The position numbers and the translations under genes are program-made. A DNA stretch of 45,190 bases from Bdellovibrionales bacterium. GTDB taxonomy: Bacteria > Bdellovibrionota > UBA2428. The stretch is from contig JAFEAR010000240.1 of the NCBI GenBank assembly GCA_018266335.1, positions 1 to 45,190 on the forward strand. Direction: 5' to 3'. Position 1 is the stretch's first letter, and each line of letters begins with the position of its first letter. The notes below the pieces were generated by a model that had not been told where the DNA came from, searched no databases, and was given only the letters and a program-made list of their open reading frames with translations. This document shows, in pieces, positions 1 through 45,190 of the stretch.

Positions 1-44
1 ATAAGCTTAAGAGTCGCACACTCTTGTCGTTCCGCCAATGTCCC

Positions 45-315
45 AGGCTCTGTCCGGAAATTTCGCGAGGCTACCGAAGCTCATAAAATCGTCGCAATCG
101 AGGAAGTGCCGACGCCGCATGCCAGACGGCACGCAAGGAAGGCACTGACGAAGATTCCGGCGATTTTATGAGCCTCCCGAAGGGCTGGGTTTCTTTGGCC
201 GCATAGCTTTGTCGTCGCCCGCGGTCCGTAGCGATGCTACTTGTCCCCGGCCGACTTCGCGCTCTGCAGCCAAAGAATTCCCAGCGGTGCCTCGTGAAAT
301 TTCCGGACAGAGCCT
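45..315. repeat. Nested inverted-repeat element (MITE-like or structured RNA)
   Basis: The outer arms, 45-71 and 289-315, are complementary over 27 consecutive positions; the only non-Watson-Crick pair is G65 with T295, which would be a G-U pair in a plus-strand RNA. Inside lie two further long hairpins. Arm 1 pairs 79-99 with 153-173 (one mismatch, C95/C157) and then 105-110 with 141-146. Arm 2 pairs 184-189 with 280-285, 191-199 with 269-277 and 228-232 with 236-240. The whole would fold into a three-way junction. It stops 11 nt before the sthA start codon. No target-site duplication and no reading frame of note are visible. The outer end begins AGGCTCTGTCC, loosely recalling IS6-type ends (weak inference). 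It could be a non-autonomous transposon relic or a structured leader or ncRNA. Confidence 0.75.
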
Positions 316-326
316 AGAATATCGGA

Positions 327-1685
327 ATGCCGAATGATTTTGATCTGATTGTGATTGGTTCCGGCCCCGCCGGTCAGCGTGCCGCCGTTCAGGCCGCTAA
401 ACTCAAACGCAAGGTCATGATTATTGAGCGCGACGGCGTGGGCGGATCGTGTCTGCACCTAGGCACTATTCCTAGCAAAACTCTGCGCGAAGCCGCGCTG
501 AGTCCAGACTGCAACGCCACCAACGCCATCACAAGCGTGATGTCGCGCAAAGATACGGTCATCGCGGGCGAGGAAAAAGTCATTCGCGAACAGCTGCGCC
601 GCAATCATGTGGAATTGGCCGTGGGCGAAGCCGCCTTTGTCTCGCCCAACGAAGTGCTCATTCGTTCCCACACGGGCGCGCGTACGGCCAAGGCCGATAA
701 AATCATTATCGCCACCGGCACGCGACCTTTCCGCGACCCTGCCCTTCCTTTCGACGACACCCAAATTTTCGATAGCGATACAATTTTGCGTTTAGATCGC
801 CTACCCAAGCGCATGGCCATTCTGGGTGCGGGCGTCATTGGCTGCGAATACGCCAGCATCTTCGCCAAACTTGGTGTTTCGGTGACGCTCTACGATCGGC
901 GTACGCATTTACTGCGCTCGGTGGACGAAGAAATCGTAGCGGCCCTCACCAAGCAGTTTCAATCGTTCGGAATCTCGATTCAGCTGGGCATGTACCCGGA
1001 GCAAATCACCAAGCAAGGGCACCAACTCCATCTAGATTGCGGCGGCAACCAAGGCGAATGCGACACCGTGCTCGTTTGCATGGGTCGCAATGGCAACACC
1101 GAGTCGCTACAGCTTGATCGAGCGGGACTCAGTGCCAATAATCGGGGCCTGCTGTCGGTAAATGCACACTACCAAACTAACGTGCCGCATATTTATGCGG
1201 TGGGCGACATCATCGGCAATCCGGCGTTGGCGGCCTCGTCGGCCGAACAAGGGCGGCTAGCCGCAGGGCACGCTTTCGATCAAACCACGCAGGGATTTCC
1301 CGAAGCGTTTCCTTACGGCATTTACACTATTCCCGAAATTTCTACCGTGGGGGCTCAAGAATCCGAGCTCAAAGAAAAGAATGTTCCCTACGTCGCGGGC
1401 CGCGCCTACTACCGCGAATTGGCGCGCGGAAAAATATTGGGCGACGAACACGGCATGCTTAAACTTTTAGTGCATCGGGAAACGCGTAAGATCCTAGGCA
1501 TTCACATTATCGGCACCGGCGCCACGGAACTTGTCCATATCGGACAAGTCGCCCTTGCGTTGGGTGCCGACATCGGCTTTTTCGTTCAGAACGTGTTTAA
1601 CTATCCCACGCTCGCCGAAGCCTACAAAGTTGCGGCCTATGCCGCCCACAACCAACTGCAGGGAGCTTCAGCGTATCAAGGCTGA
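327..1685 (+). CDS. sthA: Soluble pyridine nucleotide transhydrogenase (Si-specific)
   Basis: A 452-residue cytosolic flavoprotein of the pyridine nucleotide-disulfide oxidoreductase family, expected to move hydride between NADPH and NAD+. The N-terminal FAD fold begins VIGSGPAGQRAA. The lipoamide dehydrogenase redox motif CxxxxC is here C42-LHLG-T47, so the second cysteine is replaced by threonine, which is the signature separating SthA from true disulfide reductases. The second dinucleotide fold is GAGVIGCEYA, the FAD-binding AVGDI motif follows near residue 290, and the C-terminal dimerisation domain is complete. Length is normal for the family. The start is ATG at 327; the Shine-Dalgarno site is poor (GGA abuts the ATG), and a large hairpin element ends 11 nt upstream, so translation may be affected by RNA structure. 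The end overlaps the convergent lipocalin gene by 10 nt. Confidence 0.9.
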   Translation: MPNDFDLIVIGSGPAGQRAAVQAAKLKRKVMIIERDGVGGSCLHLGTIPSKTLREAALSPDCNATNAITSVMSRKDTVIAGEEKVIREQLRRNHVELAVGEAAFVSPNEVLIRSHTGARTAKADKIIIATGTRPFRDPALPFDDTQIFDSDTILRLDRLPKRMAILGAGVIGCEYASIFAKLGVSVTLYDRRTHLLRSVDEEIVAALTKQFQSFGISIQLGMYPEQITKQGHQLHLDCGGNQGECDTVLVCMGRNGNTESLQLDRAGLSANNRGLLSVNAHYQTNVPHIYAVGDIIGNPALAASSAEQGRLAAGHAFDQTTQGFPEAFPYGIYTIPEISTVGAQESELKEKNVPYVAGRAYYRELARGKILGDEHGMLKLLVHRETRKILGIHIIGTGATELVHIGQVALALGADIGFFVQNVFNYPTLAEAYKVAAYAAHNQLQGASAYQG

Positions 1686-2218
1686 GGGGTGAGGGTCAGA
1701 CGTGCGGCGTCGTACCCTTTAGTCGCCAAGCGACTAAGAATATCGCCATAAAGGGCGGCATCCATGTGCGGAGTGCGACTCATAATCCACAGATATTTGC
1801 GGCCCGGTTCACCTACCACGACGTAATCGTAGTCAGTACCCAGCTCGAGAATCCAATAGTCACCTTCGAAGGGCCAAAAGAAGCTAACCTTCAGTTTCGC
1901 GTTCGTCTGCGTATCGACAACACGAGCAATGCCCCGAGCCACGCTTTCGGGACCCTGCATAGAACCCTTGAGACAGCGATTGGCCACGTCCACACGCCCA
2001 TCCGAGCGCAAACCATAAGTTGCGTATACGGCCACACAATTGTTTTCGAAGGGTGCAGGATAACGTGCGATCTCGTACCAACGACCCATATAGCGCGGAA
2101 TGTCGACATAGCTTTCCGTTGCCAAAGGCGTGCTGGAGACGGGCGCTGCGCCCATACCAAAACTCAACGAGGAAGCCGAAGCTATAAGGAGGGCCAGAGT
2201 GCGAGTTAAATTTCTCAT
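1676..2218 (-). CDS. Lipocalin family protein (Blc type)
   Basis: A 180-residue exported protein. Residues 1-24 form a Sec signal peptide with no lipobox cysteine, unlike E. coli Blc, so it is probably a soluble periplasmic protein rather than a lipoprotein. The first structurally conserved lipocalin motif is present as GRWYEIARYP, followed by NNC and a further conserved cysteine (NRCLKG) that could form the family disulfide. The later barrel strands are recognisable (FFWPFEGDYWILELG and the YLWIMSRTP stretch). Bacterial lipocalins of this type bind lysophospholipids or fatty acids and act in envelope lipid maintenance. It converges on sthA with a 10-nt overlap and has no obvious operon partner. 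Confidence 0.85.
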   Translation of the reverse strand: MRNLTRTLALLIASASSLSFGMGAAPVSSTPLATESYVDIPRYMGRWYEIARYPAPFENNCVAVYATYGLRSDGRVDVANRCLKGSMQGPESVARGIARVVDTQTNAKLKVSFFWPFEGDYWILELGTDYDYVVVGEPGRKYLWIMSRTPHMDAALYGDILSRLATKGYDAARLTLTPQP

Positions 2219-2290
2219 GGGCCCAAACTAAAAAGTTACTCGAATCGACTCAAGAACAATTAATTAGGGAAAACGCAACATCGAGCGGCC

Positions 2291-2306
2291 ACCCCGGCGC
2301 CGGGGT
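2291..2306. repeat. 16-bp perfect palindrome, repeated inside the HNH gene
   Basis: ACCCCGGCGCCGGGGT is its own reverse complement. Its 14-bp core occurs again, unchanged, at 3339-3352 in the linker-coding part of the HNH gene downstream. The 10-bp centre CCGGCGCCGG also occurs in unrelated genes at 11242 and 29587, so the centre alone is not special. Confidence 0.6.
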
Positions 2307-2479
2307 TGGAAGCCGGTACGCGATTAAGGAGCTTAAGCAGGAGCGCAATAAGCACATTTGGCACGCGGGTTAGCTGCAAGGTAAAGCCTGCGGCACTACA
2401 AAGGCCAGGCTTTGCGATCAGGCGCCTGAAAAATTCCAATTTTATTTTCTATTTTGTTTTGTGTTAGGTGACTTTTCTA

Positions 2480-2506
2480 TTGACGCGATTTCGCGCGCCG
2501 TAGGCT
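2480..2506 (+). promoter_or_regulatory. Candidate promoter, conserved between the two HNH genes
   Basis: TTGACG (2480-2485) and TAGGCT (2501-2506) are separated by 15 bp. The same two hexamers with the same 15-bp spacing occur at 42667-42693 ahead of the other HNH gene, and the 70 nt starting at TTGACG are 55/70 identical and ungapped between the copies. The -10 match is poor, so the role is inferred from conservation. A second possibility is the conserved GTGATATAG sequence about 10 nt before the ATG. Confidence 0.45.
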
Positions 2507-2664
2507 TCTTGCTGCGTGCAGATCGTTTGCTAGTTTTGTAAAAATAACTTTTTCTCTCGAGAAATCATCACTGCGATCCTTCTGCGCGCTTTAAATGTGG
2601 GTGTGATTTTGCTCTGAATCTTTGCAAAAAAGTGCTCCGAAAAACATGTGATATAGCTCTTGTC

Positions 2665-3636
2665 ATGAACACGATTTGCGCACTGAAAGATTCGGAATTG
2701 CTCTCTGCGACCAAAGCTCTCGTTCAAAAAGAGCGGACCGTTACGATGGAAGTCTTGCGGCACCTGCAAGAAATCGAACGGCGCAAGCTCTATGCGTTTC
2801 AGTTTACCTCGCTCTTTGACTACGCCGTTCGCGAGCTTGGCTATTCGGAAGCCGCGGCCAGCAGGCGAATTCAGGCGATGCGCCTTATGACCGAGATTCC
2901 GGAGATCGCTCCTAAGATTGAATCAGGCACTTTGAATTTGAGTAACATCTGCCAGGCGCAGAGCTTCTTTCGGGATCTCAAACGAGCACAGCCAGAAATG
3001 GCTTTAAGTAAGGAGCAAAAGACTGAGGTCTTGGCGCAGATGGAGGATAAGTCCGCCCGCGAGGGACAAAAGGTTATTCTTTCGATCTGCCCGCCCTCGG
3101 TTCTCCCCCGCGAGCGGGAGCGTATGGTGAGTGCCGAGCATACGGAAGTAAAATTTTTAATTGATCAGAAGCTACGCGAGAGTTTGGAGCAGGTTCGCGC
3201 GCTACTCGGGCCAAAAGGTGCAGAATTGAGCCTGTCTGAGCTTGTGGCCGAGATGGCTCGTTTGAGTGCGGAGCGTCTTAGCGAAAAGCGTTTTGGCAAA
3301 GCTCGCGTGAGGGTGGAGCACGAGGCTCCGTCTCAAAACCCCGGCGCCGGGGCGGGAGATCACCCCGTTGACCAGTCCGCGACTACGGATGTCCGCACGC
3401 AAACACCCTATAAACGTACCCGTTACATTTCGAAAGCCGTGAAGCACAGGGTTTGGCGCGCTGCGGGCGGCAAATGCACAAGCTGTGGATCAAAGCATCG
3501 GCTGCAGTTCGATCACATCCAGCCTTTCGCCCTGGGCGGCGACTCCACAGCGAAGAATATCCAACTTCTTTGCAGTTCATGTAACATTCGCCGCGGGATT
3601 CAGTCCTTTGGAGCTCGGGCTATGCATCGGCCGTGA
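2665..3636 (+). CDS. HNH endonuclease, dispersed multicopy family (copy 1)
   Basis: 323 residues. The N-terminal part is helical and charged (ELLSATKALVQKER, then a conserved ELGYSEAAASRRIQAMRLM stretch near residue 75), of the sort seen in DUF222-like HNH proteins. A low-complexity linker follows at about 215-250. The C-terminal HNH/McrA-type domain has a CxxC, then LQFDHIQPFALGGD with the catalytic DH, a conserved Asn and a second CxxC, so the zinc ligands and active site look intact. It is a paralogue of the gene at 42852. The ATG at 2665 was chosen because both paralogues start MNTI there; an in-frame GTG at 2632 exists in both and cannot be excluded. Neither has a good Shine-Dalgarno site. 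The biological role of this family is unknown to me; no partner gene is present. Confidence 0.8.
   Translation: MNTICALKDSELLSATKALVQKERTVTMEVLRHLQEIERRKLYAFQFTSLFDYAVRELGYSEAAASRRIQAMRLMTEIPEIAPKIESGTLNLSNICQAQSFFRDLKRAQPEMALSKEQKTEVLAQMEDKSAREGQKVILSICPPSVLPRERERMVSAEHTEVKFLIDQKLRESLEQVRALLGPKGAELSLSELVAEMARLSAERLSEKRFGKARVRVEHEAPSQNPGAGAGDHPVDQSATTDVRTQTPYKRTRYISKAVKHRVWRAAGGKCTSCGSKHRLQFDHIQPFALGGDSTAKNIQLLCSSCNIRRGIQSFGARAMHRP
3339..3352. repeat. In-gene copy of the upstream palindrome (HNH copy 1 linker)
   Basis: CCCCGGCGCCGGGG, identical to 2292-2305, lies in the part of the HNH gene that encodes the variable linker between the N-terminal region and the HNH domain. It is translated as part of an NPGAGAG stretch that is absent from the paralogue. 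Confidence 0.6.
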
Positions 3637-3666
3637 GGAGCCCTGACCTTTGGATGCGCGCCCCAC

Positions 3667-4401
3667 CTAGGCTGCGAGCAGATCATGCAAATCTTGCGCG
3701 GATTCGCCGTGGAAGCGCAGGACCCGCAAACCGACGCCCGCCGGATAATTCCCCTGCGGCTGGGAATTGATGCGTACGACCTCGGCCTCGCACGAAACGG
3801 TTTTAAATGCACCCACCACGAAGCTCACTTCCACACGCTCGCCGGGCACCAAGCGGTGCAACAAGGCGTCGGGATGGTTGTTTAATTCGCGAATACCGAA
3901 GGGCACAAATGCACCCGTCTCGGAAACATCAAAGGTAGTGCCCTTGCTCGTAGCGCCGCTCACGGAACGAACGAAAACCGTTAAGCTCACCCGCTTACGC
4001 TCGGGGGTCATCCACCAGCGACGCTTCGGATTAGCAATGAGAAAGCGCGCCTGGGGATGCAACCAAAAACCCTGCAATGCCGCAAAACCCACGGTCGCCA
4101 ACATCGATTCGGTCAAATTAAAGTTAACCCCAGAACTGCCCACGACCCAATTGTTCCAAGCCACCGCCGCCACAGCGAGCGGAGCCCACCACTTGATCCA
4201 CGGCGAAGCTCGCCACGAAAGCGCCGCGCCCACCAAACACCAGCCCATCACTACCCGATTGAGCGGCGACACCAGCGCCCAAGCATCTAGCCACTCTGCG
4301 GGGCCCTGCCCGAAGAGCGCCATCACCTGCAACGGAAACGAGAGGGCCACGCCCACCAACGCCGCCGTCATGCCGACGAAGATTTTAGGTCTCGCTCTCA
4401 T
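3667..4401 (-). CDS. Membrane protein with C-terminal PilZ domain
   Basis: 244 residues. Three to four hydrophobic segments occupy roughly residues 8-30, 45-65, 70-90 and 100-118. A cytoplasmic PilZ-like domain follows (about 130-244): it starts with a basic ERKR segment, has the DVSETG motif corresponding to the D/NxSxxG of PilZ, and ends with beta strands. PilZ domains bind cyclic di-GMP; here the N-terminal RxxxR part is only loosely matched, so ligand binding is uncertain. The start ATG overlaps the end of the upstream transglycosylase gene by 17 nt, indicating co-transcription and translational coupling. Membrane-anchored PilZ proteins often act on envelope or motility functions, but no specific target is indicated here. 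Confidence 0.75.
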   Translation of the reverse strand: MRARPKIFVGMTAALVGVALSFPLQVMALFGQGPAEWLDAWALVSPLNRVVMGWCLVGAALSWRASPWIKWWAPLAVAAVAWNNWVVGSSGVNFNLTESMLATVGFAALQGFWLHPQARFLIANPKRRWWMTPERKRVSLTVFVRSVSGATSKGTTFDVSETGAFVPFGIRELNNHPDALLHRLVPGERVEVSFVVGAFKTVSCEAEVVRINSQPQGNYPAGVGLRVLRFHGESAQDLHDLLAA

Positions 4402-5503
4402 CTTCTAATGCCTCGTCGGATTCGGCGAAGTGATCGCAATAGCTCGTCACTCGCGCCACGTATTTTTCGGCTTCCCTCAACTCGGGGGAAGAAAGGTACC
4501 AGGGACCCATTTCCTTCAACGCTTTCGATACCCGCGAAGGACCGGAGTTGTAACTCGCTAGCACGAGTTCTGTAAGCGCATCTTCGGTGTCCTCAAAAAT
4601 GCGCGCCACGCGCAAATAGTTTTGCTCCTGCCGCCAGTACTTATTAAGGAGACCCAGGTAAGTAAGACCGCCCTGGATAGAAAGTTTGGGATTCAGTCGC
4701 CAATCATCTTCGGCCGAGAGCGAGTTCGTCAGAATCATGCTCTTCAAGCGTACGAACGAGGTTTCGTTGATTTCCTCAAAGCGCGGCCAATCGGCGTGAT
4801 ATTTTTCCAGTTCAGCATCGGCCAGCGGAGTTACTTGCGTGAGGCCCAGGGCCTTCGCCCAGCTCAGCGCTTTGGGATCAAAGCCCGACTCCTGCGCAAT
4901 GAGTCCGGCAAGGAGATTTGGATTCATGCCCTCCTTGCGCGAGGCCGCATCGATAAGCTTCATCCACCGCACGGGTGGTTTAAAGCGGCCCGTCGAACGA
5001 ATTGGATTGGCTTTAAATGGCTCGCAACGCGGCGCTGGGTAGCGAGCCTGCACGGCAGGTGCAGACCCCGAGCGCACATAGCGAAATTCTACTTCTCCCA
5101 AGCCCGATGCTCCCAGGCGCACGTGAGGAACAAAGACCTCGAGCTGATGACCATCGGGCGAAACACGCGTCTGCGCACGGGCCAGAAAGGACTCACTCAC
5201 GTCGAGACCATTAAAGCTCACGAGCAGTGCAGGATTTTCGGGCACGCCGGACGGATCACGCACGACCACCCGGAGCGGAGAACGGCCGTGCAACACCTGA
5301 CGCTCGGGATAAAAACGAATGTGTGGTGTCTCGGCCGCAAAGTTTGTCTCTAGCGCCACTTTTCGGTGGGGCATGGGTCGCGGCGGCGTTACCACCGGAA
5401 ACCACGCCCGCACGGACCCCAGCGGAGTCGTGGGACCAGCACAGCCCGCCACGGCCACCAGAGCGGTTAAGGAGGCCCAAGGGATCCATTTTAACGCCTT
5501 CAT
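4385..5503 (-). CDS. Lipoprotein lytic transglycosylase (SLT domain)
   Basis: 372 residues. A lipoprotein signal peptide ends in VAVAG-C21, predicting an outer-membrane or periplasm-facing lipid anchor. Residues about 50-160 form a beta-rich domain of unknown function. The SLT/lysozyme-like fold covers about 180-350: catalytic Glu205 lies in IAQESGFDP, followed by the GLTQVTP motif (GLMQLMP in most relatives) and a late SYNSGPSRV motif, all characteristic of soluble-lytic-transglycosylase family 1. It should cleave peptidoglycan glycan strands to 1,6-anhydromuropeptides. It overlaps the downstream PilZ gene by 17 nt. A short hairpin lies directly upstream of the start codon (5510-5537). Confidence 0.88.
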   Translation of the reverse strand: MKALKWIPWASLTALVAVAGCAGPTTPLGSVRAWFPVVTPPRPMPHRKVALETNFAAETPHIRFYPERQVLHGRSPLRVVVRDPSGVPENPALLVSFNGLDVSESFLARAQTRVSPDGHQLEVFVPHVRLGASGLGEVEFRYVRSGSAPAVQARYPAPRCEPFKANPIRSTGRFKPPVRWMKLIDAASRKEGMNPNLLAGLIAQESGFDPKALSWAKALGLTQVTPLADAELEKYHADWPRFEEINETSFVRLKSMILTNSLSAEDDWRLNPKLSIQGGLTYLGLLNKYWRQEQNYLRVARIFEDTEDALTELVLASYNSGPSRVSKALKEMGPWYLSSPELREAEKYVARVTSYCDHFAESDEALEDESET

Positions 5504-5509
5504 AAAATA

Positions 5510-5541
5510 GCCCTAAGAAATTGAATCTTCAGGGCTTTTTA
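5510..5541 (+). terminator. Hairpin with T-run, terminator-like on the plus strand
   Basis: AGCCCT (5510-5515) pairs with AGGGCT (5532-5537), extended by an inner AGA/TCT pairing, and is followed by TTTTT. On the plus strand it looks like an intrinsic terminator, but no plus-strand gene precedes it; on the minus strand it lies in the transglycosylase leader, four bases before the ATG region. It may insulate hemF from read-through antisense transcription. Confidence 0.35.
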
Positions 5542-5651
5542 TGTTTTACCCGTCTTAGCAACCTAGCCACAAGTTAAAGATCCATGAACCGCGGCATGTC
5601 CCTATAAAAGCAGCACTTTTTCTTTGGCCATTTTGAAATGAGGGCCCTAGG

Positions 5652-6458
5652 TTGCAGTCCACATTTATGACAACTCGAGATGACATCGTCAGCTACCTAA
5701 AAGATCTTCGCACTCGTATCTGCCAAGCCTTCGAGGCACTCGAAACCCAGGGCAAATTTGAACGCACCGTGTGGCCCTACACCAAGGGGCACGGCGGCGG
5801 AGAGATGTCCGTGCTACGCGGTGAAGTCTTCGAAAAGGCCGCCGTGAATTGGTCGGGAGTGGGCGGCGATAAATTTCCGATGGCCGATGGTCAGGGAGCG
5901 TTCTTCGCCACGGGCGTAAGTCTCATCACGCACATGCGCAACCCCAAAGCGCCCACCGTGCACTTCAACATTCGTTACATGGAAACCGAAAAGAGCTCGT
6001 GGATTGGCGGCGGCTTTGATTTAACGCCCATGGGCTTTCCCTTCGCCGAAGACACCGCCCACTTTCACGCCGCGGCCCAGCGCGCCCTCGACCCCTTCGG
6101 TAAGGATTTGTATCCGCGCTTTGCCGCGCAGGCCAAAGAGTATTTCACCATCAAACACTACAACCGCGAGCGCGGCGTGGGCGGCATTTTTTTTGATCAC
6201 CTGAACAGCGGCGACCGGGAGCGAGATCTGGCCATGTGGCGCTCAGTGGGCGATCACTTCCTGGATGCCATTTTGCCGATCTACGCCAAGCGACTGCAAG
6301 AGCCCTACACGGAGGCCGATCGCCTCACGCAACTTAAGCGCCGCGCACACTACGTGGAATTCAACTTACTCTACGATCGGGGAACTAAATTTGGCTTTGA
6401 ATCGGGCGGCAACCCCGAAGCTATTCTTTGCTCCATGCCGCCTCTGGCGGCTTGGTAA
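5652..6458 (+). CDS. hemF: Oxygen-dependent coproporphyrinogen III oxidase
   Basis: 268 residues; converts coproporphyrinogen III to protoporphyrinogen IX with O2 in heme synthesis, in the cytosol. Family blocks are all present: GGGEMSVLRG, a VHFNIRYME strand, WIGGGFDLTP, the YFTIKHYNRERGVGGIFFDHL block, VEFNLLYDRGTKFG, and the terminal SMPPLAAW. The protein stops right after that last motif, without the ~30-residue tail of the E. coli enzyme; as I recall, short forms of this kind are usual in alphaproteobacteria, so I do not regard it as broken. The TTG start at 5652 has a GAGGG sequence 7 nt upstream; an in-frame ATG at 5667 lacks one. The window also encodes the anaerobic counterpart hemN, so heme synthesis works with or without oxygen. 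Confidence 0.92.
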   Translation: MQSTFMTTRDDIVSYLKDLRTRICQAFEALETQGKFERTVWPYTKGHGGGEMSVLRGEVFEKAAVNWSGVGGDKFPMADGQGAFFATGVSLITHMRNPKAPTVHFNIRYMETEKSSWIGGGFDLTPMGFPFAEDTAHFHAAAQRALDPFGKDLYPRFAAQAKEYFTIKHYNRERGVGGIFFDHLNSGDRERDLAMWRSVGDHFLDAILPIYAKRLQEPYTEADRLTQLKRRAHYVEFNLLYDRGTKFGFESGGNPEAILCSMPPLAAW

Positions 6459-6460
6459 TA

Positions 6461-7414
6461 TTACTTCCACCAGGAATCGTTCCAGCTGAGCTGGGACAAC
6501 TTGCCCTGCCCCTCGGGATTCGGATGGAAGCAATCCATGCTTACATCGTTAGGATCGAGCGGCATATCTTGCACGGCAGATGAGTAGCGCACGCGATCCC
6601 CAAATTCAGCGGACTTCGTTTTCGCCACGCGCGCCATGGCCGCGTGGAAGTCTTCCACTTCGCGCGCAATCTGCTCGTGACCACCCGCACTCTCCTTGAG
6701 CGTTACTCGGTGGCACATTTTGGTTAGCTTCCAAACGTCCTGGCACGACTTGTTGCGCGTGACCGAAGCATCACCGAAGACTTCCGGCACATCCTGCAAA
6801 CGCGGAAACGACGAAATCAGCACGCGGGTGTTGGGGCTCGAAACCAGAATTTCATCCACGATGGCGTCCATATCGTCTTCGAAGGCGGCGGCCGAAGGCG
6901 CATCATTCGTAGCGCCGCAAATGTCGTTCGCACCAATGAGCAAAGTCACGTAGTCGGGATAGGGTTGATTCAACTTGGACTCGCTCCACGCCCGCAGCGC
7001 CGGCAATTGCTCTTGGCGCACTTGCCAGGTTTGCGCTCCGGTCACAGCAAAGTTGCCCGCAGGGAATTTGGCCTTCTGCCCCACCTGTTGGCGCAAAGTA
7101 CGCAAACGAAAATTATGGCTCTCCATACGCTTGAGCGAATCAATGCCCGTAGACCAACTTAAATTTGGGCGCTCGAGCACCCGCGGCTTTTTACCGTTGA
7201 TGATGAACACCAGGAGTTCATCGAAGAATAAGTGCTGCATCCAGGGATAGATTCCTTCGGTGCGACGAAAGTTAGCGAAGGCCGCGGCCGTAATGCTGTC
7301 GCCCAACGCACCCATGGATCCCGGCAGAGGGGTCGCAGCATAGCCAACCGTGGCGAAGAGCGTGGAGAGGAGAAGAGTAGCGGTGGTGAGTTGGCGCAAA
7401 CGCGGCGATTTCAT
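6461..7414 (-). CDS. Secreted SGNH/GDSL-family hydrolase
   Basis: 317 residues with a clean Sec signal peptide (cleavage after about AA27). Block I is GALGDSIT with nucleophile Ser40; block II has the oxyanion glycine in VTGAQT; block III is LLIGAND with the oxyanion Asn; block V is DCFHPNPEG with the catalytic Asp and His. The arrangement is that of periplasmic or secreted esterases/lipases, including phospholipase-B-like proteins. Substrate cannot be told from sequence. The gene ends 2 nt from hemF (convergent) and appears to stand alone. Four or more cysteines occur in the mature part (ICGATND, KSCQDVWKLTKMCH, DCFH), so disulfides in the periplasm are likely. Confidence 0.85.
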   Translation of the reverse strand: MKSPRLRQLTTATLLLSTLFATVGYAATPLPGSMGALGDSITAAAFANFRRTEGIYPWMQHLFFDELLVFIINGKKPRVLERPNLSWSTGIDSLKRMESHNFRLRTLRQQVGQKAKFPAGNFAVTGAQTWQVRQEQLPALRAWSESKLNQPYPDYVTLLIGANDICGATNDAPSAAAFEDDMDAIVDEILVSSPNTRVLISSFPRLQDVPEVFGDASVTRNKSCQDVWKLTKMCHRVTLKESAGGHEQIAREVEDFHAAMARVAKTKSAEFGDRVRYSSAVQDMPLDPNDVSMDCFHPNPEGQGKLSQLSWNDSWWK

Positions 7415-7456
7415 TCTTAGAGTATGAAGGGACGAAAAGCGAAAATCTCGCGCCGG

Positions 7457-8161
7457 CTACGCCAAAGATTTGCCACAGGCCATATTGGCCGGCACCGCTT
7501 CGTTAATTTTTTTCGGGTTAGACAATTTAAGGCCACGCATGAGCGCAACAAAGTCGGCCTCGCTACGACTAACGGCAATGCGTTCGTTGAATGCCTTTTC
7601 CTCGCCAATCGTGCTCGCCAGGCGGCCTTGATAATCATGGGCCGGACAAACCACGGTCTCATCCGGCAGGGCGTACAATTTGTGGATACTCTTGTACAGA
7701 AGCGCCGGATTCCCCTGTTGAAAATCCGTACGCCCCGCGCTGCGAATTAAGAGGGAGTCCCCGGTAAACACTCGCCCCGCGCAAACGTAACTCGTGCAGC
7801 CGTCAGTATGACCAGGCGTGCCAATCACGCGAATCTCGAGCGTTCCACCCAAACGAAGCGTGTCACCTTCGCGCAAAGCTAGGTCCGCGCAACTAATGCC
7901 TGCGGCCGCACTCACCGCCGTTTGGGCCCCCGTAGCCTTACGCAGCTCCTCGGCGCCCGTGATGTGATCCGCGTGCACGTGAGTTTCTAAAATGTATTTC
8001 AGGCGCAAGCCTAATTCCTGAATCAACTTGAGGTCCCGCGCGGCCCACTCGCGAACAGAATCGATGATGGCCGCTTCCCGACTTACCGGATCCGCAAGCA
8101 GATAAGTGTAGGTGCTGGTTTCGGGATCGAAGAGCTGTCGGAAAAGGCAAGTCGTACTCAT
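7457..8161 (-). CDS. Persulfide dioxygenase (ETHE1-like, MBL fold)
   Basis: 234 residues, no signal peptide. The metallo-beta-lactamase motif is H61-V-H63-A-D65-H66. By alignment to ETHE1 the single iron is held by H61, H118 (TPGHTDG) and D135 (FTGDSL). ETHE1-specific blocks are GRTDFQQGN and a C-terminal VPANMACG. The enzyme oxidises glutathione persulfide to sulfite, downstream of sulfide:quinone oxidoreductase. The SQR gene is transcribed divergently 61 nt away, which strongly supports this substrate over glyoxalase II. A perfect 16-bp inverted repeat in that gap is a candidate shared operator. The length is standard for the bacterial ETHE1 type, without a fused rhodanese domain. Confidence 0.9.
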   Translation of the reverse strand: MSTTCLFRQLFDPETSTYTYLLADPVSREAAIIDSVREWAARDLKLIQELGLRLKYILETHVHADHITGAEELRKATGAQTAVSAAAGISCADLALREGDTLRLGGTLEIRVIGTPGHTDGCTSYVCAGRVFTGDSLLIRSAGRTDFQQGNPALLYKSIHKLYALPDETVVCPAHDYQGRLASTIGEEKAFNERIAVSRSEADFVALMRGLKLSNPKKINEAVPANMACGKSLA

Positions 8162-8192
8162 CGTTCAAAAATCGCGCGAACGGAGGCGACTT

Positions 8193-8208
8193 TCAAGGGG
8201 GGCCTTGA
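8193..8208. promoter_or_regulatory. Candidate operator between the sulfide-oxidation genes
   Basis: TCAAGG-GGGG-CCTTGA is a perfect 6-4-6 inverted repeat in the middle of the 61-bp gap separating the divergent starts of the persulfide dioxygenase and SQR genes. Its position suits a regulator acting on both genes. The identity of the regulator is unknown and the site does not resemble any sulfide-sensor operator I can name. Confidence 0.4.
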
Positions 8209-8222
8209 TATTCAGGAAAGCT

Positions 8223-9416
8223 ATGGCGAATCAGGCATCCCACCACATCGTTCTCGTTGGCGGCGGTACCGCTGGACTTTCGGTTGCAGCCCGCCTGCGC
8301 AAGCTTGCCCCGCAGGTAAAGCTCACGCTCCTTGATCCTGCCACCAAACATTACTACCAGCCCCTATGGACCTTGGTTGGCGCCGGCGAAGCCGACAAGT
8401 CCACCACGGAGCGCGACCAAGCCACACTCATTCCCCAGGGTGTGGAGTGGATTCGAGAAGGTGTGAGCGAGTTCGATCCCGAACACAACGCCGTGCGCAC
8501 CACAAGCGGCCGCAAAATTGACTACGACGCCCTCGTTGTAGCTCCTGGAATTCAAATCGACTGGGCCAAAATTTCGGGTCTGCCCGAAGCCCTCGGCCGC
8601 AACGGCGTGTGCAGCAATTACTCCTACGAGAGCGTCGACAGCACTTGGAATTTTATTCGCAATTTTAAGGGCGGCGAAGCGATCTTCACCCAACCCAGCA
8701 CTCCCATTAAGTGCGGTGGCGCTCCGCAGAAGATTATGTACCTGGCCGACGATGCCTTTCGCCGTCAGCAGGTGCGCGATCGCACTCGTGTATCGTTCCT
8801 ATCGGGAGCCGCTAGCCTCTTTGCCGTTAAGAAGTATGCCGAAGCCCTGCAAAAGGTGGTCGCCCGCAAAGAAATTGATGCACGCTATAAACACGATCTC
8901 ATCGCCCTACGCCCCGGCAGCCGGGAAGCTATTTTTCGCAATTTAGATTCGGGCGAGGAAATCGTTCGCAAGTACGATCTCATTCACGTCACCCCGCCCA
9001 TGAGTGCACCGGATTTTATCAAACGTAGTCCTCTGGCGAATGCCGCCGGCTGGGTGGACGTGCACGCCAACACTCTCCAACACCTGCGCTATCCAAATAT
9101 CTTTGCCGCGGGCGACGCCTCGAGTTTGCCCACCTCCAAAACGGGCGCCGCCATTCGCAAACAAGCGCCCGTGCTGGTGCAAAACCTACTGGCCTTTTTG
9201 CACGCGCAAAAGTTGGTGGCCGAATACGACGGCTACACCTCCTGTCCCCTCACCACGGGTTACAACAAGCTCATTCTGGCCGAATTCAATTACAAGTTAG
9301 AACCGCAAGAGACCTTTCCCTTTGATCAATCGCGCGAACGAATGAGCATGTACTTACTTAAAAAGCATTTGCTCCCCACGCTCTACTGGGAAGGAATGCT
9401 CAAGGGCCGGGCCTAG
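8223..9416 (+). CDS. sqr: Sulfide:quinone oxidoreductase (mitochondrial/type II-like)
   Basis: 397 residues. FAD fold at the N-terminus (VLVGGGTAGLSVAARL). The two redox cysteines of the eukaryotic-type enzyme are present in their contexts: C164 in PIKCGGAPQKIMYL and C341 in SCPLTTGYNKLILAEF. The AGDAS motif binding FAD precedes the second. The C-terminal YLLKKHLLPTLYW stretch is amphipathic/hydrophobic and typical of membrane attachment near the quinone site. The reaction is oxidation of H2S to persulfide with electrons going to the quinone pool. ATG at 8223 has an AGGAAAG Shine-Dalgarno; the longer frame reaching back to 8112 overlaps the divergent gene and is rejected. It pairs functionally with the ETHE1-like gene next door. 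Confidence 0.9.
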   Translation: MANQASHHIVLVGGGTAGLSVAARLRKLAPQVKLTLLDPATKHYYQPLWTLVGAGEADKSTTERDQATLIPQGVEWIREGVSEFDPEHNAVRTTSGRKIDYDALVVAPGIQIDWAKISGLPEALGRNGVCSNYSYESVDSTWNFIRNFKGGEAIFTQPSTPIKCGGAPQKIMYLADDAFRRQQVRDRTRVSFLSGAASLFAVKKYAEALQKVVARKEIDARYKHDLIALRPGSREAIFRNLDSGEEIVRKYDLIHVTPPMSAPDFIKRSPLANAAGWVDVHANTLQHLRYPNIFAAGDASSLPTSKTGAAIRKQAPVLVQNLLAFLHAQKLVAEYDGYTSCPLTTGYNKLILAEFNYKLEPQETFPFDQSRERMSMYLLKKHLLPTLYWEGMLKGRA

Positions 9417-9448
9417 CTTTATTTTTACCACGCACCAGCTCGTAGCCA

Positions 9449-9841
9449 TTACCTAACTTTCTTCACGGTGATCTCATAGAGTCCGGGATGAATTTCACCG
9501 TGCCCCGAAACCGTGGAGGGTCCCTGAGAATCCTCTTCGCCATACAGGAGATAATGCACGCTCACGTTTAGATGATTGGCACAACGACGAACGGCCGCCA
9601 GATCGCGCGGCACGCGCCCCGTCATCCAATCACTCACCGTTTTGGGAGAAATCCCAACGGCTTTGGCCAAACGGGCCGTACTCATTCCGCGATTTTGTAA
9701 GAGCTCACGAAGAATTTTTGAAAAAGCGAGATCCATAGGACGAGTTTCGACTCTTTCGCGCGAGCTTGGAGAAAAATCCGACTTGTCAGGCAACAGTTCT
9801 GACTTGTCAGTCGTTTTGGACGAGGAATCATCTGCATTCAT
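9449..9841 (-). CDS. XRE-family transcriptional regulator
   Basis: 130 residues. A Cro/CI helix-turn-helix occupies about residues 38-95 (ILRELLQNRGMSTARLAKAVGISPKTVSDWMTGR, then a helix ending in NVSVHYLLYGEE). The first 35 residues are a low-complexity polar leader containing the repeat SELLPDKSDF; the codons for it contain two near-identical GACTTGTCAG units 21 nt apart. The real start might instead be the ATG at 9736, which would place those repeats in the leader as an operator. Neither start has a good Shine-Dalgarno site. A related TTCTGACTTGT sequence occurs at 12056, upstream of the clan CD peptidase gene. Confidence 0.78.
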   Translation of the reverse strand: MNADDSSSKTTDKSELLPDKSDFSPSSRERVETRPMDLAFSKILRELLQNRGMSTARLAKAVGISPKTVSDWMTGRVPRDLAAVRRCANHLNVSVHYLLYGEEDSQGPSTVSGHGEIHPGLYEITVKKVR

Positions 9842-9889
9842 CCCTAAATGCTCGGAAGAAAATTAGCATTCTTTAGAAAGAATCCTCCA

Positions 9890-10660
9890 TTATTTGCGAA
9901 ACCAAGGCACAAATGTGGAAACCCGCCGCTGATACTCGCGGTAAGCCTCGCCGCGACTGCGCAGGGATTGCGCTTCGGCGTAGGGCACGCCCGTAATACG
10001 CGTGAGCACTAGCCACATAATGGCCGGAGCAATCCAGCCGCGCTCACCATGCGGCGATGAAGTTGCCCAGAGCGCCACCCCGCACCACACAAGCCATTCA
10101 AAAAAGTAGTTCGGGTGACGCGAGTAGCGCCACAGTCCCACATCGCAAACTCCGTCGCGATGATTGCGTTTGAATTGCGTTAGCTGACGATCTGCCAACG
10201 TTTCACCCACTAGTGCCATGAACCAAAGCACGAGTGCGCTCCACTCCAAAACCGAAAAGCCAACTACCGGTGATTGCGCAGCCAAGTAGAAGGGCAAAGC
10301 CAACACCCAGGCCAACAGCGCCTGAAACTGGAACATCAAAAAAGTAAGTCCAGCAATTGATCGCCCCCGTCGTAACCAACGCGCGCGCAAATTTTTGTAG
10401 CGATCATCTTCGGCCCGGCGATCGTGCGCCAATCGCTGCACCAAGTGCACAATCAATCGGAGCGACCAAGCAGCGGCAAGCAACCAAGTTATCAAGCGTC
10501 GCCACTCCCAACCGTCATTCTGTAGACACGCCACACTGGCGTGCACCAGCACGCAGGCGGCCCAGCCAGTGTCCACGAGCCCCATGTTTTGCCAACGCAC
10601 GCCGAGCCACCAAAGGCCCAACATCAGAAGGGAACATAAAACGAGCGCCACTGTGAACAT
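9890..10660 (-). CDS. DUF1295 membrane protein (steroid reductase/ICMT-like)
   Basis: 256 residues with about seven hydrophobic segments. The C-terminal part has the DUF1295 signature: GVCDVGLWRYSRHPNYFFEW, then YAEAQSLRSRGEAYREYQRRVSTFVPWF. This fold is shared with isoprenylcysteine methyltransferases and steroid 5-alpha reductases; the RHPNYF motif binds SAM or NADPH in those relatives. Substrate is unknown. In many gammaproteobacteria DUF1295 proteins sit with NTF2-like proteins in lipid-modification clusters, and the next gene upstream here is NTF2-like, 7 nt away, so the two probably form an operon. The start at 10660 (MFTVAL) is chosen since longer versions would run into the preceding gene. 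Confidence 0.82.
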   Translation of the reverse strand: MFTVALVLCSLLMLGLWWLGVRWQNMGLVDTGWAACVLVHASVACLQNDGWEWRRLITWLLAAAWSLRLIVHLVQRLAHDRRAEDDRYKNLRARWLRRGRSIAGLTFLMFQFQALLAWVLALPFYLAAQSPVVGFSVLEWSALVLWFMALVGETLADRQLTQFKRNHRDGVCDVGLWRYSRHPNYFFEWLVWCGVALWATSSPHGERGWIAPAIMWLVLTRITGVPYAEAQSLRSRGEAYREYQRRVSTFVPWFRK

Positions 10661-10667
10661 CGGACGC

Positions 10668-11168
10668 TCAGTGCACGGCCATTTTTTCGCGAATCTTCCG
10701 CACGGCAAAACCTAGCACCGGAATGTGTTCGTAAATAAACGCGCCCATGTCGAAATAATCGCGGTGATAAACAACTTTCTCGCCCCGAGCGTCGTAACGA
10801 ATGTGCGAAACACCATCCACGACTACTGGCTGGCCACCATTCAAAGAGGAAGCTACCAAAGTCATGGTCCACGCCACGACGTGCTCAGTGCCCTGCGCGA
10901 CGTCGCTGGAAAAATCAAAGCGGACCGACTGCACATTTCGGTACATATTGGCGTAGTATTTTTTTACCGCGGCCGATCCATGAAGAGCGCCGATGGGATC
11001 GCGAAACTCCACATCGGGTGCGTAGAATTCGTCGACCAGATTTAAGTGATCTTTATCGAGCGCATTAAAAAATTGCTGCACAGACATTTTGTTCATTGTG
11101 GCGGCCTCCGAAAACTTTGGGACTGCGCAACACACTAGCAGCAGGCCCCAACTTGTGAGTGATTTCAT
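10668..11168 (-). CDS. NTF2-like (SnoaL-type) protein with signal peptide
   Basis: 166 residues. Residues 1-22 look like a Sec signal peptide (cleavage near FSEA), although starting at Met25 (11096) would give a cytosolic protein of ordinary NTF2 length. The remainder matches the NTF2 cone fold: MSVQQFFNALDK..., DEFYAPDVEFRDPIGALHG, a central WTMTLVAS strand and a VVYHRDYFDMGAFIYEHIPVLG C-terminus typical of SnoaL-like proteins found beside lipid-modification genes. Function is unknown. It likely shares a transcript with the DUF1295 gene. Its start is only 21 nt from the divergent DinB-like gene. Confidence 0.75.
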   Translation of the reverse strand: MKSLTSWGLLLVCCAVPKFSEAATMNKMSVQQFFNALDKDHLNLVDEFYAPDVEFRDPIGALHGSAAVKKYYANMYRNVQSVRFDFSSDVAQGTEHVVAWTMTLVASSLNGGQPVVVDGVSHIRYDARGEKVVYHRDYFDMGAFIYEHIPVLGFAVRKIREKMAVH

Positions 11169-11189
11169 GAGCGTATTAAAGCTCAAGTC

Positions 11190-11801
11190 ATGAGCCCCTC
11201 GCAAACAGCGTTCACACCCGCCCAACCTAAGCTTGCCCCGCCCGGCGCCGGACTCCCCTGGTGGGAACATCTCATTGCTCGCTGGTATCTGTTTCCCAAA
11301 TTTTGCCGCCAATCTACGTGGGAAAGCGCCCTCGCACTTTTTCAGCGCGAAACCACTCGCATTGACGATCTGGTCGCTCATACACCCGGGGATCAGTTCA
11401 CCTCGCCCATTCTCGTGACGGGCGTGAGGGGCATCGAGGATAGCTCGCGCTACTGGTCGGTTGCCCTGACCCTGGAGCATCTCATCATTGTGACCCGCCA
11501 ATTTACCCAGGTCGTAGTGGATTTAGGCGAAGGACGCATCCCCAACGGCAAGGCAAGCACCGCAGCGGTCAAACCCCAAGGAGCCAACCCCACGTCTTTG
11601 CTGGTCGATTTCGATCGGGCGAGTGCTGATTTCCACCGCCGCGCCCTCAGCGAGGTTAAAAATCGGCAATCACCAACAACCTTCGCCCATCCGTGGTTTG
11701 GCCAATTGACGGCCTACAAGTGGGTTTGCATCGCAGCCATGCACCACGGCATTCACCGCCGGCAGATCGAAGCCATCCACCGGGGACTGCCTATTTCCTA
11801 A
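11190..11801 (+). CDS. DinB-like superfamily protein
   Basis: 203 residues, cytosolic. Helices with spaced histidines, including SVALTLEHLIIV near residue 93 and the terminal MHHGIHRRQIEAIHRG, fit the four-helix DinB/YfiT-type fold whose metal site is built from three histidines. Members include thiol-dependent transferases and many uncharacterised stress-linked proteins. Substrate is unknown. The start is ATG at 11190, with no clear Shine-Dalgarno and only 21 nt to the divergent NTF2-like start. Between the two lie a repeated TCATGAGC octamer (11165, 11188). Confidence 0.65.
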   Translation: MSPSQTAFTPAQPKLAPPGAGLPWWEHLIARWYLFPKFCRQSTWESALALFQRETTRIDDLVAHTPGDQFTSPILVTGVRGIEDSSRYWSVALTLEHLIIVTRQFTQVVVDLGEGRIPNGKASTAAVKPQGANPTSLLVDFDRASADFHRRALSEVKNRQSPTTFAHPWFGQLTAYKWVCIAAMHHGIHRRQIEAIHRGLPIS

Positions 11802-11802
11802 C

Positions 11803-11964
11803 CTATCGCTTCTGCAGGTCCTCTTCCGATTGCCTAGGCTCCCGAGTGCGGTGCTTTAAATAGGCCTTCAAAATCAGCCACAAGTTGGAGACAACATGGT
11901 AGGCCATCACGCACCCAACCAAGAGCCAAAGAAAGCGAATGATATAAAAATCAGGAGTTTTCAT
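11803..11964 (-). CDS. Small single-span membrane protein (53 residues)
   Basis: Reading the minus strand from the ATG at 11964 gives 53 residues: a short polar N-terminus MKTPDFY, one hydrophobic helix at about residues 8-35 and a basic/polar tail ending EEDLQKR. The composition is typical of a real bitopic micro-protein with the tail in the cytoplasm. It ends one base after the convergent DinB-like gene. No clear Shine-Dalgarno is visible and I do not recognise the family. Confidence 0.55.
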   Translation of the reverse strand: MKTPDFYIIRFLWLLVGCVMAYHVVSNLWLILKAYLKHRTREPRQSEEDLQKR

Positions 11965-12091
11965 GTTTTGTCGGCGTTGTTTGGAACTTCGCCTTAGGAC
12001 GGGTTTCCATGCATTGGCGCGGCAGTTAAGGAGAATCCGGCTTCTCGGGAACTAATTCTGACTTGTGCGGAACTTTGACCGAAGTCTCATC

Positions 12092-12119
12092 TTGACTCTA
12101 TGCGTTAATTAGCTATTAT
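12092..12119 (+). promoter_or_regulatory. Sigma-70-type promoter of the clan CD peptidase gene
   Basis: TTGACT (12092-12097) and TATTAT (12114-12119) with 16-bp spacing, both five of six matches to consensus, 36 nt before the chosen ATG. Upstream, TTCTGACTTGT at 12056-12066 matches exactly a sequence inside the XRE regulator gene (9797-9807) and may be an operator. Confidence 0.6.
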
Positions 12120-12154
12120 CACGGCGCTTTCACTCTCCACACAAGGATGTGTCT

Positions 12155-13432
12155 ATGCGCCGCCAAACCCAACTCTGGCTCTCGATTTTTGCCGCCCTCA
12201 GCGTAGGCCTCAACGGCCACGCGCAGGTCATCGCGAGCTCCGCGAAGGAAGTTCACTTCGAATACCGAGCGGCCTTTGTTCAGAGCGGCTCGGCGGACCA
12301 AGACTTTGCCGCCGCCGCGCTCGATCACGCGCAACACATGTTCGGAGTGATGCATTCTCCCACGCTCGTGAGTCGTTACGGAATTGATCCCGAAAAAGTA
12401 GAGGGCCTCGGCGTACCCGAATTGCCGATGCAAATTTCCGTTGTGAACACTAAATCGGTGAGCGGCGGAACGGAAGTCACCTACGATGCCAGCGGACTGC
12501 TCCTCGTGCACCAGCGCGCGGCCGAGAAAATTTTGGCTAAGACATCGTTCACGCTGCCCCTGCCCTACGACTTAGACAAAATTTACAACAAGAAATGCAC
12601 CGACAAAGAATACGATAGCCTGGGCGACTACTGGTACTTCTACGATCCCTATCGCCAAGGCTGCCAATACCTGCTCGACCAACCCTATTCGCGCAATGTG
12701 GTCATGAAAATTTCGGTGCCCGCCCAAGTTCCCACCACCCCCGATCTCGATTTGGCCTCCCTGCGCGGAGACAACGGCAACGGGGCAAAGTTTTCAATTT
12801 ACGTGATCAACGGATTTAACGACGACACGATGGCCTCGGACGACGAAGGCCGCATGGGATTCGAAGCACTCAATCGACACCTCAAAAAAACTGGCTACGA
12901 AGAAAGCGTCGAAGACGCCGCCCCCGAACATCCGCTCTACGTGTACACCAAAACGGTTTCTACTCCCGAATCGGGCGAAATCACGGTGGAGATTCGTCAC
13001 CTGCTAGCCCTCACCGATATTGAATCGGACGACACCACTTTCGCAAAATTTTTCCGCGAGGCCGCCGAGCAAGGCGACGTTATTGTGTACAATGGCCACT
13101 CTGGCCTAGGTGGGAATTTGGACATTGCTTCGCTCGAAGACAAAGCCGGTAAATTTCATTTTAGTCCCACGAAGAAGCAACTTTTCTTCTTCGATGCCTG
13201 CTCCAGCTACTCGTACTACCTGCAAGAGTTCACGCGGGACCGCACCCCCGGTCAGGTGAACGTGATTAGCTACGGCCTCGAGAGTTACTTTTTCACTTCC
13301 GAGGCCGTGCTGGAGAGCCTCTTCAACACTCTGCTAGGCGAGGCCTCCGAGCGCCCATGGCAAGAAATCATGGACGACATGGAGCGCCCCCTGAAGGGCC
13401 ACAGTTACCTACTCAACGTGGGTGGAATTTAG
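12155..13432 (+). CDS. Secreted clan CD (caspase-fold) peptidase candidate
   Basis: 425 residues with a Sec signal peptide (about 1-21, cleavage at GHA). I recognise no named family, but the C-terminal third has the clan CD arrangement: a hydrophobic strand leading to a His block, VIVYNGH315SG, then another hydrophobic strand and the Cys block QLFFFDAC349SS. In caspases, gingipains, clostripain and legumains the catalytic His and Cys sit in just such hhhhH(G) and hhhhDAC contexts, and the 34-residue spacing fits. The N-terminal 200 residues are beta-rich with a pair of cysteines (KKCTDK, RQGCQY). The ATG at 12155 has AAGGA 7 nt upstream; the GTG at 12149 is too near it. A strong promoter lies just upstream. 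A secreted protease would suit a predatory lifestyle, but that is inference. Confidence 0.55.
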   Translation: MRRQTQLWLSIFAALSVGLNGHAQVIASSAKEVHFEYRAAFVQSGSADQDFAAAALDHAQHMFGVMHSPTLVSRYGIDPEKVEGLGVPELPMQISVVNTKSVSGGTEVTYDASGLLLVHQRAAEKILAKTSFTLPLPYDLDKIYNKKCTDKEYDSLGDYWYFYDPYRQGCQYLLDQPYSRNVVMKISVPAQVPTTPDLDLASLRGDNGNGAKFSIYVINGFNDDTMASDDEGRMGFEALNRHLKKTGYEESVEDAAPEHPLYVYTKTVSTPESGEITVEIRHLLALTDIESDDTTFAKFFREAAEQGDVIVYNGHSGLGGNLDIASLEDKAGKFHFSPTKKQLFFFDACSSYSYYLQEFTRDRTPGQVNVISYGLESYFFTSEAVLESLFNTLLGEASERPWQEIMDDMERPLKGHSYLLNVGGI

Positions 13433-14487
13433 GCGGGCTTGATGCCCAGGAAGGCGTACACGCCTTCTACGATTTTCGCCGAATGGCGTTTCGTGTGCGC
13501 ATCAAAGTTCTTCTCCTGCAAATCCAGGAGCACTTGCTTGAGGCTCTTCGGGGTTCCGCGCAACTCGGAACCCTTGAGCATTTCATAAATATCCACGGCG
13601 AGCGCCAGCACTCGACTCAACGGCGCAAAGTTGGCCGTGCGCAGTCCGCGATGGTAACCCTGCCCATTGTTCAATTCGTGGTGCATGAGAATCAGCTGAT
13701 TCACCGTTTCGTTGGCAATGGGAAGCTTAGCGGCCAACATCTGCGATTTCACCGGATGGTTCTGCACCTTCTCCATGATGTGCGTGGGCAATTCCTTGCG
13801 GCTGCGATAGTAAGTTTCAATATGAAAATCTTCCAACTCGGCTAAACCTGCATCCATCAGCAGCGCAGCATGACACAGATTCTGCAACGCCGTCCGCGAA
13901 CGAAAATCATTAGCCACCGCACAGAGCACCGCCAACGAGGTAATCGCAGACGTGTGATTCATGAGTTCCAAATTACGCAGGCTCTTAAGAATTTTGGTTT
14001 TGAATTCGGGCGATTCCGGCGTCAGAATACGCAACAGGTTATCGGCAAGATCCGTCACTACGCGGGCCACCTTGCCAGCATCTTCCATATTCGGGTCCAG
14101 CAACGATTTATAGGCCGCCTTCAACGCCTCGTTAGCCCCTTCGCCCAACACGTCGCCATCAAAGGCGGTGCCGGGATCGATCTTAGAGATAATTTCTTGC
14201 GCAACGCTCGCGGGCGCGCTGGACGGCGCCGTAGCTACAGCCGGAGCGGCCGTCGGCGCAGGAGCCGCCGCAGTAGCGGCCGCCATTTCCTTTAGGAACA
14301 AGTTGGACCCACTGAGAAGTTTTAGGTTCTCGAATTTATCGGGGGTTAGCATTTCGCCGGCAGAAATAAATATAAAATAGGATTGAGTGGCCGGCATGTA
14401 GACGTAAAGATCCGCCGGATTAGGGCGTCCCTCCACCACGCGTAATTCGTTCACCGTAACTAGCTTATATCCGTCACTCGCCTGCAT
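13429..14487 (-). CDS. HD-GYP-like domain protein, partly degenerate
   Basis: 352 residues. An N-terminal domain of about 65 residues is followed by an Ala/Pro/Thr-rich linker (about 68-95) and an HD-GYP-like domain at about 150-352. Metal-site remnants are NHTSA, a NHPVK block, MHHELNNGQGYHRGL and the late ALAVDIYEML Asp. The HD dyad itself reads MD (LLMDAGLAEL) and GYP reads GYH, so classical c-di-GMP phosphodiesterase activity is doubtful; it may be a c-di-GMP or protein-interaction module instead. No receiver domain is visible. It overlaps the convergent peptidase gene by 4 nt. An AAGAG Shine-Dalgarno supports the ATG at 14487. Confidence 0.75.
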   Translation of the reverse strand: MQASDGYKLVTVNELRVVEGRPNPADLYVYMPATQSYFIFISAGEMLTPDKFENLKLLSGSNLFLKEMAAATAAAPAPTAAPAVATAPSSAPASVAQEIISKIDPGTAFDGDVLGEGANEALKAAYKSLLDPNMEDAGKVARVVTDLADNLLRILTPESPEFKTKILKSLRNLELMNHTSAITSLAVLCAVANDFRSRTALQNLCHAALLMDAGLAELEDFHIETYYRSRKELPTHIMEKVQNHPVKSQMLAAKLPIANETVNQLILMHHELNNGQGYHRGLRTANFAPLSRVLALAVDIYEMLKGSELRGTPKSLKQVLLDLQEKNFDAHTKRHSAKIVEGVYAFLGIKPA

Positions 14488-14565
14488 AGACTCTTTCAGT
14501 ATAACAGAGTGCGCCGAATGCGCCCGCCAACAGAAATTGCCACCCGCACCAGCAAGGGCCCGTAG

Positions 14566-15324
14566 CTACGCGCGGCCACGTCCCATGAAGGAAACTACGG
14601 CCTTACGCGACATGAACTTTGAACAAAGAAGGAAAAAACGATTTTTCCATCCAGAGACGACCGTCGGAATTTTTCTTCGCCGCAAAGCCTTAAGCGCCAC
14701 TTTAACGACCTGATCGGGCGTCTGAGTTAATGCTGCCGGAGGACGCACTTCGCGCGACCCTCCCGCCCGAGTATGAAATTCCGTTTCTGTGGAGCCAGGA
14801 CACAATCCCACCACGTAAATTTGGCGAGCGCGATTTTCGAACCACAGCGAATCCGAAAGCGAAGTCACGAAGGCCTTAGTTGCGGAGTAAAGCGCGGAGC
14901 TCGGCATGGGAACCATGGCGAGTACGGAGGACACGTTAATCAACGCATCGCCCGCGCGAGCGGTCTTCAAAAACGCATGCGAGAGAGTCACCAGAGCCTC
15001 GCAATTCAAACGGAGTACGGTCTGCATGGCCGGCAAATCGACTTCATGAAACTTGCCGTAAACGCCACTGCCCGCGTTGTTCACCAGCAACTCCAAACGA
15101 AGTTTAGGAATTTCTTCGGCCAGAGCCTGAATGCCGTGAGGTGTAACCAGATCGAGCACGCGGTAAGAATGCGGCGTTCCGCCCATTTCCTCTACGAGCG
15201 CCTGCAATCGGGCCTCGTTGCGCGCGACCGCAATAACTTGGTAACCTTGCTCCGCCAGCTTCAGGGCAAAGGCGCGGCCGATGCCCTCACTGGCTCCCGT
15301 AACGAGTGCTTTTTTCTGGGCCAT
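14566..15324 (-). CDS. Short-chain dehydrogenase/reductase
   Basis: 252 residues, classical SDR. TGASEGIGRAFA is the cofactor glycine motif; the Arg after the second strand (VARNEARL) favours NADP(H); NNAGSG is the structural motif; catalytic Ser lies in INVSSVLAM and the YSATK block supplies Tyr and Lys; CPGSTETEFH follows. The subgroup resembles the DltE/YqjQ-type SDRs with a hydrophobic basic C-terminal tail (RFFLLCSKFMSRKAVVSFMG), which may give membrane contact. Substrate is unknown. It starts 10 nt after the methyltransferase-like gene and probably belongs to the same minus-strand operon (RluA-type synthase, methyltransferase, SDR). Confidence 0.85.
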   Translation of the reverse strand: MAQKKALVTGASEGIGRAFALKLAEQGYQVIAVARNEARLQALVEEMGGTPHSYRVLDLVTPHGIQALAEEIPKLRLELLVNNAGSGVYGKFHEVDLPAMQTVLRLNCEALVTLSHAFLKTARAGDALINVSSVLAMVPMPSSALYSATKAFVTSLSDSLWFENRARQIYVVGLCPGSTETEFHTRAGGSREVRPPAALTQTPDQVVKVALKALRRRKIPTVVSGWKNRFFLLCSKFMSRKAVVSFMGRGRA

Positions 15325-15334
15325 AGGGAATTTG

Positions 15335-16198
15335 TTATACCCTGAAACGGCAAAAAGCGCCCGAGGGCACGCGGCGGCCCCCCGCCCCAGATTCGGGCAC
15401 GAACATTTCGCCCACTTCCAAGCTATCGGCCGGCAACGGCAGACTACCCGTAAGCAAGTTACGCAGAACTTCGGGCGTGAACCCCGGCGAATGACACGAC
15501 ATGTGAACAAGCGAGGGTTTAGGGACCAAAACCTTGGCAATAGCGTCTAGGAGATGACCGATGTCGTCCTCGATTTTAAACACTTCCTTGTTCGCACCCC
15601 GGCCAAAGGAGGGCGGATCGAGCAACACTCCGTCGTACTTGCGCCCCCGACGCTCTTCTTTCTTTAAAAAAGCCAAGCAGTCTTCGACCACGTAGCGAAT
15701 TCGCTCGCGAGGCAAGGCGTTGAGCTCGAGGTTTTCTTTGGACCAGTCCACGATGCCCTTGGCGGCATCGACATGGGTGACCTCGGCGCCTCCCTGCGCC
15801 AGCGAGAGCGAAGAGCCGCCGGTGTACGCAAAGAGATTCAAAATTTTCAGATTCGGAACTTTGCGGGCCGTTTCGCGAAACCACGCCCACTCCGAGGCTT
15901 GCTCGGCAAAGAAGCCCAAGTGCCCAAACGAGGTGAGTTTGGTTTTTAAACGCAACCCACCCAGCTCCGTAATCCAAGACTCGGGAAGCTTGCGCTTAAA
16001 TTCCCAGTGGCCTCCGCCCTTGTCCGAGCGTTGGTGCACAGCGTGCGCCTTGGCCCACTCCTTGGCGGGCAAGCGCGGACGCCAAAACGCCGCTGCGGAC
16101 TGACGCTCTACAATCCACTCCCCCACGCGTTCCAATTTACGGCCGTCGCCGCTATCCAGAAGTTCGTAGGGACCAGAGGACTGAGTGGGTTCGCTCAT
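15335..16198 (-). CDS. SAM-dependent RNA methyltransferase-like protein (RlmI-type fold)
   Basis: 287 residues. The Rossmann methyltransferase core starts with ILNLFAYTGGSSLSLAQGGAEVTHVDAAKG (motif I and the acidic end of strand 2), then VEDCLAFL and the motif IV block LLDPPSFGRG, which is typical of RlmI/RlmK-like 23S rRNA methyltransferases. A late HMSCHSPGF motif also matches that group (SCS in RlmI). The N-terminal ~100 residues replace the PUA domain with a beta-rich region. Its ATG overlaps the stop of the pseudouridine synthase gene as ATGA, so the two RNA-modifying proteins are translationally coupled. Exact target nucleotide unknown. Confidence 0.82.
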   Translation of the reverse strand: MSEPTQSSGPYELLDSGDGRKLERVGEWIVERQSAAAFWRPRLPAKEWAKAHAVHQRSDKGGGHWEFKRKLPESWITELGGLRLKTKLTSFGHLGFFAEQASEWAWFRETARKVPNLKILNLFAYTGGSSLSLAQGGAEVTHVDAAKGIVDWSKENLELNALPRERIRYVVEDCLAFLKKEERRGRKYDGVLLDPPSFGRGANKEVFKIEDDIGHLLDAIAKVLVPKPSLVHMSCHSPGFTPEVLRNLLTGSLPLPADSLEVGEMFVPESGAGGRRVPSGAFCRFRV

Positions 16199-16857
16199 AG
16201 GGATTTCATATCTCTCGGAAGGGGATCCGTAAAACGCATTTCTTCGTGGGTCATTGGGTGCGGAAAGGCAATTTCGCTCGAATGCAAAGCGGGGCGACCC
16301 CATTGCAGAAGCACCGGCTTTAGCTTGCCCGTGCCGTACTTCACATCGCCCACCAGGGGGAACCCCTCGTGAGCGGCCTGCACGCGAATTTGGTGGGAAC
16401 GCCCCGTCTCCAGCACCAAGCGCAGCAAAGTGAGCGGAATGCCCTGGTGCGTGGTCCATTCCACGGGCTCGGCCCGCAGCACAGCCTCTTTGGCTTCGGG
16501 ATGCGCAGAGGTCACCACGCGCACCACATTGCGCTGCTCGTCCTTTACCAGCTTGTGCTGCCAACGTTGGGGTGTGCGCAAATCGCCCTGCACCCAGGCA
16601 AGATAGCTCCGGTGCAATTTACCTTCTTGAAGCGCGCGCGTAAGCCGCTCAGCAGATTTGCTGCGTTTAGCGACCACCATGATTCCCGAAGTGTTGCGAT
16701 CGAGCCGGTGCACCAGCCCCACGTAATTGCGGCCGAAATACGCGCGCAGCCAATCTACCAAGTTTTCATCGCCCGTGGCTTCGCCCTGGCTTAAAAGGCC
16801 AGCCGGTTTAGACAGCACCACCAGGTGCGTGTCCTCAAAGATGATGCGCGGATCCAC
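16195..16857 (-). CDS. RluA-family pseudouridine synthase
   Basis: 220 residues, compact, without an S4 domain. The catalytic aspartate is D53 in HRLDRNTSG, the RluA-family motif II. Other family blocks are LVVLSKPAG at the N-terminus, the late LVLETGRSHQIRVQ and a final LHSSEIAFPHP. It isomerises uridine to pseudouridine in rRNA or tRNA; without the S4 domain it resembles RluA/TruC-type enzymes, and the target cannot be assigned. The start is GTG at 16857. Its last codons overlap the downstream methyltransferase start (ATGA), forming an RNA-modification operon. Confidence 0.88.
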   Translation of the reverse strand: MDPRIIFEDTHLVVLSKPAGLLSQGEATGDENLVDWLRAYFGRNYVGLVHRLDRNTSGIMVVAKRSKSAERLTRALQEGKLHRSYLAWVQGDLRTPQRWQHKLVKDEQRNVVRVVTSAHPEAKEAVLRAEPVEWTTHQGIPLTLLRLVLETGRSHQIRVQAAHEGFPLVGDVKYGTGKLKPVLLQWGRPALHSSEIAFPHPMTHEEMRFTDPLPRDMKSL

Positions 16858-16933
16858 GACGGTAGTTTACCACGCCCCGGTATACACAATGAGTATCCCG
16901 ACCCGGAGTTTTGTAGACCTCCGCATGAGCAAG

Positions 16934-16949
16934 CATGATGTGAATCATG
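16934..16949. promoter_or_regulatory. FNR/CRP-like operator upstream of hemN
   Basis: CATGATGTGAATCATG is a perfect 16-bp inverted repeat (6-4-6). Its core ATGAT-N4-ATCAT differs from the FNR consensus TTGAT-N4-ATCAA only in the outer base of each half. An overlapping TGTGA-N6-TCACT (16939-16954) is a near match to a CRP site. The centre lies about 46 nt before the hemN ATG. The same ATGAT-N4-ATCAT recurs before the cytochrome c gene. Confidence 0.65.
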
Positions 16950-16987
16950 TCACTTCAAAGCGCTCCCGCCTATTCTAGCGGCACCTT

Positions 16988-18331
16988 ATGCACACGCTCC
17001 TTCAGAAATACGATGTTCCCGGCCCGCGCTACACCAGCTACCCCACCGTTCCCGCCTGGACGGGTTTGCCCGATACTGAAACTTGGATAAAAGCCTTTCG
17101 TCGCCGGGCGCGCGAGACGGATTACGAGGCCTCGCTCTACCTGCACATTCCCTACTGCCGCTCGCTGTGCACCTTTTGCGGCTGCACCAAAGTTATTACG
17201 CGCGATAAAACCCTCGCAGCCCCCCTCATCCACGCCTTGCTGGCCGAGTTCCGCCTGTACCGCAATGCCCTGGGTCGCGATTTAAGCATTACGGACATTC
17301 ACTTGGGTGGCGGGTCGCCCACATGGCTCGACCCCGAAGAATTCACCTCGCTCATGCGGGGACTCCAGGACTGCGGCGCTCGCCCCGCGTCCGGCCAAGA
17401 AATCTCCATCGAAATCGACCCCCGCACGGTGACCGATGCGCACCTCGATGCGTATCGCGCGGCGGGAGTGAACCGCGTTAGTCTGGGCGTGCAGGACTTC
17501 AACCCCCAAGTCCTGCACGCCATCCGCCGGGAGCAATCCCTCGCGATGGTCACCGAGCTTGTGCAAAAATTGCGCGACCGCGGCATTCACCGTATCAACT
17601 TTGACTTAGTGTTCGGCCTTCCGCACCAAACCCCCGAAACCGTGGCGGCCACCGTGGCCGAGGTGATTAAACTTCAACCATCGCGCATTGCCTTTTATGG
17701 CTACGCGCACGTGCCGTGGATTAAGCCCGCCCAAAAGCTGCTCGAAACACAGGGCCTGCCCACGGGCATCGAAAAACGTGCCCTCTACGAAATGGGTCGC
17801 TCCGTGCTGCTCAAATTTGGATACCGCGAAATCGGCATGGACCACTTTGCCCTGCCCTGCGACGACCTCTACCTGGCGGCCCAAAGCGGCCAGCTCCACC
17901 GCAACTTTATGGGCTACACGGCGCACCAGGCCCCCTTGCTCATTGGCCTGGGACCCTCGAGCTTATCGGACTGCGGCTACGCCTTTGCGCAGAACGAAAA
18001 AGTTCCGCAAATGTATTTAGAACGCGTGGAACGTGGCGAGTGGCCCCTGAGCCATGGCCACGTGCTGAGCGAGCGCGAAATCGAACGACGCGGGTTAATT
18101 CTGAACACGATTTGCCGCATGCATACCCAACTGCCCCAAGCAGTCCTTTCGGAATCTGAACGCAATCAACTCGAGGCCCTAGAACAAGACGGCCTCGTTC
18201 GTTACGACGGAGCCGAACTCCGAGTAACCGAACAAGGCCGTCCTTTTTTGCGGAACATCTGCATGGTCTTCGACGACCATCTCAAAGCGAACCCCGGAGA
18301 GCGGATGCGTCGCTTTAGCCGGACCGTGTGA
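16988..18331 (+). CDS. hemN: Oxygen-independent coproporphyrinogen III dehydrogenase
   Basis: 447 residues; radical SAM enzyme that makes protoporphyrinogen IX from coproporphyrinogen III without oxygen. The N-terminus has PGPRYTSYPT, which is diagnostic of true HemN rather than HemW. The 4Fe-4S/SAM motif is C57xxxC61xxC64xC66 (CRSLCTFCGC). Further blocks are IHLGGGSPTWL, IEIDPRTV, RVSLGVQDF, and the FALPCDDLYLA stretch with GMDHFAL; the C-terminal HemN domain ends with RNICMVFDDHL. A perfect FNR-like palindrome lies upstream, consistent with anaerobic induction, and hemF covers aerobic growth. It converges on the cytochrome c gene with adjacent stop codons. Confidence 0.95.
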   Translation: MHTLLQKYDVPGPRYTSYPTVPAWTGLPDTETWIKAFRRRARETDYEASLYLHIPYCRSLCTFCGCTKVITRDKTLAAPLIHALLAEFRLYRNALGRDLSITDIHLGGGSPTWLDPEEFTSLMRGLQDCGARPASGQEISIEIDPRTVTDAHLDAYRAAGVNRVSLGVQDFNPQVLHAIRREQSLAMVTELVQKLRDRGIHRINFDLVFGLPHQTPETVAATVAEVIKLQPSRIAFYGYAHVPWIKPAQKLLETQGLPTGIEKRALYEMGRSVLLKFGYREIGMDHFALPCDDLYLAAQSGQLHRNFMGYTAHQAPLLIGLGPSSLSDCGYAFAQNEKVPQMYLERVERGEWPLSHGHVLSEREIERRGLILNTICRMHTQLPQAVLSESERNQLEALEQDGLVRYDGAELRVTEQGRPFLRNICMVFDDHLKANPGERMRRFSRTV

Positions 18332-18739
18332 TTATTTTTCGAGGGCGAGAATAAAATCGATCATCGCGGCGAGTTTTTCGTCGCTGATGCGATTCACCGG
18401 GTTCGGCGTCATCATGCCGTAGACTTTGCCTTCGGGAGATTTGGTCCAGTTCTTATTGATGCCAGGTTTGGAACCCGTCCGTACTTTGACCTTCAAATAG
18501 TCCTTAGCCGTTTGGCCTTTGAGGTACGCCAGCGTAGCGGCGTCGGGATTTTTGTAGCGCTTGGCAACATCCTTATAGGCCGGACCGATGAGAGTTTTGT
18601 CGATAGCATGGCAAGCCGCACAGCCCGAGGTCTGCATGGTCTTAATAGCTTCGGCCTGAGTCAAAGGGGCAGCCGATGCCGCGATGGCCGAGAAACAAGC
18701 AGTGGCAACTAAAGTACGCAGGGATAGGTCAAATTTCAT
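18332..18739 (-). CDS. Periplasmic class I cytochrome c
   Basis: 135 residues with a Sec signal peptide (cleavage after about SAA23). A single heme site CAACH lies at about residues 40-44, followed by LIGPAYKDVAKRY, and the distal Met ligand is probably in YGMMTPNPV. The C-terminal helix ISDEKLAAMIDFILAL completes a cytochrome c551/c552-type fold of about 112 mature residues. It would carry electrons between periplasmic or membrane oxidoreductases. A site with the same FNR-like half-sites as hemN's (18790-18803) lies 57 nt upstream, suggesting oxygen-responsive expression. Confidence 0.9.
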   Translation of the reverse strand: MKFDLSLRTLVATACFSAIAASAAPLTQAEAIKTMQTSGCAACHAIDKTLIGPAYKDVAKRYKNPDAATLAYLKGQTAKDYLKVKVRTGSKPGINKNWTKSPEGKVYGMMTPNPVNRISDEKLAAMIDFILALEK

Positions 18740-18789
18740 TTGGAGATCTCCTTCGGCGTGTATTTTCGGTCAATATGGACCTCTACTGT

Positions 18790-18803
18790 ATGATGAAGAT
18801 CAT
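18790..18803. promoter_or_regulatory. FNR-like operator upstream of the cytochrome c gene
   Basis: ATGAT-GAAG-ATCAT, perfect half-site symmetry and the same half-sites as the hemN box at 16934. It is centred 57 nt upstream of the cytochrome c start (minus strand) and 96 nt before the OprB-like porin start (plus strand), so it could serve either gene; a class II or III activation position fits the cytochrome gene better. Confidence 0.6.
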
Positions 18804-18892
18804 GTTTTAGAAATTTGCTGTAAATATCCGGGGAATTTCGCACGATAATCATTAACCTCTGACAATTTTCTGCCGATCAGTTGGGGGCACCT

Positions 18893-20041
18893 ATGATGAA
18901 ACATCTGGATAACTACGCATATATTATCGCATCCGCCTTATTGATTCCCTCGCTTGCCCGAGCCGAAATTTCGGCCAGCGTGGGCTACAAGGGAGAGGTC
19001 AATTCCACATTCGCTGGCGGCGCCAAGACCGGCACCACTTATCTCGATAATCTGGACCTTAAGTTAAGCGGCAACGCGAAAGCCGTCGGTGCTCCAGGCC
19101 TCTCGTTTCTCATTCATGCTCTAGGAAATCACGGGGGCGACCCCACCGAATACGTGGGCGATGCTCAAAGCACCAGCAATATCGAAAGCCCCGACACCTT
19201 CAAACTCTATCAGGTTTGGCTGCAACAAAATCTTTACGACGATTCGCTTTCTTTCCTAGCGGGCCTCTATGATTTAAACGGCGAATTTTACGTTACCAAT
19301 TCATCGGGTGTTCTACTCAACAGCTCGTTTGGCGTTGGGAAAGACCTATCGCAAACCGGAAAGAATGGTCCTTCGGTGTTTCCCACTACATCACTCGCCC
19401 TTCGCATGCGCCTCAAGCTCCAGCAGGATATCTACTTGCAGACCGGTGTTTTCGACGGCACCGCCGGCAATCCCGACAAAGTATACGGAACTCATATCCA
19501 CACCCCGAATGCCGACGATGGATTCCTGCTCATTTCGGAATTTGGCTACGCACACGAGGGCGAAGATCACCCAGCTAAGTACGCACTGGGGGTATGGACC
19601 TACACGGCCACCTTCGACCATCTTTCGCGCGTGGACATCCACGGCGACGTGATTCCCTCCACCAACTACGGGGTCTATTTACTCGGCGACCAATCGCTGG
19701 GATCCGGCTGGAGCACCTTCGGCCGCGTGGGTCTGGCTTCGGAAAAAGTAAATCCCTTCAAAATGAACTGGGCCCTGGGCGTAAATGCCAAAGGACTGAT
19801 TCCCAGTCGCGATAGCGACACTCTCGCGTTTGGCATCACCCAAGTGCGCATGGGCAACGCGTACCGCGAAGTCAATCCAGGTACGCTTGCGGCCGAGACT
19901 GCGTTTGAGCTCAGCTACCGCTGCGAATTTTACTCGCACTTTGCCCTTCAACCTGACCTCCAGTGGGTGCAACATCCCTCTGCCAACCCCGATATACATA
20001 ACGCCTGGGTGGGAGCACTCCGGGTGGAGGCCCTCTACTAG
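18893..20041 (+). CDS. OprB-like carbohydrate-selective porin
   Basis: 382 residues. A signal peptide ends near ARA. The rest is a run of amphipathic beta strands with many aromatic girdle residues. Recognisable OprB-type features are [21 protein letters not shown] near residue 75, the [34 protein letters not shown] block and LINSSFG-like segment, and [15 protein letters not shown] strand near the end ([16 protein letters not shown]). The C-terminus is aromatic (VEALY). It should form an outer-membrane channel for sugars or other small solutes. The ATG at 18893 has GGGGG 5 nt upstream. The chemotaxis receptor gene follows after 20 nt, suggesting co-expression. Confidence 0.75.
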
Positions 20042-20061
20042 TAGGAATTTGGAGACACTAT

Positions 20062-21717
20062 ATGTTTGCAAAATTAACCGTTGGACAAAAAATCGGATCC
20101 CTTACGGCCCTTCTCGTAGCACTCCTCGTGGGCGCTATGGCCATCGGCATGCAAAACGCCTCCATGTTGGAGCGAAATATCGACGAATTATCCGACGTTG
20201 ATTTGCCCGCAACCAAGAACATGGCGCTGCTGGACATGATGCACGATGGTCTCCGTGCCGTCGCCTTCCGTGCCGTACTGGTCGCCCCCGCCAAAGACGA
20301 GGCCGCCCTTAAAGAGGTTCGGGACGAATACAAAGAAATGTCGGAGTCGGTGACCAAATATCTCGACACATTGAACAAACTTCCCATCGCCCCCGAAACA
20401 AAAAAAATGATCAGCGACGCTCGTCCTCTTCTCGATCAATACGTTAAGGATGTAGGTGCCGTGGTTAAAAGTGCCGAACTCGGCCACGCCCATGAAGCCT
20501 CGGCAGGAATGGTGCCCGTGCAGGAAATATTCGAAAAGCTAGAAAAAGACCTCGGAAAACTGGGCGACCGCATTACGGAAGATGTCGAGAAGAGCCAGAA
20601 GATCAGCGACGAGAACGCCAACCGAGCACGCTATGTTATGTGGATCACCTTGCTCGTAAGCGTTTGTCTAGCCACAATTGTTTCCGTAGTTATTGGACGC
20701 GACGTGAGTAAGGTTCTGGCCGGAATCGTGGCCCGTTTACAGAACGATGCCCAATCCGTAGACAACACGGCCGCGCAACTTCATTCAACTTCGAATCAAC
20801 TGCAAAGCTCCACGACTTCACAATCCTCCGCCTTGCAAGAAACGGCCTCCTCGGTCGAGCAAATTTCGGCCATGATTAAAAAAACGTCCGAAAGCTCGCG
20901 TGTACTGGAACAAGCAGCTAAAGAAAGTGCCCACTCGGCCCAAACAGGTCAAAAGGCAATTTCGGACATGCTATCTGCCATGGAATCGATTGCCCAAAGT
21001 AACCGTCTCGTGATGAGTCAGGTAGAGGACAGCAATCGGCAGATTGGCGACATCGTTCGAGTGATTGGCGAAATTGGCCAAAAAACCCAAGTCATCAACG
21101 ATATCGTGTTTCAAACTAAGCTGCTTTCCTTCAACGCTTCCGTAGAGGCCGCCCGCGCAGGAGAACACGGCAAGGGTTTCGCGGTTGTAGCCGAGGAAGT
21201 GGGCAACCTAGCCACCATGAGCGGCAATGCGGCCAAAGATATCTCGGGCATGCTGGACGAAAGCATTCGCAAGGTAGAACAAATCGTGAATCAAACTAAA
21301 GAGAAGGTCACCACCTTGGTGGCCGACAGTAAGACCAAGACCGACACCGGAACCACCGTGGCCAACCAATGCGGCCACTCTCTTACCGAAATTGTGAAAC
21401 ACGTGGACCACGTGAACAGCATGGTGTCCGAAATCACTTCGGCAGCACAAGAGCAGGCCACGGGCATGAGCGAGATCAACAAGGCCCTGAACCTTCTTAA
21501 CAAATCCACATTGGAAAACGCGCAAACGGCCGAGGAGACTTCAGACACGGCCAAGGCGCTAGCCGGTCAGTCTCGGCAACTTAACGAGGTGGTAGAGGAA
21601 CTCCAGCGTCTGACGACCAAAAATAAGGACTCGCAACCCTCCCAACTCAAGTTGGTGAGCACGGAGGATCCTGAACTTCAGGCTGACGCTAACAGCGAGG
21701 ACAAACTCGCCGCCTAG
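20062..21717 (+). CDS. Methyl-accepting chemotaxis protein
   Basis: 551 residues. TM1 at about 13-31, a 4-helix-bundle periplasmic sensor domain to about residue 190, TM2 at 193-215, no well-defined HAMP, then a long coiled-coil signalling domain. The hairpin tip is [36 protein letters not shown], which contacts CheA/CheW. Glu/Gln-rich helices on both sides would carry methylation sites. There is no C-terminal NWETF pentapeptide. It lies 20 nt after the porin gene with a GGAG Shine-Dalgarno, so the receptor may sense solutes entering by that porin (inference). A hairpin (21754-21781) follows the gene. Confidence 0.92.
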
Positions 21718-21753
21718 TCCTTCCTGAATCGGCACAAACTACGTGTGAACGAA

Positions 21754-21781
21754 TTCGCCGCGATTAGCTTAAGGCGGCGAA
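21754..21781 (+). terminator. Hairpin after the chemotaxis receptor gene
   Basis: TTCGCCGC (21754-21761) pairs exactly with GCGGCGAA (21774-21781) across a 12-nt loop. No T-run follows, so it is at best a weak terminator or a processing/stability hairpin between the receptor gene and the next gene. Confidence 0.3.
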
Positions 21782-21794
21782 GCAATGTACCGAA

Positions 21795-23150
21795 ATGCCC
21801 CTCATGAAGAACGTTGCTTTGCCCCTAGCGCTGCTCTCCCTTACGGCATCGGCCGTGGTGCCCGAAATTCGCAATCCTGCCTCGGTGCCTTCCGATTTTG
21901 GCCGAGCCCAAGTTGTCATCGGTAGAGAGGACTGCGTCGCCATTCAACCGTGGCCGGGATACCAAGCAGATGAAGACCAAATTAAAGATGAAGATAAACT
22001 CTGCCAAATAAAATTCGAAGATCCGCACATGGCCCTCTGCCCCAAACTCTTCAGCACGAATCCGGGTGTAGAAATCTATTCCCTACCCGCCAACGAAAAC
22101 CGCGACACCTTCGTCAAAACGGAATGCAAAAAGGAAACCGCGCGTGCAGGCGAGAAAGAAGCCAAGTTCAAGCAAACCACCAGCTGCTCACATACCTCGT
22201 CGATTCTAGGGTACAACAAACTCGCAGCAGCTTTAGGCGTGCACCTGGAAGTTCCGGTCTCCGTGTATCGCACCATGGAAATTCGCACGCACGAAGACAT
22301 CGAAGAGATTGCCCACAAATATGCCGAAGAACTGATCGGCCAAACCTGGGCTGGCCTTACCAAACAGGTCGCCGCCCGCAACCCTAAGGTTGTTAAAGAC
22401 AGCTTCGTGTACGGCGCCCTGGTGGACAATCCGCGCGGTGAAACGCGGCATCCCTTCCTCAATCGCCGCGGCGCCCCTCGCCGGGCCGCGCCCTTCCTGG
22501 CGAGCCCCACTTGGGCCCAGGCCATTAACCCCAACCCCATCAACAAGGTCATCGCGCCGGCCCTCGCAAACGTGGGCGCCTTTGTAGCCGTACGCGATAG
22601 CGCCGAAATGGCCGTCATGGACCACATCATGGCGCAGCAGGATCGCTTCGGTAACATTGCCGCGAAGAAGTACATTTACTGGATCGAAAAGAACGCCGAC
22701 GGCACGCGCGAGCTCAAATCAATGAAGGCCAGCAAAGCGGCCGAACCCATTAAGGGTGATCCCGCCAAAACCACCATGCTCGCCAAGCTCAAAGCCCAGG
22801 GCATTCCCGTAACCGAAGTGCAACGAATGATTCTCAAGGACAACGACTGCGGCCTGCGCGAGGGCGACAACGACGTGCGCAACGAAGGCATGCTCAAGAA
22901 TCTCCACCACATCAATCCGAGTGTGTACGAGAACCTTCAAAAGATGGCGGCGGCTAACGATAACCTCGTTATGAGTTACCTGGAGCACCAACTCCTGATG
23001 AGCGTGACCGAAAGCAAAGGCGTCTGGACGCGGCTCAACGAAGCCGCGGACATTCTGAAGGCCAACTGCAAGGCCGGCAAACTGCACCTCGACCTAGAAG
23101 CCGATAGCTTTCTGGGGCTAGCTGCCGCCCCCGTCACTAAATGCGAGTAA
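21795..23150 (+). CDS. Secreted protein with HipA/FAM20-like kinase motifs
   Basis: 451 residues with a Sec signal peptide (about 1-20); mature protein has many cysteines, fitting the periplasm or exterior. I recognise no named family. The motif order recalls atypical kinases of the FAM20/HipA/PI3K kind: a possible strand-3 lysine (DTFVKTEC, about 105), a helix-plus-strand SILGYNKLAAALGVHLEVPVSVYR (about 136-160) that resembles the aAY.L...lGl.VP.tv block, a catalytic-loop-like MDHIMAQQDRFGN (about 275, D-x-x-x-x-x-x-D-R-x-x-N), and a metal-binding-loop-like LKDNDCGL (about 346). If real, it is an exported protein or small-molecule kinase. The multicopper oxidase gene follows after 46 nt. Start could be 21795 or ATG 21804; neither has a good Shine-Dalgarno. 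Confidence 0.5.
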   Translation: MPLMKNVALPLALLSLTASAVVPEIRNPASVPSDFGRAQVVIGREDCVAIQPWPGYQADEDQIKDEDKLCQIKFEDPHMALCPKLFSTNPGVEIYSLPANENRDTFVKTECKKETARAGEKEAKFKQTTSCSHTSSILGYNKLAAALGVHLEVPVSVYRTMEIRTHEDIEEIAHKYAEELIGQTWAGLTKQVAARNPKVVKDSFVYGALVDNPRGETRHPFLNRRGAPRRAAPFLASPTWAQAINPNPINKVIAPALANVGAFVAVRDSAEMAVMDHIMAQQDRFGNIAAKKYIYWIEKNADGTRELKSMKASKAAEPIKGDPAKTTMLAKLKAQGIPVTEVQRMILKDNDCGLREGDNDVRNEGMLKNLHHINPSVYENLQKMAAANDNLVMSYLEHQLLMSVTESKGVWTRLNEAADILKANCKAGKLHLDLEADSFLGLAAAPVTKCE

Positions 23151-23164
23151 ACAAACCCCACTCG

Positions 23165-23188
23165 ATTCCCACGGACATCCGTGGGAAT
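23165..23188. promoter_or_regulatory. Inverted repeat overlapping the multicopper oxidase ribosome-binding region
   Basis: An 11-bp perfect inverted repeat (arms 23165-23175 and 23178-23188, 2-nt centre), further extended by CCCC (23156-23159) against GGGG (23191-23194). In RNA this would bury the purine-rich GTGGGAAT/GGGGAG stretch ahead of the ATG at 23197. With no T-run, it is a poor terminator; it may be a translational control element or a metal-regulator operator. Confidence 0.45.
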
Positions 23189-23196
23189 GTGGGGAG

Positions 23197-25272
23197 ATGA
23201 AACGCTTCATTCTTCTGCTGGGCCTTTGCGCCCTTCCCTTGCCCGCTTTTGCTAAGGTCGTTTCGTACACCCTCAACGTCACGCAGGCGCCCGTAAATCT
23301 GAGCGGCGCCAAGACCGTGGACTTTGCGCTGGCCGTGAACGGCAGCATCCCTGCCCCCACCTTGGAGTTTACCGAGGGCGACGATGCCGTCATCACCGTC
23401 ACCAACAATATTCCTACCGGCAAAGACGTAACAATCCACTGGCACGGCATTCTCCTGCCTCCCGAAGAAGACGGCGTGGCTTACACCAACACACCGCCCG
23501 TTCACGCTGGCGCCTCGCACACCTTTCACTTTAAAATTCGTCAGCACGGCACCTACTGGTACCACTCACACACGGGCTTCCAGGAGCAAAAGGGCGTCTA
23601 CGGAGCCCTCGTTATTCACCCCCAGAAAAAGCGCATCGCTTACGATCGCGACGTCGTGGCTATTTTGAGCGATTGGTCCGATGAAAACGCCGACCAAATT
23701 TTGCGCAACCTTCGCAAGGATGGGGACTACTACCTCTACAAAAAGCATTCCGTGCGCTCGTATCTGGGCGCCCTGCACGCCGAGGCGCTAGGCACGCACC
23801 TCAAAGGCGAATGGCAGCGCATGGGCGGCATGGACCTATCGGACATCGGATACGATGCCTTCCTCACGAATGGCAAACGGAGCACCCAACTAGCCGATGC
23901 TCGCCCCGGGGAACGCATTCGCTTGCGCATTATCAACGCAGGCTCCTCGACTTACTTTCGCGTGGCGCTGGGGCAAACGCCCATGACCGTGATTGCCGCC
24001 GACGGCGTAGACATTTCGCCCGTCCAAGCCAAAGAGCTGCTCATGGGCATGGCCGAAACTTACGACGTGCTCTTCACCGTGCCCGACCGTAAGAACCACG
24101 AACTGCGCGCCACAGCCCAGGACATAACGGGCACGACCTCGGGCTGGATTGGTGCACCGAATGGCGAAAAGGTAACCGCCCCCACGCTGCCGGCCCCCAA
24201 CCTTTACGCCGGAATGAGCCACGACATGGCGGGCATGGATATGTCGAGCGAGGATCACGAATCGGACGCGGCCGACGAAACTCCCGAAGTAATTGACTCC
24301 CTCACCGTAGACCAACTGAAGGCGCTGGCCCCCACCACTTTACCGAAGGATGCGCGTGTGCACGATGTGAAGCTCGTGCTGGGCGGCGATATGCGCCGCT
24401 ACATTTGGTACGTCAATGGCAAGGCCATGTTCGAGGATCACCAAATTCTCGTTCGCGAAAAAGACATCGTACGTATCACCTACGTGAATGACACCATGAT
24501 GCATCATCCGATGCACCTGCACGGGCACTTCTTCCGGGTGCTGAACGACTACGGAGCTTATTCGCCCCTCAAACACACCGTCGATGTACCGCCCATGAGC
24601 ACGCGCACGATTGAGTTCTACGCCAATGAACCGGGCCAATGGATGCTTCACTGCCATAATCTTTTTCACATGCAAACGGGCATGGCCCGCATGGTGCGCT
24701 ACTCCACCTGGACGCCATCGCCCACCATCGCCGCCATGGAGCACCACGATCCGCACATGGGCGACGCCTGGTTCACCTACGGCCGAATAGACGCCGCCAC
24801 GAACCGCGCACAAGCGTACTTCCGGGCTTCCCAAACTTGGAACCAAGTAGAAGCCCGCGTGGAAACATCCAATCCGAGTGGCAGAAGCTTTTCGGTGCAC
24901 GGCCAATGGGAAACCGAAGGCGACGTGTTCTACCGCCGCTGGATGGGCAATTGGCTCAATCTGGTAGCAGGTGGCACGAGTTACCGAGATCAGCTCCGCG
25001 CCACCGCGGGCGTTGGGTACACGCTACCCTTCCTGATCGACTCCACCTTGCTGGTGAATCACCAAGGAAAATTTCGCTTAGATGCTGCCCGGCGATTCCA
25101 ATGGACCTCAACCATCTTTTCTGACCTGGACGCATCCTGGCGTCCTCAACAAGGCGGCGACCACGTTGTCGATCTGCGCCTCTCGCTCATGTACGGCCCC
25201 GCGTGGGCTTGGGCCGCCGGACTCTTGCTCACTAACGACAGCCTAGGCGCCAACCTCTCCGCCCAATTTTAG
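23197..25272 (+). CDS. CopA-like multicopper oxidase with C-terminal outer-membrane-type domain
   Basis: 691 residues. The signal peptide (1-20) is Sec-type, lacking the twin arginine usual for CopA. Copper motifs are HWHG (about 82), HSH in YWYHSHTG (about 124), HPMHLHGHFF (about 437) and HCHNLFHMQTGM (about 485), giving a complete type 1 plus trinuclear site. A Met/His-rich stretch (SHDMAGMDMSSEDH, about 345-358) resembles copper-handling inserts. The MCO part ends near 510; then comes an unusual ~170-residue region of alternating strands (WFTYGRIDAATNRAQAYF onward) ending in LGANLSAQF, with the terminal Phe characteristic of outer-membrane barrels. This resembles CopB, normally a separate protein. 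Expected role is Cu(I) oxidation and copper tolerance. It converges on the next gene with a 6-nt gap. Confidence 0.88.
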   Translation: MKRFILLLGLCALPLPAFAKVVSYTLNVTQAPVNLSGAKTVDFALAVNGSIPAPTLEFTEGDDAVITVTNNIPTGKDVTIHWHGILLPPEEDGVAYTNTPPVHAGASHTFHFKIRQHGTYWYHSHTGFQEQKGVYGALVIHPQKKRIAYDRDVVAILSDWSDENADQILRNLRKDGDYYLYKKHSVRSYLGALHAEALGTHLKGEWQRMGGMDLSDIGYDAFLTNGKRSTQLADARPGERIRLRIINAGSSTYFRVALGQTPMTVIAADGVDISPVQAKELLMGMAETYDVLFTVPDRKNHELRATAQDITGTTSGWIGAPNGEKVTAPTLPAPNLYAGMSHDMAGMDMSSEDHESDAADETPEVIDSLTVDQLKALAPTTLPKDARVHDVKLVLGGDMRRYIWYVNGKAMFEDHQILVREKDIVRITYVNDTMMHHPMHLHGHFFRVLNDYGAYSPLKHTVDVPPMSTRTIEFYANEPGQWMLHCHNLFHMQTGMARMVRYSTWTPSPTIAAMEHHDPHMGDAWFTYGRIDAATNRAQAYFRASQTWNQVEARVETSNPSGRSFSVHGQWETEGDVFYRRWMGNWLNLVAGGTSYRDQLRATAGVGYTLPFLIDSTLLVNHQGKFRLDAARRFQWTSTIFSDLDASWRPQQGGDHVVDLRLSLMYGPAWAWAAGLLLTNDSLGANLSAQF

Positions 25273-25278
25273 TTGAAG

Positions 25279-26997
25279 TTATCCCACGAACGGCGAGTCT
25301 ATGATCCGCTCTGGCGTGGCGCTGGAGCGCGACGCCACAACGTGATCTTCTTCGGGAATAAGCTTACCGGGATTCATGATCGTCTTCGGATCGAGACACT
25401 GCTTCAAGCTCCGCAGGGCCTTCAGGCCGGTTTCCGAAACTTCTTCCTTCATCCACGGCATGTGCTCGTAACCCACGGCATGGTGGTGCGAGAGCGTACC
25501 GCCCGAGCGCATGATGGCATCCGTAATCAGGGTTTTGTAGTTCTGGTACTGCTCAATTTCTTTACCGCGCGTTTGCATAGCGCCATAGGTGAAGTACAAG
25601 CACGCGCCCGTTTCGTAGGTGTGCGAGATGTGGCAACCCACATAGCCCAACGCCTTGGAGCTCTCCTTAGCGAACTGCGCTTTGACGCTCTTAATAACTT
25701 CTTCGTACAGCGGCACCACTTTGGCCCACACCGCCGAGGTCTCCGAAACGTCGCACATGCAACCGTAGTCCATGATGTAGTCGCGCAGGTACGGCACGTT
25801 GAACTTATCGGCGTACCAAGTTTTGCCCACGCTCTTGCCGAGCGGGAAAGCACCATATTTTTTAAAGATCGCAAAGGCATTGTCGCGCGAAGACTTGATA
25901 GCCACTTCGTCGCCCTCAAAGCCCACCACCAGAATGCAAGGTTTGGTAAAACCTTTAGCAACGATTACCTTTTTGACCATTTTTTGCACGAAACCCGTGA
26001 AGCCAGTTTTGGGCGACTTCAAACAGAACGCCAGCTCCGTTTCGCCCGTGTCCTGCAAGCGAATCATGCTAGGCGGAATACCGCTCTGCGCACACTCGCG
26101 CGTGGCATCGACGCCATCCTGAAACGTTTTAAAGAGAAAGCCCCGGTAGTCCTTCACGGCGGGAGACTTGTGCACACGCATCGTGGCTTCGGTGATCACA
26201 CCGAGGGTGCCTTCGGAACCCATCACGAGGCGGTTTAAATCGGGCCCGGCCGACGAAGAAGGCACCTCACGCGTAACGAGCGTGCCATTGGGTGTAACGA
26301 GTTTCACGCACACCAGCATGTCCTCGATTTTGCCGTAGGCATCGGACTGCATGCCGGCCGAGCGAGTTGCCAACCAACCACCGAGGGTGGAGTGCTGAAA
26401 GGAGTCCGGATAGTGACCCAAGTTAAATCCGCGAGCCGCTAAGTCTTCTTCAAGTTTGGGCCCCAGCGCGCCCGCCTCAATGGTGGCCGTCATGGACACG
26501 GGATCCAAACTCAGCAAACGATTCATGTTGCGCATATCGAGCGACACAATCATGCGCCGACTCTTATCCATTGGGTCTATGCAGCCCACGATGTTCGTGC
26601 CGCCACCGAAGGGAATCAAACAGACATCGAATTGGTGACAGAGGCGCACAACCTGTTCGACGTCGGCATGACCTTCGGGAAGCACCACGAGGTCAGGCGC
26701 GCGATCAACCTGCCCCCGGCGTACGCGCACGAGGTCGGTGTAGCTTTTGCCATAGGAGTGCAGCAGGCGCTCCATTTGGTCAGAGGTGTACTGTGCAGGC
26801 TTGAGCACCTTTGCCAGAGCATCCATAAAGCGCGGCTCCAATTGGGGCGCCGCCATTTTTACCTGGGAGAAATCGACCGGCTTGGTTTCGAAATCATGGC
26901 TAATACCCACCATGCGCTGAAGGAAGGGCCACATAAGTGGCTTCGACTTCATCGGGAATTCAAAATCCGCATGTCCCCAGCCCCACCATTTCATCAT
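25279..26997 (-). CDS. Alkyldihydroxyacetonephosphate synthase homologue (FAD)
   Basis: 572 residues; matches the eukaryotic AGPS type rather than simple GlcD oxidases. It begins KWWGWG, as AGPS cores do. The FAD-binding PCMH domain shows VVLPEGHADVEQVVRLC, IPFGGGTNIVG, and the block PDSFQHSTLGGWLATRSAGMQSDAYGKIED. The C-terminal cap contains SHTYETGACLYFT and LSHHHAVGYEHMPW, with the His triad that is catalytic in AGPS. The reaction swaps the acyl group of acyl-DHAP for a fatty alcohol, creating the ether bond. The gene follows a fatty-acyl-reductase gene by 3 nt, which would supply the alcohol, and a CarF-type desaturase lies about 3.4 kb away. I am confident of the family; in vivo activity is inferred. 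Confidence 0.88.
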   Translation of the reverse strand: MMKWWGWGHADFEFPMKSKPLMWPFLQRMVGISHDFETKPVDFSQVKMAAPQLEPRFMDALAKVLKPAQYTSDQMERLLHSYGKSYTDLVRVRRGQVDRAPDLVVLPEGHADVEQVVRLCHQFDVCLIPFGGGTNIVGCIDPMDKSRRMIVSLDMRNMNRLLSLDPVSMTATIEAGALGPKLEEDLAARGFNLGHYPDSFQHSTLGGWLATRSAGMQSDAYGKIEDMLVCVKLVTPNGTLVTREVPSSSAGPDLNRLVMGSEGTLGVITEATMRVHKSPAVKDYRGFLFKTFQDGVDATRECAQSGIPPSMIRLQDTGETELAFCLKSPKTGFTGFVQKMVKKVIVAKGFTKPCILVVGFEGDEVAIKSSRDNAFAIFKKYGAFPLGKSVGKTWYADKFNVPYLRDYIMDYGCMCDVSETSAVWAKVVPLYEEVIKSVKAQFAKESSKALGYVGCHISHTYETGACLYFTYGAMQTRGKEIEQYQNYKTLITDAIMRSGGTLSHHHAVGYEHMPWMKEEVSETGLKALRSLKQCLDPKTIMNPGKLIPEEDHVVASRSSATPERIIDSPFVG

Positions 26998-27000
26998 AAC

Positions 27001-28194
27001 TTAAAGACTCCCTTGTTCGGGTGCAGGCATGTAGCCCAAGCTCACCGCGCGGGCCACGTAAGTGCCCATTAGTTTTTGGTCGATTTGCGGGCAATTCACG
27101 CCGCCTTCCCGAAGGATAGACACCGTGCGGGCACAATCCGTGACGGCACCCTGCTCGAAATTGAATTGACCGTGCTTAAACCACCAACGGAAAGCCTTGG
27201 TCGTGATGCTCGCATACTCCACACCGTCGACTTTGAGCTGACGGTCCTTCAGCATCGCCTTGTATTCTTCCTGCGAAACGAAGTTAATGTTGTAACCAAG
27301 CGAGGCCAAGATTTCGACGATGGCCACGTAACTCTTAATGTCCGGGTTCGTCAGGTGGAAGGTCTCAAAGCGCTGCGAACGATTGAGCGAGAGGTACAAA
27401 ATACCGCGGCTCACGTAGTCCACCGGCGTGATGTCGAAGTGACTCTGCGAACGGAAGGCAATGCCGGTTTCTACAACAGTTTTGAAAATGTCGTAGAACA
27501 GTCCGCTCACGTTGGTTTGTCCCTGCGGATAATGACCCGTGGTGCTCTCACCATAGATTTGTCCCGGCCGCACAATGTTCCACACCAGTCCGCGAGTATC
27601 GCCCGCCTCGCGCACGAGATTTTCGGCAATGAATTTGCTCTTCTGGTAGCTCATGTGGGCAAACTCTTGGCCAATGTCGAGGTCAGTTTCGCGGAAGACC
27701 GTATTGGCATCGAAGGTCTTGTCGCCCATGACCGTGTAAGTAGAGACGTAGCAAAGATCCTTAGTGGGCGTTTGGAGAGCAAAATCGATCATGTGGCGCG
27801 TGCCACCGACGTTTACTTTTTCGATGCGGCGAAAATTGGAGAAGAGATTCGTATCCGCCGCCGCGTGAATCGTAAGATCCACCTTCTGCGCCAATTCCAG
27901 ATAACGGGGCAAGGACAAGCCCAGGTTTTCTTGCGAAACGTCGCCCAGCACCGGAACCAAGCGAGAGGCAAACTGCTCCTCGCATTCGCCGTTCGGATCG
28001 TAAGCCTTGAGGAGCGAACGCAAGCGGCCCAGCCCCTGCTCTTCGTTCTCGGCGCGAACTAGGCAAAAAATGGGCATGCTGTATTCAAGCAGAAGTTGTT
28101 TAAGCAGCTGGGTGCCCAGAACACCGGTGGCTCCGGTTAGAAAAACAGCGCGAATTTTAGAAAGTTGGTCGGTAGCAGTTAAGTTTTGGTTCAT
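27001..28194 (-). CDS. Fatty acyl reductase-like / thioester reductase (NAD-binding 4)
   Basis: 397 residues, extended-SDR fold. FLTGATGVLGTQLLKQLL is the NADP-binding motif; IHAAADTNLFSNF follows, then YVSTYTVMGD, the catalytic YQKSK dyad (HMSYQKSKFIAE) and RPGQIYGES. This matches the male-sterility/FAR and thioester-reductase family that reduces acyl-CoA or acyl-ACP thioesters to aldehydes or alcohols. No carrier or adenylation domain is fused. It is 3 nt upstream of the AGPS homologue, which uses fatty alcohols, so a role as the alcohol source for ether lipid synthesis is the simplest reading. The ATG at 28194 lacks a strong Shine-Dalgarno. Confidence 0.85.
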   Translation of the reverse strand: MNQNLTATDQLSKIRAVFLTGATGVLGTQLLKQLLLEYSMPIFCLVRAENEEQGLGRLRSLLKAYDPNGECEEQFASRLVPVLGDVSQENLGLSLPRYLELAQKVDLTIHAAADTNLFSNFRRIEKVNVGGTRHMIDFALQTPTKDLCYVSTYTVMGDKTFDANTVFRETDLDIGQEFAHMSYQKSKFIAENLVREAGDTRGLVWNIVRPGQIYGESTTGHYPQGQTNVSGLFYDIFKTVVETGIAFRSQSHFDITPVDYVSRGILYLSLNRSQRFETFHLTNPDIKSYVAIVEILASLGYNINFVSQEEYKAMLKDRQLKVDGVEYASITTKAFRWWFKHGQFNFEQGAVTDCARTVSILREGGVNCPQIDQKLMGTYVARAVSLGYMPAPEQGSL

Positions 28195-28266
28195 AAAAAT
28201 CAGCTCCCTGGTTTAAAGTCCTGGGGAAATTTTTGTAAAGGCTTTTCTCGATTTATCTTATGTAAT

Positions 28267-28740
28267 TCACAAATTTGCACGGGATTTTGGATCAATTTGG
28301 AGAAGGAAGCCCCGAAGCCAGTACGCGCAGGCAAAAAACATGGGCAGCACGACCAAAACCTGCAGGGCAAAGGCCACCCCATTGTTGCTCCGATTGTCCG
28401 TGTAACTTAGGCCATTCACACCCAAAATCGAAGCCACCAGAGTCACCAGCCAGTTGGCCCAGCAGGGCAAACTCACCAGCCAAGTCAGCCGGTAAAGCTG
28501 CCGAGAATCGTAGCCCAAGTGAGCAAAACTAACCCCCACCGCAATGAGGAGCAGCCCACCCATCAGCCCGTTCAAATGGGCCGCCAAGGCCAAACGGGGA
28601 ATCACCAGTGTTACCTGTCCCGTCAAAGCCGCCGCCGACCACAGGCCCGTCACCATCCCCACCAAGACCAGGAGAGCTCCCGAAAAGAAAATCTTTTTTT
28701 GGGGAGTCCACCCCCGAAAGTACCGACCGAACATGATCAC
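28267..28740 (-). CDS. Four-helix membrane protein (hydroxylaminobenzene mutase-like?)
   Basis: 157 residues with four hydrophobic segments (about 17-37, 50-72, 83-105 and 122-145). The stretch RLALAAHLNGLMGGLLLIAVG resembles the conserved helix of HabA-type hydroxylaminobenzene mutases (LxAHLxGxxNG), and the spacing of helices fits, but the remaining residues are not decisive. It sits between the fatty-acyl-reductase operon (73-nt gap, same strand) and the divergent acyltransferase gene (64 nt), so it may share regulation with the lipid genes. Start could be 28740 or the second ATG at 28734. Confidence 0.55.
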   Translation of the reverse strand: MIMFGRYFRGWTPQKKIFFSGALLVLVGMVTGLWSAAALTGQVTLVIPRLALAAHLNGLMGGLLLIAVGVSFAHLGYDSRQLYRLTWLVSLPCWANWLVTLVASILGVNGLSYTDNRSNNGVAFALQVLVVLPMFFACAYWLRGFLLQIDPKSRANL

Positions 28741-28804
28741 ACTCTAAACGCTCCCCCCTAAAAGTCCACTTGAAGGCCCGCCGAGTTTCGGAGAAGGTGC
28801 GCCC

Positions 28805-29584
28805 ATGTCCCAGCGCCCTTCGCTCCTTTCTCGCACCCGCATTTGCCTCCAGTGGATGGTGAATTGGCTCCTCTTCCTGCCCTTCGGTGGGGTCTTGCTG
28901 CAGATTTTTCACTATATTTTGGGCATCCGAGTGGTGGATCGGGAGCATCACCGCAAGTTTTATCTGGAACTCACGCGCGATCGCACGCCCCTGATTATCT
29001 GCGCGAATCACCTGACCTACATCGACTCCGTCGTGCTCATTTACGCCTTCGCCCGAACCTGGGATTACTTTACCAAGTTCCGCATTCTTTCGTGGAACCT
29101 GCCCGCCGCCAACTACCGCGCCAACCCCTTCTTCCTGCTCGTGGGCATGCTCTCGAAATGCATATTTATTAAACGCACCGGCAGCGCCGCCCAAAAAGAA
29201 CAGGTGCTCAACGAAGCCCGCTGGATTGTTGCCCACGGGGAACCACTGACCATCTTCCCCGAGGGCCGACGCAGCACAACGGGCCGTTACGATGACGGCC
29301 GTCTGGCCTACGGCATCGGTAAAATTATGCGCACCCTGCCGTCCTGCCGCGTGCTCTGCGTATACTCCCGCGCGGACGATCAAATGGGTAAGTCCAAATT
29401 TCCCAGCCGCAACGCCAAATTTCGCATTCGCTACGAGTTGCTTCACTTTACCGGCGAAGAGCTCCAGCCGCTCTCGGCCGTAGGCACCACCACCAAAAAA
29501 ATTGCCGAGACTATACAGCGGCTAGAAACACTTCACTTTCAGGAACTCCCGAGCCTCCATGTTTCGCCGACGCTTCCTCGTTAA
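28805..29584 (+). CDS. PlsC-type glycerophosphate acyltransferase
   Basis: 259 residues. One hydrophobic segment near the N-terminus (about 15-38). The acyltransferase motifs are NHLTYIDS (block I, HxxxxD), IFIKRTG (block II area), and FPEGRRSTTG (block III). Family members acylate lysophosphatidate, or DHAP/glycerol-3-phosphate, at the inner membrane. In its setting beside an AGPS homologue and a CarF homologue it may acylate DHAP or the sn-2 position of alkyl-glycerophosphate, but the sequence cannot decide. The last 26 nt overlap the lipid kinase gene, indicating translational coupling. Confidence 0.87.
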   Translation: MSQRPSLLSRTRICLQWMVNWLLFLPFGGVLLQIFHYILGIRVVDREHHRKFYLELTRDRTPLIICANHLTYIDSVVLIYAFARTWDYFTKFRILSWNLPAANYRANPFFLLVGMLSKCIFIKRTGSAAQKEQVLNEARWIVAHGEPLTIFPEGRRSTTGRYDDGRLAYGIGKIMRTLPSCRVLCVYSRADDQMGKSKFPSRNAKFRIRYELLHFTGEELQPLSAVGTTTKKIAETIQRLETLHFQELPSLHVSPTLPR

Positions 29585-30479
29585 TCCCGGCGCCGGAGGT
29601 GTTTCGAGTTCCTTCCTCAAGGAAACTCGGCGCTACTTTTTGCGGCACGACGGAAACTTCGATTCCCGCAACGCACGCAACGCCGCAGATTTTCTGCGCG
29701 CCGTAGAAGAGGCTTGTGCCCAAGGCGTGGAGCAAATCGTTGCGGTGGGCGGCGATGGCACCGTGAATGCCGTGGCCAATGCCCTGCTGCAACAACGCGG
29801 CAACGTGCCGAGTTTAGCCGTCGCCAAAGCCGGCACGGGTTCCGACTACTGGCGCAATATCCTGGCCCAGCGACCGACTCGCACCAAAGTGGACTGGAAG
29901 GATGTCGTGCGCGAGCACGAGATCCGCGAACACGACGTAGGCGTGCTGGAATGGGGCGCCAATCTGGAGCATGCGCGCTATTTCGTGAACGCAGCTACCT
30001 TCGGCTGGAGCGCGCGCGTGGTGCAGGCTAAAGAAAATCTCAGCTCGCGAGTCCCCCGTGCCCTCTCCTACCTACTGCCAACCGCGCTAAGCCTGAACAA
30101 GCTGCAGGCCGAAACCGCACGATTGCGCATCGACGGCGAAACTATTGAACACAGCTTGTTGGCCCTCTTCGTGTGCAAAGGACTCTTTGCGGGAAGCGGG
30201 CTGCGTTTTGGCGAGCAAGGGCATTTAGACGACGGCGCCTTTGACGTGCTCTGGCTAGGTAACTTGGCCTGGTACGATGTTCTAAAAAAGTTTCCCCAAC
30301 TCTTCAGCTCCGGGGTAAAGGCCGATACGCAAATTCTACGGCGAAGAGCGCAGCAAATTGAGCTCCTCAGCCCCGCGGGACTCGCCACCGAAATCGATGG
30401 CGAATTTATTGCGGATGCCGCGCGCTTTCGATTGCGTTTGGAGCCCCGCCGTTTGCGGGTTTGCGTGCCGCGAACGTAA
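29559..30479 (+). CDS. Diacylglycerol kinase-family lipid kinase (DgkB/YegS type)
   Basis: 306 residues. FLVNPGAGG opens the catalytic domain; the ATP-binding signature is VAVGGDGTVNAVANALL (about 64-80), followed by AGTGSDYWRN (GTGNDFAR in most relatives). The C-terminal beta sandwich contains FVCKGLFAGSGLRFGEQGHLDDGAFDVLWLG and ends EIDGEF. It phosphorylates a lipid hydroxyl: diacylglycerol, or an alkyl-acyl glycerol in this locus. It overlaps the acyltransferase gene by 26 nt at the front. At the back it overlaps the convergent CarF-like gene by 74 nt, an unusually long coding overlap. Confidence 0.87.
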   Translation: MFRRRFLVNPGAGGVSSSFLKETRRYFLRHDGNFDSRNARNAADFLRAVEEACAQGVEQIVAVGGDGTVNAVANALLQQRGNVPSLAVAKAGTGSDYWRNILAQRPTRTKVDWKDVVREHEIREHDVGVLEWGANLEHARYFVNAATFGWSARVVQAKENLSSRVPRALSYLLPTALSLNKLQAETARLRIDGETIEHSLLALFVCKGLFAGSGLRFGEQGHLDDGAFDVLWLGNLAWYDVLKKFPQLFSSGVKADTQILRRRAQQIELLSPAGLATEIDGEFIADAARFRLRLEPRRLRVCVPRT

Positions 30480-31179
30480 TGGCCAGATCCTCGCGCCGCG
30501 GGATTTCGCCCGTAACGCGCGTAACAATCCACTCGAGCTTACGAAAGAGCCCTACCCGATTCAGTAACGGATTCATCCACCCCGTCGTGATGCAATAAGA
30601 TTCCACAAAGGGAGCGCGATGGTGCTCGGCGTGTCGCGGAGCCGGCAACACAATCCACAAGCGCTGCAGACCTTTAACCCAGGGTTTGGCCAGCTCCCCC
30701 TGATGGGCCCATTGGTGCGCCTGATTTGTCATGAGCGTCCAAAAGCTAAGCGAAGCCATCACTACGCCTGCGAAGAACGCACCAGACTTCGACAAATCCA
30801 AATTCAGCGCAGCCACAAGCACCGGCAAACACACCAGGCAGCTCGCACCGTTGGTTTCAATAAAATCATGGCGGGTGATGGACATGGGATCGACGTGGTG
30901 TTCACGAAAGCTGCGAATGAGCGTAGGACCGAGCACCGGAAATTTAGCGGACCCCCAAGTGTCAGCGCCCCAATGCACCAGGCCCGAAATAAAGTCGGCC
31001 AACAGCCAGCCCGTCACAAATGCGAACACAGCCCATATCGAGCGATCAGCTAGCGCAGCGGATATTTGCAAAATCAGATGCCACATAAGAGCAACGAACG
31101 CAGCAATTGAAAACACCTCAACCGCTCGAAACGTTGACGAATAACCCTTCGCAAGTTCTTCCGAGGAAATCATTTTCAT
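30406..31179 (-). CDS. carF: Plasmanylethanolamine desaturase homologue (CarF/TMEM189/Kua)
   Basis: 257 residues, with hydrophobic segments at about 20-42, 47-68, 112-130 and 134-152. The histidine-rich signature of the CarF/TMEM189 family is complete: GLVHWGADTWGS (H69), SFREHHVDPMSITRHDFIETNG (H94, H95, H104), NQAHQWAH (H155, H159) and PRHAEHHRAPF (H183, H186, H187). In animals and in Myxococcus this di-iron enzyme introduces the vinyl-ether bond that converts plasmanyl to plasmenyl lipids (plasmalogens), using O2. Linkage to AGPS- and FAR-type genes here supports that function. The start at 31179 (MKMISS) is preferred over the longer frame. The last ~24 residues, beyond the conserved domain, are encoded antisense to the end of the lipid kinase gene. 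Confidence 0.92.
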   Translation of the reverse strand: MKMISSEELAKGYSSTFRAVEVFSIAAFVALMWHLILQISAALADRSIWAVFAFVTGWLLADFISGLVHWGADTWGSAKFPVLGPTLIRSFREHHVDPMSITRHDFIETNGASCLVCLPVLVAALNLDLSKSGAFFAGVVMASLSFWTLMTNQAHQWAHQGELAKPWVKGLQRLWIVLPAPRHAEHHRAPFVESYCITTGWMNPLLNRVGLFRKLEWIVTRVTGEIPRREDLAITFAARKPANGGAPNAIESARHPQ

Positions 31180-31281
31180 AGAGAATATCGGCCTTTGTGA
31201 AGAAAAGCGACAGACCTCCAATTTGACGCACTCGGGCCTGATCGATGGACAGGACCACGCGCGATTGACTAGAGTAAAGTC

Positions 31282-31668
31282 ATGTTGGCTCAAATTCAGG
31301 CGAAGGCAGGCAAAATTTTAGTGGTCGAAGACAATCTCGACCTGCGTTCGTTAATGCGCAAAGCACTCGAACTCAAAAATTATGAAGTGCTGCAAGCAGC
31401 CAATGGCACCGAGGCCTTCGATCTTTTGGAAAAAGATCTTTGCCCCGATCTTATTTTGCTCGATCTCTCCATGCCCGGCATGACCGGAACAGAATTCATG
31501 GAGCGCCTGCGCAATCACGCTAAGTATTCCCGCATTAAGACGATCATCGTTTCGGGCTGGAACGATCTCTCCGAGCGCGTCAATGAATTGGGCGCCGATG
31601 GCTTCATTCGCAAGCCCGTCGACCTCCACCGACTCTTCCAAGAAGTCGGCCGCCACGTGGGCGTTTAA
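31282..31668 (+). CDS. Single-domain response regulator
   Basis: 128 residues: only a CheY-like receiver. ILVVEDN supplies the acidic pair, the phosphorylation Asp is in LILLDLSMPGM (about residue 60), Ser in IIVSGW replaces the usual Thr/Ser position, and FIRKPVD provides the conserved Lys. No output domain, so it should work by protein contact, like CheY/DivK-type proteins, or as a phosphate relay. It is transcribed divergently from the CarF-like gene (102-nt gap) with no adjacent histidine kinase. Confidence 0.9.
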   Translation: MLAQIQAKAGKILVVEDNLDLRSLMRKALELKNYEVLQAANGTEAFDLLEKDLCPDLILLDLSMPGMTGTEFMERLRNHAKYSRIKTIIVSGWNDLSERVNELGADGFIRKPVDLHRLFQEVGRHVGV

Positions 31669-31734
31669 GCGCAGCGCCCCGTCATTAAAAATTTTTCATC
31701 ACTTTTGAGGTTTTTTATCTGTTATCGTTTACGG

Positions 31735-32520
31735 ATGAAAAACATTTTTGGCGTGCGTTCCGTAACCCTCGTTAGTCTTGGCCTTCTGGCGGCTTGCGGC
31801 CCTTCGCCGGCGCAGATGACTGCCCTGCTCGAAAAGCACCCCGAGATTTTAACGAACGCCATCGAGAAGAATCCGGACACGTTCATGGAGGCCGTGCAGA
31901 AAGCTGCTCAGGGTGCGCAGCAACGCATGCAAGCGAAGGCGGCCAAAGCCGAAGCCGAAAAGTTCGAAGCCGAATTTAAAAATCCGCTGCAGCCCCAAAT
32001 CGATCCCAAGCGCCCGGTCATGGGCAACTCATCAGCTCCCATCACCATTGTGGAGTACACGGACTTTCAATGCCCCTACTGCGGCCGTGGCTACGGCACG
32101 CTGGAGCAAGTGCGCAAAATGTACGGCGACAAAGTGCGCGTGCTCGTAAAAAACTTGCCCCTGCCCATGCATCCCATGGCGATGCCCGCCGCTAAGCGTT
32201 TTGCTGCGCTCATGCAGCAAAGTCCGGACAAGGCCTTCGCCTTTTATCACGCCGTTTTCCCGAACCAGCAACAACTCAACGAACAGGGCGAAAAGTTTTT
32301 GGATGCCGTCGCTAAAAAAACGGGTGCCGACCTTGCCCGCATGAAAAAGGACATGGAATCCGAAGCCGTCCGCAGCGCCATCGCGGCCGACATGGCCGAA
32401 GCCGAAAAATTCGGCATCACCGGCACGCCCGGATTCATCGTGAACGGTGTGTCCATCCGCGGCGCTTATCCGGCCGAGACCTTCAAGCAAATCATCGACC
32501 GCAAACTAGCCGCGAAGTAA
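31735..32520 (+). CDS. DsbA-like thioredoxin-fold lipoprotein
   Basis: 261 residues. Lipoprotein signal peptide with lipobox LLAAC at about residue 21. A helical region (about 25-80, KAAKAEAEKFEAEF) precedes a DsbA/DSBA-like thioredoxin domain: YTDFQCPYCGRGYGTL holds the CPYC active site (about residues 110-113), LPLPMHPMAMPAAKRFAAL is the helical insert region, and TGTPGFIVNG contains the cis-proline. It resembles the DsbA-like oxidoreductases of the BdbD/Com1 group, acting in periplasmic disulfide formation or isomerisation. The ATG at 31735 is chosen; the longer frame to 31705 has no sensible start. A T-rich stretch lies upstream. Confidence 0.88.
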   Translation: MKNIFGVRSVTLVSLGLLAACGPSPAQMTALLEKHPEILTNAIEKNPDTFMEAVQKAAQGAQQRMQAKAAKAEAEKFEAEFKNPLQPQIDPKRPVMGNSSAPITIVEYTDFQCPYCGRGYGTLEQVRKMYGDKVRVLVKNLPLPMHPMAMPAAKRFAALMQQSPDKAFAFYHAVFPNQQQLNEQGEKFLDAVAKKTGADLARMKKDMESEAVRSAIAADMAEAEKFGITGTPGFIVNGVSIRGAYPAETFKQIIDRKLAAK

Positions 32521-32524
32521 TCGC

Positions 32525-33418
32525 TCAGTGGTGAGCCGCGGCTCCTTCGGGAAGCAACGGTAGCGCCACGGCGCGATCGCCCCCCAGCTCTTCTACGGGA
32601 GCTGCGGGTGCGGGCTTGGCGGCCGGAAGAATCAGGCCCGAAACTTCTGACTTCACGTTGCCTTGAATTTCGGTAACGGGCGGAAGCCTCAGGGCTTTGC
32701 CGCTGAGTTCTTCGCCATTCAAAACTTTGGCCAGCGTGTCCCGCATCGAAACCTTGCCATTAACCTCTTCGTAAGCAAAGACGGCGCCGAACTGGGCGGC
32801 GCAGCCGAGCATGGCCTTTTCACGGTATTTGGTGGCCATGTCGGCGGCCACAACTTTGATGCGCACATCGATGTGCCCATCGACTAGGGACTGCACAAAT
32901 TTACAGATATTGGCTTGGCAGGTGTCCGCTAAATCGCTCAACAACACCACCGTGGGAGCGGAGGCACTCGGCTGCCAGGAATCGTTCGCGGCGCGCGGCA
33001 TGCGTTCGGGATGATGTTCGTAATCGGCGTTGTCCAGGACGAGCGGCACGCGCTTGCCCGTGAGGACCTGCACACTTTTTTGTAGGGCCAAACCAATGGG
33101 AGAACCACCGAAGGTTTTTTGCGCGGCAAGGAGAGCCGGCAAACGCTTGCGCTGCTGCGAATCCGTGCTCGGTTCGGCCAGAATGTTTACGTTGTCTTCG
33201 TTGCAACCGCGCACGGTGCCCAGCACTCCCAAACCAATGGGCAAGTTGGGCGAGACGGTGGAGAGCTGATCTCGAAAAGTGAGGTTGATGTCCTCGCGTC
33301 GCGTTTGGCCATTGTCGATGTTTTTGGGCATGCTCGGCGAAAGGTCGACCATTGACCGGCCCGGATAGAACGCTATGGGCAAAATCGAATGCCGCCGAAA
33401 TGGCCCTGGCTTCATCAA
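32525..33418 (-). CDS. von Willebrand factor A domain protein, N-terminus unusual
   Basis: 297 residues. A vWA fold is indicated by the MIDAS motif DLSPSM near residue 25, FGGSPIGLAL (the conserved T/S position region) and TVVLLSDLADTC (MIDAS Asp). The tail is Ala/Pro-rich. vWA proteins usually have a hydrophobic first strand just before the MIDAS motif and, when exported, a signal peptide; here the leader reads AFYPGRSMVDLSPSM and there is no signal. An in-frame stop lies a few codons upstream, so the start is TTG 33418 or ATG 33415. It may be a decayed or 5'-truncated gene. Function unknown. It ends 4 nt from the DsbA-like gene (convergent). Confidence 0.6.
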   Translation of the reverse strand: MMKPGPFRRHSILPIAFYPGRSMVDLSPSMPKNIDNGQTRREDINLTFRDQLSTVSPNLPIGLGVLGTVRGCNEDNVNILAEPSTDSQQRKRLPALLAAQKTFGGSPIGLALQKSVQVLTGKRVPLVLDNADYEHHPERMPRAANDSWQPSASAPTVVLLSDLADTCQANICKFVQSLVDGHIDVRIKVVAADMATKYREKAMLGCAAQFGAVFAYEEVNGKVSMRDTLAKVLNGEELSGKALRLPPVTEIQGNVKSEVSGLILPAAKPAPAAPVEELGGDRAVALPLLPEGAAAHH

Positions 33419-33598
33419 GTTCCATGCTTAAGAGCTCTGCCAACGCCTTTGACTCGAAAGCAGGCGCGGTAGACGAGGCTCAGTGCCCGTAAGTTACTCA
33501 GACCAAATTTATTTTTCCAAAAGCGACTAAGAAGACAGGGAGGAGGAACAAATTAGGTAGAGGACAATTAAGTTCTCAACTTATAAAAGGAAAATAAA

Positions 33599-33919
33599 AT
33601 GAAACACTTAAGAAAACACTGGGAAAAATTTGATTCCGACAGCACTCCGCACATCAAGTGCCTCATCGCCGAATATAACGGTCATAAGACACGAAGAGAG
33701 TCCGCAGAAGGCCTCTCCGCAGCCGTCATCGTCGGAATTGATGCCGCTCTGCTAAATACTGAAAGAGAGATTGAGCGAGCAATTCACGATCACCAAACAA
33801 GTAGCGCAACTCTTGAGTTTGCCAAGAGGACTACCAACGCGACAGTTTGGCTAACCGGAGCAACTGTTTTACTGGCTATCACTGAAGTCTGCCTTTTAGT
33901 CAAAGGCATCATCAAGTAA
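33599..33919 (+). CDS. Small hypothetical protein with C-terminal membrane anchor
   Basis: 106 residues: a charged helical N-terminal part (about 1-78, rich in His, Lys, Glu) and one hydrophobic helix at about 82-102 ending VKGIIK, a tail-anchored layout. AAAGGAAAATAAAATG gives a good Shine-Dalgarno. Base composition is clearly more AT-rich than in neighbouring genes, suggesting recent acquisition. I do not recognise the family. A second protein with the same layout lies convergently 39 nt away. Confidence 0.65.
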   Translation: MKHLRKHWEKFDSDSTPHIKCLIAEYNGHKTRRESAEGLSAAVIVGIDAALLNTEREIERAIHDHQTSSATLEFAKRTTNATVWLTGATVLLAITEVCLLVKGIIK

Positions 33920-33958
33920 CGATACAATCGTTATGCCTCGAACATTAAAACATAACTA

Positions 33959-34276
33959 CTAAGGGTGCTTCGCAATATAAATCTGGACTCCAACCAAGAT
34001 GACTTGAACAACTCCGACACATATCGCTACTCCGGCTAGACACACGCTCGTTTTACTCAGTTCCCTGCTGGAATTGGCGGTCCTGGCCGCCATACGCGAA
34101 CTTAGTTCGGTATAGAATACCCACGCTCGCTCCTTAATCGGCATATCTAACAGACCAACCGCAATATAATGTTTTGCCAACAACGTGAGTTCATCGTCAG
34201 GGAGGAGCGACAAGTCTCCGTTCATGTCTTTTTGGAATTTTTCGATAAGCTTCTTAATCTCGGAACCATAGTGCAT
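33959..34276 (-). CDS. Small hypothetical protein with C-terminal membrane anchor
   Basis: 105 residues: soluble helical region (about 1-75, including LSLLPDDELTLLAKHYIAVGLLD) followed by one hydrophobic helix at about 78-100 and a short basic end. AGGAG lies 11 nt before the ATG. Like its convergent neighbour it is AT-rich relative to the window. No family recognised. The shared layout of the two proteins, plus a possible third fragment at 34343-34447, suggests a small accessory module next to the tRNA gene. Confidence 0.65.
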   Translation of the reverse strand: MHYGSEIKKLIEKFQKDMNGDLSLLPDDELTLLAKHYIAVGLLDMPIKERAWVFYTELSSRMAARTANSSRELSKTSVCLAGVAICVGVVQVILVGVQIYIAKHP

Positions 34277-34342
34277 TTTCTAGACACTCCTGAGTTTCAG
34301 TAAGAGACAGCCATTAGCACAAAATAGAAAATAAGATCACAA

Positions 34343-34447
34343 CTACGGATGGCTGATTCTTGCCAAAATAAGACTCAACAGCGCAAAAAGAGGTACAAGA
34401 ACACACACTAAGAAGGTTCCGCTCCCAATGCGTTTTTCTAGTTCAAG
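34343..34447 (-). pseudogene. Possible remnant of a third small membrane protein gene
   Basis: Between a stop at 34448-34450 and the stop at 34343-34345 the minus strand reads 34 residues without a normal start codon: LELEKRIGSG, then a hydrophobic helix rich in Leu/Val and a basic/polar end ARISHP. The pattern of amphipathic segment plus transmembrane helix looks like the C-terminus of a membrane protein. It could be chance in AT-rich DNA. Confidence 0.25.
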
Positions 34448-34481
34448 TTATTATTGTTCTTGTGTTTTCTTGCGTTTTTAA

Positions 34482-34558
34482 TGGTACTCGCTACTGGACT
34501 CGAACCAGTGACCCCTTCGATGTCAACGAAGTACTCTAACCAACTGAGCTAAGCGAGC
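34482..34558 (-). tRNA. tRNA-Val (anticodon GAC)
   Basis: On the minus strand a 77-nt cloverleaf can be read: acceptor GCTCGCT paired with AGCGAGT, TA, D-arm GCTCAGTTGGTTAGAG, anticodon stem CTTCG/CGAAG with loop TTGACAT (anticodon GAC, reading GUC), variable loop GGGTC, T-arm CTGG-TTCGAGT-CCAG, discriminator A and an encoded CCA. The first pair is G1-U72, a wobble pair, which is unusual. It lies between lptD and an AT-rich patch of small membrane protein genes. Confidence 0.93.
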
Positions 34559-34615
34559 ATGCTGCGGAACGGGCTGAGATATAGGCAAGGCGCTCTCGGG
34601 CGTCAAGCCGCTTCC

Positions 34616-36916
34616 TTAGCGGGGGAGTTCGCCCCGACTCATGAAGGAGCCCACCGATTTATGCTCGCCCGCTTCGGAAATAATGAAGCCCACCTCGGGC
34701 AGAAAATCGAATTTTTGACTGCCGTAACCCTTGGAAACGGCGAGATTAAAGTAAAAGCACTGGGCTTCGCCTCCCGCGTAGGAAATGCGGTACGACTGCT
34801 CGGTCAAACCAGCCGTGACGTCCTTTTTATACGAGCCCGATAGCGCCAAGGGCCCCAGCGCCCGGACTTCTGCCCCTAATCCATAATACTTGGAGTCCTT
34901 CTGAATCGCCTGAATGGTTTGCGAGGCGTTCACGGAGTACACGCTCCAGGTATAGGAAACAACGTGGTTGTAGTCCGTCTTAGCCAGCTTCCAATCGTGC
35001 GCCATGCTCGAGGATAAGCCGATTCCCGCGTACCCGCCGGACACGTTGGCCCGGAACAATCCGAGCGAGGGGCGGCCCTGTTCATCGCGGTGGTAGAGAT
35101 CTAAATCTTGCGACATATCGGCAGCCAAGAGCGTATCGATGCGCCGAGTTTCGGTGCCAAAACGCCCCAGCACGCGGGTGGCCAGAGCAAAAGTGAAGAG
35201 CTGATTCTGCCGAATTCTTTGTTCCTCGGTGGCAGTACCAAAGGAGCCCTGCGGAGCTTCGCCGTTAGGATCGAAAATATCGAACTGCGGAGCACCAGGG
35301 TGATTGGTGGTTGCTAGACCTTGATCAAAAAACGGATGCTGCGTGGTCCAATCCCGATCCGAATAACTCCACCGCACATAGGGAGTGACCTCGTGCTTAA
35401 CGGCCTTCAAATCGCCCAAGTCCGCCGACCAAACGCGCGACATAGTCGCCCCGAGAGTTTGATCTACTAAGTAACGCGCGCGCATAGCTGATGCCGGAGC
35501 CCCCGGCACCTGAAAGGTATACGCGTCACCACGAATTTCCACGGAGGGCTTCCAGTTGAGAATGGAGAAAAAACGCTGGGGCGCCGTGAAACGTAGATTC
35601 AGTGTGGTGCGGTCACCTTCGCGAATCCAATTTGTCGTGTCCGGGGCACCATTGGGCAGAGTTCCCCACGTGGTATTCAAATCACGCGAAGCGCCTCCGC
35701 GATGAAAGCCCATGAGCCGTAAATCGGAACTCATCCGAATTGGGCCCAGCAAACCAAAGTTCGTGGCCGATGCTCCCAGCTCAGGCCAGTTGTGCACCAT
35801 GCCCTGAAAGGGAGTGACGCCCGAGTTGGCCTTGAGCAACCCTGTAGTGGGATCAATCTGGTCAGCGCCGGGTTTTACGATGGAATTAGAACGCGGCAAG
35901 TTATCGCCGTAATTGCGCATGAGTCCGTACGCAAAGAAAGTCCCCGACTGCCACGAGAGCGAAGGTTCTACCTCGAGCGCCGGCAAACGATAGCTCGGAT
36001 AATCGTACGGAAAAAACACCGAATAAATGGGCGTGCTCTGCACCTCCGCCCGAAAACGTTGCACGGTGTGATCCGTTAACTGCAACCGCTGATCCACAAC
36101 GAGTCCATAAGCGCGCCGGTCCTGCTGAAAGGGACTGTCCGGTGGAGCGGACACGTACTGCAGCGATTGCGTGGACTGCACGTAACTGCGGGACGAGTAC
36201 GCGTAACGAACTTCGTTCACAAAGCGGTGACCCGCATTCGTGTAGTACTGGTAGTTAAAAGTCGTATCGGCGTCTTCGGACAGCACCTGGAAATACGGCA
36301 CGTCAAAGCTGTTCCCACCGCGCGCATCCATAAAGTAGCGAGGCACCAAAAAGCCCGACTGACGCTTGGTCTTCACGGGAAAAATGTAGAAGGGCAAATA
36401 CACCACGGGCACGTCGCGAATTTGAATAACGGCGTGGTGGGCTTCAATGAAACCTTCGGTTTCAATATCCATGTAAGCACCCGTCACGCTCCACGATTGC
36501 GGACAGTCGCGACACATGGACACTTTGCCCTGACGGGCACGGTAGCGGTTTTCGGCGTACGAGGAGAGTTCCTTGCCCTCGACGTACAAGCTTTGACCGC
36601 GGCGAAGGATGGCATTGTAAAAAGTGCCAAAGCCCGTGTTCAAATCGATTTCGGCGCGATCGCCCGTGATCACTAGAGTGTCTTTGCTGACCTTAACATG
36701 CCCCGTACCCACCAGGTGATTGGTGGCCTGGTTCACAATAACCTTATCGGCCGTCATGAGCTGGCCGTGGTACTCGATGTGCACGTCCTCGAACATTTCG
36801 ATGGTCTTAGCTTCGACGCCGGCGTGATAATTTTTGGCGCTGTACGTGATCTGACCATCAGCCCATGCGGTCAGGGGACACACGGCAATAAGGGCGGTGC
36901 GTAGGAACGAATTCAC
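34616..36916 (-). CDS. lptD: LPS assembly outer-membrane protein LptD
   Basis: 766 residues. Signal peptide (about 1-19, cleavage TAWA). The N-terminal OstA/LptA-like jellyroll follows (about 25-150: ITYSAKNYHAG, VEGKELSSYAENRYRAR) with repeats such as GTGHVKVSKDTLVITGDRAEID. The LptD barrel begins after VVYLPFYIFPVKTKRQSGFLVPRY, the most conserved block of the family, and runs to the end. Cysteines (MCRDCPQSW) lie in the hinge; E. coli LptD needs inter-domain disulfides, but their arrangement here differs. It inserts LPS into the outer leaflet with LptE. The start is GTG at 36916, overlapping the accD stop as GTGA, so it is translationally coupled to accD and read last in a five-gene operon. 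Confidence 0.92.
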   Translation of the reverse strand: MNSFLRTALIAVCPLTAWADGQITYSAKNYHAGVEAKTIEMFEDVHIEYHGQLMTADKVIVNQATNHLVGTGHVKVSKDTLVITGDRAEIDLNTGFGTFYNAILRRGQSLYVEGKELSSYAENRYRARQGKVSMCRDCPQSWSVTGAYMDIETEGFIEAHHAVIQIRDVPVVYLPFYIFPVKTKRQSGFLVPRYFMDARGGNSFDVPYFQVLSEDADTTFNYQYYTNAGHRFVNEVRYAYSSRSYVQSTQSLQYVSAPPDSPFQQDRRAYGLVVDQRLQLTDHTVQRFRAEVQSTPIYSVFFPYDYPSYRLPALEVEPSLSWQSGTFFAYGLMRNYGDNLPRSNSIVKPGADQIDPTTGLLKANSGVTPFQGMVHNWPELGASATNFGLLGPIRMSSDLRLMGFHRGGASRDLNTTWGTLPNGAPDTTNWIREGDRTTLNLRFTAPQRFFSILNWKPSVEIRGDAYTFQVPGAPASAMRARYLVDQTLGATMSRVWSADLGDLKAVKHEVTPYVRWSYSDRDWTTQHPFFDQGLATTNHPGAPQFDIFDPNGEAPQGSFGTATEEQRIRQNQLFTFALATRVLGRFGTETRRIDTLLAADMSQDLDLYHRDEQGRPSLGLFRANVSGGYAGIGLSSSMAHDWKLAKTDYNHVVSYTWSVYSVNASQTIQAIQKDSKYYGLGAEVRALGPLALSGSYKKDVTAGLTEQSYRISYAGGEAQCFYFNLAVSKGYGSQKFDFLPEVGFIISEAGEHKSVGSFMSRGELPR

Positions 36917-37773
36917 GTCAAATAGTTCAGGACTCGGTCCAAGTACGAACGCATTTCGCGACGCTGAACAATTTGGTCGATCATGCCGTGATCCAAAAGG
37001 AACTCGGCGCGCTGAAAGCCTTCGGGAAGTTTTTGGTTGATCGTTTGCTCAATCACACGCGGACCGGCAAAACCCACCAGGGAGTTGGGTTCGGCAATGT
37101 TCAAATCGCCGAGCATCGCGAACGAAGCGGCCACCCCACCCGTAGTGGGATCGGTGAGCACCGAAATGTACGGCAAGCCCGCCTGGCGCAATTTACCCAG
37201 CGCTGCGGTCGTTTTGGCCATTTGCATGAGCGAGAGAATCCCCTCCTGCATGCGGGCTCCGCCGCTGGCGTGGAAGATGATGGCCGGTGATTTGGTTTGC
37301 AACGCACGATCAAAGAGGCGCGCTACCTTTTCGCCCACCACCATGCCCATAGAGCCGCCCATGTAAGAGAATTCAAAGGCGCCCACCTGCACCTTGCGAT
37401 TTTTTAACAGGGCTTGGCCACCAATGAAGGCGTCCTTGAGTCGAGTCTTTTTGGACGCCGAAGCAATGCGTTCCGCGTAGGCTTTGGAATCGAAGAAGCC
37501 GAGCACGTCTTTAGGACCGAGGTCCTGGTCCATTTCTACGAAGGAACCGGGGTCGCAAACGAGCTCCAGGCGACGACGCGCACCAATACGGAAGTGATAG
37601 CCACATTCCGTGCAAACGTGATTGTTGGTTTCGACCACCGTGTGCTGCAAAATGGCGTGGCATTCTGCGCAGCGAATCCAAAAACCTTCCGGCGCCGCGA
37701 ACGGGCTCTTGGTCGGATCTTTGGGCTCTTTGATACCCGGCGTGGTCTTTTTGGACCCACCAAAAATGCTCAT
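36913..37773 (-). CDS. accD: Acetyl-CoA carboxylase carboxyltransferase subunit beta
   Basis: 286 residues. The zinc ribbon CxxC-x15-CxxC is visible (IRCAECHAIL ... HVCTECGYHF). The crotonase-like carboxyltransferase domain includes GGSMGMVVGEKVARL, IIFHASGGARMQEGILSLMQMAKT, and LTDPTTGGVAASFAMLGD, with oxyanion glycines. With AccA it transfers CO2 from carboxybiotin to acetyl-CoA, the committed step of fatty acid synthesis. The ATG at 37773 gives the usual MSIF-type start; longer versions add unconserved residues. It is 7 nt after the cNMP-binding gene and overlaps lptD by 4 nt; linkage with lptD is unusual, since folC more often follows accD. Confidence 0.95.
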   Translation of the reverse strand: MSIFGGSKKTTPGIKEPKDPTKSPFAAPEGFWIRCAECHAILQHTVVETNNHVCTECGYHFRIGARRRLELVCDPGSFVEMDQDLGPKDVLGFFDSKAYAERIASASKKTRLKDAFIGGQALLKNRKVQVGAFEFSYMGGSMGMVVGEKVARLFDRALQTKSPAIIFHASGGARMQEGILSLMQMAKTTAALGKLRQAGLPYISVLTDPTTGGVAASFAMLGDLNIAEPNSLVGFAGPRVIEQTINQKLPEGFQRAEFLLDHGMIDQIVQRREMRSYLDRVLNYLT

Positions 37774-37780
37774 TCCGAGC

Positions 37781-38434
37781 TTATAGCCTAGCGGCGATGA
37801 ATTCGCCAAATGGCAGCAAATACTGGGGATAGGGCACCCAAATCCACTCACCATTCTGGCCCAAGACCTTGGCTTTACGGGCTAAAGCCATCCACTTGCC
37901 CACTACGTCCGAGGGAATCGCCAGCGTCGAGGCGATGGCCTCGGTTTTAAAGATAAAGCAGCGTCCAGGGTTACCCCGGGGAGCCTCGCGGCCCCGGTCG
38001 TTAGTCAGGAAGTTCAGGTAAGCCGCAATCCGGACGTTGTCGTTTTTGTGAATCAGGGCGGCCACTTTGCCGTTGGTCTCGCGGACCCGCTCGGTGAGGG
38101 ATTTAATGACCGACATGGCGATTTCGGGGGAGCGGCGAATCAGCCCTTCGAAGGCATCGCGGCTCAGCTCGAGCACCGTGGTTTCGAGCACCGTTTTTAC
38201 GGAGGCAGCCCGGCGATCTTGCATGCCCATGATGGCCATTTCGCCGAAAAAGTCGCCCTCGCCCAAGGTCGCAAGGACCTTTTCGCCGGCAGGGGTGTCT
38301 TTGGTCACCACCACTTTACCGCTGGCAATGATGAACATGGTGGAGCCCGGCTCACCCTCGCGCGCAAGCGGGGATTCGGCCGGAAATCTCCGACCAAACT
38401 TTTTCATGAAATCTTCGCCGATCTTAATGCCCAT
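37781..38434 (-). CDS. Cyclic nucleotide-binding protein, Crp/Fnr-like
   Basis: 217 residues. A cNMP-binding barrel occupies about 15-125; the phosphate-binding cassette is GDFFGEMAIMGMQDRRAASV, with the Gly-Glu and Arg needed to hold the cyclic phosphate. A long helix follows (SVIKSLTERVRETNGKVAALI), then a ~70-residue C-terminal region whose TEAIASTLAIPSDVVGKWMALARK segment looks like a winged-helix recognition unit, though diverged from typical HTH_CRP. It is directly downstream (16 nt) of a class III adenylate cyclase in the same operon, so cAMP is the likely ligand. It could be the regulator acting at the CRP/FNR-like boxes near hemN, which is speculation. Confidence 0.82.
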   Translation of the reverse strand: MGIKIGEDFMKKFGRRFPAESPLAREGEPGSTMFIIASGKVVVTKDTPAGEKVLATLGEGDFFGEMAIMGMQDRRAASVKTVLETTVLELSRDAFEGLIRRSPEIAMSVIKSLTERVRETNGKVAALIHKNDNVRIAAYLNFLTNDRGREAPRGNPGRCFIFKTEAIASTLAIPSDVVGKWMALARKAKVLGQNGEWIWVPYPQYLLPFGEFIAARL

Positions 38435-38450
38435 GTGGATCCATTTTGAA

Positions 38451-40985
38451 CTATTTGGTCTTCATCGTCCACGACCCGTCCCAATCTGCTTCGGGTGCTT
38501 CCTCCATCCATAGCTCACAGCGTTGGACGTAGATGGCCGAGGTCTTGTCGATGGCCGCCTGCGCCGCAAAGAGCACCTTGGCCTCGGCAAATTGACGCCC
38601 GTAATACAGGGCTAGAGCTTTTTCGAAGTTAGCGGCAATTTGCTGCTTCTCCGGCAGGCTTCCCTTGCCCATAACTTCGAAGATGGTGACCGGCAACTTT
38701 TTGCCCTTCACCTTCACGCGGTCGAGCTCGCGACAGACAAACTCGGGCCCCAGGTGCTTGCGGGTAAACTCGCTCACGATGATATTCGTGCCGTACTCCT
38801 TGTTAATGCCCTCCAGGCGCGAGCCCAAGTTCACCGAGTCACCCATCACGGTGTACGAGAAGATCTTGGACGAACCCATGTTCCCCACGCTCATATCGCC
38901 CGTGTTGATGCCAATACCGATATCAATCGGCGGCAGTCCCCGCGTGGCCCATTCCGCATTCATTGCGGGCAACTTTGCCATCATGGCGAGAGCGGCGTCC
39001 GTGGCTTTAGAGGCATGATCGGCGTATTCAATGGGAGCGCCAAAGATGGCCATGATGGCATCTCCCATGTATTTGTCGATGGTGCCCTTGTTGGCCTGAA
39101 CCAAATCCGTCATGGGCGAGAGGTACTCGTTCATGAACTTGGCGAGACCGGCAGCATCCATTTTTTCCGAGATCGTCGTAAAGCCCCGCACGTCGCTAAA
39201 GAGCACGCTGAGTTCCTTACGCTGTCCACCAAGGTTAAGTTTTTTGGGATCGGCCACGATTTGGCCTACGAGATCCGGCGAAACGTATTTTTCGAAGGCG
39301 CCCTTCACGAAGGCCCGGTCTTTTTCTTCCGTAAAGTATTTCCAGGCGAAGATGGCCAGGAAGGTGTGCAGCAGCCCCAACACCACGGTGATGGCATCGA
39401 GCGCAAAACCGCGCTTAAGGAAGAGTACAAAGTCGATGGCCATGAAGGTGCCAATCATGCCGAAGGTGCCCGCGGTCGAAGCGAGCGCGCGGGTGTTGAG
39501 CATCCAGAAGCAAAGCAGCAAACCGAGTCCCCACAGGAGCGCTATGTTCTCGCCCATCGAGGCAAAACGAATAGAACCGATGCTGGCCGGATCGCGCGCC
39601 TGCTCCAACAAACGCGCCGCCGTTGTGGCGTGGAGCATGACCCCCGCCGCGTCGCCCTGCACGGGGTTGGGTCGTAAGTCGTACACGCCGAGAGCGGTAG
39701 GACCGATAAAGATGATTTGCCCCGAGAGCGGCTTGAGCGGATTCAATTGATACATGGACTGAAACTTAGGATCGCGCACGGCGCCCTCGATGTTGGCGAG
39801 CGAGAATTCACCAATGGGCCGCTCGCGCGAGGCCTGGGTGCCGTAAAAGTTCAGTGGGAAGGTACCGTCGGGCAAGGTCACGATGCGAATGGGTTCGCCC
39901 TCTTTGCGCTTGATTTCGATGGCCTTCACAATGGTGCGGCCGTTAACCGTGGCGGTTTCTACCTTGCGTCCCGGACTATCCCAAAAAGCACTGACCGCTT
40001 CGATCGCGAGCGAGGGAAAGAATGTGGTCGACTTAAACCATTCCGGCGGCAAAAAATCGCGATTCCCCGCCGGCACGTACGGCGAAGTAAATCCAATCAG
40101 CAAGGGAAGACGCCGAAAGATACCATCCGAATCGGCAATTGCACTGAAGAAACCCTGGTATTTGGCCTTGGCCGCAATTTCGTTGCGGTTCACGGTGGGA
40201 CACGAGCCGAGAATCATCGGGGTCTCGCCACGCCCTTCGAAAGGCGCGGAGCCATCGGTCACGATACCCTGGTTGGTCAGACTCGAAAGGTTGTCTACGA
40301 GCGTTTCAACGTGCAGCAGTCCCAGTTGAGCAGCTTCTTCGCGCGAAAGTTTTTTTTCGTCTTTGAATTTTGGGTCCGCCGGATCGTACAAATCTTTGCA
40401 CGCCGCACCGGCCTGCCAAAAGTAACCGAGCACAGTTTTAGGATGGTTATTAATGGCGGTGCCGAAAATCTTGTTACCGATGAGTGGCAACTTTTCGGAT
40501 ACGGTGTCGACTTTAGCGTCATCGAGTGCAAGTTCCTTTTGCAGACTGTCGGGTTGACCCACGCCGCTCCACTTCATGTACTCCTTCACGTAGCGCGGCA
40601 TGAACTCGGGTTCAGAGAACACGGCGTCGAACGCCACCACTTCAGCGCCCAAGTCGTAGAGGTAAGAAAGAATTGCCTCGTACACGCTGCGGTTCCACGG
40701 CCAGCTACCGAAGCGCTCCAAACTGGCGTCGTCAATGCGCGCCACGAGCACGCCCCGCGCAAAGTTTTCTTTGCGCAATTTGAGACTATCAATGAGACGG
40801 AATTTGAGATCGTACCAAGTCCATTCGAGTTTACCCATGACGGGCGTTTTGCTTTCGGTCCCCGTGGTGTTACCGGTGTCTTCCATTTGCTGACCGAAGC
40901 GATGCTTCGAATTGTCGCGCACAAAGAGCGTAAAAATAAGCAACACGGCAACGCCAATAAGAAAGGGTTTAAAATTCTTCTTCAT
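38451..40985 (-). CDS. CHASE2-domain class III adenylate cyclase
   Basis: 844 residues. TM1 at about 7-24, a large extracytoplasmic CHASE2 sensor domain (about 60-430, containing ARIDDASLERFGSWPWNRSVYEAIL and AFDAVFSEPE), then two to three TM helices at about 465-545, and a cytoplasmic cyclase domain from about 585. Metal aspartates are in VLFSDVRGFT and KYMGDAIMAIFG; IDIGIGINTGDMSVGNMGS and YTVMGDSVNLGSRLEG are the other conserved blocks. The product should be cAMP (GTP use not excluded). A C-terminal helical tail follows. Its ATG overlaps the rsmI stop as ATGA. The next gene encodes a cNMP-binding protein, giving a likely producer-receptor pair. Confidence 0.92.
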   Translation of the reverse strand: MKKNFKPFLIGVAVLLIFTLFVRDNSKHRFGQQMEDTGNTTGTESKTPVMGKLEWTWYDLKFRLIDSLKLRKENFARGVLVARIDDASLERFGSWPWNRSVYEAILSYLYDLGAEVVAFDAVFSEPEFMPRYVKEYMKWSGVGQPDSLQKELALDDAKVDTVSEKLPLIGNKIFGTAINNHPKTVLGYFWQAGAACKDLYDPADPKFKDEKKLSREEAAQLGLLHVETLVDNLSSLTNQGIVTDGSAPFEGRGETPMILGSCPTVNRNEIAAKAKYQGFFSAIADSDGIFRRLPLLIGFTSPYVPAGNRDFLPPEWFKSTTFFPSLAIEAVSAFWDSPGRKVETATVNGRTIVKAIEIKRKEGEPIRIVTLPDGTFPLNFYGTQASRERPIGEFSLANIEGAVRDPKFQSMYQLNPLKPLSGQIIFIGPTALGVYDLRPNPVQGDAAGVMLHATTAARLLEQARDPASIGSIRFASMGENIALLWGLGLLLCFWMLNTRALASTAGTFGMIGTFMAIDFVLFLKRGFALDAITVVLGLLHTFLAIFAWKYFTEEKDRAFVKGAFEKYVSPDLVGQIVADPKKLNLGGQRKELSVLFSDVRGFTTISEKMDAAGLAKFMNEYLSPMTDLVQANKGTIDKYMGDAIMAIFGAPIEYADHASKATDAALAMMAKLPAMNAEWATRGLPPIDIGIGINTGDMSVGNMGSSKIFSYTVMGDSVNLGSRLEGINKEYGTNIIVSEFTRKHLGPEFVCRELDRVKVKGKKLPVTIFEVMGKGSLPEKQQIAANFEKALALYYGRQFAEAKVLFAAQAAIDKTSAIYVQRCELWMEEAPEADWDGSWTMKTK

Positions 40986-41842
40986 GAGTTCTTCTTCTCC
41001 ACAAAGGTGTCGTAACAATCCTTCACCGATTTACCGGTGAGTTGGGCGGCAATTTTGGCGGCGTCCTTGGTACCTACGTTGCGTAGCTCGGCGAGTTGTT
41101 CCAGCGAAACACCCGCCACGGCGGTCGAAGCTTCGCTGCCGAAGCCCTTCAGCACGAAGGTCATTTCTCCGAGGGCATCGCTCTCGGACAAGCGCCTGCG
41201 CAGCTGCTCGGCGCATTCGCGCACGGTTCCCCGTACGAGCTCTTCGTGGGACTTCGTCATTTCGCGCGCCACAAACATGGGTCGATCCGCCCAACCCGAT
41301 TCCATAAGATGATCGAGCGTGGTCGAGAATTGGTGTTTCGTATCGAAGTAGCTAAAGGTACCCGCCGTTTGCACGGTGGCGAAGAATTCCGTAAGGGCCT
41401 TGGCGCCCGCATTCTTGGCCTTCGGCACGAAGCCCGCAAAGACAAAGGGCAAACCAAAGCCACCGGACCACTGCCAGGCGAGGACGGGTGCACAGGGCCC
41501 GGGTACGGCCACCACCGGAATATTTTGCTTGTGGCAGAAGGCCAGGAGGCCCGCGCCAGGATCATTGACCAGCGGAGTGCCGGCATCGCTCACCAAGGCC
41601 CAGCTTTCGTTCGGTGCGGCGCGCTCGAGTTCGCGCACCCAATCGTAGTCGTGTTCGCTGTCACCGGGTAGCGCAGTGAGCCGAGCGCGAAAAGTCACAC
41701 CGGAGCGCGCGAGTAAGTCTTTGGTCTTACGGGTGTCTTCGCAAAAAATACGGTCCACCGTGGCCAAAGTTTCTGCAGCGCGTGGACTGAGGTCTTTGGG
41801 ATTCCCCAGCGGTATGGCCACAAGGCTAACGGTGAGCGACAT
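40982..41842 (-). CDS. rsmI: 16S rRNA (cytidine1402-2'-O)-methyltransferase
   Basis: 286 residues, tetrapyrrole-methylase fold. LVAIPLGNPKDLSPRA is the N-terminal P-loop-like block (usually TPIGNLxD), CEDTRKTKDLL follows, ALVSDAGTPLVNDPG is the SAM-contacting signature, then VAVPGPCAPVLAW and FVFAGFVPK. The C-terminal LAELRNVGTKDAAKIAAQLTG is the RsmI HTH-like tail. It methylates the 2'-O of C1402 in the ribosomal decoding centre together with RsmH. It heads a five-gene minus-strand operon; the last base pairs overlap the cyclase start as ATGA. Confidence 0.92.
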   Translation of the reverse strand: MSLTVSLVAIPLGNPKDLSPRAAETLATVDRIFCEDTRKTKDLLARSGVTFRARLTALPGDSEHDYDWVRELERAAPNESWALVSDAGTPLVNDPGAGLLAFCHKQNIPVVAVPGPCAPVLAWQWSGGFGLPFVFAGFVPKAKNAGAKALTEFFATVQTAGTFSYFDTKHQFSTTLDHLMESGWADRPMFVAREMTKSHEELVRGTVRECAEQLRRRLSESDALGEMTFVLKGFGSEASTAVAGVSLEQLAELRNVGTKDAAKIAAQLTGKSVKDCYDTFVEKKNS

Positions 41843-41932
41843 TGTCCCTATTGTTCACTACCTTTTCGCGAGTTACCCGCCCCGACGAATTTTTGGCGGC
41901 GTTTCTTTGCCGCCCTCTGTAACAATGACCGT

Positions 41933-42322
41933 ATGAAGACCAAAATCTCGAATGTTTCGGACATGACCATCGTTGAACTCAGCGGTTACCTGGACTTCGA
42001 GAACGCGGACCCTTTCGCCCGGTCAATTGAAGATATCTACAAAGCAAACAAACAGGCCAAAATCGTCATCGACCTGACGGGTCTGGAGTTTGTCGGAAGT
42101 TCGGGGATTTCATCGTTCGTTAAAAGCCTGCGCGTTTTTAACCGCATGCGCATGAAGCCCGCCTACTGCGGCGTGAAGAGCGAGTTCGTGCGTCTGTTCC
42201 GCGCCTTCGAAGAGAACGCTCCCTTCGACATCTGGTCGCAAATGGACGACGCCAAAAGCGCCGCCCTCCGCCGCTACGAAGAGTGGGAAACCAAAACCCT
42301 ACGCAGCGCCCGCACCCACTAG
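41933..42322 (+). CDS. STAS-domain protein (anti-sigma factor antagonist-like)
   Basis: 129 residues. SpoIIAA-type STAS fold: VELSGYLDFENADPF, IVIDLTGLEFVGSSGISSFVKSLR with the phosphorylatable serine in the GSSG loop (about residue 58), then MRMKPAYCGVKSEFVRLFRAF. The C-terminal ~25 residues (KSAALRRYEEWETK) extend the usual fold as a helix. Such proteins are controlled by serine phosphorylation from anti-sigma kinases or act in stressosome-like complexes; no partner kinase is in this window. An ATG at 41933 follows a GC-rich hairpin (GGCGGC/GCCGCC, 41895-41914). Confidence 0.87.
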   Translation: MKTKISNVSDMTIVELSGYLDFENADPFARSIEDIYKANKQAKIVIDLTGLEFVGSSGISSFVKSLRVFNRMRMKPAYCGVKSEFVRLFRAFEENAPFDIWSQMDDAKSAALRRYEEWETKTLRSARTH

Positions 42323-42336
42323 ATCTCCACCCTTCG

Positions 42337-42438
42337 CACTATCGACGTCGGTAACGGGTTTTCCCGTGCGCAGGTGTTGCTGTGTAGAAATGTATGGGGC
42401 GAGGCCCATGTGCGAAATCACTATCGACGTCGGTAGTG
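42337..42438. repeat. Two copies of a palindromic unit (CACTATCGACGTCGGTA)
   Basis: CACTATCGACGTCGGTA occurs at 42337-42353 and again at 42419-42435; the second continues to CACTATCGACGTCGGTAGTG (42419-42438), a 20-bp inverted repeat with one T/G mispair. Together the copies suggest a 24-bp ancestral palindrome beginning CGCACTA and ending TAGTGCG. A related sequence occurs inside HNH copy 2 (43605-43618). Confidence 0.65.
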
Positions 42439-42470
42439 CGTGGCCAGCAAGCCAAGACAATCCTCATGCA

Positions 42471-42589
42471 TCGCAAGTTAGTGCTCTTGGCGATGGGGGC
42501 GCTGTTTTGTCGCGAGTTAGTGTCCTTGGCGATGGGTGGCACTGTTTCATTGCGAGTGAGTGTTCTTGGTTGTTGGTGGCGCAACCGGG
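42471..42589. repeat. Three tandem repeats of 39-40 bp
   Basis: Units 42471-42509, 42510-42549 and 42550-42589 each begin T(C/T)GC(A/G)AGT and share the GTG(T/C)(T/C)CTTGG...GG(T/G)GGC pattern; a fourth start, TCGCGAG, follows at 42590. The first two units are close matches and the third is more diverged. Function unknown; there are no spacers, so this is not a CRISPR array. Confidence 0.75.
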
Positions 42590-42666
42590 TCGCGAGAAAT
42601 GATTGCGCTCATTCATCGGAACTCCCAAAAAAAATGCGCGCGGACGCAAAATTCGTAAGATTTTCA

Positions 42667-42693
42667 TTGACGCGATTTTGCACGCTGTAGGCT
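42667..42693 (+). promoter_or_regulatory. Candidate promoter of HNH copy 2
   Basis: TTGACG (42667-42672), 15-bp spacer, TAGGCT (42688-42693); exactly the same elements and spacing as at 2480-2506 before HNH copy 1, and the distance to the ATG (185 nt) is also identical. Confidence 0.45.
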
Positions 42694-42851
42694 GCCTGCT
42701 GCGTGCAAATTGCGCTGTGGTTTTTCAAAAATAACTAACTACGCGTGAAAGTCTGCGTGGTGAGGCGCTGGCGCGCGCTGCGTGGCGCTCCAATTTTTAT
42801 CTGAGTCGCTGCAAAAAAGTGCGCAGAAAAACTCGTGATATAGAATTCGGC

Positions 42852-43856
42852 ATGAATACGATTCGTGCCCTGGAAGATTCAGAACTACTCTCCATAACCA
42901 AGGAGCTCGTGCAAAAAGAGCGTGCGGTTACGATGGACATCTTGCGGCATCTGCAAGAAATTGAGCGGCGTAAGTTGTTTGCGGATCTTAGGTATCCTTC
43001 GCTCTTTGAATACGCGGTGCACGAGCTTGGCTACTCGGAAGCTGCTGCGGGCCGGCGCATTCAGGCTATGCGGCTTATGACCGAACTGCCGGGGGTTGCG
43101 CCCAAGATTGAATCGGGCGCGCTAAGCCTTAGCAATATTTGCCAGGCTCGGAGCTTCTTTCGGGAAATGAACAAAGCACAGCCCGAAATGGCCTTGAGCC
43201 GGGAGCAAAAGACCGAAGTGTTAGCGCAACTCGAGGACAAGTCAGCTCGCGAGGGACAACGCATTTTACTTTCCATTAGCCCCGCTCACGCACTGCCTCG
43301 GGAGCGCGAGCGCATAGTGAGCACTGAACATTCAGAAGTTAATTTTTTAATGAGCCAAGAACTTAAAGCTAGCCTTGGCGAAATTCGGGCCCTTTTGGGT
43401 GAGCGGGGTGCTAGGCTGACTTTGGCCGAACTGGTCACCGAGATGGCTCGGCTTAGCAAAGAGCGGCTGCTGGAGCAGCGCTTTGGCAAAAACCGCGTTA
43501 GGCAGACCACGGCAAAATTTGGGAAGCCGAGCTCGGAGCCCATTCCGATGGCTGGCAATAAAAAGCAAATTCAAATCTCCGCACCCTTTAACTCCGACAC
43601 ATCTACTACCGACGTCGGCGAAGCGCTGCGTCAGCGCACTCGCTACATTTCTCGCGCAACCAAGCATGCAGTTTGGCGCAAGGCAGAGGGCAAGTGCGTG
43701 CGGTGTGGATCTACGCACCGGCTGCAATTTGACCACATCCAACCCTTTGCTCTGGGCGGCGACTCGAAGCCAGGAAACATTCAGCTGCTCTGCGGTTCCT
43801 GCAACCTACGGCGCGGCATTGGGACTTTTGGCACGCCAACAATGCGTCGGAGATAA
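42852..43856 (+). CDS. HNH endonuclease, dispersed multicopy family (copy 2)
   Basis: 334 residues, clearly paralogous to the protein at 2665-3636 along the N-terminal ~210 residues (ELGYSEAAAGRRIQAMRLMTELP) and the C-terminal HNH domain (RYISRATKHAVWRKAEGKCVRCGS, then LQFDHIQPFALGGDS and a LLCGSCN second CxxC). The catalytic DH and four zinc cysteines are intact. The proteins differ mainly in the linker (about 215-260), which is longer here and whose DNA includes a CCGACGTCGG palindrome related to repeats upstream. The ATG at 42852 matches the start of the paralogue; an in-frame GTG lies 33 nt upstream in both. Role unknown; candidates are homing-type or anti-invader nuclease. Confidence 0.82.
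   Translation: MNTIRALEDSELLSITKELVQKERAVTMDILRHLQEIERRKLFADLRYPSLFEYAVHELGYSEAAAGRRIQAMRLMTELPGVAPKIESGALSLSNICQARSFFREMNKAQPEMALSREQKTEVLAQLEDKSAREGQRILLSISPAHALPRERERIVSTEHSEVNFLMSQELKASLGEIRALLGERGARLTLAELVTEMARLSKERLLEQRFGKNRVRQTTAKFGKPSSEPIPMAGNKKQIQISAPFNSDTSTTDVGEALRQRTRYISRATKHAVWRKAEGKCVRCGSTHRLQFDHIQPFALGGDSKPGNIQLLCGSCNLRRGIGTFGTPTMRRR
43605..43618. repeat. In-gene palindrome in the HNH copy 2 linker
   Basis: ACTACCGACGTCGG, with the perfect 10-bp palindrome CCGACGTCGG at 43609-43618, matches 13 of 14 positions of the repeat unit found twice upstream at 42337 and 42419. It lies in the linker-coding part, encoding an STTDVG stretch. Confidence 0.5.
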
Positions 43857-43946
43857 ATTTCATTAGAGAATGGCGCCAAATTAAAACGGTATTAATTATC
43901 TTTCATTATCTGGCGGGTGATAACGAACGCATTTACTCTGAAACGC

Positions 43947-44606
43947 ATGAAGAAAATACTTACCCTCACCACATTCACCATGTTGGGCGCTTGCGCCTCC
44001 AAACCGGCCGCGCCCGTTGCCACGGGTCCCTGCCACAGCGTACGCAGCTGTATCGATCTCGTGAGCCGCGTAAGCGGACAAAACTACGTGATCAACGAGC
44101 ACCTCGCCGAGGGCCACCAGGTGCATCTGTCCGAAAACACCGCAATAACGAAGGAAAATGCCGATCTTTTCCTGACCAATATTCTTATTTCCAACGACCT
44201 CGCGCGCGTGCCCACCGGTCAGCCTAACTCCTATTACATCGTTGAAATTAAGAATGCGATTCAGTCCCCCGTCCCTACCTTCGACGCTTCTCTTAACCAA
44301 ACGCCCAACCTACCGAACACCTTCGATATCATCTCGCTGAAATACAAAATGGTGGACGCCGCGGCCGCCGATGAGTTTCAGCGCTTTCTTGTCGACTTAG
44401 TTCCGCGCTACGGACGGGTCAGTTCTTATCCGGGCACGGGGATTCTTATGATTACGGACTCAGCGCCGAACGTGAAGCGAGTGATTGAAGTGCTGCACTC
44501 CATCGATAAGCCGATGTCCGCTCAGCTCAAAAAAGAACTGGCCGAGCGGCGCGCGGCACGCATGAAGCAAATGCAAAACACTCCGCCGCCAAAGTCGTCT
44601 ACTTAG
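43947..44606 (+). CDS. Lipoprotein with secretin N-domain-like repeats
   Basis: 219 residues. Short lipoprotein signal with lipobox MLGAC at about residue 15. The mature protein carries two segments resembling the N0/N1 ring domains of secretins: SCIDLVSRVSGQNYVINEHL...ILISNDL and FDIISLKYKMVDAAAADEFQRFLVDLVPRYGRVSSYPGTGILMITDSAPNVKRVIEVLHSID. There is no secretin channel domain; the tail is basic and Pro-rich. It may be a periplasmic partner of a type II secretion or type IV pilus secretin, or a truncated relative. The start at 43947 is chosen for the signal peptide; the longer GTG frame at 43917 would disrupt it. It overlaps the convergent acylase-like gene by 8 nt. Confidence 0.7.
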   Translation: MKKILTLTTFTMLGACASKPAAPVATGPCHSVRSCIDLVSRVSGQNYVINEHLAEGHQVHLSENTAITKENADLFLTNILISNDLARVPTGQPNSYYIVEIKNAIQSPVPTFDASLNQTPNLPNTFDIISLKYKMVDAAAADEFQRFLVDLVPRYGRVSSYPGTGILMITDSAPNVKRVIEVLHSIDKPMSAQLKKELAERRAARMKQMQNTPPPKSST

Positions 44607-45190
44607 TTAGCTGATCTCTAAAGTAAAAGTCGTGGGCAAAGGTCCACGCCCATTTGGACAGCGGGTTGCCGGAAACACCGGTGGCCGCTGTCCAACGCGT
44701 TTTAGACGGACCGGGCTGCGCCGACAGCGTGGTGCACATGCGCATAGCAGCCGCGTGTTTGGCCGAAAACTCCAGCGGCTCGGCCGGATCCCAGTTAAAA
44801 TCAAAGTGCCCCGGCGTATCTACGGCGCCCGACACCGATGGCGGCGGTCCGAAGAGCGACTTGTTCAGCCACGGTCCCAGACCGGGAATAAAATTCACCG
44901 GATGCTGCCATTCAATTTGATGGAAGGAACCCCAAGCCCACGAGGACGTCAGCGGCCCCGCACGCTGCACCAGGAGCTCTAAACTTTCACGGAAGGCATC
45001 TAGGAGCGAATCGTTAAAACTACGATCGGACAAGTCTTCCCACTGCGCGCGCAGTGTATTGGAAACCATAATATTTTTGAGCAAACGTGTAGATCCATTG
45101 CTTCGCGACCAACTTAGGAACAGCTCCTTGCCCTTACTGCTTTCGCTCGCAGGCAACTTGCCTGTCCACAACGCCTGTTTGGTTTTTACG
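44599..45190 (-). CDS. Penicillin acylase-family protein, C-terminal part (cut by window edge)
   Basis: 197 codons are visible; the frame stays open through the window end, so the N-terminus, including signal peptide and the catalytic Ser of the beta chain, lies outside. The visible part matches the C-terminal end of Ntn-hydrolase penicillin/AHL acylases: WGSFHQIEWQHPV, GPWLNKSLFGPPPSVSGAVDT, a MRMCTTLSAQPGPSKTRWTAATGVSGNPLSKW block and the terminal FYFRDQL. Family members are periplasmic and self-cleaving, hydrolysing amides such as beta-lactam side chains or acyl-homoserine lactones; the substrate cannot be told. Confidence 0.75.
   Translation of the reverse strand, partial: VKTKQALWTGKLPASESSKGKELFLSWSRSNGSTRLLKNIMVSNTLRAQWEDLSDRSFNDSLLDAFRESLELLVQRAGPLTSSWAWGSFHQIEWQHPVNFIPGLGPWLNKSLFGPPPSVSGAVDTPGHFDFNWDPAEPLEFSAKHAAAMRMCTTLSAQPGPSKTRWTAATGVSGNPLSKWAWTFAHDFYFRDQLTK

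Follow-up and report, generated by a model that had tools for sequence, protein, structure and literature searches.

Organization of the locus

Open reading frame coordinates place six genes within 6 kb of the window (the whole stretch of 45,190 nucleotides that was analysed), at the positions given in the initial annotation of this DNA. They are arranged on both sides of a short divergent interval, and a further gene of possible relevance lies 10 kb away. The features are as follows.

14566..15342, minus strand: SDR, possible alkyl-DHAP reductase (weak candidate), 10 kb from the cluster
25279..26997, minus strand: homologue of alkyl-DHAP synthase (AGPS); 572 aa; PF01565 and PF02913; predicted catalytic residues R313, R405, Y468 and HHH 504-506
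27001..28194, minus strand: stand-alone thioester reductase, R-domain type; 397 aa; TIGR01746; proposed step from fatty-acyl thioester to fatty alcohol
28267..28740, minus strand: four-helix membrane protein, weakly StyC-like; 157 aa; no Pfam match
28741..28804, no strand: divergent interval of 64 bp between the minus-strand membrane protein, reductase and AGPS genes and the plus-strand PlsC and DAGK genes
28805..29584, plus strand: PlsC-type acyltransferase of an AGPS-associated subfamily; 259 aa; PF01553; candidate DHAP or alkyl-G3P acyltransferase
29559..30479, plus strand: YegS/DAGK-family lipid kinase; 306 aa; PF00781 and PF19279; proposed alkylglycerol/alkylacylglycerol kinase
30406..31179, minus strand: CarF/PEDS1 (TMEM189)-type plasmanyl lipid desaturase, as predicted; 257 aa; PF10520

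The reductase gene ends 3 nt from the AGPS start, the gap originally described, while the DAGK reading frame overlaps PlsC by 26 nt and that of CarF overlaps the 3' end of DAGK by 74 nt. With the exception of the membrane protein, all cluster proteins have Pfam matches above the respective cut-offs, well past what chance would give. Between 25501 and 31500, bins of 1.5 kb have GC contents of 0.525-0.583, all inside the span found over the remainder of the window (0.477-0.595), and composition hence gives no hint of recent transfer.

A homologue of alkyl-DHAP synthase

PF01565 and PF02913 are common to FAD oxidases of the D-lactate, glycolate and 2-hydroxyglutarate dehydrogenase types, and their presence in the 25279-26997 protein would also suit another such oxidase. 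However, the protein scores 484.8 bits against Dictyostelium AGPS (2uuu) and 333.9 bits against a second AGPS (4bby), compared to 112 bits for D-lactate dehydrogenase, the next family. Residues H504-506 form the HHH motif, a defining motif of AGPS. R313, R405 and Y468 correspond to Dictyostelium R352, R447 and Y508, which are named as catalytic in the available text of PMC3509576 (the chain numbering of our residue map differs from that source by a constant 3). The catalytic residues are absent from L083, the single FAD-oxidase row compared, which is also the sole non-AGPS oxidase in our trees and sits there on a very long branch.

A first tree placed the window protein in a group (96/97) with the AGPSs of Dictyostelium, guinea pig and Myxococcus xanthus. 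This group was not recovered in a second tree, from which three long rows had been removed; here the window protein joined Dictyostelium AGPS (81/90), within a 34-row group (100/100) in which the window, Dictyostelium, guinea pig and M. xanthus proteins are accompanied by several AGPS-like rows of the Gln type. Animal and myxobacterial AGPSs come together in these trees (100/100). Bit scores, catalytic residues and trees all bear out the initial assignment: by sequence the protein is an alkyl-DHAP synthase, with that activity predicted, and its reading as a different FAD oxidase is close to refuted and extremely improbable.

A thioester reductase adjacent to AGPS

The 27001-28194 protein matches PF07993 with 187.8 bits and TIGR01746 with 244.3 bits (cut-off 213.35), and its residues S151, T152, Y183 and K187 are invariant across 14 aligned rows, Y183 and K187 forming the Y-x3-K dyad. 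Of the solved structures, the R-domain of MxaA scores 169.9 bits and the FAR structure 7eoz 30.7 bits; a Pfam search found no C-terminal Sterile domain (PF03015). Together the missing domain and the two scores rule out a FAR1-type FAR. The gene had been described as a FAR/thioester reductase, and only the latter half of that description survives: the protein lies outside the FAR1 group and is classed, on its sequence, as a stand-alone thioester reductase of the NRPS/PKS R-domain kind.

R-domain reductases comprise two-electron and four-electron types. The window enzyme might therefore stop at the aldehyde, or serve another product such as wax-type alcohols, with the alcohol for AGPS coming from elsewhere; its dissimilarity to FAR1 and the origin of its closest solved relatives in NRPS/PKS systems are consistent with this, as is the finding that a reductase of its own kind adjoins AGPS in none of 13 genomes searched (in genomes G178 and G089, AGPS is directly followed by a different PF07993 reductase). 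We nevertheless consider this improbable, given the gap of only 3 nt between the two genes here, the requirement of AGPS for fatty alcohol (available text of PMC3509576), and an apparent pairing in other genomes. Among the matches listed, the longest contig of 33 of 119 AGPS homologues is equal in bases to that of a reductase homologue, where approximately 0.8 would be expected by chance. Equal contig size is a proxy for pairing, calculated from 119 AGPS, 117 reductase and 118 CarF rows after dropping our own and contig-less rows; a homologue scan scored the 7995 candidates with most words in common and listed 120 of them. The proxy can mislead, since G347 and P0003 have contigs of equal size, 22553 bases, yet the G347 AGPS is only ~36% identical; by this proxy, reductase and AGPS seem to be paired elsewhere.

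A desaturase of the CarF/PEDS1 type

The 30406-31179 protein matches PF10520 with 198 bits, above the cut-off. The full histidine set attributed to it is confirmed, as H69, H94, H95, H155, H159, H183, H186 and H187 are the same in all 31 aligned sequences, and so are H104 (the ninth histidine), D73 and F91, the equivalents of mouse H131, D100 and F118. FAD4 and alphaproteobacterial forms lack the ninth histidine that the window protein possesses; among 106 CarF rows, which include copies of the same genes, it is missing from four distant PF10520-type rows, and we label such rows 'FAD4-like'. In a CarF tree (100 different rows of 105) that lacks proven plant FAD4, animal PEDS1 and Leptospira sequences, the window protein groups with CarF rows including that of M. 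xanthus, apart (98) from these four. It remains below the NCBIfam NF045946 equivalog cut-off (245.1 versus 500 bits), as does a Silvanigrellales protein (L093, 278.7 bits); M. xanthus CarF (L046) passes with 518.9 bits. The CarF/TMEM189-type assignment first made thus stands on PF10520 and residues, with the tree in keeping with it: the protein is of the CarF/PEDS1 type, though not an NF045946 equivalog, and desaturase activity is predicted. Solved structures offered no credible relative of CarF (best E 0.27, an unrelated methyltransferase). Viral contigs, searched for relatives, yielded nothing.

Acyltransferase, lipid kinase and other candidates

Both the PlsC and the DAGK-family homologues originally recognized are real, and both recur beside AGPS in other bacteria. 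The PlsC protein passes PF01553 (48.7 bits, cut-off 23) and falls below TIGR00530 (43.4 versus 102.95 bits). In all seven Silvanigrellales-type genomes, a label derived from two named records (Fluviispira and Spirobacillus) and the CarF tree, its single genome-wide match at E<=1e-8 adjoins AGPS. By sequence and position it belongs to an AGPS-linked subfamily; that linkage is its one pointer towards a DHAP acyltransferase, and weakly suggests such a role. The 29559-30479 protein is lipid kinase-like according to PF00781 (59 bits) and PF19279 (62.2 bits), both above cut-off, and scores below the YegS/BmrU family TIGR00147 (87.4 versus 118.65 bits). Kinase homologues adjoin AGPS in 6 of 20 AGPS loci, being the sole match in each of those six genomes, and are located away from AGPS in 12 of the 18 genomes that have a match.

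The 6 kb contain neither an alkyl-DHAP reductase nor a proven DHAP acyltransferase. The SDR at 14566-15342 matches an SDR situated between AGPS and PlsC in another locus (L130; 34% over 239 aa, E 2e-38), and mycolate_SDR is the best NCBIfam match for both the window SDR and that of locus L125.

The membrane protein at 28267-28740 had been proposed as HabA-like and a possible extra member of the pathway. It has a weak match to styrene oxide isomerase StyC (NF045734, 26.1 bits where the cut-off is 150), none in Pfam, and E 0.38 to 8pnu; a single-sequence AlphaFold (AF2) model, to which we attach no weight, reached a pLDDT of 63.8 and gave no Foldseek match at E<=0.001. None of 20 AGPS loci has a homologue next to it, and membership of the pathway is not supported.

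Linkage in other genomes

The initial annotation saw a compact cluster and asked whether its neighbourhood is conserved. This is so in part: PlsC and DAGK genes occur beside AGPS elsewhere, but the inclusion of CarF is not met with again, CarF adjoining AGPS in none of 80 other CarF loci (80 of 138 entered the linkage count, 39 of those 80 flanked on either side by >6 kb). In 46 of these 80 genomes, AGPS gives no match at E<=1e-60. Of 58 genomes, 7 have a strong AGPS and the same 7 a strong CarF; they form one clade and so perhaps represent a single event. Within a phylum of 368 genomes, AGPS is present in 24 and a CarF-family match in 7, and only G089 has both, unlinked. The two genomes closest by AccD (G423 and G425) share RsmI-cyclase-Crp-AccD-LptD with the window; no AGPS at E<=1e-60 and no CarF at E<=1e-20 was found in these assemblies, which may be incomplete, indicating that members of that clade do not generally carry the cluster.

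A proposed plasmalogen pathway

We consider it probable that this Bdellovibrionota-related bacterium makes plasmalogens by an O2-dependent route starting from DHAP, and that most of the enzymes for it are encoded at this locus. The thioester reductase would reduce a fatty acyl thioester to fatty alcohol; a DHAP acyltransferase, for which the AGPS-linked PlsC is a weak candidate, would supply acyl-DHAP; and AGPS would, on its FAD, put the alcohol in place of the acyl group, yielding alkyl-DHAP. An SDR, perhaps (and weakly) that at 14566-15342, would reduce this to alkyl-G3P. Acylation at sn-2 and head-group addition may be carried out by PlsC and housekeeping enzymes, and DAGK could re-phosphorylate alkylglycerols or alkylacylglycerols, before CarF, using O2 and a di-iron centre, would convert plasmanyl to plasmenyl lipid. 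Much of the plasmalogen route as first read in this DNA is retained here, namely AGPS, CarF, PlsC and DAGK; the FAR1-type reductase and the HabA-like member are not, and a compact cluster with CarF in it was not found elsewhere.

The AGPS-reductase-PlsC-DAGK block could instead make saturated alkyl ether lipids only, CarF acting on a different lipid or being a chance neighbour. In its favour, CarF lies away from AGPS in every other locus examined, the two are often in separate genomes, and the window CarF scores beneath its equivalog cut-off; against it stand the complete set of diagnostic PEDS residues, the seven genomes that combine strong AGPS with strong CarF, and the proximity of the two genes here, within 6 kb, and we regard it as unlikely. 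Beyond the plasmalogen pathway preferred here, a bolder proposal is that the AGPS-linked PlsC is a dedicated DHAP acyltransferase, that the locus and its Silvanigrellales relatives hold a complete bacterial counterpart of the animal glycerone-phosphate plasmalogen pathway, and that eukaryotes obtained AGPS, and with it perhaps the whole route, on more than one occasion from bacteria of this kind. Repeated transfer is suggested by the trees, where animal AGPS goes with the myxobacterial proteins and Dictyostelium AGPS lies nearer the window clade. This proposal is speculative, and rather doubtful as a whole.

Comparison with known systems

The anaerobic PlsA/PlsR route leads to the same end product. 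As initially claimed, the locus is distinct from it: none of the six cluster proteins, the longest being 572 aa, resembles PlsA or PlsR by Pfam. The animal peroxisomal/ER pathway (FAR1, GNPAT, AGPS, PexRAP and PEDS1/TMEM189; available text of PMC9131029) shares AGPS and a PEDS1-type desaturase with the window, as judged by residues, and has the same step logic as our proposal. It differs in that the window reductase is not of the FAR1 type and neither a GNPAT-type nor a PexRAP gene was identified in the cluster, which has a bacterial PlsC and DAGK instead.

In M. xanthus, the available text of PMC9131029 describes an operon, MXAN_1676-1674, of AGPS, a FAR and acyltransferase fusion and an epimerase, with carF and elbD unlinked. 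Correspondingly, the M. xanthus genome compared here (G457; loci L046 and L180) has AGPS directly followed by a protein with PF07993 reductase and acyltransferase domains, and CarF in the same genome. Unlike this fusion, the window has separate genes of other subfamilies, its PlsC being without a match at E<=1e-8 in the M. xanthus genome and its AGPS only ~30% identical to that of M. xanthus, and it holds CarF and a lipid kinase within the same 6 kb as AGPS. Loci of the Silvanigrellales type (Fluviispira, Spirobacillus and kin) are closer, having an AGPS 56-60% identical to that of the window, the same PlsC subfamily adjoining and CarF in the genome. They differ from the window in having an SDR between AGPS and PlsC; their CarF is on another contig or approximately 600 kb or more from AGPS. 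Six of these seven loci have a FAR1-like reductase (144 bits to 7eoz in L125) 3.5-5 kb from AGPS; in the remaining one the contig stops short of that distance.

Our literature search found no paper naming both Silvanigrella and plasmalogen. Since the cultured Fluviispira multicolorata 33A1-SZDP (G004/L036) has AGPS, the same PlsC subfamily and CarF, the claim is testable by lipidomics. TLC of its aerobic relative F. vulneris is described, in the available text of PMC10645651, as showing PE and PG together with three lipids of unknown identity. A 2022 review (PMC9131029, available text) gives Leptospira as the only reported source of true CarF outside the myxobacteria, and states that it is not known how M. 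xanthus turns fatty acids into alkyl ether lipids. The locus and its relatives would extend CarF to Bdellovibrionota-type bacteria, and offer candidates for the early bacterial steps: an R-domain reductase that would provide the alcohol, a PlsC that appears dedicated to AGPS and, in addition, an SDR and a lipid kinase.

Organization of the cluster

The initial annotation proposed a compact locus for O2-dependent plasmalogen synthesis, and an ORF check found all six of its open reading frames present at the positions it had assigned:

28740-28267, minus strand, ORF, membrane protein, weakly StyC-like
28194-27001, minus strand, ORF, reductase
26997-25279, minus strand, ORF, alkyl-DHAP synthase (AGPS)
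28805-29584, plus strand, ORF, PlsC
29559-30479, plus strand, ORF, DAGK
31179-30406, minus strand, ORF, CarF

The membrane protein, reductase and AGPS genes form a minus-strand set, with gaps of 72 nt and 3 nt, which diverges across a 64 bp interval from a plus-strand set of PlsC and DAGK, themselves overlapping by 26 nt. CarF and DAGK are convergent, their 3' ends overlapping by 74 nt.

Identity of AGPS and CarF

The AGPS protein carries the Pfam domains PF01565 and PF02913; since these are common to several oxidases, family membership was put to a separate test. Its closest solved relative is Dictyostelium AGPS (484.8 bits, residues 37-547); guinea pig AGPS scores 333.9 bits, and the next family after the AGPSs, D-lactate dehydrogenase, 112 bits. 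Residues R352, R447 and Y508 of Dictyostelium AGPS are reported as important for catalysis (PMC3509576, in excerpt) and, after correction for a constant offset of 3 between chain numbering and that excerpt, correspond to R313, R405 and Y468 in the window and R419, R515 and Y578 in guinea pig; the window protein also has an HHH motif at 504-506. A 42-row tree places it in a 98/96 clade, itself part of a 96/97 group to which the two eukaryotic AGPSs and that of M. xanthus also belong; the only FAD-oxidase row, L083, sits outside this group at the end of a very long branch. The 96/97 group as such was not recovered when the three longest rows were removed; the window clade and Dictyostelium AGPS were then joined (81/90), within a 34-row group (100/100) whose other members include the guinea pig and M. 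xanthus enzymes and some AGPS-like rows with Gln replacing the second Arg. Chiefly by bit scores and residues, the FAD protein survives the first refuting check set by the initial annotation, placement outside the AGPS clade.

Gln at the position of the second catalytic Arg (R515 in guinea pig) occurs in L182, L185, L187, L192, L114, L118, L119, L121 and L123, AGPS-like proteins that possibly have another activity; several AGPS-like genes are present together in some genomes. The animal (guinea pig) AGPS grouped with myxobacterial AGPS (100/100), Dictyostelium AGPS lying nearer the window clade in the reduced tree. A single eukaryotic AGPS clade was rejected (p-AU 2e-49 and 1.6e-47), a comparison of two eukaryotic sequences, both fragments, with long branches in play.

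CarF matches PF10520 at 198 bits. Excerpts of PMC8960569 and PMC9131029 describe eight essential histidines, a ninth (mouse H131, CarF H113) found only in true CarF/PEDS1, and also D100 and F118. The 'full histidine set' attributed to the window protein is complete: H69, H94, H95, H155, H159, H183, H186 and H187, with the ninth at H104, plus D73 and F91. The whole PEDS residue set is present in 100 of 106 CarF-type rows, some of them copies; four lack only the ninth His (L098, L099, L206 and L207, here labelled FAD4-like), L041 has Lys at that position and L205 is partial. The FAD4-like rows separated at 98 SH-aLRT in a CarF tree built without proven FAD4, animal PEDS1 or Leptospira sequences. 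Against an NCBIfam equivalog cut-off of 500 bits the window CarF falls short at 245, as does one Silvanigrellales CarF at 279; M. xanthus CarF passes at 519.

Rows with the whole set include L077, L063 and L076, whose contig titles name a Woesearchaeota archaeon, Patescibacteria and Planctomycetota; archaea are described as lacking CarF (PMC9131029, in excerpt), and these taxon assignments may be binning errors. The CarF of L031, recorded as Comamonas sp. KCTC 72670, lies inside Myxococcus in the tree, and that genome is probably misnamed.

The reductase

The reductase exceeds the TIGR01746 thioester reductase cut-off (244.3 versus 213.35 bits). Among the solved relatives listed, the MxaA reductase domain scores highest, at 169.9 bits, and the only fatty acyl-CoA reductase (FAR) reaches 30.7 bits; Pfam finds no Sterile domain. 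The protein is thus not a FAR1 and, read strictly, does not survive the second refuting check of the initial annotation, placement outside the FAR clade. Because R-domains such as that of MxaA yield alcohols, it may by analogy still supply alcohol. All 14 rows compared, the window reductase plus 13 out of 119 further homologues listed, keep the glycine-rich motif and the S-T...Y-x3-K residues unchanged.

Among the 119 AGPS homologues listed besides that of the window, 33 share their longest-contig size with a reductase homologue, where jittered lengths give a mean of 0.8 and a maximum of 6 (2000 trials); the same count for CarF is 1/119 (0.6 expected). Counting against such a pairing, matches to the window reductase (E<=1e-10) occur in 4 of 13 genomes searched and adjoin AGPS in none of the 13. 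One of these matches, in M. xanthus, is a 399 aa frame on a different contig from AGPS; all the others fall within open frames of 1455-3211 aa.

Linkage of CarF to AGPS

The six genes do lie together in the window, as the compact cluster supposed, but CarF-AGPS linkage was seen at none of 80 other CarF loci (the best 80 of 138 from named genomes, queried with ten window proteins). AGPS, PlsC and DAGK (E<=1e-6) were absent from all 80 flanks, which exceed 6 kb on both sides in 39 loci and on at least one side in 66, and a reductase match was present at one (L058). The two genes are likewise unlinked in G089 and in five additional stretches of Silvanigrellales type; CarF beside AGPS is so far peculiar to the window.

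AGPS (E<=1e-60) is carried by 34 of these 80 CarF genomes (27/50, 5/26 and 2/4). In the 58-genome phylum around Fluviispira, with AGPS in eight genomes and CarF-family matches in nine, the same seven carry strong AGPS (E<1e-200) and strong CarF (E<=1e-98), and the ninth His is absent from the two weaker CarF-family matches. As these seven genomes form one clade, their co-occurrence may represent one event. In a 368-genome phylum, AGPS occurs in 24 genomes and CarF-family matches in seven (two without the ninth His, one partial), and only G089 has both.

The window AccD is nearest to those of G423 (66%) and G425 (62%), whose phylum includes the named Bdellovibrionaceae record L078 (G001); in the other phylum the best match covers most of the protein at 58%, and one match reaches 67% across 153 residues. 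The order RsmI-cyclase-Crp-AccD-LptD is common to the window, G423 and G425, so that the window probably derives from a relative of the Bdellovibrionota.

Elsewhere in the window, two similar HNH-endonuclease-like ORFs, named by eye and alike in their N-terminal regions, lie near opposite ends (2632-3636 and 42819-43856). O2-dependent HemF-like and O2-independent HemN-like genes (by eye) and a Pfam-confirmed multicopper oxidase, at 5652-6458, 16988-18331 and 23197-25272, would fit an organism exposed to oxygen.

Literature

AGPS homologues in many bacterial phyla are already reported (PMC11868695, in excerpt). No report of a CarF/AGPS cluster was among the literature matches listed, from a search that most subscription journals fall outside; within the same bounds no paper treated both Silvanigrella and plasmalogen, and the Bdellovibrio and plasmalogen literature, judged by title, held none on such a cluster.

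Conserved neighbours of AGPS and missing steps

AGPS neighbourhoods were compared at 20 loci from two phyla, leaving out two partial pieces from G185. The membrane protein, suggested as an extra member, has a homologue beside none of them, which leaves its membership unsupported. PlsC and an SDR adjoin AGPS in seven, which are all seven Silvanigrellales-type genomes. Each of these has exactly one match to the window PlsC (E<=1e-8), always the AGPS neighbour, and five other genomes searched have none; this AGPS-dedicated PlsC is a candidate for the DHAP acylation that the route requires.

No alkyl-DHAP reductase gene is present in the 6 kb cluster. An SDR at 14566-15342 is 34% identical to the L130 copy of the Silvanigrellales AGPS-neighbour SDR and shares its best NCBIfam match, mycolate_SDR, with the L125 copy; it resembles that neighbour, yet SDRs are common, and it is a weak candidate.

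GlpD lies beside AGPS in 10 of the 20 loci and DAGK in six. The GlpD-type glycerol-3-phosphate dehydrogenase directly follows AGPS in L132, L135, L136 and L212-L218, with DAGK next in five, a possible DHAP-supplying ether-lipid operon. The sole match to the window DAGK is AGPS-linked in G118, G124, G294, G100, G101 and G102; 12 further genomes have an unlinked match and 3 of 21 have none.

In G178 and G089 the gene immediately after AGPS encodes a PF07993-type reductase (Pfam-checked), and another such reductase borders an AGPS piece in G185. Of the seven Silvanigrellales-type loci, six have one 3.5-5 kb from AGPS, and at the seventh the contig ends first; the match at the G353 AGPS locus is weak (71 bits). 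The M. xanthus AGPS is followed by a protein of 868 aa in which reductase and acyltransferase domains are fused, as described in PMC9131029 (in excerpt), whereas in the window the two are linked. Because they are fused in the one and linked in the other, these arrangements support a joint role in which reductase, acyltransferase and AGPS would act together.
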